Below, one piece after another: positions 1 through 64,000 of a DNA stretch of 64,000 bases. A program made the translations under genes and the position numbers. This DNA comes from Crocodylus rhombifer (lineage: Eukaryota; Chordata; Crocodylia; Crocodylidae). Position 1 is the stretch's first letter, and every line of letters starts with the position of its first letter. The notes beneath the pieces are model-generated. The model saw only the letters and a program-made list of their open reading frames with translations. It had not been told where the DNA came from and made no database searches. Location of the stretch: the NCBI GenBank assembly GCA_038503035.1, contig JAVSML010001075.1, positions 1-64,000 on the forward strand, written 5' to 3'.

Positions 1-60
1 GATGCAGCACTTTGCATTTCTCCTTGTTGAACTGCATTCTGTTGTTCGTTGAGATTACCA
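1..60 (-). repeat. CR1 LINE fragment cut by window edge
   Basis: The first bases resemble the segment of minus-strand CR1 copies that reads GCAGCACCTTGCACTTGTCA at about 3798 and again near 29500. Here it is diverged and cut off by the window start. An 18-bp tandem duplication (GTTCGTTGAGATTAC twice) follows at about 46-76. The assignment rests on short similarity only. Confidence 0.4.
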
Positions 61-76
61 GTTCGTTGAGATTACA

Positions 77-2750
77 GAAGTCTGCATTAGTTAGATTAAT
101 TGTTTCACGTGTTTGATGTTAAGTCAAAAGATGTGTCTGCCCTGACACAGAAGCTGGAGGGGATACAATCAAAGTATCTCGTTAATGTGCCCATAGATTT
201 TTCACTTTGTTGCCAAACAGGCTGCTGCTGACAGAAACTGCCTGACTTCACAGGAGGTTGAATCATGAGATGATGAAAAACTGATTTCACTCCCTGCCAC
301 CTTAGAAAGTTTTTATCTGTTTTTTGCAGGCTGAGTTCCTCAGGAAGTGAGAAACTCAGGTCTCCACTGGAGATTCCTTATCACTGCTCCATATGCAATC
401 TCTATTCCTTCTACTCTCTGCCTGCTTGAGTTGCTCTTGAGATGGAGGGTATGGATATTAACTTGCAGTGTGGGAAATTTGCAGCACCATGAAACTGTGG
501 CAGGAAGGGGAACAGAGAGACATCCCAGCCCCCTGGCTAAAAAGCTACAAAGCTACCTCAACAGTGAGCTCTCTAGCCAGGGTGCAAAAGTAGAGTGCTT
601 CTGGACTGCCCTTTCACCCTCAGGGAAGCCCAATCACTGACAGTCTGCCCTCTCCCCTGCCAGGGAAGGGGGCAGGCCATCAGTGATCAGTTGGCAGCTA
701 CTGAAAAGCAGCAGCCATCAAGGACAGACCCCTGCCCTGTAATGATGGCAGGGCTGAGGAGTACTGCTCTCCATCCTGCCACTCCCAGCAGTGCTGCTCC
801 CAGAGCCCCAGCTCTTGTCAGGACTTGGCAGTGGCAGAGCAAGGTCCCAAACTCTTGCAGTGACAGAATTCCCAAAGCTGCTCCACGGCTGGTTGGCAGA
901 GTAGCCAGGCAGCAGGAGAGGATGAGGAGGGAGTTAAAGCCCGGGTGAGTAATCTACGCTGTGCTTTGAACTGAGGCTCCCCAGTGTTGTTCAAAGTGTG
1001 GTGGGAAATGATGTCATTGTTTGAACAGTCCCAGAATGAGCCAAGACTGTTCACATGGCCGTGGCTCCCTGGCAGCTCTGGCTACTGGGTGGGCTATCAG
1101 AGAACCAGGCACTCTCCTTTCCTCCCCTGCTTGGAGGGTCTAGGGAGAGCAGAGTACGGTGGGATACCAAGGGACCTGGGACCCTCCATCTTGCTGCATG
1201 TAACTGAACAGCCACGAGAAAACAGCAAAGCTGTTGTTTCAAAAGCAAGCAGTTTGTAGCTAAATTACTAGGGTTTTTTTTCCTGTTACAAACTGCTTGA
1301 ATGCCTCTCTGTTAATTTTTTATGCTAAGAAAAAGGCAGTTTTCCTGGCACAAATGTTAGGGCCTGTCCTGCAACTGTACTTCTTTTAAAGGTGAAAAGT
1401 GGTTTCTGCTCTCAAAATATGAAGATCTTTTTTGCCACCTAATTTGAAAGCAAAACACTCTGTCCACAGAGGAACACTGGCATTTCACTGTCTGTTTCAA
1501 CAGGTGCTTTCATGGTGTCCCCAGCCCATGGACAAGCCATGTTTAACAAGTGCCCCACCCCCACCGCCTTTGGGCCAGAGCTTAGCAATAGCATCTGGCC
1601 ACCATTCTGCACCCCTTACTGTTGGTCCACTTTCCAGGAACAACTCCAAGCTATGATGGCCACTGTTTTCTGATACCAACAATACTTTCACTGCCTGAAG
1701 TCTTTAATTTTTGATATGTTACCATCTAAAAACAACCAGGTATTATTATAAACATGGATTAAAACTTACAGCTTTATTTAGCAGGTATGATTACATTCTG
1801 TACAATTATACAAAAATAAAACACATTTTGAAATGTGGAAATTAAACCAAATCACTTTGACTTATGGCTTGAGTTAACCCATGCCCTCCTCTTGTTGCAT
1901 TAGGGTGCAGTCAATGTATCGCTTACCATAATAAACAAATTTGTTTTTCCTGTCTTTGATTCGAGTTAGCCCTGCAGAGGCAACACAACTACCAATAAGA
2001 GACAGTGAGATGCACTTTGTTGCTTGTTGTGCATTGTCAACTGACCTGTTTATTGAGTTCCAATTGGCAACACTTGTGCTAACAGGGTGACAGCTACACG
2101 TGGTGCTGGTGTCACTGAGGGCAGAATTTGACCATGCGGTGCAGAACTGCTACAGTGAGTGCAATTTTTCTCAGAGCTGTTTTTGTTCGTGATGATGCAT
2201 GAGAGAGAGGACCCACACTGACTCAGCACAGAAAGGTTGCAGAGTTAGCCAAGACAATACTTGTAATTGTAAAGTGCACCTATCTGATATTCCAATTATT
2301 CAGAGAAAACAGTCTCATGGAACATGAGATTTTTATATAATTTTTTTTCAGAGAAAAACTACACTTGATAGGATCATCCCTCTGCCTCCTTGCTTAAACT
2401 GCCTAATGTCTCAAAACTCAATCCTACTACATATACAGTACAGCATTTAATTAATACATATACAAGGCAAATTGGAATGCACACAGGAGCTGAGACAATC
2501 ACTCTTTCACTGGTGTCTTTTTTATGGGAGCCTGGTGGGCTCCTGAAAACGTCTCCCATGTTTTCTTGTAGCTCTTGTAGTTTGGTGCTAGTTCTTGACT
2601 GACCGTTCAGAATGGACGATAGCATATTTTTTGTGTCACCCCTATATGAAGAGAGGGAAGTCTCATCACTGATGCTCCACACAGACAGGACAGTCTCAGT
2701 CATTTTAATTGTCTGGGGAATTGATAATTGCTAGATGGAAAAGGACTGAA
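77..2750. other. No gene recognised; probable LRRC20 intron or downstream DNA
   Basis: Short reading frames occur on both strands between about 350 and 1700, but they overlap one another, show no domain and lack convincing splice sites. I see no repeat family that I can name. Because LRRC20 runs leftward and its later exons are not found, this stretch is probably intronic or downstream of that gene. Confidence 0.4.
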
Positions 2751-2759
2751 AAAGTATTG

Positions 2760-3025
2760 CAATGTAAATTATGAGAAAGTAGCTGGCAGAGTTCTTTATA
2801 AAACTAATACAAGGTGGATAGATAACTGGCTCAACAGCTGCAAGTAAAGGGTAATTATTAATGAGTCCATGTCAGAATGGCAGGAGGTTTCAAGTGGAGT
2901 CCCACATGGGTCTGTCCTGGACCCAGTGCTGTTCAACATGTTTATTAACAATTTGGATGCTGGCACGGAAAACTTCTTGAGCAAATTTACAGACAACACA
3001 AAACTGGCGGTGAGGGGGCCTAAGT
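2760..3025 (+). repeat. CR1/L3-type LINE fragment, reverse transcriptase part
   Basis: The plus strand encodes a short piece of LINE reverse transcriptase containing SGVPHGSVLDPVLFNMFINN and then a degenerate FTDNTKLA where active copies have F/YADDT. It is truncated at both ends and lies back to back with the 3' end of a minus-strand CR1 that begins at about 3046. It is a dead retrotransposon fragment. Confidence 0.7.
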
Positions 3026-3045
3026 TTAATTGGCCACTAATATAT

Positions 3046-5440
3046 AATTTCATAGTTTCATAGTTAGTAGGGTTGGAAAGGACCTGAGCAGATCATCAAG
3101 TCCAACCCCCTGCCATGGCAGGAAAGAGTACTGGGGTCAAATGACCCCAGCAAGGTGATTGTCAAGCCTTGTTTTAATGGCCTCCAGGGTAGGAGCCTGC
3201 ACCACTTCGCTTGGAAGTTGGTTCCAGATCCTAGCCACCCTGATTGTGAAGTAGCGCCTCCTGATGTTTAATCTGAATTTACCCTCTGCTAGCTTGTGAC
3301 CATTATTTCTAGTCACTCCTGGCAGTGCTTGGGGAAACAGGGACTCCCCCAATGCCTGCTGGTCCCCCCTGACTAATTTGTAACAGGCCACTAGATCCCC
3401 CCTCAGCCTTCTCTTGTGGAGGCTAAACAGGTTCAGGTCCTGTAGCCTCTCCTCGTAGGGCCTGCCCTGCTGACCTCTGACCATGCAAGTGGTCCTCCTC
3501 TGAACCCTCTCCATGTTGTCCACATCCCTCCTGAAGTGTGGTGCCCAGAAGTGGACACAGTACTCCAGCTACAGCCTGACCAGTGCCGCATAGAGGGGGA
3601 GTATCACCTCCTTGGATCTGCTAGAGATGCATCTGTGGATGCATGACAAGATGCAGTTGGCCTTCCTGATTGCATTCCCACACTGCCGGCCCATGTTCAT
3701 CTTGGAGTCAATGATGACTCCAAGTTCCTTTTCTGCCTCTGCACTGACGAGAAGGGAGTTCCCCAGTAGGTATGCTGCTGGTTCTTCCTCCCCAGGTGCA
3801 GCACCTTGCACTTGTCAGTGTTGAATCCCATCCTATTCTTGTCCAGACACCCCTGTAACCTGTCTAGGTCTGATTGTAGCCTATTCCTCCCTTCTAGCAT
3901 GCCCGCATCCCCCCCACATCTTAGTGTCATCAGCAAATTTGAACAGGGTGCTTTTCACCCCCTTGTCCAAGTCACTGATGAAAATGTTGAACAGTGCAGG
4001 CCTGAGGACCGAGCCTTGCAGAACCCCACTGCCCACATCCCTCCAGGTCGAAAATGACCCATCCACCACCACTCTCTGGGTGCGGCCCTCCAGCCAGTTG
4101 GCGACCCATTTGAATGTGTGGGTGTCGACACCACAGTCCCCCAGTTCCTTAATGAGAACGGGGTGAGAGACAGTGTCCAGAAAGTCCAGAAAGACTATGT
4201 CCACTGCTACCTCTGCATCTAAGGATTTGGTGACCTGGTCGTAGAAGGCCACCAGGTTGGTCTGACAGGACCTGCCTCTAATAAACCCATGTTGGTTGCC
4301 CCTAAGCATAATCTCCCTTGCTGGCCCCTCGTGGATATGTGCCAGAATAATTCTCTCAAAAAGCTTACCCAAGATCGAGGTAAGACTAACTGATCTATAG
4401 TTTCCCAGGTCATCCTTTTTCCTTTTTTGAAGACAGAAACCACACTGGCCCTCTTCCAGTCCTCTGGCACCACACCAGAGCACCATGAGTGCTCGTAAAG
4501 CCATGCCACGGGTCCCGCAATGACCTCAGCTAATTCCCTCAGCACTCTGGGGTGGAGATCATCTGGACCAGCTGATTTAAATACATCCAGTCCCTCCAGA
4601 AGTTTCCTGACTAGATCCTCCCTGACCCATGGCCTAGCTGTGCCTCCCCTGGGGCCTGAGGGGGGCCGATTCAGTCCCTGCTCAGGAAAATGGAGGCAAA
4701 GAAGTCATTAAATAGGTTAGCTTTGTCGTCTGGTGTGACAACCAAATTTCCTAGTGTGTTTGCAGGGGCCCCACGTTACCCGATACCTCCTTTTTGCCCC
4801 CTATGTATTTAAAAAAGGACTTCTTGTTGTCCTTGATCCGGGAAGCTAGTTCTAGTTCCATCTCTGCCTTGGCCTTCCTGACTGCCCCCCTGCATCGCCG
4901 AGCAACCGCAGTATAGTCCTTCCTGGTGATGGCCCCTCCCTTCCATTGGGTGTACGCCTCCCTTTTAGCTAGGAGACATTCCCAGATGCTTTTGGTGAGC
5001 CATGGAGGCTTTTGTGTCCTCCTGCTCCCTTTGATCCGTGTTGGAATTATCTCCCTTTGGGCTTAGAGGATCATCTCCTTAAGGAGCAACCATACTTCTT
5101 GGACACCTGGCTCCCCTCCCCTCCGGGACCTCAGTGCTTCCCCGACTATTCTCCTTAGCTCACTGAAATCCGCCCTCCTGAAATCTAGGGCTACTGCATT
5201 GCTGCAGGCCTTTGCCACCTTGCGCTGGATGGTGAATTCCAGCAAGCAACGATCACTGTTGCCCAGGTGGTCGAGCACCCGCAGCCCCCTCACCAGGTCA
5301 GCACTCATGGCCAGCACCAGGTCCAACAAGGCATCTCCCCTGGTGGGGCTATGCACTTCCTGGGTTAGATATATATTACTTCGCTGGGCTTCACTAATCT
5401 ATACTGGAGAGGATGCGGCCAAAGCCACCTGGCACACAGA
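3046..5440 (-). mobile_element. CR1 LINE, 5'-truncated
   Basis: This is a minus-strand non-LTR retrotransposon of about 2.4 kb. Its 3' end carries the CR1 tail (TTTCATAGTTTCATAGTTAG at about 3051). Reading leftward from 5356 it encodes the end of the endonuclease domain (HSPTRGDALLDLVLA), then reverse transcriptase ([11 protein letters not shown] near 4450, [20 protein letters not shown] and [12 protein letters not shown] near 3950), then the C-terminal region near 3137-3523 (ERVQRRTTCMVRGQQGRPYEERL). Several stops and frame changes break the ORF, so it is inactive. The CR1 family mobilises by target-primed reverse transcription and copies are usually 5'-truncated, as here. High-coordinate DNA beyond about 5440 no longer matches CR1. 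Confidence 0.93.
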
Positions 5441-6300
5441 CATGTGGCATTGTAGTGTGAATTTTTGCTTTATTTATTATATTTAAATGATAATAGTATT
5501 GAATTAATAAACCTCTAGAATTGTATGAACAACTAAAACTCACATTTTGTGCTTGTTCCCTCCTTGACATGAGTAGATGAACTTTGTATGCCCTGTGTAC
5601 GTGTCTGTGAGAGAGGGTGAATGGTGAAAGAATGGTAATTATTTGCATGAAAACAGAAGAAGACTTAACTGATTGTATAAGCACCAATGTATAAGTTACC
5701 AGACGGTAAACTAATTAAGCTAATTAACGGATGGCTGAAGAACTCGTCTGGAATCGAGTTCTAAGAAGATAGTGAGAAGAAGGAATTCTGCATATCTTGC
5801 CTGCCATCTGAACTACACAATACTTTAAGGTCATAATGCTTCAATGCAAAAATACCAACTACACAATGACTGGAATAACCTCATCGAAGATACACTAGAA
5901 TGCTCTAAAGACTGAGCATGGAAAAACCCCAATGCCGAAAAAGACTTGAAATCCCTATAAAAGTAGGTTGCAGACAAGACAAGATGAGGAATCCACTCTC
6001 TGCAACCTCATGGAGCACAGGCATGCATGTCTGTATACCCCCGCTCATATCCTCAATAAGCTTGGACCTGGCCATTCAGTGCTAATATTAAATAACATCT
6101 GCTGGTAACTATAATATCTTACTGGAGTGGTTTTGCCTGTATGTCTGTCTATGTCTGTTTGTATGTATGCTTGTGTATGTCTGTTTGTATAAGTGGTGTG
6201 TCCAAGCTTATATATCTGCGTCATATAACCAATAAACATGGCATTGTGCCGTATCCCCTTTTTAAGGTCTCACTCTTAATTTGAGCTACTGGCAATTTTA
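5441..6300 (+). repeat. Possible solo LTR or promoter-bearing repeat
   Basis: The segment starts with TGTGGCATTG directly at the point where CR1 similarity ends. It contains a TATA-like box (CTATAAAAG, about 5955) and a polyadenylation signal (CCAATAAAC, about 6230), spaced as in an LTR with an R region between them. I could not find a convincing target-site duplication or a clear 3' terminus. An LTR is a reasonable reading, but an unclassified repeat is equally possible. Confidence 0.35.
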
Positions 6301-6414
6301 AGTAACAGCACAGAATCATCCAACTCCCCCCTGAGTGGAAAAGGGGGCAGTGACAGCGAGAAAGAGGAAGGGACAAGTGGAAGTGAAGACAGCGACAGTA
6401 GCAGCAAGTCCTTG

Positions 6415-7140
6415 TGAGGCCCAACCTGAAGAGGTTTTTGGGAGGAGGCCAATCTGACACCCTGAAGGGGGCGCTAGTTTCATGGAACCCGGAGATGGTG
6501 AGGTGATGACCTAATGCATCTGCTGCAGTTTGCTGATATCTTAAAAAAAAAAAAAAGGAGGGAGCCGCCCTAGTCTGACCAAGTTTTTGGAAAGTCCCGG
6601 GCCTAGCGAAGTGCAAAGGTAGTAACTTGAATTTAGAAAATAACAGCTTTCAAAATGAGATAACAGCTTGGCTTTAATCCCAGAAAAGGCAGTGAGGCTA
6701 AAAGTGAACCCCCCTTCTGGAGGAGATAACCAATAGGAGGAAAGGTATATAGTTTCATAGTTTCTAGGGTCGGAAGGGACCTGAGCAGATCATCAAGTCC
6801 GACCCCCTGCCATGACAGGAAAGAGTACTGGGGTCAAACAACCCCAGCAAGGTGTTCCATAGAAAGTGGAAAAGGTCAGGTCCCGGGTGGAACTGCTTTG
6901 GGGAGGACAAGGCTGAGGACCCAAAAAAGGAGGTAGTCTCACCACCCTGGATGCAGGGTGGGGTTCCCAAGACTTATCAGGTAATAACTTGGGGTAGGGT
7001 GTGGAGTGCCTTTTCTCCAGCCTAATGCACTAGCAGCTCTGAAGCTTATTATAGTATTATCCACGTGTGTTGATTTTTTTCCTTTGCAATAAAAAGTGAC
7101 ATTTGGGTTTTACCTGGCATGTGACTTGTGGGTTACTCAC
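6415..7140 (+). repeat. Probable 5' LTR of the ERV-L-like provirus
   Basis: This stretch lies immediately upstream of the retroviral remnant and ends with a polyadenylation signal (GCAATAAAAAG at about 7087) followed within 50 bases by GGGTTACTCA. The next bases (GTGGTGGAGAATG at about 7176) sit where a primer-binding region would be. A CR1 tail fragment interrupts it at 6753-6855. The left boundary is uncertain, and no 3' LTR is found because the provirus is cut off at 10113. Confidence 0.4.
6753..6855 (-). repeat. CR1 3'-end fragment nested in LTR-like sequence
   Basis: About 100 bases match the CR1 tail at 3051-3150 nearly exactly (AGGGACCTGAGCAGATCATC, then AGAGTACTGGGGTCAAACAA). It lies in the same minus orientation and is a severely 5'-truncated insertion inside the LTR-like sequence. 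Confidence 0.85.
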
Positions 7141-7247
7141 TTACCCCTGTTGGAAAGGGAGGGAGGCCCTACAAGTGGTGGAGAATGTAGGAGTGAGAGA
7201 CCCCTCCTCAGAATGGCCTGGCCAGCTGTGTCAGAGGAGCGGTAAAC

Positions 7248-7697
7248 ATGTTCACACACCGGGGAAAAACCATGAGTCTCTCCGAACTTAGTAAGAGAGC
7301 ACATCCATGGTCCCCCTCTGGAGTAAGGGACCTCAAGTCCCTTGCCGCAGTGGAGGGAATTTTCGTCCAGTGGCAGGCAGGCAGAAAACAAGGGAAGATG
7401 GCATTGCTACAAGGCGTCATCTCTTTGTTGTGGGAAATGGTGGGGATCTTGTTGCCCTTAGAGGATCCAAAGTCAGAGGAGGGTCGAGAGGTAGCAGCAA
7501 CCGATCTGGTTGGGGATCAGAGCAACCAACCCACCCCCTCCTCTTTGGGAACAGAATCGCTTTGGAAAGAGAAGAAACTTGGGGAGAAGGATAAAGACTG
7601 TCGTGCAGTTGCAGCTATCCCCTCAGCTCCCCCTGCTGAAGAGCCCGATACTCCGACCGGGCTCTACCCCGATTTGAAGAACCTGCACCTAGACTAG
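7248..7697 (+). pseudogene. Gag-like remnant of ERV-L-like provirus
   Basis: An open frame of 149 codons lies between the primer-binding region and the protease-like segment, where gag belongs. It contains LLQGVISLLWEMVGILLP and a proline-rich end (AIPSAPPAEEPDTPTGLYPD). I see no zinc knuckle or major homology region, and it is far shorter than a complete Gag, so a large internal part is missing. The call is made mainly from position. Confidence 0.4.
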
Positions 7698-7741
7698 GGG
7701 GCCCTAGGGAGGGGAGGCGAGGGACACCCCCTCCCTCACTT

Positions 7742-10113
7742 TTGATTAAGCGAGTCCCCGGGGATTTTAGGGGGTACCTATTTGCACAAATTACAATCCA
7801 AGGGGGGCAGGTGGCCGGGTGGTTCCTTATGGACATCGAGGCAGAGGTTATGATTTTCCAATGGGAGCATCCCCCCGGGGGGGGTGCGCCACGTGGTACT
7901 AAAAGGGGTAGGGGGTGCAATCTGGGGAACAGAAATTGAAGCACTAGTGAGGTTAGGAAGGTGAGAGGTCTCCACAGTAGTGACTGTTACTCACCATCCG
8001 CTATGGATATTGGGAACCAATGTCCTAAGTCACTGTATTATAGATGGCCCTCATCAGAGGGTGATGGCTGTTGAAAAGGTGGACCCCATGCCCAAAACTG
8101 GGTCTTGGGTCCAATTGGAATAGGATGTGGGAAATATGAAAAAGTTGAGATGGAGAAGGAAGTAAAACCATGTTTTGTGTGCCCCTACCCCTTGATGCCT
8201 AAAGCCAAACAGGGAGCAAGTGAAATGCTTCAGGGACTTTTGCAGGCCGGGTTGGTGGAGCCCACTGTCTTCCAGTGGAACACCCCCTTATGGCCCGTGC
8301 GTAAGGCTAGTGGAAAATGGAGAATGGTGATAGATTATTGAGAAGTGAATAAAGGAACAAAGGAATTAAGCCCAGTAGTTAGCACCCTGCCCGAAATGTG
8401 GGACACGACCCAAAAAGCAAGCACCTCCCATTTCACAGTAACTGACATTTCAAATTGTTTCTGGGTGATTCCCATATGGGAGGGTGATCGGGATATTTTT
8501 TCTTTCATGTTCAAGGGAAAACAGTACCAGCCATTGTGCCTACCCCAAGGTTGGCACAGTTCGCCGATTTTAGCACATCAAAAGGTGCGAGAGGCACTTG
8601 AGTCACAGCCACAAGTTCAAAGCTATGTGGATGATATACTGATCTGGTCAAACACTCCTGAAGAGTGTGCAGCTATTTCTCACAGGGTACTGCAGACTTT
8701 GGGAGCAGCTGGGTTCTGAGTGGGTCCAAAGAAGGTTCAAGGAGTACAACGCTTGGTAAGATACCTGGGGATGCAACTAGATGCCCAGGGTTTGGGAAAC
8801 CTGGAGCAAACTAAGGAGGTGTTAGCTTAACTCCCCCCACCCTGCTCTCAGAAGGAGCTACAGTCCCAATTGGGATTGATGGGATGGTGCCAGGTGGTGG
8901 TCCCCAATTTCGCAGCCTTGGCTCACCCGCTGTATCAAGCACTGAAGGTCAAAGGTGAGCAGTGGGAGTGGGGGGAGGAAGAAGAGGGACTTCGTTAGGA
9001 AATGCTGCAGGCCATATTAGAGAGCCCTTCTCTGTTCCCTCCAGACCCCAGCACTCCTAAGTATTTGGAGGTGGGAGTCCAGGGGGACACCATCAGTGCG
9101 GTGCTATACCAGTGAAGCCGACAAGGATGGGAGAAGTGGGAGTTGTTGGGGGCCTGGAGTCGAGTGCTATCCAATGTAGAGACTCACTACGAACCACTGC
9201 AGAAAGAAATGTTGGCAGTGGTCTTTGGGTTAGAGACGGGAGAGAGATTGGTGGGAGATGTCCCCTTACGGATTCGAGCATGGCCTGGGATTTTAACTGC
9301 CTTAAAGAAGGGCCCACTTGTGGGATCTCCGCACCAAACACAGTGGCTGAAGTGGAGTTTGCAATTGGCAGGGTACTCACATTGGGAGGTGGGGAGCATG
9401 CTGGGGAAGCCAGTACTCCCATGATTGGAGACCCCTGCAGAGGGGAAGACTATAAGCCCCATAACACGTGCTGACAGCTTCGACCTGGCCAACCCCTATG
9501 CCCTGTTTACTGATGGGGCAGCTGATGGACCAGTAGCAACTTGGACCTGGTACTGCCCTTTCTCAGAGGAACATGGGAAGGGGACATCAGGGGGAGCTCC
9601 CAGCTAGCTGAATTGAAAGCAGTAGAAGAAGCAATTGGCAATGGGATCAAACAGGGGCGGAAGGAAGTGAGGGTGTATTCCAATAGTTTGGCTAGTGAAT
9701 GGATCCCTTATTGGGAAAAGGTCGGGTGGCATTTAAAGGGTAGGCCAGTTTGGGGAATGGAAATTTGGCAGCGTATTTGGGAAATGACAGATCAAATCAA
9801 AGTGGCCGTCCAGCATGTGGCCAGACATCAGAAGAATGATTCACCAGAGGCGTGTGCAAAAGCCTGGGTGGACTCCTTAACTCCCCCTTCCAGCATTAGC
9901 TCTCTGGAGGAGGCTCGGGCAGCACACACATTCGTCCATGAAGGGGAAAAAGGGATGCAGAGAAGGCTCTGGCAAGAGGGAAAGAGTGTTACTGAGTCAG
10001 AGGTGTGGCAGGCCACAGAGGAATGCCTGGCCTGCAGTACCCACCGACAGTCCCCATATCCTGGGAAAGGGCAAGTGGATGTTCAGGTATTAGAGCCAGG
10101 GGAGAAGGACTAG
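7742..10113 (+). pseudogene. ERV-L-like pol remnant (protease, RT, RNase H)
   Basis: In order on the plus strand: a protease-like piece (GGQVAGWFLMDIEAEV near 7800, where the family has an Asp-Thr-Gly-Ala motif that is lost here); reverse transcriptase from about 8105 (PLWPVRKASGKWRMVIDY, then VTDISNCFWVIP, CLPQGWHSSPILAHQ and the catalytic motif YVDDILIWS at about 8617); and RNase H from about 9490 (PYALFTDGAADGP, then VYSNSLASEWIPYWEKVGW and a later HVARHQKN). The arrangement and the RNase H style resemble class III (ERV-L) elements. Stops at 8339 and 8717 and frame changes near 8830-9425 disable it. Integrase and env are absent: similarity ends at 10113, where a LINE begins. Confidence 0.8.
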
Positions 10114-10600
10114 AGGCTGGAGGTCTAAAAGACCCTCCAGAGTTTAAAGAACAAGAAGACTCCTAGGTCGGATGGGCTCGCCAAGGAGTATTACGTGGCC
10201 TTCTGGGACCTGGTGGGTTCCAACCTGTTAGAGCTCTTTCAAGAGCAACTGCAGTAGGGTTGCCTGGGGTCAAAGATGGACTGGGGCCTCATAACCCTCT
10301 TGTACAAGAACAGTCCAAGGGAAGAGTTGAAGAACTGGAGGCCTATTACCCTCCTGAACTTTGACTATAAGCTGCTGGCCAAAGTTTTGGCCAAGCAATT
10401 TAAATCCATCCTAGGTTCCATCATCCATGAGGACCAATTGTGCGTGGTGCTAAGATGTCAGATCCACAGAGTCCTGTTGCAAATGAAGGATGTGCTCCAT
10501 CTGGTACAGAAGAGAGGGCAGAAGGTCGCTGTGTTAAACCTGAACCTGGAAAGAATATCACACCAGTTTCTCTTCAAGATGCTGAGGCAAATTCATAGAG
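10114..10600 (+). pseudogene. Tx1/L1-like LINE ORF2, first segment
   Basis: The plus strand encodes the N-terminal fingers of an L1-clade reverse transcriptase: KNKKTPRSDGLAKEYYVAFW (one or two frame breaks), then LITLLYKNSPREELKNWRPI and TLLNFDYKLLAKVLAKQFKS. The phrasing differs clearly from CR1 and is like the Tx1 group of L1-clade LINEs. The frame runs into a CR1 insertion at about 10600 and resumes at 12127. The stop at 10257-10259 shows that it is inactive. Confidence 0.75.
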
Positions 10601-12126
10601 TCATAGACTCTAAGGCCAGAAGGGACCTTGGAAGATCACCAGGTCCAGCACCCTGCACCAAGCAGCAAAGATAACTGGGGGTCATGCAACCCCAGCAAGG
10701 TGACCATCTAGTCTCCTGTTGAAGATTTCCAGGGTAGGTGATTGCACCACCTCTGGAGGTAGCTTATTCCAGACACCCTGACTGTGAAGTTTTTCCTAAT
10801 GTTGAGCCCAAATTGGTCTTCCAGGAGTTTATGGCCATTACTCCTAGTTTTCCCCAGTGGTGCCCTGGTGAACAGTTGTTCACTGAGCCCTTGATGTACT
10901 CCCCTAGTATAGTGGTAAGCTGCTACCAGGTCCCCTCAGCCTTTTTTTTCTTCAAGCTAAAGAGTCCCAGATTCCTCAGCTTTTCTTGTATGGCTTGCCA
11001 TGTAAGACTCTGATCATATGTGTGGCTCTTCTTTGGACTCTCTCAAGCTTGTCCATGTCCTTGTTACAGTGTGGTGCCCAGAACTGGACACAGTACTCCA
11101 GCTGCAGTCTCACCAGTGCTGAGTAGAGCAGAAGAGTCACCTCCTTGGTTTTGCTGGAGATTCATCCACTGATGCATACCAGAGTATTAATTTGCCCTAC
11201 TGGCTACAGCATTGCATTGCAGGCTCATATTCATACTGTGGTCTATTATTACCAGCAAGTCCCTTTCATCTGTGGTGCTAGTCAGTTTGGTGTTGCCAAG
11301 CCTGTAGGTGTGCTGGGGGTTGCTCATCCCAAGGTGGAGCACTTTACATTGCTCGATGTTGAACTTCATCAGATTCTGATCCACCCAACTTGCTAGCCTG
11401 TTTAGATCCGCCTGTATCTGTAGCCCATCTTCAAGCATGAGCACACTTCCCCATAGCTGGGTGTCATCTGAGAACTTGGCGAGTGAGCTCTTCACCCCCA
11501 CATCCAAATCAACAATAAAGATATTGAAAAGTGCTAGACCAAGCACCAACCCCCATGAGACACTGCTGTCCTCTTCTTGCCAACATGACACAGATCCATT
11601 CACTACGACTCTCTGGGACCTATCCTGCAGCCAGTTTCTCACCCACCTGTCTTGGTGTTAAGCCCACAATCCTTCAACTTTCTCACAAGGACATTGTGGG
11701 ATACTAGATCAAAAGCCTTTTGAAAGTCAAGGTATACAATGTCAACGTGCTGTCTCGTGTCCAGGTGGTGAGTTACCTGGTCATAGAAGGAGATGAGGTT
11801 GGTAAGGCAAGTCCTGCCTGTGATGAAGCCATGCTGGCTGTCATTCAGAATCTTACCTTCTGCAAGCTTATTGCAGATAGACTCCTTGATAAACTTTTCT
11901 AGGATTTTCCCTAGGATGGAAGTTAAGCTGGTTGGCCTATAGTTACCTGGGTCTTCCTTCCTGCCCTTCTTGTGGGTGGGCACAACATTGGCCCTTTTCC
12001 AGTCCTCAGGGACTTCTCCAGAGCACCACAAGTTGTGGAAAAGTTTTGCCAGGGGTTCCACAATGACTTCAGCCAGCTCCTTCAGCACTCTTGGATGAAG
12101 ATCATTTGGTCCTGCTGATTTGTACA
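10598..12126 (-). mobile_element. CR1 LINE nested in the Tx1-like LINE
   Basis: This minus-strand CR1 copy of about 1.5 kb has its 3' tail at the low-coordinate end (ATTCATAGAGTCATAGACTC at about 10598). It encodes part of reverse transcriptase: SAGPNDLHPRVLKELAEVIV and [19 protein letters not shown] at 11950-12120, VDIVYLDFQKAFDLVSHNVL near 11700, and FSDDTQLWGS near 11450. The flanking Tx1-like reading frame continues directly from one side to the other, so this CR1 is younger than the LINE it split. It has several frame breaks. Confidence 0.92.
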
Positions 12127-13490
12127 TGGGCATCTTTCCAGCCTTCATCAGCTGGATAAGGATGCTGTACATGGATGTGAGCAGTGAGGTGCTGGTCAAT
12201 GGGTTCCTGAGCATGCAGATCATGATAGCATCGTTCCATCAGGGCTGCCTGCTCTCCCTGATCCGTTTCATCTGCACCACTGAACCCCTGGCCCAGTGCA
12301 GGACTCCATGATGAGCAGAGTCCAGATCTCTGGTGGAAGCAAGGAAGAGACCAGGGTCCTGGCCTATATGGTTGACCTGAAGCATGTCACCCACAGAATT
12401 CAGAGAGCCATGTGTGTCTTCTTCTGGGAATCAAGAGGAGAGAAGCTTGCAAGGGAGACCCTGTACAAGAAGAAATAAACTGGGGGCAAGGGGATACCAG
12501 ACTTCTTCCTGTTCCTGCGAGCAAGGTACATGAGCCAGATCTGTAAGCTGGCAACCAGTGCACAGACCAAAACATCCTGTCTCATCAGGTATTTTGCAGG
12601 TTGCCTCCTGAGACTATGGCAGGTGTATGCACCAACCAGTAGGAGACTGTGGACCCCTGGTTCTACAGCATCCTGAATGAGTTCCTGAGTGAGTACAGGC
12701 TACAGAATAAAGGCCCAGTGAATATGTCAAACCATAGGAGGATACAGAAGGCAGTCAGAGCCAAAGACATGCTATCAACAGTGGAGCTGCTCCCTGATGA
12801 TGACTGCCAGGCCGTCTGGGAGTGGATCTCCCACAAGGACTTACAAAAGTAACACACAGACCTGAACTAGCTAATAGCATGCTGCACACTCCCAGCAATG
12901 GCGTGTAGACACAGAGAAGGACAAGGGTCTTGACCCAACTGCCCCAGGGAAATCTGCCAAGGCACAACAGAGACCATTGGCCACCTCCTATGGCTCTGCT
13001 CATACGCCAAGGGTGTGTGGAAAAAGGCAAACCAGCTCCGCAAAGAGGTGAGAGGGGTCAGGCTAATGACGAGGGAGGTGGTGCTGTACAGACACCTTAC
13101 TAAACATCAGGGGACCCCGAAAACCTGCTTCAACCAGTTCATGTCCTGAGTCAGGAGCGCCCTATGGAAGTCCAGGAAACTCCTGATATACAGACACATG
13201 AACCTCAAGGAAACAGACTGTGTTAAAATGTTTATGATTGAACTCCAGTTCTACTACCAGAACCCAGTGGGAGAGGACAGAGAAGATGCAGCCAACTCCA
13301 CCTGGAAAAGGGACACTTGGCACATGCTCTTCAAAGACCTAGACTCTAGAGGGGAAGTGGACAAGGATAGTGAAGAGGACAAGATAACCAGACCTGGAGA
13401 CTGTGAAGATGACAGCAGCAGAGTCAGCAGCAATGGAAGCAACAGCAACAGTGACAGCAAAAGCAATGATGACAGTGAATGAACTGAGAA
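12127..13490 (+). pseudogene. Tx1/L1-like LINE ORF2, second segment
   Basis: The sequence continues the interrupted reverse transcriptase: FPAFISWIRMLYMDVSSEVL, then FHQGCLLSLIRFICTTEPLA (the palm region near 12240-12290). Further on comes a C-terminal zinc-knuckle-like region (ETIGHLLWLCSYAKGVW near 12970) and a C-terminus rich in Ser, Asp and Asn (13360-13482). The catalytic aspartates are degraded (LAYMVDLK where the family has two adjacent aspartates). Stops and frameshifts occur throughout. The Ser/Asp-rich tail reaches its stop at 13480-13482. Confidence 0.72.
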
Positions 13491-16174
13491 AGTCCTAGCC
13501 CCAATTCTGGGGTTTACAAAGAGACAGTGTGACTGGGTTAAGGAAAGAACTATGGATGGGTACACAGGGGTGTAGGTCTGTTTATTGTAACAGGTGCACA
13601 GGCTTTAAATGTGGTTTAAGGTGTGTGAAGAAAACATTTTGCTAGATGATTTTATATATTTTCCCCCCCAAAAATGCTCGTGGTAGGTTCCCATCAGCAT
13701 GTTTGCCAAATATGGGCCATATATTTTATAGTTATGCTCAGTGTTAGCTGCATTCAATCAATTTCAGAGTTGATAAGTAAGCACAAGCTGCTTTTGGAAG
13801 CAGTTTAATGATACACAATACACTTAATGACGTTTCCTTGTATATGAATGTAAGATGAGGGATTGATAAGGGGAAAAAAAACTAACTGATGTTGCATTTG
13901 AGCAAATATGGTATTCTACCAAACAAACAAGGGGCTGAATATGACTAATGTAGCAAATGCAATGCAAAGACCTAGAAAGGTATCAGAACATACATCAAAA
14001 CTTGCCTTATAGGCCTTTACTGTTGGGAAGCAGATAGCTGAGGAATTCAGTTCTAAAAAGCAGGAAACCCCCACACCCGTATCATGGGGTGCATCTACAC
14101 AAGACACTATAAGTATAGTAGACTAATTCACATTAGTGCATTGTGGCAAAAGCCATGCTAATACGTTAACACTCAGTACAATTAGTCTGCTGCATAGTAG
14201 CGCTGGTTATGTCACATTAAGTTAGCATCTGTTATTACAGATACTAAACTTAATGCACTATAATTACAACACATTAATGCACATGTAGACATGCCCAATG
14301 TGAAGCAACTACCATATTTGTTTGTCTCTTACTGTGATGTTTCTCTCAATAGGGAGGAAGGCGAATAATGAGGGAGTTTAGAAGTTGGTTTAAACCAACC
14401 CCCATTGCCAAACTTGGGAATCACCAGGAGGAAAGCTAACATCGGTGCAGTGGTCTATGCACTACTCCAATCTTATTTCTGATAACTTAAATGAGACTCA
14501 AGTGATTTATAAGACTTGTGCTAGCTCTGTGAGCAGGAATTAATTTATCCCTGTCTTCTTCAAATTTGGAACAGATACCCACCCTATGGCTGTGATTTTA
14601 CTTCTTGCCCATGAGAGATTAGGCTGATATATTGTTTGGAAATGTAGATGAATATTGGAGTGGTTCTACAAGGCCTCATCTCTCAGTGAAGTCAACAGTA
14701 GTCTCTCCTTTCATTTCAGGGGCTTGAAATATTTGTTTTCTTTTGCATCCAAGATGAGGATAGCACCTGCCCTGTGCAAAAAAAAGAGTACAAAGTTCGG
14801 CTATCTTTCCCTCCCTAACATGATAATTGATGAATTAAGGCAGGGGGCTGTAATACAACAAAACAAACAGACAATTCTTCAGAATAGGGGCAGTCTTTCT
14901 TGTGTTACTGTGTACTGCGTAGCACAATGAAGCCCTAACCCAAGATCAGCTCTTATGTAAGTACTGCTACAATAAGAGAGTTTAGAATTTAAGAGAATTT
15001 AGTTTTCTGGAGGAGAAGGAAGTGGCTTCAAAAGGTAAATTAGCTGGCTTTTGGGAGAAACAAAAATAATTAAATTATAATAGAATCAATTCTATCATTT
15101 TCCTTATAGCATGGCTTTAGTTAGAAGCTATTAAAAATAAGCCAGCACCTGTTTCAGCTTTCTCCAGCTTTCCAGATGAATTGAAGCTTTTCTCTTTTAA
15201 TTTGTCCTGAAGTGTGTTTATTCAGAATGGTAAAAAGGACAGAAAAGAACAAAAGAGAATCCCTTACTTGTGTAGCTTTCATACACATGCAAAAAAAAAT
15301 AGCAACAATAACCAGAGGTGCCCCTGAATTTTACTCCAATTGGGAAAGAAAAACACCCCTATTTAATCAGTGCCTGTGGTTATTAGCTTCATGAATTTGG
15401 CAATTATGCCTATTTTCTTAATTGTTGTTATTTTTTTTAAGAAGGTGCTTTGTTTTTGTCTTAGCTGAATCACAGCCATTCACCACTTATGAGATACATG
15501 TTACTTTCAGGGCTGGGCACAAACATTTTGAAGCTTCTCATGTTCTCATTATTTGTAAGAGATGGAATTGTGGAAATGAGGCAGTGAGACCAGTTTAACA
15601 AGGTAACTGCTTTTTTCTTATTGATTTTTAAAAACTGAAAAGCCCAACAGGGAGTCTTTTTCTAGAAGGGTAAGCACAACAGGAATCTGCAGCATTTACT
15701 AACAAGAAAACCGATTTGATGCAAGACTGAGAACTTCCTTGGCCTCATCCCTGGAAAGAATATAGGTGTACACAGACTGCAACATAAGGGTAAGCATAGT
15801 ATGGGTTTACTGTACGTGTGCTGTAAAGATAAGTTATTTAAGCTATATCTAACAGTCCTCTCCTTATTACCTAGGTCATAACTGAATTATATAAAACAAA
15901 CAAGCAAAAACACCTTTTTTCTGTAGTCTTCTCAGGCAGAATGGAAATATTATGAAAAATAATGCATGTCTTGGGCAGATTCAAGGCCACATCTGACATT
16001 AGCACAAGGCAATTGAACATAAATATACTGATATTTTACAGCAGGAATTGGCAACCTAGGACCCATAGGCCACAGTTGGGTTTCAAAGGTCTGCATTCTA
16101 CTAAGGGCACACTGTACTGCAGCCATTTAAATCTCATCTAGGTTTTGCTAATAGTGCATTAATTGCCTCTAGAT
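13491..16174. other. No gene; intron-like AT-rich DNA
   Basis: Apart from a MITE-like repeat at 14086-14297, I recognise no coding region, RNA gene or named repeat. The short frames present are AT-rich and featureless. Confidence 0.45.
14086..14297. repeat. MITE-like element
   Basis: This segment of about 210 bases has imperfect inverted ends: GGGTGCATCTACACAAGAC on the left, against GGGCATGTCTACATGTGC when the right end is read on the minus strand. The interior is AT-rich with repeated TTAATGCA motifs. A second copy with similar ends lies at 47680-47938. MITEs of this general kind are abundant in crocodilians. I cannot confirm the family name. Confidence 0.5.
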
Positions 16175-17219
16175 CAGGGGTGGGCAAAATACAGCCTGCC
16201 AGCTGGAGCTGGCCTGATAGGCTGTTCAGGCCCCTATAAAAAAATTAGAAAATTAATATTTATCTGTTCTTGGTTCTGGTCAAAGATGACAGGAACCAGG
16301 GGCAGTAGGACCCAGGCAAGTCTGGTCCCACCCCACCCCGGCTGGAAGCACCAGTACCGGCTTCTGGCTTGGGACTTCGGGCTTGGGACCGTGTGGCTCC
16401 TCAGCTGTACCAGTATGGGAAAGTCAGGTAACGGGGGTGGGGGGGGCAAGCAGCAGCAGCAAACACTGCCCAGAGTAACAAGAAGGGGGGCCACTTTCCT
16501 TCATGCCAAGCAGCTGCTGCTGCCATGGTGCAGCCCCGATGGCGAGCCCCAAGCTGGTGCAGGGCCCAGGATGGCAGTGGGGGCGGGTTACAAGCTGGTG
16601 CTGAATGTGGGGGGGCAAGAAGCGGCCCCACCCCATGGCCGACGCCCTGCACTGCAGCAGCTCACAGCTTGCACGGGGCTGCGTGTCTGCCCAGGACAGC
16701 CCTGCATGGGCTGTGAGCTGCTGCAGCACAGGGTGCCAGCCACAAGGCAGGGGAGGGGCCGCTTTTCCCGTGCACTCAGCACCAGCTTGTTCCCTGCTGG
16801 CGAGCGCAGGGTCAGGGCTGTGTGCTGCCCCCTGCCTGTACCGCGGGGCTGAGGAGGGCACTGAGAGTGAGAGTGGGCACAGGAGCCAGTGGGAGCGTGG
16901 GGCCCACACTGGTGTCCTGGGACCAGCGCCAACAGGGCCCAGAGCAGGGCAGCAGGAGTACAGCGTCGCGACTCGCAAGGGCTCTACGGAGCCTGGCCAG
17001 CTCCCCCCTCTCCCTGCTGGTGCAGCCCAGCCGGGTTCCACAGACCCCTGCCAGCCAGCCCTACTCTGGGCTCTGCCAGCACTGGCCCTGGGACATTGGT
17101 CCCAAGATGGTGAACAGGGGGCGGGGCACCTATCAAGGGGTGGGGCTACCCATGCAGCCCTCAACAGCTTGCTGAAACTGGGTAAGCAGCCTTATGCCCA
17201 AAATAATTCCCCGCCCCTG
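16175..17219. mobile_element. Non-autonomous hAT transposon with GC-rich interior
   Basis: The element begins CAGGGGTGGGCAAAATAC and ends GGAATTATTTTGGGC...CAGGGGCGGGG when read from the other strand, as hAT termini do. It is flanked by CTCTAGAT (16167-16174) and CTCTAGAC (17220-17227), an 8-bp target-site duplication matching at seven of eight positions, which is the size that hAT transposases generate. The 1,045-bp body is strongly GC-rich compared with the flanks. Long frames on both strands reflect this composition. No transposase domain is visible, so it needed an autonomous partner to move. Confidence 0.82.
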
Positions 17220-17227
17220 CTCTAGAC

Positions 17228-18100
17228 CCTCCAGCCAAATGCTAAAGCCTTTGTGAAAGACTGCTCTTCCTCACTGCAACCTCTGCTCAGCAACCCTGGA
17301 ATGGCTGGCAGGGAACAATGACTCACAACACCAGCTAGGTTGGAAGCTTCAGCTCACACAAGTAAAAGATTGCCATCCCCTGTTTTACAGAATGTGGCAC
17401 TAATGCAGTACCTACCAATTTTAATAAAATGTGGCTAGAATCATTTCAACAGGGCACCAAAATAATTTTGAAAGTGGATAATAATTGACATATAGCTACT
17501 TTTTCAACCCCCATCACCAGAACTTTTGAGTGCTTCCCAAAAACTAGTAGTAATCTCTCTCTTACTTCTACCTCTATCAGTAGGAGAAATAAGTTATACG
17601 GTTTTTCTAGCTTTGTTTATACTGTCCCACTCATAGGAAGCTGGGCAGTGTTCTCAATGCCTTGCTTCAACAGGCCAGGAGGGTATTTACTGTTCAAAGA
17701 ATGACAACAAGAAGAAACAGAGAGAATCCCAAGTAAGTAGTCACCCTTGGTTGAAAGGAAGAAGGAAAATTGAGAGTGGCAGGGAGAGATGTCTATAGTT
17801 TCATGGTCCAATGACAACAAATCAGTGGTGTTCTTCTCCCTCCATCCCAAGAGCAGAAGGCTTAGATATTGTAGCCAAGATGTCCAGGAAATATATAAAA
17901 GGCAAGGTTTTTTTGACAATATCTTTTATTGGGCCATATATAGCTGGAAGAGATGTTAGATAAGCTTTCAGGCAAAGTGAGGAAGGGGACGTTGTGCCCA
18001 AAAGCTTGTCTAAAATCTCTTCTGAACTGTACAGTTGGTTCAATAAAAATGTAACTGAAAAAAGCAAACCCTTGGCAAGAGTTGATGATATTCAGCATCT
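17228..18100. other. No gene or repeat recognised
   Basis: Featureless AT-rich sequence separates the hAT element from the next LINE. A short stretch at 17930-18060 (TATCTTTTATTGGGCCA, GAAAGCTT) resembles a degraded repeat, but I cannot name it. Confidence 0.35.
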
Positions 18101-18104
18101 TGAA

Positions 18105-19180
18105 GAACAGTTAGGGATTACTTAGAGAAACTAGATACTTTCCAGCAGTCAGTAGGACCAGAAAAACTGCACCCCAGGGTACTGAAGGAATTGGCTGAGG
18201 TAATTCCAGAGCCATTGGCTTATATCCCTTTGAGAACTCATGGAGGCCTGGTGATGTTCTGGATGATTGAAAAAGGGCAAATGGAGTGCCCCTTTTTAAG
18301 AAAGGGAAAAACAAGGATCCAGGGAGGTCAGTCTTACCTTGATACCTGGGAAGATCATGAAGCAGGGTTCTGGATGGGGAAAAAAACTATGGATATGATA
18401 TACTATGATTTTAGCATTTTTTTTACACCATCTCCCATGATATTCTCATTCACAAACTAAGGAAATACAGACTAAATGGAAGTACTGCAAGATGGACTCA
18501 TAATTGGCTACATCATCATGCTCAATGAGTACTCTTATCAATGGCTCAATGTCTAGCTGGGACAAGTATCAAGAAGGGTTCGCAGGGAGTCTGTCCTGGA
18601 TCTTGTATGGTTTAATTCTGCCTTGAGCAGGGGGTTGAATCCTTTGAACAGGGGGCTGGACTAAATGACCAAGTGAGGTCACTTCTAGCCCTACTTTCTA
18701 TGATCCTATGAATATCTTCATTAATGATTTGGATGACTGGATTGAGTACACAATTAGAAACGTGCTGATGATGCCAAGTTCAATGGAGTTGCAGACAATC
18801 TGGAAGATAGGACTAGAATCCAGAATGACAAGGATAGACTGGAGAAATGGTCTGCATTCAAACAGATGAAATTCAACAAAGACAAATGCACTTCTCCACT
18901 TAGGATGGAATAATTGCAGGCGTAAATACAGACTAAGGAATGACTGGTTAGGCCATCGTATTGCAGAGGAGGACCTGAGAGTCACAGTGGATAAGGAACT
19001 GAATATGAGTCAGCACTCTGCTCTTGTTGCAAAAAAAGCAAATAGCATCCTGGGTTGTATTAAAAAGGAGTGTCACTTGCAAGTCAAGGGAGCTGAATCT
19101 TTCTGTTCAGCACTGGTAAGGCCTTACCTAGAATACCGTGTCTAATTTGGGGCTCCACCTTCAAAAAAAGATGTGGGCAG
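18105..19180 (+). mobile_element. CR1/L3-type LINE, first part
   Basis: A decayed plus-strand LINE. Recognisable pieces are VLKELAEVIPEPLAY (about 18180), a broken GVRQGSVLD-like segment near 18580 and FNKDKCTSPL near 18870. A second CR1 tail is nested at 18612-18712. The copy is then split at 19180 by a solo LTR and continues at 20237. No intact frame remains, so it is an old copy. Confidence 0.75.
18612..18712 (+). repeat. CR1 tail nested within the LINE
   Basis: About 100 bases have the plus-strand CR1 3'-end pattern (GAGCAGGGGGTTGAATCC, CAGGGGGCTGGACTAAATGA, then CTTTCTATGATCCTATGAAT). It interrupts the reverse transcriptase region of the surrounding LINE. Confidence 0.7.
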
Positions 19181-20236
19181 TATGACGGGCCAGCAGGGGT
19201 TGCTCCTGCATTGAGCCACCTGCCTCACTGCATCTGACCACCTTCCAGGCTCCAAGTGCCTCCCTGGGGGTGCCTCACACCTGGCTGACCCCCTTCCTGA
19301 AGCACACCTGTAAGCCTGGGCTTAACGCCGCCATCACCCAGGATCTGGATTGAACTTGGCCCTGTGGCCCCTGGGAAACACAGGCCTAGTAGTCCTTGAG
19401 GGGTATTCGACCCACTGCAAGAACTTGGGGTGCTTCCCTCAGTCTGAAGCACAAAGAGTGGTCTCCCTTAGTCAGAACCAAGGGGACCCCAAGACATAAT
19501 CTAGACCCTCTCCTAATAAGTCTCCCGTGCTAGGTACAGAGGAGAACTTCATTGGTTACAAGGGGTAGGTTTGGAATAGGGTACAAGGTAGAGCAATATC
19601 AGAGAAATACCTTAGAGCAAACAGTGGCATGGTATCCTTTGATCACACATCTGAGTTAGTGCAAGTTATATATTTAGTGAGATCTCAAATAGTTTACTCA
19701 CCAAAGTATCATCCAGAGGCAGGTGGAGATTCCCTCCGCAGGCAAGCAGTTCATTGCATATGAGTTTCAAGAGAGAGAGTGAGTTTCAGATGGTCCAGCT
19801 TCTCTGAGAGTTCTCATCATGGCTGCTGCCCCCGCCTCCTGGGCAGTCCTCAACTTATATGGCCTTTATGACCTCATTTACCTGATCCAGTGAAGGCCAG
19901 CAACTATTGGCTACCAGCCACCCAATTTGAAATGCATCATTGGCTCCCAGGTAGACTAGCAGGGTCTCTAGTCCCCTCCCAGTCATGATGACATTGCTTA
20001 GAACAATAGGGAGTTTAAGCCCCCACCCACATGTGTGAGGCCAGGCATCTAGGCAGGGGGAGCAGATTTCCCCTTCCCTCTGGAATGTATCCAGCTCAGG
20101 TCACAACTCAGGTTTACCTGAAGCTGATAGGGCCAGGGTGTTTGCCCTCAGCAGTGACCACGGTAACCAAATTGTCAGATTAGGCATCCCCTTGATAGCA
20201 GAGTTTGAGGAGAGACAGAGAAGGCATTCTGCCACA
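19181..20236 (+). mobile_element. Solo LTR with GGCAG target duplication
   Basis: The 1,056-bp insert begins TATGACGGGCCAGC and ends GCATTCTGCCACA. Read inverted, the end is TGTGGCAGAATGC, so the termini are a diverged TG...CA pair with the initial TG mutated to TA. The insert is bracketed by identical GGCAG at 19176-19180 and 20237-20241, and the interrupted LINE resumes cleanly after the right copy. No internal retroviral genes are present, as expected after recombination between two LTRs. A related sequence starts at 43690. Confidence 0.8.
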
Positions 20237-20712
20237 GGCAGCCTAGAAAGAGATCATTAGGGAATGACAAAAATTATTAGAGGCATGACTTATGAGGAAA
20301 GGCTGAGAAAACTAGGGTTATTTAGTCTGGAGAAGAAAAGGCAGAAGGAGATTCGATAATTGTCTTCAAACACCTGAAGGGCAATTACAGAGAGAAGTGA
20401 AATAGCCTTTTTCTCTGTGGCTGTAGCAGACTGGACTAGGAACAATGGTCTCAAACTGCAGCAGAGAAAATTTAGGCTGGAGTTTAGAGAGCATTTTCTG
20501 GCTATAAGGGTAATCAAAGGTGGAACAGGTTACCTAGAGAAGATGTGGAATCTCCATCCTTGCAAATTGTTAAGATCACATTAAACACTTGAGTGTTTAA
20601 TCCCTACAGTTTAGTCAGGGATGATCCTGCTTTGAGCAGTGAGCTGGACTAGATCACCATATAAGGTCTCTTTCAGCCCTATATTCCTACAATCCTATGA
20701 ATACTTACCCGT
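20237..20712 (+). mobile_element. CR1/L3-type LINE, second part
   Basis: This continues the LINE interrupted at 19180. The plus strand gives RGMTYEERLRKLGLFSLEKK near 20280 and VAVAD..TRNNGLKLQQRKFR near 20420, the conserved C-terminal region of CR1-like ORF2. The 3' tail ends with CCTACAATCCTATGAATA at about 20685-20702. Stops are frequent. Confidence 0.78.
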
Positions 20713-20939
20713 ATGCAAGTATTTTTCTTTCTTAACCTTAAATGTACACATTCTGTCCTACTTGGGCTGCTGCTCCAACGAAGTACCCCAAGGATTTTTT
20801 CTCCTTGATAAGTCAACGTAACACCCATTACTGCTAAATCCTTGAGGGTGAGAACTTTTCATTTCTTTGACTATTTATACCAATTTAAGGTGTCTTTGTG
20901 TTGTATGGGAGATCTTTTTAGTGAGGTAACTAAGGTGCC

Positions 20940-21902
20940 TGCTCCTATAAGAGCAGAAACTGCCTAGGGAGAGAGTCCTAAAAGCCAGACAGAAGCCCAT
21001 AGGTGCAGTTTACTACGGCAACAGGCTAATGAGTAAATTAGCCTGCACCTGCACCCGGTCAGCTGACCAGAAGAGGCAGGGCCCTGGGCAAATATAAACC
21101 CCAGGGCTGGGAGCAGAGTTTGAGTTCTCTGTCAGCAGCCAGGGGGGAAGGAGCTCTTGGAGAAGAAGCTCACCAGAGAGGCTTGGCTGCCTGTTCTACT
21201 CTGGGTAGGATTAAGGGGTTCCAGGAACTCACCAGAGACCCTGGCTTCTAAGGCACTTGGTGCTGGGAGAAGTTTTATGTTTTAATGGGACAGAGCACAC
21301 CCAGAACCGCTTATGTTATGTTATAGCCCAGGGGCTCAGATTTTAGTTGCTGTTTGACCGGTGGATTGGTTTGAGACTACTGGGGAAGGAGGAGGCCTCA
21401 CTGGGGGGCTCACGGCAGTGTGGGGACCCCAGTGCCAAAGAGGGGCGCAGCAATGAGGGGGTGAGCAGACCCCAGCGCAGACAGAACTGTGGAGAGCCTG
21501 GCACCAGTGTGGGGTGCAGAGACAGGGCTACAGAGAGCCCAGTGAGGGCAAAGGGCCAAGCTATAGCAAGGCCTAGGAGAGACAACGTCAATACCATCTG
21601 CAAGGCTGGGGGCATGGTAAAGGGGTGGTTTTGGAGCCACGCATCTGGCCCATAATGCTGGGGGTGTTCTGTGAGTCACCCATTTTGAACTGGGATGCCA
21701 AAAGGTGTCTAAGAACCCACAAGGTTCAGCGGGGTCCAGCAAGACTGTGTCCAGAATACAAACTCAAGGGCAGACTCCCAATTTACTAAAATAACCAGCA
21801 AGACATGGCAGGCAGGAAAGAGGGTGCCTGTTGGGCAAGATTGGTATTGTCAAGGTGCCCTAGGGGTATCATGGCCATCCCTGGGGACCCCATCCCGTGA
21901 CA
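20940..21902 (+). repeat. LTR-like repeat related to 45167-46583
   Basis: The palindrome GGTCAGCTGACC (about 21058) is followed by GCAGGGCCCTGGGCAAATAT and a TATA-type AATATAAACC (about 21092). The same block with the same order and spacing occurs in the solo LTR at 45167-46583. The segment ends CCCGTGACA at 21902, like the terminus CTGTGACA of the other copy. I could not fix the left boundary or a target duplication. The reading frames inside are composition-driven. Confidence 0.55.
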
Positions 21903-24900
21903 CTCATTTTTTCAGTTACTTTGAAACTGAAGCCATGAACCTGCCGCCTTTTTCAGAGAATGACTTAAGCAACAGTAGAGGTGGTCAATAATATACAGTC
22001 TTGCATTAAAGCAGCGGCCCTGTCTATTATTATGGAGTGATAGTGGGGGGAGGTTAAGAGAGATGGACCTATCTGCTGGATAATTATTTGAAGGAATAAA
22101 ATCTCTCTCTTTTTGGTGCCCTCTTTCTCCAGGGCACTGATAAAGCCAAGGCACATGCAGGAGTGTGTGGCATAAATAAAGCCTCTTTTCACTATAACTA
22201 AAGAGCAATTGTTGGCAAGGGTTTACAAGTTTCTACTGCTTTTCTTTTATAATGTTATTAGTTCCGACAAGTAAATTCATCTTTCTCGTTCAATATTAAT
22301 TAAATGTTATACCTTCTCTGAAAAATGAGAACTTTAATAAGTGGATTGAAGGACTGTTTAGTTTTACTGAATCACCTCAATCCTCAGATGAAATGTTGTA
22401 ATATGAGATTTTCTATAGCAAGGTAAGTCATGACAAAAAAAAAAATCTATCTCCATATGTCCTATAACAACAGTATGCTGAGGGGCTTTCTTTTTCTTGT
22501 GCCACTGTCTGAAGAACATGGATTCCTCCAAAGTGCACTGAAAACAGGCAACTTCATTCTGTTTGCTAATGATCGTCTTGCAGAAAAAAATACCACAATT
22601 CCTTAATTACACAGTTCAAAAATATATCAGAGTTCACCAATACATTATGAAAGAGGGAGGAAGGGAGGGAGGGAGGTTTGGGTGTGTAGACAGGAGGACA
22701 TAATGTATGTTTAGGCAAATTTGAAAGTGAAATGCAGATTTAATAAAGCAGGGAGAAAAAGGAGGGCTATTCCAGATGGCAGTAGCTGCATTATCCAATT
22801 CACTGCTGATCTCCTTCCTATCCCATTGCACTGGGAAGGGAGAAGCATCACAAAGCAGGTTAGTGCATGTTCATAAAATGCAATGCAATCCAATCCCAAA
22901 ATGGATTGGGGAAACAGTATGGTTGACTGAGAAATAGGGTGATGTTAGACTTTAGGATGGAATAATGCTATCAGGATGGAAACTGCAGCAACCGAGAAAA
23001 GATGAATCAGAAATGGAGAGCCGGAAGGATACTTCATGACCGTGGATGGTCATAAGACACCCAAAAGCATGAGTTAATGGAGGGCCTGTGTTGAGATTAA
23101 GGCAAAGGAAGAAGACTGTGATTAAGCATGCTTCCCTTGCTCAGAAAAGAGACACTGTCAAATAGCTACTCCCATTGGAAAGCCCATAGTGGTGAGATCC
23201 CTAAAAAGAAGTTAACACTTCTGAAATGAGTCAAACTGAACCAAATTGAAGACCACCAACTCAGACTGAGAGCTCACACAGGGATTAAATGCATGAATTG
23301 CATTACACAACTTTAGTTTATTTGGATTAATTTGTCTGAGTGCCCCACATAAACAAGCTCTTAGAATCTATTATACAAGTATGTACAACTTCACTGCCAT
23401 TGAAAGAGTTAAATTAATTGAACATACTTTATGATTGTTGTATTTTTGCCTCTTTTCCTATATCTATTATTGCAATTAACATTCATTTTCACAAGAGGCA
23501 GACAATAATTCAAATAGCTCAGGATTTCACATGACCAGGTCAGCAGTTGTGCAAGGGGAAGCTGGGGAAGAAAGCAAGAAAAAGCAAGCAAGATCCCAAT
23601 GAAGCCTGTCAGTAATGAGGTGGCACTACACTTAAGCTTTAAATTCCATTATCTGCATTTTACTATTAAAGATGTGCAAGGTAAATTAAACAGCACTCTG
23701 AGCTGAGCACCTAGAGGTTTAGAACACCAAGTCCTTGCCACTTTTACAACTTAATGTTAAGCTGACTTATGAGCTCAAACTTCTAGTCCCACAGTTAAAC
23801 TGTGTGGGGCAGTCATCAGCTGACCTGAAGCAGCACAAGCCACCATGGATGGAGCTCACTTTGTGCTTATCTCCTTGGACTGGATGGCACCTATTAAACA
23901 TAACTCTGTACTGCCTGTGGCAGGGTCCTGTGCAAGAGAAACCAGAAGCGGCGGTACCTAGGAACAGCCCTGGCTTCTTCACCGCTGCACACAGAGGGAA
24001 AGCACGTATATTTGTGTACTTCAGCACACAGTTAGCCTATTCATCAATGCTGAAGGCACAGGGCTATGAACTGCTGAGATTACAGGACTTCCTACATTAG
24101 TGAGCACCTCACTGAAATTCAGTGAAGCTTATCCAAGTGAGGGTGACTGGGTCATGGGTTTCAAAGTATTCCCTGATTAAATTTCATGAGGGGTCTTGCT
24201 AAACAAGTACAACATGGAGAGACAATGGAGTCTTAATAAGCAGGGAAAGGATGCTGCACAGGACAGCCTCCAGCACATAATATATTCCATCTCACCTCAG
24301 CCAGGAGGAGAAAAAGCTCAAAGCAGCAAACAACGTGAGCTAAATCAACAACACACTTTGAAAGCTTCCTTCTTGGCCTTTACGTTATGGTATCTTTAAC
24401 ACTACCTCAGTCCATTACATGAGTAAAATTCCCTCCTCATACACAGTTTTCCACTCAAAACCTTTTACTACACTGCAGGAAACAAAGTTCCTAAATAGAG
24501 TTTCAGAGATACCAGCTTAAAGCGGCCTCTAGAAATTTGCTCTAGCCTCAGCTGTTTACATTTAATCACAGCTGTTTACTGGCATTTCTCAGGGCTGCCG
24601 TATGAATCTCTCTCCAGTGTTCTTGTAGAAGGAAAACCTGAAGCAGAAACTAATGTCCATTAAGTCTCAAAGCGACATTAATAACAGTAGCACAGAGAAA
24701 AAGTATGATAATTATTAAATATTTATGCAGCAGAATTTTAACAAATGGACATTTCATTGACATTTTTCAGCACTTTTGAAGTTGGGTCTTTTACCTGAAT
24801 ACAGTCAGTGAAATTAAAAGCCTGAGTTCCATTGGGAATACAGCAATTAAGAACACGTCTCCATTTTCCTTTCCCTTCATTGCACTTCTTGCTACTCCTT

Positions 24901-24989
24901 TTGTTTCCGTCTTCATACCCACTTGGTCAGTGCGAACTTCAGCATCTCTCCCTCTGAAATATGCTTACAATTGACTGGAGACTGTGCCC
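21903..24989. other. No gene; intron-like DNA with a purine-rich microsatellite
   Basis: I see no coding or RNA gene. A short AGGGAGGGAGGG tract lies at about 22652-22677. A 121-codon frame at 23735-24100 has no recognisable domain and no supporting splice sites. The remainder is unremarkable. Confidence 0.4.
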
Positions 24990-26060
24990 CATCTTCTTAA
25001 TAATGATAAAAAATGCAGACACAGAATGCTGTAAACCCACAGAATTAGATGGGTGGGAAACTGGCTGCAGGGTCAGACACAGAGTACTAATAGATGGATC
25101 CGTCTCAACCTGGCAGAAGGTAGCCAGTGGGGTCCCCCAGGGTTTAGTACTTGTACTGATGCTTTCTAACAACTACATAAATGATCTGGCTGTGGGGGTG
25201 AAAAGCACACTAGAAGAGTTTGCAGATGACACTAAGGTTTGGGGAAGTGTGGACACACCTCACGGCAGGCTGAATATCCAGGAGGACCTAGGCCAATTAG
25301 TTGGATGGGCGGACCAGAACCAGATACTGTTCAACACTGAGAAGTGTAAAGTGCTCCACCTGGGGAGGAAAAATCCGTAACAAACTTACAGGGTCAGTGG
25401 TACTACGCTAGTCCGACCATAAAATGAATACCAGGCACCAGTGTGATTCTACATTTAGCAAAGCAAACAACACCCTAGCATGCATCAACCGATGCATCTC
25501 AAGCAAAACTAAGGAAGTTATTCTGCCGCTCTGCTAGATATTGGTGAGGCCACAGCTGGAGTACTGCATCCAGTTCTGGGTGCCACACTTCAAGAAAGGT
25601 GTGAAGAAGCTTGAGTGAGTCCAGAGAAGAGCCATTTATATGATTAGAGGCCTGAAAAGCAAGCCATACAAGGAAAGGTATGGGACTGTTCAGCCTAGAA
25701 AAGAGAAGACTTCGGGGGGATTTGGTGACAGCTTACAAATATATCAGGGGAGAGCATCAGGGGCTAGGCGAACAACTATTCACCAGGTGCCCCAGGGGAA
25801 AACCAGAAGCAACCCCTAGAATATTTCAGACTGATTGTAAGGAAAAATTTCTTCATGGTTTGCGTGACCAGACTCTGGAATAGATTCCCGGTGGGTGTGG
25901 TGCAGGCACCTACCCTGGAGATCTTCAAAAGGAGACTAGATGCACACCTTGATGAGGTTATTTGACCCTACCAGTCTTTTCTGCCTAGAATAGGAGGGGC
26001 TGCACCTGATGCTCTCACAACGTCCCTTCCAACCCTAAACTTGTGCGAGTCTATGAATGC
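24990..26060 (+). mobile_element. CR1 LINE, 5'-truncated
   Basis: A plus-strand CR1 of about 1.05 kb. A continuous frame to 25380 encodes the reverse transcriptase palm: VLIDGSVSTWQKVASGVPQG, then EEFADDTKVWGS with the catalytic Asp pair intact, then FNTEKCKVLHLGRKNP. After a frame break the C-terminal region continues (LFSLEKRRLRGDLVTAYKYI at about 25690, where GLFSLHK is usual). The 3' end lies near 26055 (GAGTCTATGAATG). The missing 5' part is typical of CR1. Confidence 0.92.
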
Positions 26061-27118
26061 ACATAATGGAACAGGGGAATAGATTTAACATCCCTCTGAT
26101 CTAAATGTCCCAGCTGCTATGAGGCCAATTGTTTCATGCTATAAAGAAATATTTTCTTTCCATAGCATTAGTGGTTATATTCTAATGACCTGCCCAAGAC
26201 ATTAAGGAGCTTTAACACTTGGTATAAAGAAGCCATGTGTGAAGAACTATGTACAAGTGCTAGATGGAGGAAGCTAATTAGTAAAGAACATTTTTCAAAG
26301 GAATACTCACTCTGGATTCTGAGACATCACATCATCCTTTGCTTCTTGCTCTTCCATATTCTATATTTAATTGTATCCAGATGCCTTTCCCTTCTTTTAA
26401 ACTTGCATATCAAACCTTTTTGCAAACACAGTCCTCATTAAAGAGTAGTGTGCATAATTATGTCCCTAGCACTAAGCAGACAGTTACTTAGTACAAAGGT
26501 CCCTGCCTGCCTACCATGAAACCTATACCTGTCAAGAATCAAAGGAAACTGCCTCTTTCAGAGACAGGTGAATCTGTGGTTCACCTATCAGAACAAAGTT
26601 ACTTATAATTGAGGCAATCAACTGACAACTAAGGGCCAAAGTCAACTCTCAGCTAAACCAATAAAAACATCACTGGAGTTGCTCTGGATTTACAAAAATA
26701 TAATTAGCTCTGAATTCGGAAAATAAATCCACTTGGGTCAGAACACATCCAAAGCATCCAAAACTTTTGTTTTATGTTCATTGCCCTTTGAAATTCTTCC
26801 GATTCTCTTATTGTAAGCTGCCCTGAGCCTTTGTTGGGAAGGGCAGTATATGAAATGCATAAATAAATAAATAAAATAACTATTTTATCAATATCAGTAG
26901 TACTATCCAGAGTATGCCATTACATCATACCAGCCCTCTTTGTTTGTTTGGCAAAAATCAGTCTTCAGATTCATGTCTTGCATCATATCCAGAAGTTCCA
27001 CTATGGCACTGGATCAGAAATAACAGTAAACCTCTTCCTATTTTGCACCTGCTCTGTCTATCAAAAATAAAACATCTGCCAAAAAATAGAATCATACATT
27101 TGCCAATCATTAGGGAGA
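26061..27118. other. No gene; contains an L2-type LINE/SINE tail
   Basis: At about 26815-26880, TTGTAAGCTGCCCTGAGCC, GGGAAGGGCAGTATATGAAA and an (AAAT)n tail match the 3' end shared by sauropsid L2-type LINEs and the SINEs that use them. Nothing else is recognised. Confidence 0.55.
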
Positions 27119-27123
27119 AGTAA

Positions 27124-27410
27124 TTACAGGTTTCCCTCACCAACCACGTTTTTACTAACCATGGTTTTGAGTATCCACGCTTCAGAGAAGGGGGGGGGCA
27201 AATACAGTTGGAAAATACCCCCCACAGCTCCCCTGGCCCTGCTCATGTCTCTCACTCCCCACCCACAGCCCTGCTGGTGCCCTTACCCTCCACCCACAGC
27301 CCCTGCTCCCCCCAGCCCTGCCAGTTTTGCCAACCACGGTTTTGCCAACCACGGGAGCTTTCAGGAATCTAACCCCTGCGGTTGGAGAGGAAAAACCTTT
27401 ATGGACCAAT
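27124..27410. repeat. Tigger-like (mariner superfamily) MITE
   Basis: The left end reads ACAGGTTTCCCTCACCAACC, and the right end read on the minus strand gives GGTTTTTCCTCTCCAACCGC, an imperfect inverted pair. Internal copies of CCAACCACGG and TAACCATGGTTTTG follow the pattern of Tigger/pogo termini. The interior is C-rich (CACCCACAGCCC repeats). It has no coding capacity. TA target sites are not clear, so the exact ends are approximate. Confidence 0.5.
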
Positions 27411-28732
27411 TTGGAGGGGTGGGAAGGTTGCTTGTTTTTGGAGACCTCTTCTGGGCAACCAGCCAAATTCAGTCTCATAAAAAGGGAAAGGAACAGGGAT
27501 ACTTTTTTCCTAAGTTTAAATATAAAGGAAACAATTTTTTTTAAAAGATGAAAGCATAACACCCTGAAAGCTCTGTTGGATTTCTACAGCAACTCTGGGC
27601 TTGGCTGCTAGGAATACCGGCAGCAGCACAGGGGAGCAGGACTCAGTTCCTCTAACTGATGACAAAGAGATGAATTTATATTTGGAAGGGGCAAAGGGCA
27701 GGGCAAACCAACTGTGATGCCAGCACTGTCTTGTGACCAGCTTGTGTTTGGAGCATCATGGATAAAGGAGAATAGTAAGATCTATGATAGAGCATTGGGA
27801 CTGGGAAGAGTTGGGGTGTGAATCTGAACACTCTCCGAGTTCAGGCATAACTGGATGTGGATAACTGGTCCAGTTTCATCTAAAGCAGAAGGCTTCAATC
27901 CATACAGCACTCCACCTGGGACCCAAGAGACAGTCTGTTGTTACTAAGGCAATCACACAGCAAACTTCAGCCCTACCAGAAGCCTTTTCTCCTTTCAACC
28001 TTGTGCACAAGCTGGCTAGCAGGAGACACTCTCTCACTTCACTACACTCCAGCCCAAGAAAGTTTTAATTCCGTCTGACCTGGGACTTTTCATTCCACGA
28101 CCTCTATATCAGACAGTTTTTCCAGTGGGTGTTACTGACAGCCGATCAGATCTTTACTCTGAGTTTGGGTCTATGACTACCTTTCAGAAAGACAGCTTCC
28201 AGATCAGACAATATAGTCTGGATCCCAACCAAAGAGTTTGACTTGGCGAGACCTAGAATGAAAATTGATAGGATGGACAGAATTTTCCTCCTCTCAGTTC
28301 TTTACTGTCAGACATTCCTTGTTAGTGGGATATGGAAAGCAGTATGTCAGACATAGGATTTCATAGACATTAAGGCTGAAAGGGACCTTGGAAGATCATC
28401 AAGTCCAGCCCCCTGCCGCAGGGGCAGGAGAGGTGGCAGAGTCAGTTTTTCTGGGAATGAAAAGGAACTTTAGGGTTATGGGGCAACCTTCTCTGTAAAA
28501 TCCATCCATCAAACTCCAGAGTGTAAGAGGTCCTCTCTCCAATGTTTAAGAAAGTGTGGATAGAAGACGCCATAGTAGTCTTATGGGCCTCCTTATAAAA
28601 TGTGTGAGACCCTTTCTGCCCACAGCATAGCCGTTCCTTTCATGGAGTGAATGACAATGAGAGCTGTTGTACTAGAGGCTTTGAATACTTTGGCTCTATT
28701 CACCTTCATGTCTCTATTGTTTTGCTCACAGA
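27411..28732. other. No gene; small CR1 tail at 28360-28425
   Basis: A minus-strand CR1 tail fragment (TTTCATAGACATTAAGGCTG, then GGGACCTTGGAAGATCATCA) lies at 28360-28425. The remainder has no recognised feature. Confidence 0.6.
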
Positions 28733-29529
28733 TTCATAGATGTAGGGTCAGAGGGGACCTGAGCAGATCATCAAGTCTGACCCCCAGCACTGGACAGGAA
28801 TGAATACTGGGCTCATACAACCCCCACTAAGTTAAGCTCATATGACCCTAGTCAGGTAGTTATCAAGTCTCCTTTGAAAGACCCCTAAGGTAGGAGCCAG
28901 CACCATTTCCCTTGGAAGCTGGTTCCAGATCCTGGCCAACCTGACTGTAAAGTAGTGCCTCCTGATGTCTAGCCTGAACCTACTCTCAATCAACTTGTGG
29001 CCGTTATTCCTTGTTACTCTGGGAGGTGCTTGGGGCAATAGGGTCTCACCAAATCCCCTCTGGTCCCCCCTGGTAAATTTATAGACACCCACAAGGTCCG
29101 CTCTCAGCCTTCTCTTGTGCAAGCTGAACAGGTCCACGTCCCTTAGCCTCTCCTTGTAGGGTCTGCCCTGCTGACCCCTGATTATGCGAGTGGCCCTCCT
29201 CTGGACCCTCTCCATGCTGGCCTCATCCCTCCTGAAGTGCAGTGCCCAGAAGGACGCACTACTCCAACTGTGGCCTGACCAGTGTAACAGAGAGGGGGAG
29301 GATCACCTCCTTGGACCTGCTTGTGATGCATCTGTGGATACATGACAAGGTGCGGTTAGCTTTGCTTACCACATCCTCACATTGGCGGCCCATGTTCCTA
29401 TTGGAATCAATAATGACTCCAAGATCTCTTTCTGCCACTGTGCTTTCAAGAAGGCAGTTCCCCAGCCTATAGGTATGCTGCTGGTTCTTCCTGCCCAAGT
29501 GCAGTACCCTGCACTTGTCAGTATTGAAT
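28733..29529 (-). mobile_element. CR1 LINE, 3' part
   Basis: The minus-strand CR1 3' end begins at about 28733 (AGATTCATAGATGTAGGGTC). An open stretch at 28838-29215 encodes ERVQRRATRIIRGQQGRPYK and FSLHKRRLRADLVGVYKFTR, the conserved C-terminal region, followed by HKLIESRFRLDIRRHYFTVR. The copy is split at 29529 by a solo LTR and continues at 30538. Confidence 0.92.
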
Positions 29530-30537
29530 TGCTGGACACAGAGCTTGTCTGGACCTACATGTGAAATTTACGTAATTAAATGATAATATCTGTGCCTTTT
29601 TGCACAAGAATATAAACTCATGACTGGGACCACCTAAAGCATAACAACACAGTTAATCTCATCTCTGATTCTAGTATCAAGTACAACTCATGACCAACTA
29701 CTCTAATTTGGTAATGAACAGGCTCCCTTTTCAAAGTGATTACATCTCCCTTGCTATCACATTCCTTGCCAATCTAAGTGTCTCTGCCAGTTGGAAAATG
29801 TTTGGAGTGCCGCCCTGCTATCACAATACCTTTACAATTTATAGCAATACCTTTACAATTATAAAATACCTTTAAAATTTATACCAATACCTTACAATTT
29901 AAGGTCTAAGGTGATCAATTCAGGAAACCAAGTCCTACTGAAATTAAATCAAGTAGTGTGCCTCTGGTTAGGGTGTTGGGTTAAAGCAATCAAACCATAC
30001 TATAGGTATGCAAATGATAAACCTCTGGAGCAATCAAGAGTTTTATGTATGACAGTTGCACAACCAGAGATGAATCTAAAAGGCTAACATTCACATCACA
30101 ACCAAAGAACAAGAACCCTCCACCCTATCAGCTTTGTCTGGACCCTGATCAACCCATTAAGAGAAATATGCTTTGAAGAAGGTGTATAAGAGAAGAAGAG
30201 AGCTTGGTAGCAAGCAGCACTCAGAGAAGGGAAACAACACACTGACCCACCATAACCTGCACTCAGCTGACCACCCTCGGCAACAGATCCACGCCTGGTA
30301 AGAAGAAGCTGCGAAGACCAGAACTGCTTTCTTGCCTATGTTGCTGAGAAAACCACTATTACAGCTAATAAGTACTGGACTTGATTATAGCTTGTTTTGT
30401 CTGTATGTTGCAATAAGCCTACCTGTCATTTTCCTGTAAGAACTTATTATTTAATTAGTAAAGCCCTTCTGTTAACTATCAATGGAATTGTCATGTCAGT
30501 CTTTCTAAGCACTAAGCATCCCATTTTCTGTGCAACA
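29530..30537. mobile_element. Solo LTR with GAAT target duplication
   Basis: The 1,008-bp insert starts TGCTGGACACAG and ends CTGTGCAACA, giving TG...CA termini with an imperfect inverted repeat. Identical GAAT lies on both sides (29526-29529 and 30538-30541). The CR1 sequence reads through perfectly when one copy and the insert are removed. A 4-bp duplication is typical of gammaretrovirus-like (class I) ERVs. No internal coding genes remain. Confidence 0.88.
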
Positions 30538-31985
30538 GAATTCCATCCTATTCACATTCGCCCACCCCTGTAACCTGTCCAGGTTCAGTTGTAACCCGTC
30601 CCACCCTTCTAGCATGCCCACCTCGCCCCAAATCTTGGTGTCATCAGCAAATTTGAACAGGGTGCTTTTCACCCCCTTGTCCAAGTTGCTGATAAAGAAA
30701 TTTAAACCTATCAGCCCAAGGACCGAGCCCTGAGAGACTCCACTGCCCACCACCCTCCAGGTCGAATATGACCCATCCACCACTACTCTCTGGGTGTGTG
30801 GCCCCCTAGCCAATTTGTAACCTATCTGACTGTGTAGGCATCAATGCCACAGTCACCTAGCTTTTTGATGAGAATGGGGTGGGAGACAGTGTCAAAGGCC
30901 TTCCTGAAGTCCAGAAAGATTACATCCACCACAACACCTGCGTCCAATGATTTTTATGACCTGATCGTAGAAGGCAACTGGGTTGGTCTGACAGGACCTG
31001 CCCTTAGTGAACCCATGCTGGCTGCCCTTGAGCATCCTCTCCCCTGCTGGTCCCTCTCAGATGTGCTCCTGGATAATCTTCTCAAAGAGCTTCCCCAGGA
31101 CCAAAGTAACACTAATGGATCTACAGTTGCCTGAGTCCTCCCTCCTCCCTCTTCTGAAAATGGGGATCACATTGGCCTTCTTCCAGTCTTCTAGCACCTG
31201 AGTAGAGCACCATGAGTGCTCGTAAAGCTGTGCTAGGGGCCCTGCAATGACCCCTGCCAATTCCCTCAGCACCCTAGGGTAAAGAGCGTCTGGACCTGAA
31301 CACATCCAGCCCCTCCAGAAGTTCCCTAACTCAGTCCTCCCTTGCCCTAGGCCTGGCGCAGTCACTCTTGAGTCCGACCTGAATCTCAGTGGGGGATAAG
31401 TCCTGGTCGCTGCTCAGAAAAATGTTGGCAAAGAATTTGTTAAAAAGGTCTGTTTTTTTTCATCTGATGCAACCACCAGATTGCCAAGTGTATCCTGCAG
31501 GGGCCCCATGTTGCCTGGTGCCTTCTTTTTACTCTCTATTATTTAAAAAAGGATTTTTTGTTGTCCTTGATCCTTGTTGCTAGCCCTAGTTCTGTCTCCG
31601 CTTTGGCCTTCCTAACAGCCTCCCTACAGCCTCTTGCTATGGAGGTATAATCCTCTTTAGTGATAGCCCCCTGCTTCCATTGGATGTATGCCTCCTTTTT
31701 GGCTTTCAGATGTTCCTGAATGCCTTTGGTCAGCCAAGGGGCCTTTGAGCACTCTTGCCCCCTTTGACTCATGTCGGGACTCTCACCCCTTGGGCTTAGA
31801 GATCGTCTCCTTAAGGAATGACCACTTGTCTTGGACACCTAGCTGTCCTGTTCTCCGGGACCTCAGTGCCTCTCCTACCAATCTCCTTAACTCATTTAAG
31901 TTGACCCTCCTAAAGTTGAGGGCTACTGCCTTGCTGCAGGACCTTGACACCTTGCGCTGGATGGTAAATTCCAGTAAGCAATAGT
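30538..31985 (-). mobile_element. CR1 LINE, 5' part
   Basis: The CR1 continues after the LTR. Reading leftward it encodes the region between endonuclease and RT (APWLTKGIQEHLKAKKEAYI near 31720), then DALYPRVLRELAGVIAGPLA near 31280, then VVDGSYSTWRVVGSGVSQGS and [13 protein letters not shown] near 30640. Similarity ends at about 31985. Stops and frame changes are present. Confidence 0.92.
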
Positions 31986-34900
31986 TGCTATCACTTCTTA
32001 TTCATCTCATTCATCTTACTCTTGCATTTTTGGAGTTAACCAAAAGGACAGTATTACCCCTCCCTGCTACATGAGGACCTTGGGGAGGGAAGCTTTGTTA
32101 GTGTTCAAAACGACTCTGTTGTAGGGGAAATGGGAGAGGGGAAGAGGGAGGGAGATGGAACTGAGGTTTCAACAATAGCACACCATACTCCAAAACCCCT
32201 TGCAAAGAGTTAACATGTAGGCAAGCCACTTTCAGATAAAAGAAGAGACCTATTAATTAAAAAGGTGTTTTATCACGATTCACAGTCCACAGATCCAGGT
32301 CATGACAGGTATCTGTACACTGCCAGAGAACTGGGAAGAGTGGTGATCTCGAGCACTTTTAGGCAGCAGTGATGAGGGATTTTATGGCTTTCTTGCAGTG
32401 AAACCTGCCTGAATTTGATAACTGATCCATAAAAAAAAGGAGTTGGCTTTGTTTCCTATTTTAAGGTCAACTCATAATTGCACTACCACCTGAATACCCT
32501 TTTGCTTCAGCTGACTTTACACTGACATGGATGCTTTGTGAAGCACTGTTACAATAACAGTGTAACACCCTTAGCTAACCCTCAAGTGAACCACGGATAT
32601 TATCTGTGAACGTCCCCTGTGATAGTAGGAGGGCATCTGTCACCTTCTGAGAATACATGGCCATCATCCCGTCCTCCCAGCTTCCCAGATAATGCATCAG
32701 GCAGCACTGGCCACTGGTTCAGTACAGGTTGCTGTTGCACCATGCTACATGTGCAAGTGTCAGAGTTTGAGAGAAATTTCCAGTTACATTTAACTCGAGT
32801 CTGAGAACCAAGGCTTGAGGGATAATGTAAAGATTATAATAATCATGAGAGCACAGTCCTTCATCACAACCTTCTTTACCATCTTTATTTTCAGGGGCCG
32901 GGAAGGGGCACAAAGGAGGCCTTTTACTTGGCTTGAGATAAATGGATGACAACCCCTACTTCTGAGCATCTCTTCCTCATACAGTACCTGCTTTTGGTTT
33001 TCCAGCGAGAGGTACATGCAAAAATGATTATCAAGAAGCTTCTGTCATCTCACTGCAGAACACCAAAACATCAAAATTTGTGAACTGAATTATATGAGCC
33101 ATTTTTCTGAAAGCCTCAAAATTTCTTCTCCTCCTTATGAGACATGGAAGTCAGACTCACTCATGAGAGTTTCCAACCTGGTACTATGCATTTATGAGCT
33201 TCCTACAAGCATCCTTTGCCAGTCCCCAGAAAAGACAAAAGGGCTTTTGGAGGGGAAACAGTCCTCAACCAAGAACACTGAAAGGACTGTGTATGCCATC
33301 ACATATTCTGCGTATTTCACTAAGACATGGCATGTTGTTGGGCCGCTGCAGGCTAAAGAGAAGAGGTAAATTCATTTCCAAATGAAAAGGTCTTGAATCA
33401 TTTCACCCCCTGCTTCCCACTGTGACTTGCTCAGCCACCTCAGTATAGTGCTTTTCTTCTACACCAGCTCAGAGCAGAGTTCCTACCGCCAGCTGCTGTC
33501 ATTACTGGGGAGGGTAGGAAGAGACATGCTGTCCTTCAACCCCTCCTCAGAAAGACAATGTTTTCTGAGCTTAGCAAGGCTGAGAAAAAGATGACACAAA
33601 GAAACAGTTGTTAAAAAGAAAGACCCTTTGCTGTAAAAAACAGACATACAACTTGCCACTTGGAGGGAGAACATTTTGCAGAGTTCTTCTCTAAGGCTGC
33701 TTGCTACTAAGCCCAGACTCAGAGCAAGGATGTGATCTACCTCTCAATACTGTGAAGCCTGGAACACTTTGCTGTAAAGACTGTCCGATATGGAGGGGAC
33801 CGCAAATTAAACTGTAATATTGAGTTCCTTTAGCTTCAGATAAACAAGGGAAGCAGGTGACAGGTCAGCACTAAGTCTTTATCTGTTTTATGTAGTATGG
33901 TCCTGTGACTACAGATGAATTTTATGAACCTTCTTTGAAAATTGAGTTCCTCATACAAAATAACGTTACGCCTGTCTGATTTCCCTTTCTTTTGTACGTG
34001 CCCCTGTGTCCTCTATTGAAAAGCTGCTTTGTTATTTCCTACCTACAGCAATTTTCCTCAGCAAGTCCCAACAACTCCCACTGCCCACAACCCAGTACAT
34101 TACAGAAATTAAGGGTAAAGAATATTTTCACCTTGTGTGTGGCTGGAACTCTCCAATGGCAACCACCCTGTTCCATTAAACCCCTAATTGCCTTCATTCT
34201 AAAACCAATTAGCCCCACACTTGAACTGCAAACTGAAAAAAGGGGAAAGGGTAAAACAGTGCTCTTAGACATTGAGACAGATGCCATGTGTATTTAAAGC
34301 TATCATTAGAATGAATGTCTAAGGCATGTGGTTTAGGTGAGAAAGTTGCAATGATTTATACTGCTCTTAAGATTATTAAACAGAAAGCCAAGACTGACAA
34401 TTTGTGCACCACAAGACAACAGATAACTGACAAAATGGCTCAAGTTCTGGTTACTCTATTTTGTTTTTCTAGATCTTTTTATGCATGCATGTCCTGATTC
34501 AGTAAAGCAGTTGAGCGTATACTTACTTGCATTGCTGAATTGGGGCCATCTCCATCTTATGAAGTACGAGCTGTACATTGTTGGTTACTTATGTTGCATT
34601 ACAGACACCCATGACTAAAAGTTTTCACGTGGATATAATTGGAAAGACTGGCTAATAGGATTTGAGAATGAAAATGCATCTTTTCAGGTAGTGTTTCCCA
34701 CGTGCTTAGAGGTTACTGGACAGAGGAGATTTGAAGAGAAGTGTCTCTACTGCCATTGTGTATTTTTATATATATATTATTCACACAATATTTTTACCTG
34801 TGTGAATCTAGAAAAAAAGTCCTTTTCCAGAAATGCAAAAAAAACTTGGATTTTTTTTCTCTGACCAGTATTGGAAGATCATTTTTACATCATCCATACC

Positions 34901-36570
34901 TGGTGACCAGTGCTACTTTGTTTAATTTTCAGTTAGTAAAGGAAATGTAACCACACACACAATATTCAGAAGGAAGAAAGGAAAAAAGGGACAGCAGTGG
35001 GCACCCATGTAGAGTAAGAGTCCCATTATATAACTGAATCATCATCAAGGGCAAAGAGCTGTGAAATAAAACTTGAAATTGGGGCAGCTGAGATTGGGCT
35101 GGCTGAGAAAGACAGAGGCTGAGATAGAGGCATGGAATATATCTAGGTTATTGATGCTATAACCGGGGCATCTTATTCATAGTCATCTGAGCGGATAGAT
35201 GATAACAAAGTCAACACTGGCATCAGTGAAAAGGTATGCATACCCAGATTGGCACAGAACTTACTGCCAAAACATGCAAAGAATCAGCCATCTAACTGTG
35301 TCACCAAGTTAGTGTCCTCTGCTCATGACTTTGCTGTATTCGGGTACAAACCATATTTAGCATCAACCAGGGCATGAGCTGGCTACATACCACTTTAAAA
35401 GTTGTTGTGTAAATGAACAAGGGGTTGAGATTGCAAAGAGATAACTGAGCCTAACATCAAAGAGAAGAGAGACCATGGTGTGGCCTGTAGAAAGGATAGG
35501 TTAAACAGATGTCAGAGGAGCAAATGTTGACACCCCCCCCCCCCCCCCAAAAAAAATATCCTGCATCAGAGACATTCAATCTGCAAAGGAAAGTCAATTT
35601 GCAGAGGAAAGACAGCTGGCAGAAAGTGGCTTTGAGACATATCGGAAGGAGAATGCAGTCTCTGCAGGTAGGAGACAACCTTCATCATGGTCTGATCCAA
35701 AGAGCATATACCTTTGATTTCTATGGGCTTTGGATCAGGCCCCTTATCAGCACATTGCAAGAAACTCAGATCTAGTTTTCAGGTATAAGTGGCATAGCCT
35801 CTAAAGGCAGCTCTCCTTCGTTTTTCACAGCATAATGAAAAAAAGAGCGATGAAATGATCCATGCTCTCAAGAAAAGGAAAGCAAGTTTTGAATACAGAG
35901 TTTCTTGCTGCTAAAAGAAGCGTAGGTTATACGAGAATCGCATTAAGAGAAAAATATTTTTGCTACAGTTCTGCTGTGTTGTCATGGATATGTTGCCCTA
36001 AACGTTAAATATCACATCAAAAAAGGATATGAATTTAAGCAGACTAATGAAAGCTAGGCATGTTCAGGTTGCAAATTTCTGTAGCTCTGTCAGCAAACCC
36101 CACTTCTGATCTAACATACCCTACTTTCACAAGCCTGTGGCAGTGGATTGTTGCCCCAGCACTTCAGTTCTGATGTACAGTACAGTGTCTATAGTATTGT
36201 ATTGTGCTACAGCATCTGTGTTTAAGACTCGACTTTAATTTCACCTACACTAGTGTATATTAGGAGTCACTCCACTCAAGTCAGAGTGTAAAACGACTTT
36301 AAATGAATTGGAATTCAGCCCACAGAATTGTGTCTGATGAGGGGGACAGCTGGAGGTCAAATTCTTTTCAGAAAGAACAGTTTTCAAAACACAGCACGGA
36401 GAACAGCATGATAAGAAATACTGTGTTCTACCTCTGCCAGTTTGGAACAGTGTATCCCATTACTTAAGTGCACCAACCACAAAACCAGCTGTGGGCACCT
36501 GTGTCAAAAACAGTCACAAGATGACCCCAATCTCCCTCTTTACATGGTTACTTCAGGGACTCACTCCTAC
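31986..36570. other. LRRC20 intron (or sequence 3' of the seen exons)
   Basis: No coding or RNA gene is recognised. A homopolymer run of 16 C followed by 8 A lies at 35533-35556. Because the LRRC20 exon at 36571-36720 ends in a good donor site at its low-coordinate side, this DNA is inferred to be the following intron. Confidence 0.6.
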
Positions 36571-36720
36571 CTCGTAGCTGGTTGAAAGTGATGATAAACT
36601 TGCCAGTCAGAGACTTCAGTTCGTTATTGGCCAGAGTTATGAGATGTATCCCTTCCGTGACGTTCCTCATGACTTTGTAAATGCCAATTGGAAAGGTCAT
36701 CAACTTGCAGTCAGCCAAAT
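36571..36720 (-). CDS. LRRC20: LRRC20, second coding exon
   Basis: This 150-bp minus-strand exon encodes the start of the leucine-rich-repeat domain of leucine-rich repeat-containing protein 20: LADCKLMTFPIGIYKVMRNV followed by IHLITLANNELKSLTGKFII and ending FNQLR. Known vertebrate LRRC20 is a small LRR protein, and this stretch matches it closely with conservative changes. On the minus strand the exon is preceded by TTTTGCTGCAG and followed by GTAGGAGT, both good splice signals. It enters in phase 1 (two bases complete an Asp codon) and leaves after the first base of a codon, as needed for the Glu that begins the next human exon segment. The molecular role of LRRC20 is poorly known; LRR domains usually bind proteins. 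The next exon is not in the window as far as I can see. Confidence 0.93.
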
Positions 36721-39700
36721 CTGCAGCAAAACAGCAAGTCAAAAAAGGGCATGTGAACTTTGCAGAGGAAAGTATCTATGCACAGAATGCACCCAGTTAC
36801 TACCAGAATATTTACATTTTGTTCTGTCCATGGGGATTAGAGGAGAGTGAAGGAGAAAAGCAGCAACTATAACAAACCACCCAGGTTATAACTTATAATA
36901 TATTTACAGAGAGACAAATATTCCTTCCAGGAACATGAGTGCAGAGAAAACTCTCTAGGGTTAGACAATAACCCGAATGGTTAACTAGAGATACAGCATA
37001 TGAAAGAATCAGTTCTCACTTCGTGGATATAAGTTTTCCTTGCTTCTAATTTTTCACTACAAAAACAGCAATACATCAACCTAGGACCATTTTTTCAATC
37101 CTGCTGCAATGACTCATGCCCTTTTACAGTGGCGTAATAGCGGGGCCCTTAAGAACTCCACAGTTACTTCCCATGCTTCCCAGGAGGGTGGGCACAGAGC
37201 CAGCCTCGTAAAGTACTTTGTGGCTACTGCGCAAGGGTACAAATGGACAGCAAGGAACCAGGATTCAGGCCCAGGGTGGAGAAAGACAGTAGGTTCTTGG
37301 GAGACATAGGGAGTATACACAAGCTATGATAGAGCTGTCTGGTTTGTACAATCAAATACTAATCTTTTGCTGAAAGAGCTTGGTGGTCTACAATGAAGCA
37401 TTTGCCACTTTACCTTAAGGCAGACAAAACAGAAAAGGGGCTAGTGCTGAGAGACTGTAGCCCTTAACATGACTACTATTGTAAGGGCAAGACTCACTGC
37501 CCTCAGAGGCCAGGTGGATACACTGCACCTTGTTCTATCAGAAGGATGGCTGTACCACATGGGAAAAGGGTATACTGCCCCTGAGCAGGGCACATGTTTC
37601 TGCACCTAGGTGTCTCTAGGAACCCTGGTTGTAGAGGCTGTAATGGGTATGCACCAAGTCAGAACATCCTCAGTCAGCTTGTCCACACTCCTCTTATCAA
37701 ACTTTAGAGTTGCACTGACTGCCTCTACGTCCATTGGAGAAGGCAATACTGCTAACCCAGTATACAGCTGCAACCTCCCACTGGTCTATACCAGCAGAAG
37801 TCTAAAGCAGAAGCAATCATTTTAATTTCTATTGACACAGTGGTCTTTGCAGTCAGTCGGATGTCATTATTTTGGACAGATCCTCAGTGGAACTTGTTCC
37901 TCCTTTCACCCTCAAGGAAAAATTTCTTCTGAGCCTTTTATTAAAAATCAAGAATAGTGTCTCTGTGTCCTTTTCATCCTCTCATACTCTGTGGAGAGAA
38001 GGAGGAAAGAGATCAGTTTTACCTCTGTAACTGATTGTAGCGTAAACCCTAAAAGACCTTTACAATTTACAGAAGTAAAAACCTTCTCTCTAATTAAAAG
38101 CTATTAGAGACACTTAAACTGATAAATGGAACTGAGTGGCTGCTTTCCTTTTAGGGTGCAAGGGAGAGGATTATTTTGCAGTGCCAACAAATTGACCATA
38201 ACATTTTGCAAGCACATTAACATCCACCCACCAGGACTTTACTGTTCATTACACTTCTCTCAACAGCTTCTCTAGGGCCCTACACTCACCTCACTGCCAG
38301 TGTGTTAATCTGCACTGCAAAATTATACAGTAACTCTATATATAGTTTCCCAGTTGCATTCAGCTCAACAAAGCAAAGCAGGAGAGAAGCAGAGCCACTT
38401 CAGAGAAACCTGAATTCTTATAAACAATTGCAAGCTAATCCCAGGCGAGGAGCAGTCTACCTCAATTTACAGCATAAGTATTGGGCAATTAATAACCTGA
38501 TTAAGCTCCTATTTACTGCATACTTTGGGCTTTTAAGCATGGAGATAAACAATTACCTCAATCATTTTACCTTTTCTTTACTTCTCCTGCCCTCCCCTGT
38601 GATGTAACGGGATATTATAAATATCAGAAGACATGAACGACTGGTGCCTCCCAAGACTTGGGGGGGGCACCATTTGTAGGTGGCAGTGTCGGCAGCAAGC
38701 AGGAACACCCCACAGACACCAGTGCTGGCAGAGAGGGGGGCCAGTGGTGAGTGGCGACTGCTCACAGAAGCCAGAGGCGGCCAATCTCGGGGGGGCATGT
38801 GCCCCCCGTGCTCCTTTTACGAGTCGCCTATGTAGAAAATAAAAAGAATCTGTTTTGGATTAACAAAATTGTAACGGTGCAAAGGACCTTAAATCTGCTC
38901 TCAGCAAGCTTCATATAAACCATATTCAAAGGACAGTTCTGCTCTGAAGCAGATCTGTGTATAAGCAGCCCCTAATACAGCAAATCCATTCTCCATACAT
39001 ATTCAGTGACCTCTGCTGACTTTCGTAGCAAAAGTAGAATTTTGCGGATTTTCCTGCAGTCAAAACAGCTAGCAGACAGTGAGCTCACACCTCATCAACT
39101 TCATGAAGCAGAACAGTCTGTGTGACTCAGTCCTCTTCCAGCAATGCAGGCAGTTACTGGATGGAAACCAACTTGAACAGGTGCAGCTGAGCACAGAGTT
39201 TCTCTCGCTGGTAATGCAAGAGCCTGAAAGACTTTCACCTTCCAGACAGAATCAGCAGGGTAGGCAAACACAAAACAAGGACAGAGTTTTAGTTATGAAT
39301 TGCACAAGCCTGATGAGACCCAACAGACCCACCTGAAACCCATCTTCATTCTTAAAAGCACTGAGGATGAAGGTATGCCAGAATAGCACCTTAAAAACTA
39401 ACTGGTTCAGAGAGGAATGAGCTTCTGTAGGTGATAAGCTCTGTCAGATGCTACAAATGGACAGTCAGCCTTATCTCTAGACTGCAACCCTCCCATTTTG
39501 CTAGCAGACTGCATCATTGGACTGGCAATAAAATGCAGATCAGATCCCAGGCTATGCCTAGATCCACACTCATGGGGCATACAACAACCTGGTAGGAGCT
39601 GCGTTCTCCTCCACACTGGGTCTAATGAAACATGCAACCCAACCAAGGTGGTTCCTTATACGTCATACTACCCTGAAGGCAACAGCAGCCCATAACCAAA

Positions 39701-41455
39701 CAATCAAAAAACACCATTATGTATTGTTGAATATTCTCTTAGAAAATTATCCCCTTCGGCTCAAAGCAGCTGTCAAACCTCTGTAAGAAGCTAGAGTTTT
39801 ACAACACAATTCGCCACAGACTTACATAAAAGCCTTTTAAAAGTTTATAAAGGGTTACTACTTAGTTTCCAAGTTTAAATACTACAGTTTATAAACACAA
39901 GGAGCATCCCTCAGGGTTAAGCATCTTTAGGAAACACCTCTCCTACGGAAAATTCCAGTGCCAGCTCTCCCAGCATCTCTCAGAGAATCACTGTGGCAGT
40001 AACTCCCCCCACTGGTCAGTCTCATTCCTTCCACGTTTCTTCACTCCGTGTTCACAAAATGCAGACACTCTAATCCTATCAAAGCCATACAAGAGTTAAC
40101 ACAATATCAAATCTACTAAAACACATTATTATCATGCAGTTCAGACTAACTGCAACTTTAATCATTTTACACAAACTTGATCACCCACATTCATTTGCAA
40201 AATCACTGTCTCCTTGCTGTGCTGCTGCACATGCATTGTTCATGGGGCAAGTATATCATACAGTTTATTCCAATGCTCTGTTGTCATTTTACTCCTAGAT
40301 GTGTCACAGAAATTAGTGAAGAAAAAAACCAAACAAACAACAAAAACAAATTACCACTAGCAGGTCATCCTCCCTACATCTCTGACCATGCTGGGCACTT
40401 CCCTATGGTATATTCTGTTTTGCTTTTTTCAAGTGATTCAGGCAGTAAGTCTGCTATCCCCTCCCTTGGGAGGTCATTCCACAGACTAATTAGCCTTGCC
40501 CTGCTTTTTTGACTTTCCACCTACATCTTCCTTGTCTTCATTTCATCCCATTACTTACCTGCCCTGGGACTGTCCAACACACAATTCCTTGCCCTCCCAA
40601 GCATTTAACCCTTCAAGTGTTGCCTCACCATCACTTTAATGACTAAACTACACACATTTAGCTCTTTAAATTTAGTCATAAAGAGTGCTTAAAGATATGC
40701 TCGGAGGTGGTGGGGGGAGCATGTTTTAATTAGAGCATTTCCTGGAGAGCTACTCTAATTAAAACGCTTCACCGTCACATGTATTAAGCACCCTGAATTT
40801 CAAAATGGCCATGGGGACACTGACTAAAGCTCATTCAACAAGTTTTAGTTGAATTAGAATGCTCCAGCAGACTCTATTAATTGCGTCAGAGCATGTCTAT
40901 AGGTACCCAAACTCTCTTTAGGGTCAAATTGCTTTACTAAGAGCTAAAAATCACACTGGGGTGATGTATCAGGGGCCAAGGGTACTTCAGGGGCCAAGCC
41001 TCTTAAGCTTCCTACTGCACAGGCTGAGTGTCCACCCTTCCTAGAGTATTCAGTAAAATTTGGGGAACCTCATTTGCTCACCAGGACAAACCTCATTTGC
41101 TCACCAGGACAAAGTCGTGGAAAGGGAGAGGCACAGCCTATACCCTTGCTTCTTTACCATCCCATCTGGTGGGTTAGGTAAACCCACCTAACCCTACACC
41201 AGACACGTAACAATCAGGAGTGATAAGGCTGCATTAGAACCCAGTCTGAGAATATCCTCATTCATTTTTCCCCCCTCTATAAAAGGAGGTGGGAGGGGGG
41301 GTGACAAGTATGATGCAATCCAGAACCCTTTTGGTTTATCCATTGTTTAGTAGTAATGAAGATGTGCCACCTGCTGGACTTCTATCCAAACTGAATACAG
41401 TATATTACAGAATTGATTAACATCAACATTTCTATCTTGTCTTTTTGTTTTATTT

Positions 41456-42891
41456 CAGGGGTGTCAAACTCATCTGGCCCTGTAGATAAGTGATGCAAGG
41501 ATGGTCCTTGAGACAGATGAATGGCATGTGGCTGGCCCCGCAGGCCAGACTGGGCCCATGAACCTGCTCCCACCCCACATACCAGAACCAGTGCACATGG
41601 TGTTTTCTCCAGCTAGCCTGGAACTGCATAGTACATGGTATCTGTGGAGGGGTGGTCCAAGTCACATGCTGCATGTGGCGCCCACTCCAACTAGTCTAGG
41701 ATCCCCACTCCCTGTCCTGGAGCAGCCATGGTGGGCACCTGCTATCTGTAGTGCAGGTCCTGGAGCAGCCAGGGTGGGCACCACATATCACACACATCAC
41801 AGACTGGCTGGGGTAGGTGCAGCGTGCAATGGGTTGCGCCTCAGTAACCGGCGTACCCTTGACCTGCAAGCCTGGATCGGCACGACCGGCTTGGCACGGA
41901 AGGGATGGATGACCATACAGGTGGGGACTAGCGGCGAGTAGGAGTCAGGAGGCTTGGAGCGTATTGGTTATATGAAAAGTTTATTCTATTTACGCTACCA
42001 ATGGTTGCAGTGTAGGCAGGAGAGCTGACTTGTTCAGTTACAGTGCATAAAACAGAACAGTCTAAAGGAGCCTGTTGGTTCATGGGGTTCCCAAGCCGAG
42101 CCCTTGCTTTCTAACCCAAAGGCTAGGTGCGGCTGCCCGACTTGGTAGTCCAAGAACTGGTCAACAGTTCATACACAGGGAAAAATCTATAATGCACTTT
42201 CGATCAGTAAACTTCCGAGAGCTCTCTGACAAGAAGGATGAATGAACCGGTACGAATACGCCGAAATGAAGGTCAATGGTGGGGAGATGTCTGCAAGTGG
42301 CCAATCCGCTGACTGTGTCTCCTTGGTGTGCACGGAGTTCTCTGCCTTTTGGCGGGAGTCTGTTCTTAGTTATAGTCAGCAGTGACCAATCGCTACATGC
42401 CAGTTGTGAATATTTACTAACCGCCAATTACGTTCCTACACTAGTGACCTAAATACATCATTCATCTGACCTAGATACATTATTCATTTGACCTACTTTA
42501 CTGCCCTCAGAGGGTTCAAAAGGTTAAACATGCGATGTGCACCTGCAATCTTTATCATTACAGTCAACAAGCCTCTAAAACATGGAGAACAGAACTTTTA
42601 ACAAACTCCAACTGCAATACATCTTTCTGCAAAGAAATAAAGGCCACTAGTGCTAAGGGGTTTTTATGGCCGACGTCCTTACTAAGTTATTATAGTCTTT
42701 TGCTTTGCTGGCATCGGCACTTCAACTGACAGGCTGAATTCAGACATGACACAATGTACGTTCTGGGTCCTGCATACAAGGCCAGTCCAGTGTATACCAC
42801 ATGTGGTGTGTGAGTCAACTCTGTACCAAATCACAGCATCAGGGTTTGGATGATGGGGCTCCATGGGCTGGTCTGTATTTTTGACACCCTG
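41456..42891. mobile_element. hAT-like element, split by an insert
   Basis: The left end CAGGGGTGTCAAACTCATCT and the right end, read inverted, CAGGGTGTCAAAAATACAGA are a matching hAT-type terminal inverted repeat. The flanking 8-mers (TTTTATTT and GATTTATA) do not match well, so the target duplication is decayed or the ends are slightly off. The interior is interrupted at about 41825-42731 by a CpG-rich LTR-like sequence. No transposase coding region is seen. Confidence 0.65.
41825..42731 (-). repeat. CpG-rich LTR-like insert inside the hAT element
   Basis: Read on the minus strand this 907-bp segment begins TGTCAGTTGAAGTGCC and ends CAACCCATTGCA, so it has TG...CA ends. A polyadenylation signal (complement of TTTATT at about 41980) lies near its 3' end. 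It retains more CpG dinucleotides than its surroundings, which suggests a relatively recent insertion or a functional regulatory region. A target-site duplication is not evident, so this classification is tentative. Confidence 0.4.
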
Positions 42892-43689
42892 GATTTATAA
42901 TATTTCAATATGTACTCAGCCCCAACAAGTAGCTTCTCATACCCGTTTTCCTCTTATGGGCCCCTGAAGGGGGATACATTACAGGACAGTATCCACTGTT
43001 GGACATCTCCTTATATTTGAATTCACCTATAATTTTTGACTTAGCAACAATCTACAAAAGAAAAATGTAGAAATCTGCTCCCTTTTTGTTTCTCTAGGAT
43101 GTAAAGAGAGTGTTTTTGGTTGGCTGACTTTTTACAAGACAGAGAAGCATTTTCTTATTTATTTAAATGGTTGAAAACTGAAATTCTGTCCAGTCTAGAA
43201 GAGTTTACAATGGCTGGAGAATTAGTTAAATTATGACATTGTAAGAGGAAAGCAGCTAAGTAGCTGAGGACAGATGGAATTACATGCATTTTGTTAATAC
43301 CTATTATACATCAATGACTGACTTACATTTTGGAGAAAAGGCCTCAACGGGACATGAGAAAAATAAAGTATATGCCTAAATGTTTTCAGGATAGTGTCTC
43401 AAAGTTGCTTTTGTACACACATTTATTCAAAGACTCTTAAAAATGAAAAAGTACTAGCATTTAATTCACATCATACTTCTGTATTCTTTAAAAATGTCCA
43501 CAAAACCATAAATTTTAAAGCCAGGAAAGGAAGCATTATGATCATCTAGGGGTCCAATCTTTTTGGCAGGCTTCCCGCAAATTATTTCCATGCCTTTCCT
43601 AAGTGCCACACCAAGCCCCTTCCCCTGCCTGATGTGCTGCTCCCAGCCCTGTGTTCCCCATCTGATCTGCTGCTCTGCTTTTCGCCCCT

Positions 43690-44440
43690 TGTGGCAGGAC
43701 AGGAGGGGTTGCTACTATGCTGAGCCATCCGCCTCACTGTGCCCAGCCAAAAACCACACTTTGGGTGCTTCCCCAGGGGTGCCTACTTCCTGGGGCACAC
43801 TCACAAGCCTGTGGTAACGCTGCTGCCACCCCGGCCTTGGTCTCCATTAAGGCTCTGTGCCACCTGGGGTATGCAGACCCTGCTGACCTGGGGGGGGGTG
43901 CTTTGCCTACAAGTAATATTTCTGGGTGCTTCTTATAGCTTGAAGCCTCCCAGTCTAATCTTAGGTGTGTCTGAGATAGTTAATAAACAGCCAAGCTCTT
44001 CTGGGAGCAAAAAAGCATCTCACACATACATCCTAATTTCTGGTTAGATTCCAAGTTTTTACTTACGTATCAGCTTAGCTACCTGAGGTACAATGCTTGT
44101 CCATGTTTCAAGATGCCTGCTTGAAGAGGGAGTACCCCCAAGACAAGGTGACCTGACCTTTAGATAACTTTTCTGAACTCATCACCTGGTTCCAATCAGA
44201 AACAAGCTTTATTTGATACAGACCAATCCTTTTAAAAGTCATCAGCATCTCCAGGTGGAGGGCCCAGGGCCCTACAGGCATCCTGGTGGGAACCCAGGAC
44301 AAAGGACCTGGACACAGGAAGGTGGGATGGGAGGAGGTCTTCTCCAGCCCAGTTGCCCAGGTGACTATAATGACCTAACAACACACAGTTAGAAAGCAGG
44401 AGGGGGTGAGCAGACTGTCCCACTGAGGGCAGGGAGAGAT
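43690..44440 (+). repeat. LTR-like copy related to 19181-20236
   Basis: It begins TGTGGCAGGACAGGAGGGGT and shares with the solo LTR at 19181 the order of short blocks AGGGGTTGCT, TGAGCCA.C.GCCTCACTG, GGGGTGCCT and CACA..AAGCCTG. Here the TG terminus is intact, whereas the 19181 copy has TA. The right end is uncertain, and no target duplication is found, so the copy may be truncated. Confidence 0.5.
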
Positions 44441-44639
44441 ACCGTCAAACCCTTACTCTGTGATCACCGCCTGATCTCTTCCTCTGCTTTCTGCCCTATT
44501 GGCTGCCATGCTGCTTTGTGTCCTCCCTGATCTGCTGCATGCCACACACAGGGGCTGTCCATGCCACTTGTGGCCATGTGATTTCTCCTCTAGAAAAAAC
44601 ACATTTTCACCCAACAATTCCTGAATCAGACCTAAAACG

Positions 44640-44920
44640 TTTGACTGAACTACAACATATATTTAGAATAGCCAGTCTAGGCTGAAAGGGGCCATTTCCC
44701 CATCAAGTGACTGAGAATCCACCACCTCCCTAGCTAAGCCATTCCAGCACTTTGTCAAGTCATAGAAAAAAGGGCTGGAAGGGACCTCAGGAGGTCATCT
44801 AATCCAACCCTATGCTCAAACCTAAACCTGTCTAAACTCTCTCAGCCAAGCATGTCTACCATGCACTTAAAACTTCTACTGATGGATATTCCACAGCCTC
44901 TCTAGATAATCTCACTGTTA
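44640..44920 (-). repeat. CR1 tail fragment
   Basis: The segment contains AGTCATAGAAAAAAGGGCTG, GGAAGGGACCTCAGGAGGTC and TCTAATCCAACCC, the diverged minus-strand pattern of CR1 3' ends. It is preceded at 44660-44760 by another fragment with the same pattern. Confidence 0.7.
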
Positions 44921-45340
44921 AAACTTGCTGTTTGGTTTGGGTCTGCATTTGCCAAGATACAGACATTGTGTCTTGTTATTCCTTTGTCTGCTGGACTAAA
45001 GAACAATCTGTCTGTTATCAGAAATCTTCCACTATAATAGGGACCCAACCTTTGTAACTGAGAATGGTGCCAAGCATCAGTCTGAAAGTCCAGAGCTCCA
45101 GTGGGACACAACTAGCAGCTAAACAGGTAACGACTGTAGCAGAACTGAGCACCTTACTGGTGTGGTTGTCGCAGGGGCACTCTGGTGCCCTGCTCCTATG
45201 AAGGCATACAGGTGCCGGTTGCTGGGGCAACCGCAGTTGGTCAGCTGACCAGGAGGGGGCAGGGCCTGGAATATAAACAGCCCAGGCTGAAGCCTAGCAG
45301 GCAGTTCCCCTCTGGCAGCCTAGGCAGTAGGAGCTCTGCT

Positions 45341-45374
45341 GCAGAGCAGAGCAGAGCAGAGCAGAGCAGAGCAG
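45341..45374. repeat. (GCAGA)n microsatellite
   Basis: About seven perfect tandem copies of GCAGA, located just downstream of the TATA-like box of the solo LTR. Perfect copies imply recent expansion and likely length polymorphism. Confidence 0.95.
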
Positions 45375-45714
45375 CCTGACCACCCGAGCGTCGGTATGAG
45401 GGTATGGGGTAGAGAGAACCCTGACAGGGAGGTACTGAAAGAGGGCCAGGGTTGCGTAGAATTTATGTTATAGCCAGGAGGCTTATTCTGGGTTACAGCC
45501 GGTTGGCTCATGGCTTTGGTTTGGTTGTTTGTGTAACACCAGAGGACCGGGAGAGGCTGTAGGGGTTGGAGGAGGCCTCAGGGGAGCTCCCCAGTAGCGT
45601 GGGGGTTCCTGGTGCCCTGGGAGGGCGCAGTAATTTGGTGCCAGGAAAGGCACAGCCATTTGTGCGCTGGAGAGTAGTGCTGCGTTTTGGGGTGTCCCGA
45701 CCCCAGCCCAGTGT

Positions 45715-46270
45715 GGGCAACGTCGGGAGGAGCTAGTGGGGTGTCCCAATCCCAGCCCAGAGGGGCAGCATCGGGAGTAAAGCCCAGTGGGCATAAGGCC
45801 CGTGAGGTGGGTCAAGGGGCCAGGTACGGCTATGGCCACCTGAGCCCCGACCGCAGGAAGCACGGGAGATGAGGCCCCAGTGCGGGCAACTGAACCGCGG
45901 GAAGCGCGAGAGACGAAGCCCCAGTGCGGGCAAGAGCACGTGAGCGCGGGGAGACAGGCCCCAGTGGGGGCACTGTCTCTGCGGGAGAGGCCCCAGAAAG
46001 GGGGCAGACCTATTGAGAGGCCCCAGAAAGGGGGTGAACCTTAGCGAGAAGCCCGGAGAAGGGCAAGCGCGTGAGTAGAAGCTAGAGGCCCCGGGAGAGG
46101 GCGCATACACAGAGAGGCCCCGGGAGAGGGCAAGCATATGACTAGAGAGCCCGGTGAGGGCAAGTACCAGACTAAGGAGCCCGGTGAGGGCGAGCGTATG
46201 ACTATCGCCCAGTGAGGGCAAGTATGAGAGGAAGGAGCCTGGTGAGGGCGGGCATATGGTCAGAGGCCTC
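45715..46270. repeat. G-rich minisatellite inside the solo LTR
   Basis: Imperfect units such as GAGAGGCCCCGGGAGAGGGC, GAGCCCGGTGAGGGCAAGTA and GAGGCCCCAGAAAGGGGG recur every 20-35 bases. The expansion probably explains why this LTR is longer than the others. The 273-codon frame on the opposite strand is a by-product of this repeat and is not annotated as a gene. Confidence 0.8.
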
Positions 46271-47327
46271 AGAGAGGCCCAGCGAGGAAAGAGCATAGAC
46301 GAGATAACGTCCGGAACAACTGAGAGGCTTGGGGCGTGGTATTGGGGGTGGAAGGAGCCACATGACGCCCATAGGGCTGGGGCACCAGAACCTATTTGTA
46401 GAGAGCAGGGACCTAAAGGGCAAGAGCACCGGTCCAAAGGGGCCAAGTAAAGGCAGTCTCCCATTAATATTAGAGAACCATCGAAGTCGTGGCGGGTGAG
46501 AACAAGGGTGCTAGATGGGCAACTTGGCACAGTAGGGGTGCCAGGAGAGATCACGGCCGCTCCTAGGGTCCCACGCTGTGACAGTGGTCAAAAGAAAATC
46601 CCTGCCACTGCTGAGAGAGGGGCAGGGCAGGTGACCAAAAGGGGAAGGAGTAAAGGACCACATACACCTGGCTCCTGGGATGGAACCTCAAACTGGTCCT
46701 TGTAAGCTCAGAAAAGGGACTCTGTAGATGCTGGAGAGAAGGAAGCTCTGCAGGAAATCTCACAGAAAAGCAAAGTGATTTCTATTTCATGTTTATTTAA
46801 GCTGCTGTTTAGGCCAAGAGGCATGGGAGTGGTTGAAAGGGAGCTGGGAGGCCACTGAAGATGCCCAGTGAATAGGCGTGGATTATGTTACTGACTTTGA
46901 GAGAGGGCTGCCAGGGCCCAAGACATTGACAGTGGTCTGCCACAGGCCCAGAAGCTTGGGATGCTGGGCAGAGTGAGGCACCTACACACACACTCTGTTT
47001 TTTGGAGACAGCTTTTTAAATGCATGCCAATTTACCACCAAGGTGTGGCAGGTAAGGACAGGGTAACATCCCAGAAAAGCAGAATGAGATAGGACTAGTG
47101 TGGCTACAAAAAGGGGGCAGGTCCTGTTATACCAGCCACGTAGGTACTCTGAATTGACTGATTTGCCTGTTAATTTTTTTTCCTGGAAAAACTAAATAAA
47201 TAGAACTTCTTTATACATCATATACATATTCAAATAAACTAACATAAAAGTGTTGAATGGATTGCTAAGTCCATCCATTCCAAGACACCATGAATTTAGC
47301 TAATTTCCTACACAGACACTTGGCTAG

Positions 47328-47420
47328 GATGACGTAGTTAGGGATGAATCTGCCTAGAGCAGGTGGCTGGACTAAACCTCATGAGTTCCTTTCCAGCCCT
47401 ACTTTCTTATGATCTTGTAA
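47328..47420 (+). repeat. CR1 tail fragment
   Basis: Plus-strand CR1 tail pattern: TAGAGCAGGTGGCTGGACTA, then CATGAGTTCCTTTCCAGCCC and TACTTTCTTATGATCTTGTA. It is very short and 5'-truncated. Confidence 0.75.
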
Positions 47421-47679
47421 GAACTGATCAGCCACCATCACTTCAAACAACTTCTAATTATTGTTCAACACATACTGTTGAATCTGTTATATTTTTAAGA
47501 GATGCTACAGACGGAGTGAGCTAACATTTTTGCTGAAATGTAGTCATTTGCAGCTAAAAACATTTATTGGATGGAATTTAAACTCATCAGCTCCAAGTCC
47601 ACCACCACTCATGCAAAATGGATTTTGCTTTCAGTGTACCTCATGCCCAATAGGATTGCCAGTATACAGTCCTTATCCA

Positions 47680-47938
47680 GGCAAGTCTATATGACTACAG
47701 TGAGCACACCTGCACAAGAGGCCTTAATGCGCAGTGGACTGTTCTATACCGCATTACTGCATCACAGCAAAAACCGTGCTAATGTGCAGTTGAAGTAGCC
47801 TAGTACGCATTAAGCATCACAAAAAAGTTCTCCTTTGTTACTGCACATTACAGCAGCTACTGTACCTTTATCTAGTACCTCATATTATATTTTATGTGCA
47901 GTAGCAAAGGTGCATTAATGAACATGCAGACGTGCCCA
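47680..47938. repeat. MITE-like element, second copy
   Basis: The left end GGCAAGTCTATATGACTACA pairs imperfectly with the inverted right end GGGCACGTCTGCATGTTC. The interior has repeated GTGCTAATG/GCATTAATG motifs, as in the copy at 14086-14297. It has no coding capacity. Confidence 0.5.
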
Positions 47939-49117
47939 GTATTGCCAATGCTGCACATTCATAAATTGTGAATCAAGCCCCCAAAATCATCAGATCCTTT
48001 AAAAATATTCTTGTCATTTTAAGCCAAAATGAAGGCAACCAGAGAGGCCACTAATTTATGCTCTACTACAATTCCTTCTGAAGTCACCAATTAGAAGAGC
48101 AAGGGGACATTGTGGACTGGCCATGTTTCCCCACCCCACTAGCATACCAGGTGGCTATGGGATAGAAAGAAAGCCAGCATAAGGCCACTGGCTCTGTGCT
48201 GTGTGAACCCTCTCCTATGACAGATTCAGTCAAGGCTGTTTCTGTCCTCTTTTCTTCCTTTACATCACACCTGAGCAGTGCAGTCAGAGTCTAACTTGGT
48301 GATTACAGGAGGGTCTGGTGTTTTCTGAGAGAATACTACCCCCATCCCCTGTGAAGGAGCTCAGGGCATACTACTGACAAGGCAACTAATTATTCCAGAT
48401 ATTCCAGAACAATCCTGAACTTCAAGGCTGTCTCTGAAAACTCCTGAAAATTAGACATTCCTCCCAGACTTGAAAAATTGGTCCGACTGGTGTCAGGAAG
48501 CATCCTGGTCAGTTAGTTAGCAAACTGTGAGATTGCCCCAAAATTCACTATCCTCAGTCATTTTCAAAGCTGAAATCAGCCCTCTGTGGCACTTCAAGGG
48601 CCATATCCCAGACTTTGCTTCTGAAAGTTACTCTCACTTTTAAGCAGTGAACATTTCAGAATAGGGGTAGAAAAGGCTGCAGTCTCTACTCTACTCCAAA
48701 TAAGTGCCACAGAAGGACTAGTTTACCAGATAGCTAACCAACCTAGCAACAACAAGCATACTTCAAAACAAAGTTCAAAATGCACACTAAAAGTTGAATT
48801 TTGGCATAATACAAAACTGCTCCACAGAGTTGATTAACACTATCTTTAGGACTTCTGACACAATCACCATGCTACTATGCACATGCAATGTTAAACAAAG
48901 GCAGCCACATAGATGGGGTGGGGGGAGAAGGAAACTAACATTTTCAACAATGTAAAAGGAACAAATTGGCAACAAAACAGTCTTCATCCATCATAGATAA
49001 CATCCTACCAAGCGAACAAGTCCAAGACAACAGAAACAGTACTAGTGTTTCCTTTCAAAAGGACCCATAATAAATGACCTACTCAAATAAACGAACAAGG
49101 TCAAAGTCTTAACTTAC

Positions 49118-49248
49118 CTAGGGAGTCTGTTTTATTTTCTACCGTTTCGTTCACCTTTCTTGCAACTCTGGCTACAGCTTCTCCCATTCTTTTCTGCATG
49201 CAGACGACTTGTCCCAAACGGGAAGCTCTTCCACAGGAGAAACTGTGA
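49118..49248 (-). CDS. LRRC20: LRRC20, exon with start codon
   Basis: The ATG lies at 49197-49199 on the minus strand and the exon encodes MQKRMGEAVARVARKVNETV before the donor at 49117 (CTCCCTAG followed by GTAAGTT). This closely matches the N-terminus of vertebrate LRRC20. The 82 coding bases end in phase 1 and join in frame to the exon at 36571-36720. Upstream, 49 bases of 5' untranslated sequence lead to an acceptor (TTATCTCTTCAG) whose AG complements 49249-49250, so at least one untranslated exon must lie further upstream. The Polinton begins only about 190 bp beyond this acceptor, so it sits in the 5' intron. Confidence 0.93.
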
Positions 49249-49437
49249 CTGAAGAGATAAGAACAGTAAGGTTCCAGAATTCTAACAGTTCACAAAAAGT
49301 CAATGCCAGGACAAGTGCTCCCAAAATTTGAGAAAGTAGTAAGATACTTACTTTAAAAGAATGAGGGCTCCCAACTGATAAAGCAGAAGCTATGTTAGTA
49401 GTATATAGGCTCTCCGCCCTTCAATGCAAAATGTGAC

Positions 49438-50184
49438 AGGTGGGCGGGACTTCCGGTCCTTGGCCACGCCCCCTTCCCCCTGTATGGTGTGAGACTTCAC
49501 CAGTCCCACCCCTAGCCCCGGTCACATGATGCCAGTCACGTGGCATATGACATCAGCAACTCCGCCCCCAACTCCAGTCACGTGGTGTCTTACATCAGCA
49601 ACTCTGCCCCCACCTCCAGTCACATGGTGTGGACATCAGCAACTCTGCCCTCATACCCCAATCACATGCTGTGTGACACCAGCACCACATGATCCATGAC
49701 ATCAGAAGGACAGCCCATGCAGACCCCCAAAGCCCAACCCCTCAGCCTACAAGAACCGCCCTAGACCATGTGGTGTAGTTATGGCCTATCAGATCCCAGA
49801 CTAATCTAGCCCCCCGCTGGAGCACAGGCGTGGTCTATGGGGTGGCAGGGTGGTGGTATGACCACTCTAACAACCTGCCCCACCACCCACCAGGTCTATC
49901 TGCTTTCCCAAACAACCACTCTGTTTATCTGAGACTGTGCTAAGCCAAGCGGGGCGGATATGGATTCTTTCACAACGCCTGTAGGCCCACTCACTACAAC
50001 CCCAAGACGGCTTTATAGAAAGCGTTACCGTAGAAATAGTTTTGAGGAGGAGACACGGCCCCTTGCCCAAAGACTCTTTGAGATGCCTGACCCTGTTCAG
50101 GAAGATCCAATGAACAGGCAAATGGAGGAGGCCCAGACCCTCGAAGCAGATGTTGAGAATTTGGAAGAGGGTATCTTTGTGCCA
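49438..50184 (+). repeat. Polinton left terminal inverted repeat
   Basis: The sequence matches the complement of 63197-64000. Aligned stretches include CTTGGCCACGCCCCCTTCCC near the tip and TTGGAAGAGGGTATCTTTGT at the inner end, where similarity stops at GCCA (50181-50184). The arm contains a ~42-bp tandem array and the first 75 codons of the spliced gene. It lacks about 95 bp that the right arm has (63490-63585). The outermost 20 or so bases are less clearly paired, so the tip coordinate is approximate. Confidence 0.9.
49530..49690. promoter_or_regulatory. 42-bp tandem array in left TIR (E-box/CRE-like)
   Basis: Copies anchored on GTCAC(G/A)TG occur at 49536, 49578, 49619 and (as ATCACATG) 49661, about 42 bases apart. 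Each includes a TGACATCAGCAACTC-type half and a GCCCCCA run. Two copies keep the perfect E-box CACGTG (49537-49542 and 49579-49584). Their position upstream of the exon at 49960 suggests a promoter/enhancer. Iterated elements near Polinton ends could alternatively serve replication. Function is inferred. Confidence 0.7.
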
Positions 50185-50894
50185 GAGCCTGCATGCCAAG
50201 TAGAGGTCATCGCAGAGGAGAGACCGGTAAGAGATTTGGAGCATGTTTGTGGGGGCACTTGGGTTTTCAGTGTGGGTTCACTCCATGACATGTGTGTGTT
50301 TGGAAGTACTGATTAAACAGCAGCTAACTAACCAAGTCCTTTATTTGAACTCCTCTACAGTTAGATGAAGCCTTTTTAATAACTCCAGAAAACCTACTCA
50401 CCAGTACACAAGAAGGAGGTGTACGCTTTTGCAGAGAACAAAGACCAGATGAGCCTGAGGAGTTCAGAAGACATCTAGCCATTGAATCAACACAAGCTAT
50501 TACATCATGCAAACCTAAAGTCTTTATGAAGTCTCTTGTTTGCGTTTTATTTTATGGCATAATTAAATACTGCTTGAGGAAGAGACCTTTTGACCTATGC
50601 TGGGGCAGCACATTTGACCTAGAGGGTCAAGAAGCCCATGAATGTCTTACTTGGTTAGATGAAGACATAAACAAAAGAATTCAGGAACTTTGCCAGGAAA
50701 TATGTCTTGATAGCATTTTCAATGCTGTTATAACCATTGGATTTGCCAGGAACATTCTCAGAATTACTGTGAAACATTTAATTCAGGTTAGAGAGCTTCT
50801 AAACACTGTGTATTCTGCAGAAGATCCTAATGCTGCCCTTCATGATTTGATCACTGAGGAAGATAAAACACTCATACCCATATTGAACGTTTAA
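49960..50894 (+). CDS. TIR-linked spliced gene, intact, unknown function
   Basis: Exon 1 (49960-50226) begins at an ATG with G at -3 and +4 and encodes 89 codons, starting MDSFTTPVGPLTTTPRRLYR, with an Arg-rich patch and an acidic second half. The donor is CCG|GTAAGAG at 50227. A short intron ends TCCTCTACAG at 50360. Exon 2 (50361-50894) adds 177 codons in the same phase, giving about 266 residues with no interruption. Exon 2 contains a hydrophobic stretch (SLVCVLFYGIIKYC) and an amphipathic helical C-terminus (ITVKHLIQVRELLNTVYS). I do not recognise the family. Its location, upstream of the polymerase at the element's left end, is where adintoviruses keep variable accessory genes. It is the only sizeable gene of the element left intact. 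Exon 1 lies almost wholly in the TIR, so it is duplicated at the other end. Confidence 0.72.
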
Positions 50895-52230
50895 TTGGTA
50901 CTAGAGATTATAAAACCCTGCTTAAGAGATGGGCTTAGCAAAAACTGTTTAAAATGGGGGCTGGGGAGTTATATCTTTTGCTGATCTTGGTGGGAGGGTA
51001 AGGGATGTGAGGTTGTAAAGCACATCAACAGTTTTCTACAGCTAATGTACATTAGCATTTGCTTTAGTGTCTTGGATCTCTAATCACATACAGATAGGAT
51101 TTTTTGTAAAGATAAAACCAATGAGACTTAATGACCACTAGAAATGATAAAAAAAACCTTCAGAGCTCTTCTTGTTTTAAGACTAAAGTAGTTATCTTTT
51201 ACCAAAAGGCCAGCTGTAAAGATAAGGCCAACAAGGCTTAATGGTCACAGGAAATGAAAAACACTTCTTAGAAGAAGGTTTAACAAAAGAAATCACTAAA
51301 TATTATACAAGTTTTTGATGGAAATAAAGACTGAATTTAAAAATATATTCTCACAGATTGTGTATGGTATGGAGTGGCAGGTGTGTATCATAAAGATAAA
51401 CCAGATCAAAATAAATAAATATATAAAAGCTGATCAGATCTCCACATATTTTAAGACTAAAGGGGTGGAGTTGTCATTTAGTGGTGACTATTTTAATACA
51501 GTTAGATTTTACATTATACATACACTATTTTCCTTAATCTGTTATTTAATTTTTTAATACAGAGGACTTACTTATTGTATCATTTCATTTATATTACAAA
51601 GAGCTTATCAGGTGGGGAAGTCCCATGCAATTTTACCACAGCAAGGTAAAAATTATTTTAAAATGGTAGGTTATTTGTGGCTGTGTTACTGTAATCATAC
51701 TAAGTTGTAACAGCTGTTTATTTTCAAACAGTACCTCTTCTTCTAAAACAGAAAAGCAGAACAAGCACATACAGTTGTGTTTTTATCCAGTAGTAAAAGG
51801 TAATTTTTCTGAAATCAGCTTCTGAAACTTTGTTTTTTGTGGGAGGAGAAGCAGTGTGTGTGGGGGAGGTGTTAAGCAAATTTTAAATTTGTAGTGTGCG
51901 AGGAAAGTGAATTCTCAATGCTGAGATGTCAATTTTATATTTCCTAATTGATCACATGCAACACTCCTGAAGAAGAGTGGGAGTCTCTAAAAGCACAAGC
52001 AAAACCCCCCAGAAATGCTCACCCTGCAGATCATAATACACAAGGATCAGAAGACCACCAAGACAGAACAGAAGGGTATGATTCCTCAGAGGAAAACAAG
52101 CCACGTACCTCTTAGAAAACCACATGTAAAAAGACTAGGATTCATACCCCCAAAACAGGTGATCTGGACCCCTTGAATAAGAAACCGAGGACTGATTACT
52201 CATACAATTTAGAGAAAGAGGAGGTCTCTC
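50895..52230. other. AT-rich spacer between TIR gene and polymerase block
   Basis: No gene is recognised. A diverged direct repeat of about 55 bases starts with TGTAAAGATAA at 51107 and again at 51216. A TATA-like ATATATAAAAGCTG lies at about 51419 and could drive the downstream block. Short frames around 51315-51557 are AT-driven. Confidence 0.5.
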
Positions 52231-52234
52231 TCCT

Positions 52235-52480
52235 TTTCTGAAAGATCATGATTATTGTGAAAAAAGAGGATGTATTTTCAGGGTGCGTATAACCATCTTG
52301 CCTTGAAAGATAATGATTATTGTGAAAAAAAAGAGGGTGGGTTTTCAGGGTGGGTATAAATCTTGAAAGATCATGATTATTGTGAAAAAAAGAAGGGGGT
52401 TTGGGGTGGTACTGGTAGGCGTATACATCTCAGAAAGAGTGTGCAGAGAGCCTTGAAAGATCGTGATTACTACCAGAGCG
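52235..52480 (+). repeat. 60-90 bp tandem repeat with repeated peptide
   Basis: The core TGAAAGATCATGATTATTGT recurs at 52239, 52304, 52364 and, diverged, at 52454. The 60- and 90-base spacings keep the reading frame and repeat the peptide LKDHDYCEKK / LKDRDYYQSE. The 65-base spacing does not. Confidence 0.85.
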
Positions 52481-52812
52481 AAAGGGTAAATTTTACTCAG
52501 AGAGGAGGTAGTCTGTGCAACTCGGACAGCAGGCATGGTCTGTATCATAAGAGGGGGAGTCATGGTAAACACAGGGGTAAAAATGGGTGGCAAACCAGCA
52601 AGCGGCTCATGGGGCGAAAAGTAAGGGCCTGGTTAAAGAGGAATGTGGGGAAGGCTAAACACTTGTTGAGGAAAAAAAAAACCAAAAAGAGATCCCCTAG
52701 GGATCCCTCAAACACTTCTCCTCCTTCCAGTCCTGACCCTTCACCAGAACCCCCGGAGCCAGAGAAAGGGGGTGGAAAATATGGTTTAGGAAGCCCATTA
52801 GAGAGTCCCTGA
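52363..52812 (+). CDS. Basic, proline-tailed hypothetical protein or exon
   Basis: An open frame of 149 codons starts within the tandem repeat. The middle is very basic (SKRLMGRKVRAWLKRNVGKA, then LLRKKKTKKRS) and the end is rich in Pro and Ser (SPPSSPDPSPEPPEPEKGGG). It lies just upstream of the polymerase and points the same way. It could be a DNA-binding accessory protein or a 5' exon of the polymerase transcript. A good donor (GCAG|GTGAGAAG at 53069) and acceptor (CCATTACAG at about 53160) further on support splicing in this region. I do not recognise the family, and the ATG is not well supported. Confidence 0.4.
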   Translation: MKDHDYCEKKKGVWGGTGRRIHLRKSVQRALKDRDYYQSERVNFTQRGGSLCNSDSRHGLYHKRGSHGKHRGKNGWQTSKRLMGRKVRAWLKRNVGKAKHLLRKKKTKKRSPRDPSNTSPPSSPDPSPEPPEPEKGGGKYGLGSPLESP

Positions 52813-53159
52813 CATGTACCCCAGCCTCTCAGATCTGACTTTTCACCAGGACCCACAGAGGGGAGATGGTGACTATGACTTAGGAAGACTGTTAGAGGGT
52901 CCCTCAAATGTTCCCTGACCACCTAGGCCTCCCCCACCACCAAGACCTGGAGGGTCAGAGGGTCGGGATAACGAATCTGGTGTAGAAGATAGTTTAGAGG
53001 ATCCCTTAAGCGCCCCTGGGACTTCTGAGTCATCAGAGGATGTTTTACTGGATGTACATATGGTGCAGGTGAGAAGGCAAGAGTGGTCTGTAGCCAGGTT
53101 TGGTGGCACGAGGTACACAGAGGAGCTCCGTTTGTGAATTTGGAGTGTGTGCCATTACA

Positions 53160-56100
53160 GGTGGCATACGAAGCCATAATCCGAGGGGTGGAAGAAATTG
53201 TAGCAGAACTCCGACAGAGATTCACAGGCAATGACTAAGCACAGTTACGTATTCAGGCAGATAGCATGGCAAACTGTTTATACTCACGAGCTATTAATTT
53301 AAACAATTTGACCCCAGAGCTGTTTTTAGAGTGGTTCAGTAACCTGTTAGAGAGATATATTGCTCGATTCGACATTTCAGCTGTTTGTGATTGTTGTGAA
53401 GGGCCGTGGATGTGAAAAAGGTGTCTGGCACGAGAAATTATTGCAATCTTTCTCAGACGTTGTACAGCCACAGCCACACGTGCAGGTTCCGATGTCGTCT
53501 TTGCCTGAGCCCAAACTGCTCTGAAAACATGGGCAGGACACAGAGGTGCCCTAACTGTAACCTGTTCTGTCATTCCAAAGAGTGCTTAGAAAGGCACGTG
53601 GCCCTGGCCTCTGAAAAACAGATTGAATGTCTGACTAAAACTCTGCGCGATAAGTGTAAATCTTATGTGGACAAAAAGCACGAGTGCAAGGGGCAGCAGT
53701 GCAAACAGTGTTATGGGAAAAATCACAGATGTAAACAAACACTGGTGCTTTATGCATCAGATTAAAGAGCTTGAAGAAGGCAAGGGGTACATTTTTTATG
53801 ACTTTGAATGTGTGCAGGAGACGGGGATGCATGTGCCCAACTACATTTTTCCAACAGAGCTAAAGACAGGGGAAAAAAAACCGCAGAAAGCCAAAACCCC
53901 AAAAAGGCTTGTAAAGCTAAGCCCAAAAAGACAGAAAGCACTTGGGAGTTTAAGGGCAAAGAGTGCCTATCTGATTTTATTAAGGTCTTTATGGATAAAA
54001 AGGTCAAGGACTACACCTTCATAGCTCACAACACCAAAGGCTATGATGGTTACTTCGTTGTCAGCCAGTTACTGAAGGAAAAAATGGACATGAAACTAAT
54101 CACTCAGGGTGGTAAACTCATGTGTATTGAAGTGACCAGGCTAGGCATCCATTTCATAGATTCTTTAAACTTTTTGCCAATGAAACTTAGCAGGCTTCCA
54201 CAGGCAATGGATGCAAAGGTTATTTCCCACATTTTTTTTAACACAGCAGAAACCAGAATTATGTGGGGCCTCTCCCAAAGATGGAGTATTACAGCATTGA
54301 AAATATGATGGCTGGTGAGAAAGGACAGTTTTTAGAATGGTATCAGAATAACCGCAATAAGACCTTTGACATGCAAAAGGGGCTGGCCTATTATTGCCAG
54401 CAGGACATAAAAATTTTGAAAGAGGCCTGCTGCCTCTAAAGGGATGAGATTATGAAAATGACACGGCAGGTAGACCAAGTGAAAGTAGATGGTGAACTCC
54501 AAAATGTAGAACGCTGCATAGATCCTTTCCGATACATCACGCTGGCCTCCATCTGCATGGCCATGTACGGGTTTATGTTTTTGGAACCGCAGACCATAGT
54601 GCTTCTCCCCCTGGACAACTATCACAGACAGAAAAAGAGATTTTCAACCCCATCTATTCAGTGGCTAATGTACACTTTGGAGAAAGAACACATTCAAATT
54701 TGACATGCTTTACAGGGTGGGGAATTTCAGGTAGGCCCCTATTTTTTAGACGACTGTGCCAACATTGATGGGGCACCTATGGCGTTTGAATTTAACGGAT
54801 GCTTTTTCCACGGTTGTGTCACTTGCTACAATGAGACAGAACAGAACCCATTGATGGGGACCACCTTTGGGTTTCTGAATTATTAGGCATTGCACAAGAC
54901 CAATTATCTCATGAGAGAGGGGTTTATCATTAGGACCATTTGGGAGCACGAGTGGAGGGCTCTGTTAGAAACAGATAGGGACCTGGCAGATTTTTTAAAC
55001 AGAACCCCGCTGCCTTCTCCACTGGTGCCTAGGGATGCTCTTTTGGGGGGGAGAATTAATGCCATCTGTCTATATTACCAAACTAAACCTGGCGAACAAA
55101 TACACTATTAGGATTTTACCAGTCTTTACCCCTTTATATACAAAACAAAGGAATACCCAGCCAGACACCCTGAAGTCATTTGTGACAATTTCCAACCCCT
55201 GTCGAGCTATTTTGGAATAGCCAGGGTGAAACTGTACCCACCGCAAAACCCTTTTTTTCCTGTGCTACCCACCAGGGTGAATGGGAAACTTATGTTCACG
55301 CTGTGCCACCTCTGCGTGGAAACAAGACAGCAAAGGTGCTACCACACTGATGAAGAGAGGGCCCTCCTGGGTACGTGGTGCACACCAGAATTGAATAAAG
55401 CTAATCGCCAAGGGGTACAGAATAGCTCAATTCTATTAAGTCTGGCATTTTGCCAAGAAGTCTAGCACCCTTTTTTCACAGTACATAAAAATGCACCTCC
55501 GACAGAAGCAGGAAGCCTCAGGGTACCCCGCCTGGCATACTGACCAAGAAAAACGAGAGATACATGGCCAATTTCTTGCAAAAAGAAGGCATAACATTAT
55601 GCCCAGAGCATATCAAACCCAACCCTGCAAAGCGCCAAATACCAAAATTGTTTCTAAATTCTTTGTGGGGTAAATTCGGTCAGAGAACCAACTTGCCCAA
55701 CACCAGCATTGTTAGAGACCCCGAAGAACTCTTTGGCTACCTCTTTTCTCCCACTTATGAAATTTCATCTTGTGCCTTTATTGATGATGAGGCAGCTTGC
55801 ATGTTTTGGAAACACGCCAAAGAGCGTTACACTGGCTCTGGTAACACAAACATCTTTATAGCCTGTTTCACCACCGCTTATGTACGCTTAAAGTTGTACT
55901 AGCCGTTACACAGCTTGCAAGACTGGTGTCTGTACCACGACACAGATTCTGTGATATTTGTGAGCCACGAGAGAGATTGGAACCCCCTGGTAGGTGATTA
56001 TTTAGGCGAGCTCACCAGCGAAATCCCACCAGATGAACACATCACAGAGTTTGTGTCGGCCGGTCTGAAAACCTACGGGTACAAGTTGTCCGGGGGAAAG

Positions 56101-56364
56101 GTTTGCTTGAAGGTCAAAGGGATTACCCTGAATGTGGCCAACAGTGAAAAAGTCAACTTTGAAACCTGCAGAGATCTTGTTCTAGATTACGGGGCAAACC
56201 CTGCTGTGGACACCCCTAAAACAATTGTGATACAACAGCGCTCTATCGTCAAGAACAAAAGCAAGTGGACAATAGAAACCAAAACCTTGAGAAAAATGCA
56301 GAAAGTTGTTTATGACAAAAGGGCCCTCACAGAAAACTTTAACAGCCTCCCCTATGGTTTTTAA
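53160..56364 (+). pseudogene. Protein-primed DNA polymerase B (Polinton), decayed
   Basis: This polymerase replicates linear Polinton genomes by protein priming. In order I see an N-terminal region (VEEIVAELRQRF), a Cys-rich zinc-binding stretch near 53480-53600 (CPNCNLFCHSKECLERH), exonuclease motif I (YDFEC, catalytic Asp and Glu at 53800-53808), exonuclease motif II (AHNTKGYDGYF at about 54025), palm motif A (DFTSLYP at 55112-55132), motif B (NSLWGKFGQ near 55660) and motif C (YHDTDSV at 55933-55953). Catalytic residues are largely kept, but the frame is broken many times: early stops, a frame change between the Cys-rich part and motif I, a stop at 55109-55111 immediately before motif A, and one at 55900-55902 before motif C. 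The stop at 56362-56364 overlaps the ATPase start by 11 bases. Confidence 0.92.
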
Positions 56365-57018
56365 AGATGGATATGCGTTGGAAGCACCCTTTTCTGTGAT
56401 TTTGGCAGGCCCTAGCAACTGTGGTAAAAATTACTTTATAAAAAACCTTTTGCATCACACTGATAAAATGTTATGCCTGAGAATATCGTGTGGTGCTATA
56501 GCTGTTGGCAGCCTTTGTGTAAAGAACTGCTTTGTAAATATCCTTTTATCAAGTTTGTGGAGGGTCTACCGGACAGTCTCAGTGATGACTGCTTCTTCCT
56601 AATAAAATATATCTGGTTGTAGTAGATGATTTGATGGACTCTGCCTGTCACAGCAGCAAAAATCGAGAAAACTTTTACCAAGTACGTGCACCACCGGAGT
56701 CTGAGCATTATGTATATAGTTCAAAATGTTTTCTGGCAAGGGAAAAGGAACCGCACCATTGCCCATAACACAAAATACATGGTCTTGTTTAAAAACCCCA
56801 GGGATAAGCTACCAATAGTGTCCCTGGTGCGGCGGATGTACCCAGGTAAGGCCCAGTTCTTTCTAGAAGCTTTTGAGGATGCCACTAAAACACCTTACGG
56901 GTATCTGGTGGTTGATTTAACCCCGGATACTTTTAGATTAAGAACTGGGCTTTTTCCTCCCAAACAACCGGCTACTTACACTTTTAAAAAAACAGCGGGT
57001 GGGAATAAAAAGAGATGA
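56354..57018 (+). pseudogene. Genome-packaging ATPase (FtsK/HerA-A32 type), decayed
   Basis: This ATPase would drive DNA into the capsid. The Walker A motif GPSNCGKN is at 56408-56431. The Walker B motif VVVDDL at about 56616-56633 is followed by a stretch typical of Polinton ATPases (LSIMYIVQNVFWQGKRNRTI, then MVLFKNPRDKLPIVSLVRRM). Walker A, Walker B and the C-terminal part lie in three different frames, so at least two frameshifts have occurred (about 56470-56610 and 56640-56690). The last 110 codons are open and end at 57018. The start overlaps the end of the polymerase gene, a compact arrangement usual for these elements. Confidence 0.9.
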
Positions 57019-57064
57019 TGTAGTGGCGGCCTCTTCTTAGCTCTCGAGACGGTGGAAGGGGAAC

Positions 57065-57393
57065 ATGTCTAGCTGCGTAAAAAGAAATTTGGCTCTCTTA
57101 AAACTGCTTCTTCGATCCTCCCCACAGCAGAGAAAAGCTATACTCTGCCCGGCCTCTGATGATTTAGTAGTGGCCATTTCAGAAATTGCTCTGAACACCT
57201 TAAAAGGAAACATCCCTTTGACACCGCATCAAATTCACGTGCTGAAAGAGATGCGGGATCATAAAAAACCTAAGTAACAAAAGATTGCATCTTAAAAAAA
57301 AGAAACAGCTGGTGAAACAGTCTGGGGGATTTATTGGACCTCTGCTAAGTTTTGCTCTTCCTCCGATTACGGGGCTTTTGGCTAGCCGGTGAT
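57065..57393 (+). pseudogene. Small conserved Polinton protein, C-terminus shifted
   Basis: The frame 57065-57277 begins SSCVKRNLALLKLLLRSSPQ and contains VVAISEIALNTLKGNIPLTP, a signature I recognise as recurring in Polintons of many animals, usually near the ATPase. It stops at 57277. In another frame just downstream (57279-57393) is the basic and then Gly/Leu-rich hydrophobic end seen in relatives (KKKQLVKQSGGFIGPLLSFA, PPITGLLAS), so a frameshift has separated the two halves. Function is unknown. The hydrophobic tail suggests membrane or capsid association. No homology to a characterised protein is claimed. Confidence 0.75.
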
Positions 57394-58068
57394 GGAGCAC
57401 GCAGAAGAAATGTACCTGGTGCCCAAACACAAGCTGGAACAATTAAGAGCTCCCCCACCACCTCAGGAAAATATCAGAACTGAGGCAACCCACTTATTGG
57501 ATGTTGAAATGAGGGATATTCTCCAAAGACCGGGTTTAGCAGAATATGATAAGGCTATATTGTATGCATCCATGCTTCAGAAATACCTGACCTACATAAA
57601 GCAGGGTGATCTGGACAGAGGGAAATTAACCCTATTTCTGCTGGAACAGACCCTCCTAGAAGCTGGATACCCCCTAGAAACCCCCACAAAACCCGACACA
57701 GTTGTTCAGGAAGTATTGGATAATGTGCATGCCCAATACAGGAAACATGCTAAAGTACTGCTCACTAAGCTGAGCCAGCACAAGGATATTTCTTCTTGGG
57801 ATGATCAAGGGGGTTTTGTCTACAAACGGATGCTCGTCAAGGCGTCTAACATGCTCGACTTGGTCCGGAGAACCCTTCAGACTCACGCCGGGACATCTTT
57901 ATGAAAGCCATAGCCAAGCTGAACGTACCATCTTCTGTTATGGGCAACGTCATGAATCGTGATCATCTGGAACGCCTGAAAGTATCTGACTCAGACCAAG
58001 AAACACCAACAACACTGCCTAAGAAGCAAAAAACTGTCTCTAAAAGCCATTGGCATTTAGACATGTAA
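57392..58068 (+). pseudogene. Conserved Polinton hypothetical protein, late frameshift
   Basis: The ATG at 57392 opens 171 codons beginning MEHAEEMYLVPKHKLEQL, with a helical middle (YASMLQKYLTYIKQGDL) and the segment WDDQGGFVYKRMLVKASNML. Proteins with this opening and a Trp-Asp-x-x-Gly-x-Phe-Val-Tyr segment recur in animal Polintons next to the small protein above. The role is unknown and may be structural. The frame stops at 57902-57904, but a plausible C-terminus rich in Lys and Ser continues in another frame to the TAA at 58066-58068, so a single indel near 57890 seems likely. The start overlaps the end of the previous gene. Confidence 0.72.
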
Positions 58069-58253
58069 AGTTTTACGCTTTGAAATAAACTATTCTATAC
58101 TGCTATAAAGTTTTTGTTTACAGAGGATTTTTTGAATGAAAACATGCACACACATTTAAATAACAACAGCTTTATTTACACAACATCAGCTGAGTGTTTT
58201 ATTTAGACAAAGCATTCATAAAAGTCATAGCAAGAAATACATGTCTGGGCATG
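58069..58253. terminator. Convergent polyadenylation region
   Basis: AATAAA on the plus strand at 58084-58089 lies 16 bases after the last rightward gene. TTTATT at 58171-58176 gives AATAAA on the minus strand, about 80 bases past the stop of the leftward protease gene. The two transcription blocks therefore meet tail to tail here. Confidence 0.75.
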
Positions 58254-58760
58254 TTAAAACATGTTTTGAGCAGGCCTGGCCATGTGGAAATTTTTATATT
58301 TACTTCTTACAAAACGCATCACCACTCTATCATTTTGTGCTAAATCGCCAGAATAATACAAATTTAAAATCTGTTCAGATGATAGCTCCTTGCTACAGTG
58401 GTGCAGGAAAAACACACAATGGTATTCACAGGCAACAGACTGGGGGGTCTTCTAACTGTTTCGTCTGGAAAACAGTGTCGGTAGTGTTCTCATTTAAAAA
58501 CAACATAATGCTTTGAGGAAAGACAGCGCTGTTTGGGGGTGACCATACGAGTCGAAAAATTCTCCACGGTTCCAATCCTCCAAGTAAACAGCCGACCAGC
58601 GTTCTCCGGGTTGATTATGCAGGTGCATGTTGACCACCAAGCTCAGGGGCCTTCTGGGCAGTCGAGTCTTAGGAAGCTAGTCACAGGGGAAAACGTCTAA
58701 GAAAGTTTCTTTGGCATAAGGGTCTGAGGATAAAACCCTGACGAGCTGTTCGGTGTCCAT
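58254..58760 (-). pseudogene. Adenain-like cysteine protease, decayed
   Basis: Homologues mature capsid proteins in adenoviruses and Polintons. The minus-strand ATG at 58758-58760 opens MDTEQLVRVLSSDPYAKETF, followed by a stop after FLDVFPCD. Further on are VVNMHLHNQPGERWSAVYLE and RGEFFDSYGHPP, then a frame change and YHCVFFLHHC with the expected nucleophile region. Where the family has the catalytic His-Trp pair, this copy has Arg-Trp. At least one stop and one frameshift, together with the lost histidine, make it inactive. It begins two bases after the stop of the major capsid gene. Confidence 0.88.
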
Positions 58761-58762
58761 CT

Positions 58763-60071
58763 TCACATATAGTCAAACAGGACATTTCTCCTCTCATTTA
58801 TTTCTATGACGTTGTCAAAGACCCCATACACAATCATGTTAACCGTGGTGGGCAAAGCCGCAGCAAAGCGTATTTCTGCTCTCCAGTTCCCGGTTTTAAT
58901 CAGTGAATAATGATCAGCACACTCCTGGTCAGGGGACAGGTCAAAGGCAAATAAGGTCTACCCCAGAGCAAACTCCTCACGGTTGATTATCAGGGCCTGG
59001 TCTTTCGTATGTTTACCAGCTGTCTGTACCAGCTGCATGTATTCTCTCACACAGTTACCGTTCTCAAAATCTGGTTGTAGGGGCGTTGTTGGGGTTTGTT
59101 CTCCATCGACGTAGAGGGCCACAAAATTAATATTGTAAGGTTTCAAGTTAAAGGGGTTCTTAGCATAAATTCTTGTTAAGGCATCGTTATCCACGAATCC
59201 GATGACGATGAGTTTGGGCAGCTGCCCCAGAAACAGATTCTCCTGGTTGCTGACGTGGCTGCCAGCAGGAATGCTAAACACTTTCATACCCACGTGGTCT
59301 ACAGGGTACTTAGCACTGGCCATAAGCAAGGCCTCCGCGTGGCCCAGTTGGATGCCCAGTGCTACCTTCACTTTTTTCACAAAAAGTGAGGCAGATGTGA
59401 ATTTTAGTTTACAGGGGCCAGCTGCTGCAGTACCCATCAAGCAGAAGGCATCTTTGCTGTGTGTCAGCTTAATTTTCACATCCACGCCATTCAGCAAGTT
59501 TTTCTTGAAAAAATAAATTGCTATGGAGATGACTGAGCAATTCTATCTTTTTGCTCCAGTCTGTCAGGTTTGCCTGTCTCTGAAACCCCTGATTATTGCT
59601 ATCCCGCGCAACCGTTTCATGACGGCCGGGGGTATTTTTGTAAAACAGGCCGGTAGAAAATTGTGTGGTGAGGGTGTCATCGCTGTAGTTGAGAACTGAT
59701 TCGATGAAAGCTCAGTAGGGGTAACAGTTGTTGCTCTGACTTATCAGACGATCTCCCAGAGTGACATCCAGCTGACTGAAGACAGAGGCTAGTGGGTAAT
59801 TCGCCAAACCCACTGCTGTCCCAGCATCAAGATCAGTTCCATCGCCTTTCACAATCTTGCAGCAAAGGTACAGCAGCGTATTGTTCAAATCCATGTAATC
59901 TTCACGATTCCCAGCTATGAAAAAGTCAAAGGGCCTGGACTCGGTAATAGCTGAGTGCAGGGGGATCTCAACATACAGGCTTTTCTCAATTCAGGTCTGC
60001 GTAGAGGCTATTTGAAACACATCCAGTTCAGATTTGGTGCATTCTGCAGACCCGCAGTGAACAAAGGCCAT
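58763..60071 (-). pseudogene. Major capsid protein (double jelly-roll, hexon-like), decayed
   Basis: The minus-strand ATG at 60069-60071 opens AFVHCGSAECTKSELDVFQI, and the frame ends at a TGA at 58763-58765, about 436 codons in all, near the usual length for Polinton capsid proteins. Characteristic stretches are YMDLNNTLLYLCCKIVKGDG, then KYPVDHVGMKVFSIPAG, LFLGQLPKLIVIGFVDNDAL and FVALYVDGEQTPTTPLQPDF. Relatives are often labelled 'uncharacterized protein F54H12.2-like' in animal genomes. In-frame stops occur after IASTQT, at 59712-59714 after NCYPY, and at 58958-58960, and there is a frame change near 59500. It lies between the pX-like and protease genes in the usual order. Confidence 0.92.
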
Positions 60072-60160
60072 GGCAGTTAAAATATATTTCTGTTTCCTCC
60101 AGGAGAGTGCCCCTTCTTTCTCCCAGGCTGCTGCTTGGTTTTTCGTGTCTGGCTGCCCCG

Positions 60161-60556
60161 TCAACTTACCCCCTTCTTTTTAAGGGGTTGAGGAGGTACT
60201 GCACATCCAGAGTCTGTTGCATCTCTCTTTCTTTTAAGGCTCTTTCTTTGAATATACATGAGACCAGACCCCTTCTGCTTTGCTGGCTTGACCACCTTAT
60301 CTAGGGCAGCTTGGGAGATATGACCAATCACATCTTTGGCTATGTTTTGTGCTGCATTTTTAGCGTGAGGCTTAATAATCTCCAGACCCCTTCTCAAAAG
60401 TGGAACGGCTTTTCTAAAGAGGCTGTGAAATATGCCTTCCATACCTGCCCCATATATCACTGGCACCCCCCGATATCCAGGAAGACCATACCGAGCCTGG
60501 GCTTTATAATAATTTCTGTACAAATTAGGGTGCCCATAGTTTTTTACCATCGCCAT
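60161..60556 (-). CDS. pX-like basic virion core protein
   Basis: A 131-codon frame is open from its ATG at 60554-60556. It starts MAMVKNYGHPNLYRNYYKAQ and has a Tyr/Gly/Arg-rich N-terminus (GLPGYRGVPVIYGAGMEG), an amphipathic middle (LFRKAVPLLRRGLEIIKPHA) and a Lys/Arg-rich tail (QRKSLKRKRD). Small basic proteins in this position of adintoviruses are compared with the adenovirus core protein pX and would bind DNA or tether it to the capsid. The frame is intact, but it is short enough to have escaped damage by chance. It starts 17 bases after the end of the penton gene. Confidence 0.7.
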   Translation of the reverse strand: MAMVKNYGHPNLYRNYYKAQARYGLPGYRGVPVIYGAGMEGIFHSLFRKAVPLLRRGLEIIKPHAKNAAQNIAKDVIGHISQAALDKVVKPAKQKGSGLMYIQRKSLKRKRDATDSGCAVPPQPLKKKGVS

Positions 60557-60572
60557 TGTGCTTTTACTTATT

Positions 60573-61332
60573 TTAAAATCTCAAAGTCTTCCGGGGGCGT
60601 ACGTGAAGCTTAACGATCACCTTGCCAAAGCGAAATGAGACGTGTTTGTTCTGATCCATCTTTATTTCAATGCTCCATCTTTATTTCAATGCTGATTGTG
60701 TCAGTGTGGTGCTGGTTGATGGGGACATAATGCGGGTTGTCATATGTGATGGTGACAAACCCGTTGTTGCTCCCACAGACAGGGATGCAACGTAGCAAAG
60801 ATACTGAAACTCCCCGACAAGCTAATGTTCCACAATGCTCATGTAGACATACAGCCAATTGAACCCACCGGTAATATCAGCAGCGAAAGGTGTTTTTTTT
60901 AGCAGAGACTCTGGGTAGCATTCCCAAAATATAGGTTAGCTCACCATGCATATAAAAACCATAAGAGTTCTCTTTGGATTTAAGTCTCACTTTCCCGAAT
61001 GCTCGGTCATAGTGCATAACTAGTTTGGGCGGAGCAGGATGGGTGGTAATTGTATTGTTTATAAGATCCAGTAATTCTGTGATGGTTGTATAATACCCCC
61101 AAGGCAGGCTGTACCCCCATTTTTCAGTCCCAGAAATTATTCTGAAAGGCGTGTCTTCGTTGATGTTGTTCCAACTGTGCAGGTATTGTATTTCTGCTAA
61201 CCCTATCTCCCAATTCCCCAGCAGATCCAGAGGTTTAACCAGTTGTATGGTAAAGCTTGAGCTGGTGTTCTGCAGAAAAATGCTGGCGCATGCATTGCTG
61301 GGCAAAGTAATGTAAAAGTGTAAAAGTTGCCA
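60573..61332 (-). pseudogene. Penton-like minor capsid protein (single jelly roll), decayed
   Basis: The main frame below 61305 reads LPSNACASIFLQNTSSSF, then PLDLLGNWEIGLAEIQYLHS, as in Polinton minor capsid proteins that form the fivefold vertices. It shifts after GMLPRVSAKK. A second frame (60858-60667) carries ACRGVSVSLLRCIPVCGS and DNPHYVPINQHH. A 19-bp tandem duplication (60656-60674 and 60675-60693) then shifts the end, after which FRFGKVIVKLHVRP runs to a stop at 60573-60575. A short repeat GTGTAAAA near 61310-61330 disturbs the N-terminus, and no in-frame ATG precedes it. Confidence 0.88.
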
Positions 61333-61611
61333 TCACACATCTCGGTCTTCTGTCTGAGGTACCCCTACGTGTTACGAACTTGGTTGGCTTCCACACAACT
61401 GTTAAATTTAGACGGCCACCCCAACCATTTCACCAACAACCGCTTCTTTCTTCCCTTTCCTTTCATTGCTAGAACGTTTTCAACCCTGTAAACTCTGTCC
61501 TGTTTGAGGTTCACTTTTTGTAGTTCTTCAGGGTACAAAGAACTCTCGGTAGGTTCATCTTTGTAATCTTTTAGGCAGTATACAGGAGTCTGCACGTGTC
61601 TAAGGACTTCA

Positions 61612-61805
61612 TAGACAGATTTCATAGACATTAGGGCTGGAAGGGACCTCGCAAGATCATCAAGTCCAGCCCCCGCCCCAGGGGCAGGAAGTGAGCGGGG
61701 ATCAGATCACCCCAGCAAGATAGACGTCCAAATGTTTGTTAAAGGAGTCCAGAATAGGTGCCTGCACCACGTCTGTGGGGAGTCTATTCCTGACTCTGGA
61801 GACTT
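61612..61805 (-). repeat. CR1 tail inserted in integrase gene
   Basis: The low end carries the CR1 terminus (GACTTCATAGACAGATTTCA, then GACATTAGGGCTGGAAGGG). The interior encodes the CR1 C-terminal phrase RLPTDVVQAPILDSFNKHLD. It lies in the same orientation as the integrase gene and separates the core from the chromodomain. Confidence 0.88.
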
Positions 61806-62140
61806 GGAGCTACTCATCAAGGACTGCCCAGCTTTCACTCCATTTGTCAACAGGCCTCCCTCTTAATAAAGCCTTAAAATGTATTGAATGAAGAAAATTG
61901 AAATGTTCTACTGCACAAAATTGCTTGTTTAATTTTTCATAGCGTTTAAATATGTTATTAGCAGGGACCCGGGTTTTCCATTTGTCATGGAAAAATTTGG
62001 ACATTCTCCTTTAAAAGGAGAAAGGGGGGCAGGGGGAGCTCTGATTTTCCATGATAAAAAAAAACAAAATCAAATGCCAAAATATATAGGTATTTAGAAT
62101 TTATTTTATTATAATGATTGAGGCACTGGTAGGACTTCAT
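61806..62140. other. Unassigned sequence between CR1 tail and integrase core
   Basis: These 335 bases belong neither to the recognisable integrase nor clearly to CR1. An open frame of 64 codons on the minus strand (61810-62004; WKTRVPANNIFKRYEKLNKQ) has no family that I recognise. It may be another insert, or DNA carried by the CR1 event. Confidence 0.4.
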
Positions 62141-62696
62141 CCACTATAAAATCTCATCGGTGAATGTTTGTTCATAACCTTTTTCAAACCTCCCTTTGGT
62201 CCTAGACAGTCTCACGTGGTCTCCTTTTCTAAACACAGGTGCTGCTGGTTTTATTTTGAAATAGTCCCCGTACACGGTTTTCCACACCCTTTGAGAGTTT
62301 GAGAAGTTCATCTCAACCGGCCTGGTGAACATAGTTCTGTTAAAACTGTGGTTGTAGCTCTTTATAAACTGTGGTAACACATCAATGTAGCGAAAGGTGT
62401 TGCAGGCTATAAAATACTTCCACATCTTTGATTTTAATGTTCTATTAAACCCCTCTACCACCGCTGCTTTCACATCACTATTAGTCATGAAATGGTGAAT
62501 ATTATACTGTTTTAACAGCTTGCTTAAAGACTTATTTAAAAATTCTTTTCCCCGATCAGTCTGTAATTTTTGAGGTACACGGCCTTCTGTAAAAATGGTT
62601 TTAAAGGCCGGGGCTATTTCACCACCTGACTTGTCTCTTAGACCACAGCCCAGGCATACTTTGATAATATGTCTATAGCTGTTAAGATTGAACACC

Positions 62697-62822
62697 TTCA
62701 AGAGTAAATTGGATGCTTATCTTGCTGGGATCCTATGACCCCAGCTGACTTCCTGCCCTTTGGGCAGGGGGCTGGACTCGATGATCTCCCGAGGTCCCTT
62801 CCAGCCCTAATGTCTATGAAAT
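62697..62822 (+). repeat. CR1 tail inserted in integrase gene, opposite strand
   Basis: Plus-strand CR1 3' end: TTGGATGCTTATCTTGCTGG, GGGCAGGGGGCTGGACTCGA, then CCAGCCCTAATGTCTATGAA. It splits the integrase catalytic domain between the first and second acidic residues, and it is inverted with respect to the CR1 tail at 61612-61805. Confidence 0.88.
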
Positions 62823-63196
62823 AAGATGAACTTAACCCCACCACTGTGCTTGGAAAACTGCTGCATATCCACCAAATCTGCCTGCAATTGCGCATCACTA
62901 TCTGAAACAACTGTCTTGTTTCTTTTAAAACGCCTTCTTGCCGGTTTGTGTAGGGTGTAAGTATGCTGATCTGAAAGCCAAGCGGCCACCCCCTTCTGTT
63001 CAGAACCTTATTCTGTCTTTTGGTGGCTTCAAAAAGCGTGTTCACCCCACCAAAACTGCCAGCTTCACCAGGAGAGTAATAAACTTCCTTTAACATAGCC
63101 TCCTGTGTAGACATGTCTGGTAACCGCTTCCCCCAACACACACCCACGCTAACACCCTTGTGGTGCATTCAAACGCTTGAGGACAAATTTAAACCA

Positions 63197-63420
63197 TGGC
63201 ACAAAGATACCCTCTTCCAAATTCTCAATGTCTGCTTTGAGGGTCTGGGCTCCTCCATTTGCCTGTTCATTGGATCTTCCTGAACAGGGTCAGGCGTCTC
63301 AAAGAGTCTTTGGGCAAGGGGCCGTGTCTCCTCCTCAAAACTATTTCTATGGTAACGCTTTCTATAAAGCCGTCTCGGGGTTGTAGTGAGTGGCCCTACA
63401 GTGGTTGTGAAAGAATCCAT
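63197..63420 (-). pseudogene. Right-arm copy of the TIR gene's first exon
   Basis: This minus-strand copy of exon 1 starts at 63420 (MDSFTTTVGPLTTTPRRLYR) and is nearly identical to the left copy for 57 codons. A single base is missing where the left copy reads GGAGGCCCAG, which changes the frame. Similarity ends at 63197, before the position of the splice donor, so this copy cannot splice to exon 2 in the same way. It lies upstream of the integrase in the same orientation. Whether it once supplied a leader for that transcript is unknown. Confidence 0.8.
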
Positions 63421-63775
63421 ATCCGCCCCTGCTTGCCTTAGCACAGTCTCAGACAAACAGCGTGGTCGCTTGGGAAAGCAGATCAACCTGGTGCGGTTGC
63501 CACCCAAATCCCACCCCCTCTACTCATTCCAATTGGTTCAGCATCACTCTTTGGAGGTCTGAGGCCTCTGAAGCCTCTGCCAATTGGTTGGGGGTGGTGG
63601 GGCAGGTTGTTAGAGGGGTCACACCACCACCCTGCCACCCCACAGACACCTGTCTGGGACCCGATAGGCCATAACTACACCATGTGATCTAGGGAGGTTC
63701 TTGCAGCCTGAGGGGTTGGGCTTTGGGGGTCTGCATGGGCTGTTCTTCTGATGACATGGACCATGTGGTGCTGGT

Positions 63776-63955
63776 GTCACACACCACGTGACTGGGGTGT
63801 GAGGGTGGAGTTGCTGATGTCACACACCACATGACTGGGGGTAGGGGTGGAGTTGCTAATGTCACATACCATGTGACTGGAGGTGGGGGCGGAGTTGCTA
63901 ATGTCACACACCACATGACTGGGGGCAGGGGCAGGGCTGGTGACGTCACACACCA
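63776..63955. promoter_or_regulatory. 42-bp tandem array in right TIR (E-box/CRE)
   Basis: Five copies anchored on GTCACA(C/T)ACCA start at 63776, 63819, 63861, 63903 and 63944, spaced 41-43 bases. The first keeps a perfect E-box CACGTG (63785-63790), and the last forms a perfect CRE, TGACGTCA (63941-63948). It is the counterpart of the left-arm array. In this orientation it lies upstream of the right exon copy and the integrase, so it probably served the leftward transcription block. Confidence 0.72.
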
Positions 63956-64000
63956 TACAAGGGGAAGGGGGCATGGCTAAGGGGGTGGAGCTTCCGGTCC

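Follow-up and report, generated by a model that had tools for sequence, protein, structure and literature searches.

A predicted spliced accessory gene that begins inside the terminal repeat of a decayed Maverick/adintovirus element in Crocodylus rhombifer

The element and its two-exon gene

The window, by which we mean the whole 64,000-nucleotide stretch of Crocodylus rhombifer DNA that was analysed (contig JAVSML010001075.1, positions 1 to 64,000), carries towards its right-hand side an element whose inverted arms flank about 13 kb with polymerase and integrase pieces. The left terminal inverted repeat lies at 49397-50184 (+ strand); its start was set from the sequence AGTAGT at 49397-49402, and the repeat finder paired 49458-50184 with the right arm. 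The right repeat (63197-64000, − strand; paired arm 63197-63982) is cut by the window end, and AGTAGT was seen at the left end only, the right end lying past 64000. The type B DNA polymerase piece (53808-54305, +) matched Pfam DNA_pol_B_2 with 27.0 bits (cut-off 25.8), and a likely integrase piece (62147-62701, −) matched rve with an E-value of 1.2e-5 and 25.9 bits, below the cut-off of 32.6. The candidate hexon piece at 58961-59497 gave zero Pfam matches. A repeat at 62689-62822, with inverted partners at 61619-61751, adjoins the integrase piece.

This layout is that of vertebrate Mavericks (Polintons) in the available text of PMC8097293: long terminal inverted repeats with an (AGT)2 end motif, polymerase and integrase on opposite strands and facing inwards, and accessory regions at the ends. 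The same source gives 96% of vertebrate Maverick copies as defective. Just left of the element, the segment at 49119-49249 (−) is open in one frame of three, has acceptor- and donor-like borders by eye and is possibly a host exon. Further away, five open pieces resemble non-LTR retrotransposons (3137-3523, 3881-4504, 11187-12223, 24961-25380 and 28838-29215), which we take to be CR1-like.

Within the left repeat begins a predicted gene of two exons. Exon 1 (49960-50226, +) starts with an ATG at 49960 and has 89 codons, of which the first 75 lie in the left arm, with the donor outside its paired part. A predicted intron (50227-50360, +, GTAAGA...CTCTACAG) separates it from exon 2 (50361-50894, +), which has 177 codons and a TAA at 50892-50894. 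A preliminary description of this DNA had proposed the start, the donor, the acceptor ending at 50360, phase 0 and the open 177-codon second exon, and all were where it had placed them. The same 75 codons of exon 1 recur in the right arm (63197-63420, −), where the frame is broken at a single-base gap between the aligned arms and the exon-1 donor is absent.

Ahead of exon 1, the left repeat contains a 42-bp tandem array (49532-49684, +, 3.6 copies) with CRE-like and GC-box-like sequence, and the right repeat contains its counterpart (63775-63955, −, 4.3 copies). Counted over each arm as far as exon 1, the CRE-like motif TGACRTCA occurs twice, compared with averages of 0.03 and 0.02 in shuffled sequence (reached in 0 of 300 shuffles for each arm). 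GC boxes number 6 and 2 (means 0.67 and 0.4; 0/300 and 28/300 shuffles), and CACGTG 2 and 1 (means 0.18 and 0.17; 2/300 and 48/300), counts that overstate the case because a tandem array multiplies any motif. From these motifs we infer that the array may be a promoter or enhancer.

Vertebrate Mavericks are described in PMC8097293 as having eight conserved intronless ORFs, whereas splicing is predicted for the accessory gene in the window, whose start lies inside the repeat; the main text of that paper has zero words starting with 'splic'. No description of the gene structure was found in the literature searched; the founding adintovirus paper (veaa055) may contain one. The element itself is of a known kind.

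Relatives and the splice junction

An initial search with exon 2 returned four proteins, the best being the predicted protein P0002 of Alligator mississippiensis (LOC132252216, 281 aa; 79% identity over 98% of exon 2 length, E 2.2e-82). Exon 1 of the window gene is 80% identical to P0002, which contains both exons with the same junction. P0002 differs from the window copy in keeping its C-terminus and cysteines, and its name and model are automatic. Two profile searches, each scoring the candidates that had the most words in common with the profile (7996 and 7990), widened the family. The first gave 16 matches at E <= 10 and reached Alligator sinensis, Mauremys and Macrochelys. One of these, P0016 (E 5.2), was discarded as a chance match, and P0017 (E 6.9) was retained because it is 95% identical across its short match. 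P0017 is an alligator model in which the start of exon 2 is followed by polymerase-like sequence, matching the gene order of the window element. The second search gave 98 matches, the weakest with an E-value of 5.4e-4.

All named matches of the second search were turtle or alligator proteins, except P0084 (116 aa), which belongs to the Terrapene box turtle adintovirus. P0084 matched the family profile A4, which has P0002 among its members, with an E-value of 5.6e-24; its direct alignment with window exon 1 was weak (E 0.20-0.75). It shares with the family the start of exon 1 (MDSFTTPV), a basic and acidic stretch, and the end of exon 1. It differs in what follows the border, namely 24 residues that begin with V and are not exon 2. 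As judged from the protein, the P0084 entry seems to run on through the GT of the exon-1 donor. The name Terrapene adintovirus appeared on no further profile match; clusters may hide one. The earlier proposal of an adintovirus accessory protein was borne out by the presence of P0084 among the matches. The family had also been called unrecognised, which holds in that it has no named domain and fails in that the profile search found 98 relatives.

Searches of Pfam, PHROGs and PDB sequences with exon 2 gave weak matches (best E 0.16, 0.075 and 0.51, respectively), and in the same collections the family profile and its members gave, REV apart, weak matches as well, none of which reached a curated cut-off or stood out. 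Pfam REV was rejected for exon 1 (19.9 bits against a cut-off of 22, E 7.6e-4), the match looking like one to an arginine-rich stretch. In viral_contigs, exon 2, the family and the pieces at 58961 and 55915 found no relative. A single weak integrase stretch there (L001) was left unused, and the CxGC...HxC motif pattern had zero matches in that collection.

We classed 100 relatives (P0002 to P0102 minus P0016) by blastp, probing for each exon with sequences cut from eight of them. In 55 of the 100, the eight probe proteins included, both exons were present and joined no more than 12 residues from the border, and in 45 the distance was exactly 0. Among the rest, one had both exons otherwise arranged, 12 had exon 1 only, 20 had exon 2 at the N-terminus, 10 had exon 2 after at least 25 other residues, and two were of other kinds. 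When read, three of the 12 exon-1-only proteins (P0083, P0087 and P0089) run on into the start of exon 2. The group of 10 includes a divergent relative, P0062, and two proteins that retain the end of exon 1 (P0013 and P0014). These joins support the junction and leave the transcript unproven, since the relatives are mostly automatic gene models.

Alligator models also point to further exons, in segments that they share and that sit beyond the early part of exon 2. By tblastn these segments have counterparts in the window at 51599-51646, 51703-51801 and 52742-52795. The first corresponds to a predicted alternative exon at 51602-51645 (+), with AG before it and GTAAAA after it, used in P0009, P0011, P0013 and P0015. 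The second corresponds to a predicted alternative exon at 51732-51799 (+), between AG and GTAATT, used in P0011 and P0013. The third marks the start of a further predicted exon (52731-52795, +), preceded by AG and used in P0011 only, which in the window copy has an in-frame stop. We looked for an internal exon 2 donor for the alternative form and found no clear one in the window; 50489-50530 has a single GT. The shared segments and the AG and GT borders of their counterparts make it likely that an early unit is alternatively spliced and that the two-exon form is one of its products.

Host-gene fusions and decay of the window copy

Several relatives join the family exons to host sequence. The last residue of exon 1 is joined to sequence that is ENDOD1-like by name in two Platysternon models (P0094 and P0098, the latter with Endonuclease_NS by Pfam) and to PRY/SPRY in a Caretta model (P0095). 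The first residue of exon 2 is joined to TMEM26 in P0009, the alligator TMEM26 isoform B, in which Tmem26 gives way to exon 2 at residue 182. The exon 2 acceptor is likewise used in P0005, named a C8orf88 homolog, and in P0046, with an MROH-like piece that is below cut-off. P0097 has parts of both exons ahead of a GBP domain. One of two listed TMEM64 isoforms, P0013, has a front part that Pfam identifies as a reverse-transcriptase RNase H piece.

Judged from these gene models, exons of the family may have entered several host genes. A broader form of this idea, which we put forward tentatively, is that Maverick repeats of crocodilians and turtles hold a promoter and most of a coding first exon, so that each insertion would plant a ready first exon and chimeric viral-host isoforms (ENDOD1-like, SPRY, GBP-domain, TMEM26, C8orf88) would arise repeatedly. 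The same device would allow one repeat to drive both element ends. On a related reading, the end of the element would be a portable promoter and first exon taken up by host genes, in which the splice donor and acceptor matter, and the window copy would be unselected as a protein. The joins just listed would be expected under that explanation; however, all of them are automatic gene models, no host exon within the window is shown joined to the gene, and the possible host exon left of the element is on the opposite strand. We regard this reading as unlikely.

The preliminary description had called this the one sizeable intact gene and had suggested that its preservation could reflect selection after capture by the host, or chance. 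Compared with P0002, P0003 and P0004, the window copy changes frame past about 50879, putting about 20 C-terminal residues out of frame, and its last four residues are therefore not family sequence. Two family cysteines are missing as well. At the first Cys of CFC, all 41 other rows that are not gapped have a cysteine; for the second Cys of CxGC the figure is 38 of 42. The window lacks the full motif CxGC..[DN].[PGA].Q..H.C, which 27 of the 100 relatives have, many of the relatives being fragments; a CxGC...HxC motif may also be shared by fish Mavericks. 'Intact' is thus too strong, and so is 'the one', as exon 2 (181 codons stop-to-stop) is the third longest open stretch in 49397-64000, after those of 194 codons (58961-59542) and 190 codons (62147-62716).

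Could the frame nevertheless have stayed open by selection? When neutral decay was simulated with each arm accumulating 0.02-0.05 substitutions per site, 798 nt remained stop-free in 0.60-0.30 of runs. If indels are as dense as in the repeat overall, at most one indel in 798 nt has a probability of 0.076, which speaks against chance survival; the exon 1 density gives 0.47. We infer that survival of the open frame is unremarkable, because the preliminary description chose the most open gene of several.

The two arms differ at 31 of 472 sites over 49685-50184, plus five indels. Differences are fewer in the exon 1 part (49960-50184, 9/224) than in the adjoining repeat (49685-49959, 22/248; Fisher p 0.040, post hoc), and this persists without CpG-related changes (p 0.007, also post hoc, with one copy frame-broken). 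Exon 1 shows four synonymous and five nonsynonymous differences between arms, a raw dN/dS of 0.37 (p 0.12) from two arms only. Judged from relatives, four of the five replacements look derived on the right and one on the left (binomial p 0.375). K2P between arms is 0.041 for exon 1, 0.069 for 49685-50184 and 0.088 for 49800-49959. At 3.9e-10 substitutions per site per year, the rate in the available text of PMC4299795, these values correspond to about 53, 89 and 113 My, ages that are rough because the arms may have differed at insertion. The estimate leaves out the outer arm part (K2P 0.16), since the units of the tandem array may be misaligned there.

Against six relatives, the window copy deviates at 5 of 43 invariant and 14 of 130 variable residues, in what is a weak test; the control P0002 deviates at 11/54 and 22/119, much as the window does, and P0003 at 1/31 and 3/87. 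Against four core relatives, the corresponding figures are 6/48 and 21/125 for the window, 1/35 and 5/83 for P0003, and 4/26 and 12/68 for P0004. At columns at least 93% conserved in a 51-row alignment, the window deviates at 3/16 and P0002 at 3/17, so this count fails to separate them.

On these data it is improbable that the host keeps the gene, whether as a captured copy or as a transcript with a cellular use whose protein is altered at the C-terminus. The 266 stop-free codons, the retained exon-1 donor and exon-2 acceptor, the low exon 1 divergence and the breakage of the right exon 1 copy rather than the left would all fit such a use. Against it stand the frame change and the lost cysteines, the equally long open stretches elsewhere in the element and the like rates of deviation at invariant and variable residues, weak as that test is. 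The idea of selection after capture lacks support here, and the host-manipulating or antiviral potential once proposed for the protein found no direct support in the present analysis. The present openness is likely a chance survival without host use, and the case shows how weakly an open frame argues for such use when the element is old.

Proposed role of the gene

We modelled P0002 from a 51-row alignment and obtained a helical domain at residues 131-270, with most blocks at pLDDT 70-91; an earlier model built on four rows was of no use (pLDDT 35.2). No fold match stood out in Foldseek or VIA-align. A viral Bcl-2-like apoptosis inhibitor would suit a C-terminal domain modelled as all-helical, and Bak, F1L and BCL-xL were weakly listed in the fold searches, a reading to which we give very little credence.

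The E1A region of adenoviruses is a left-end transcription unit that is alternatively spliced and encodes an acidic product. The window gene is like it in place and form, without a sequence match. LxCxE is the defining motif of an E1A-like oncoprotein; it was found in 0 of the 100 relatives and in neither window exon.

What gene, then, was this? On balance we favour, with moderate confidence, a decayed accessory gene of a Maverick/adintovirus element, predicted to be multi-exon, whose product would be an early nuclear regulator of the element. The terminal repeat would act as a promoter at both element ends. Transcription of the left unit would yield exon 1, spliced to exon 2 or, in alternative forms, continuing to the exons that start at 51602, 51732 and 52731. 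The N-terminus of the product would be basic and acidic and probably disordered, and its C-terminal domain would be helical and bear the CxGC...HxC motif, which may bind zinc; the protein would act in the nucleus before replication. Composition and position are what suggest the nuclear role, the zinc and the early timing.

An unnamed protein family of vertebrate Mavericks and adintoviruses thereby gains a predicted gene structure, with alternative splicing and a start within the terminal repeat, which suggests where such elements would begin transcription. The entry for the reference virus probably lacks the greater part of the protein. Should the host fusions be true, they would represent a recurrent route for viral exons into vertebrate genes.
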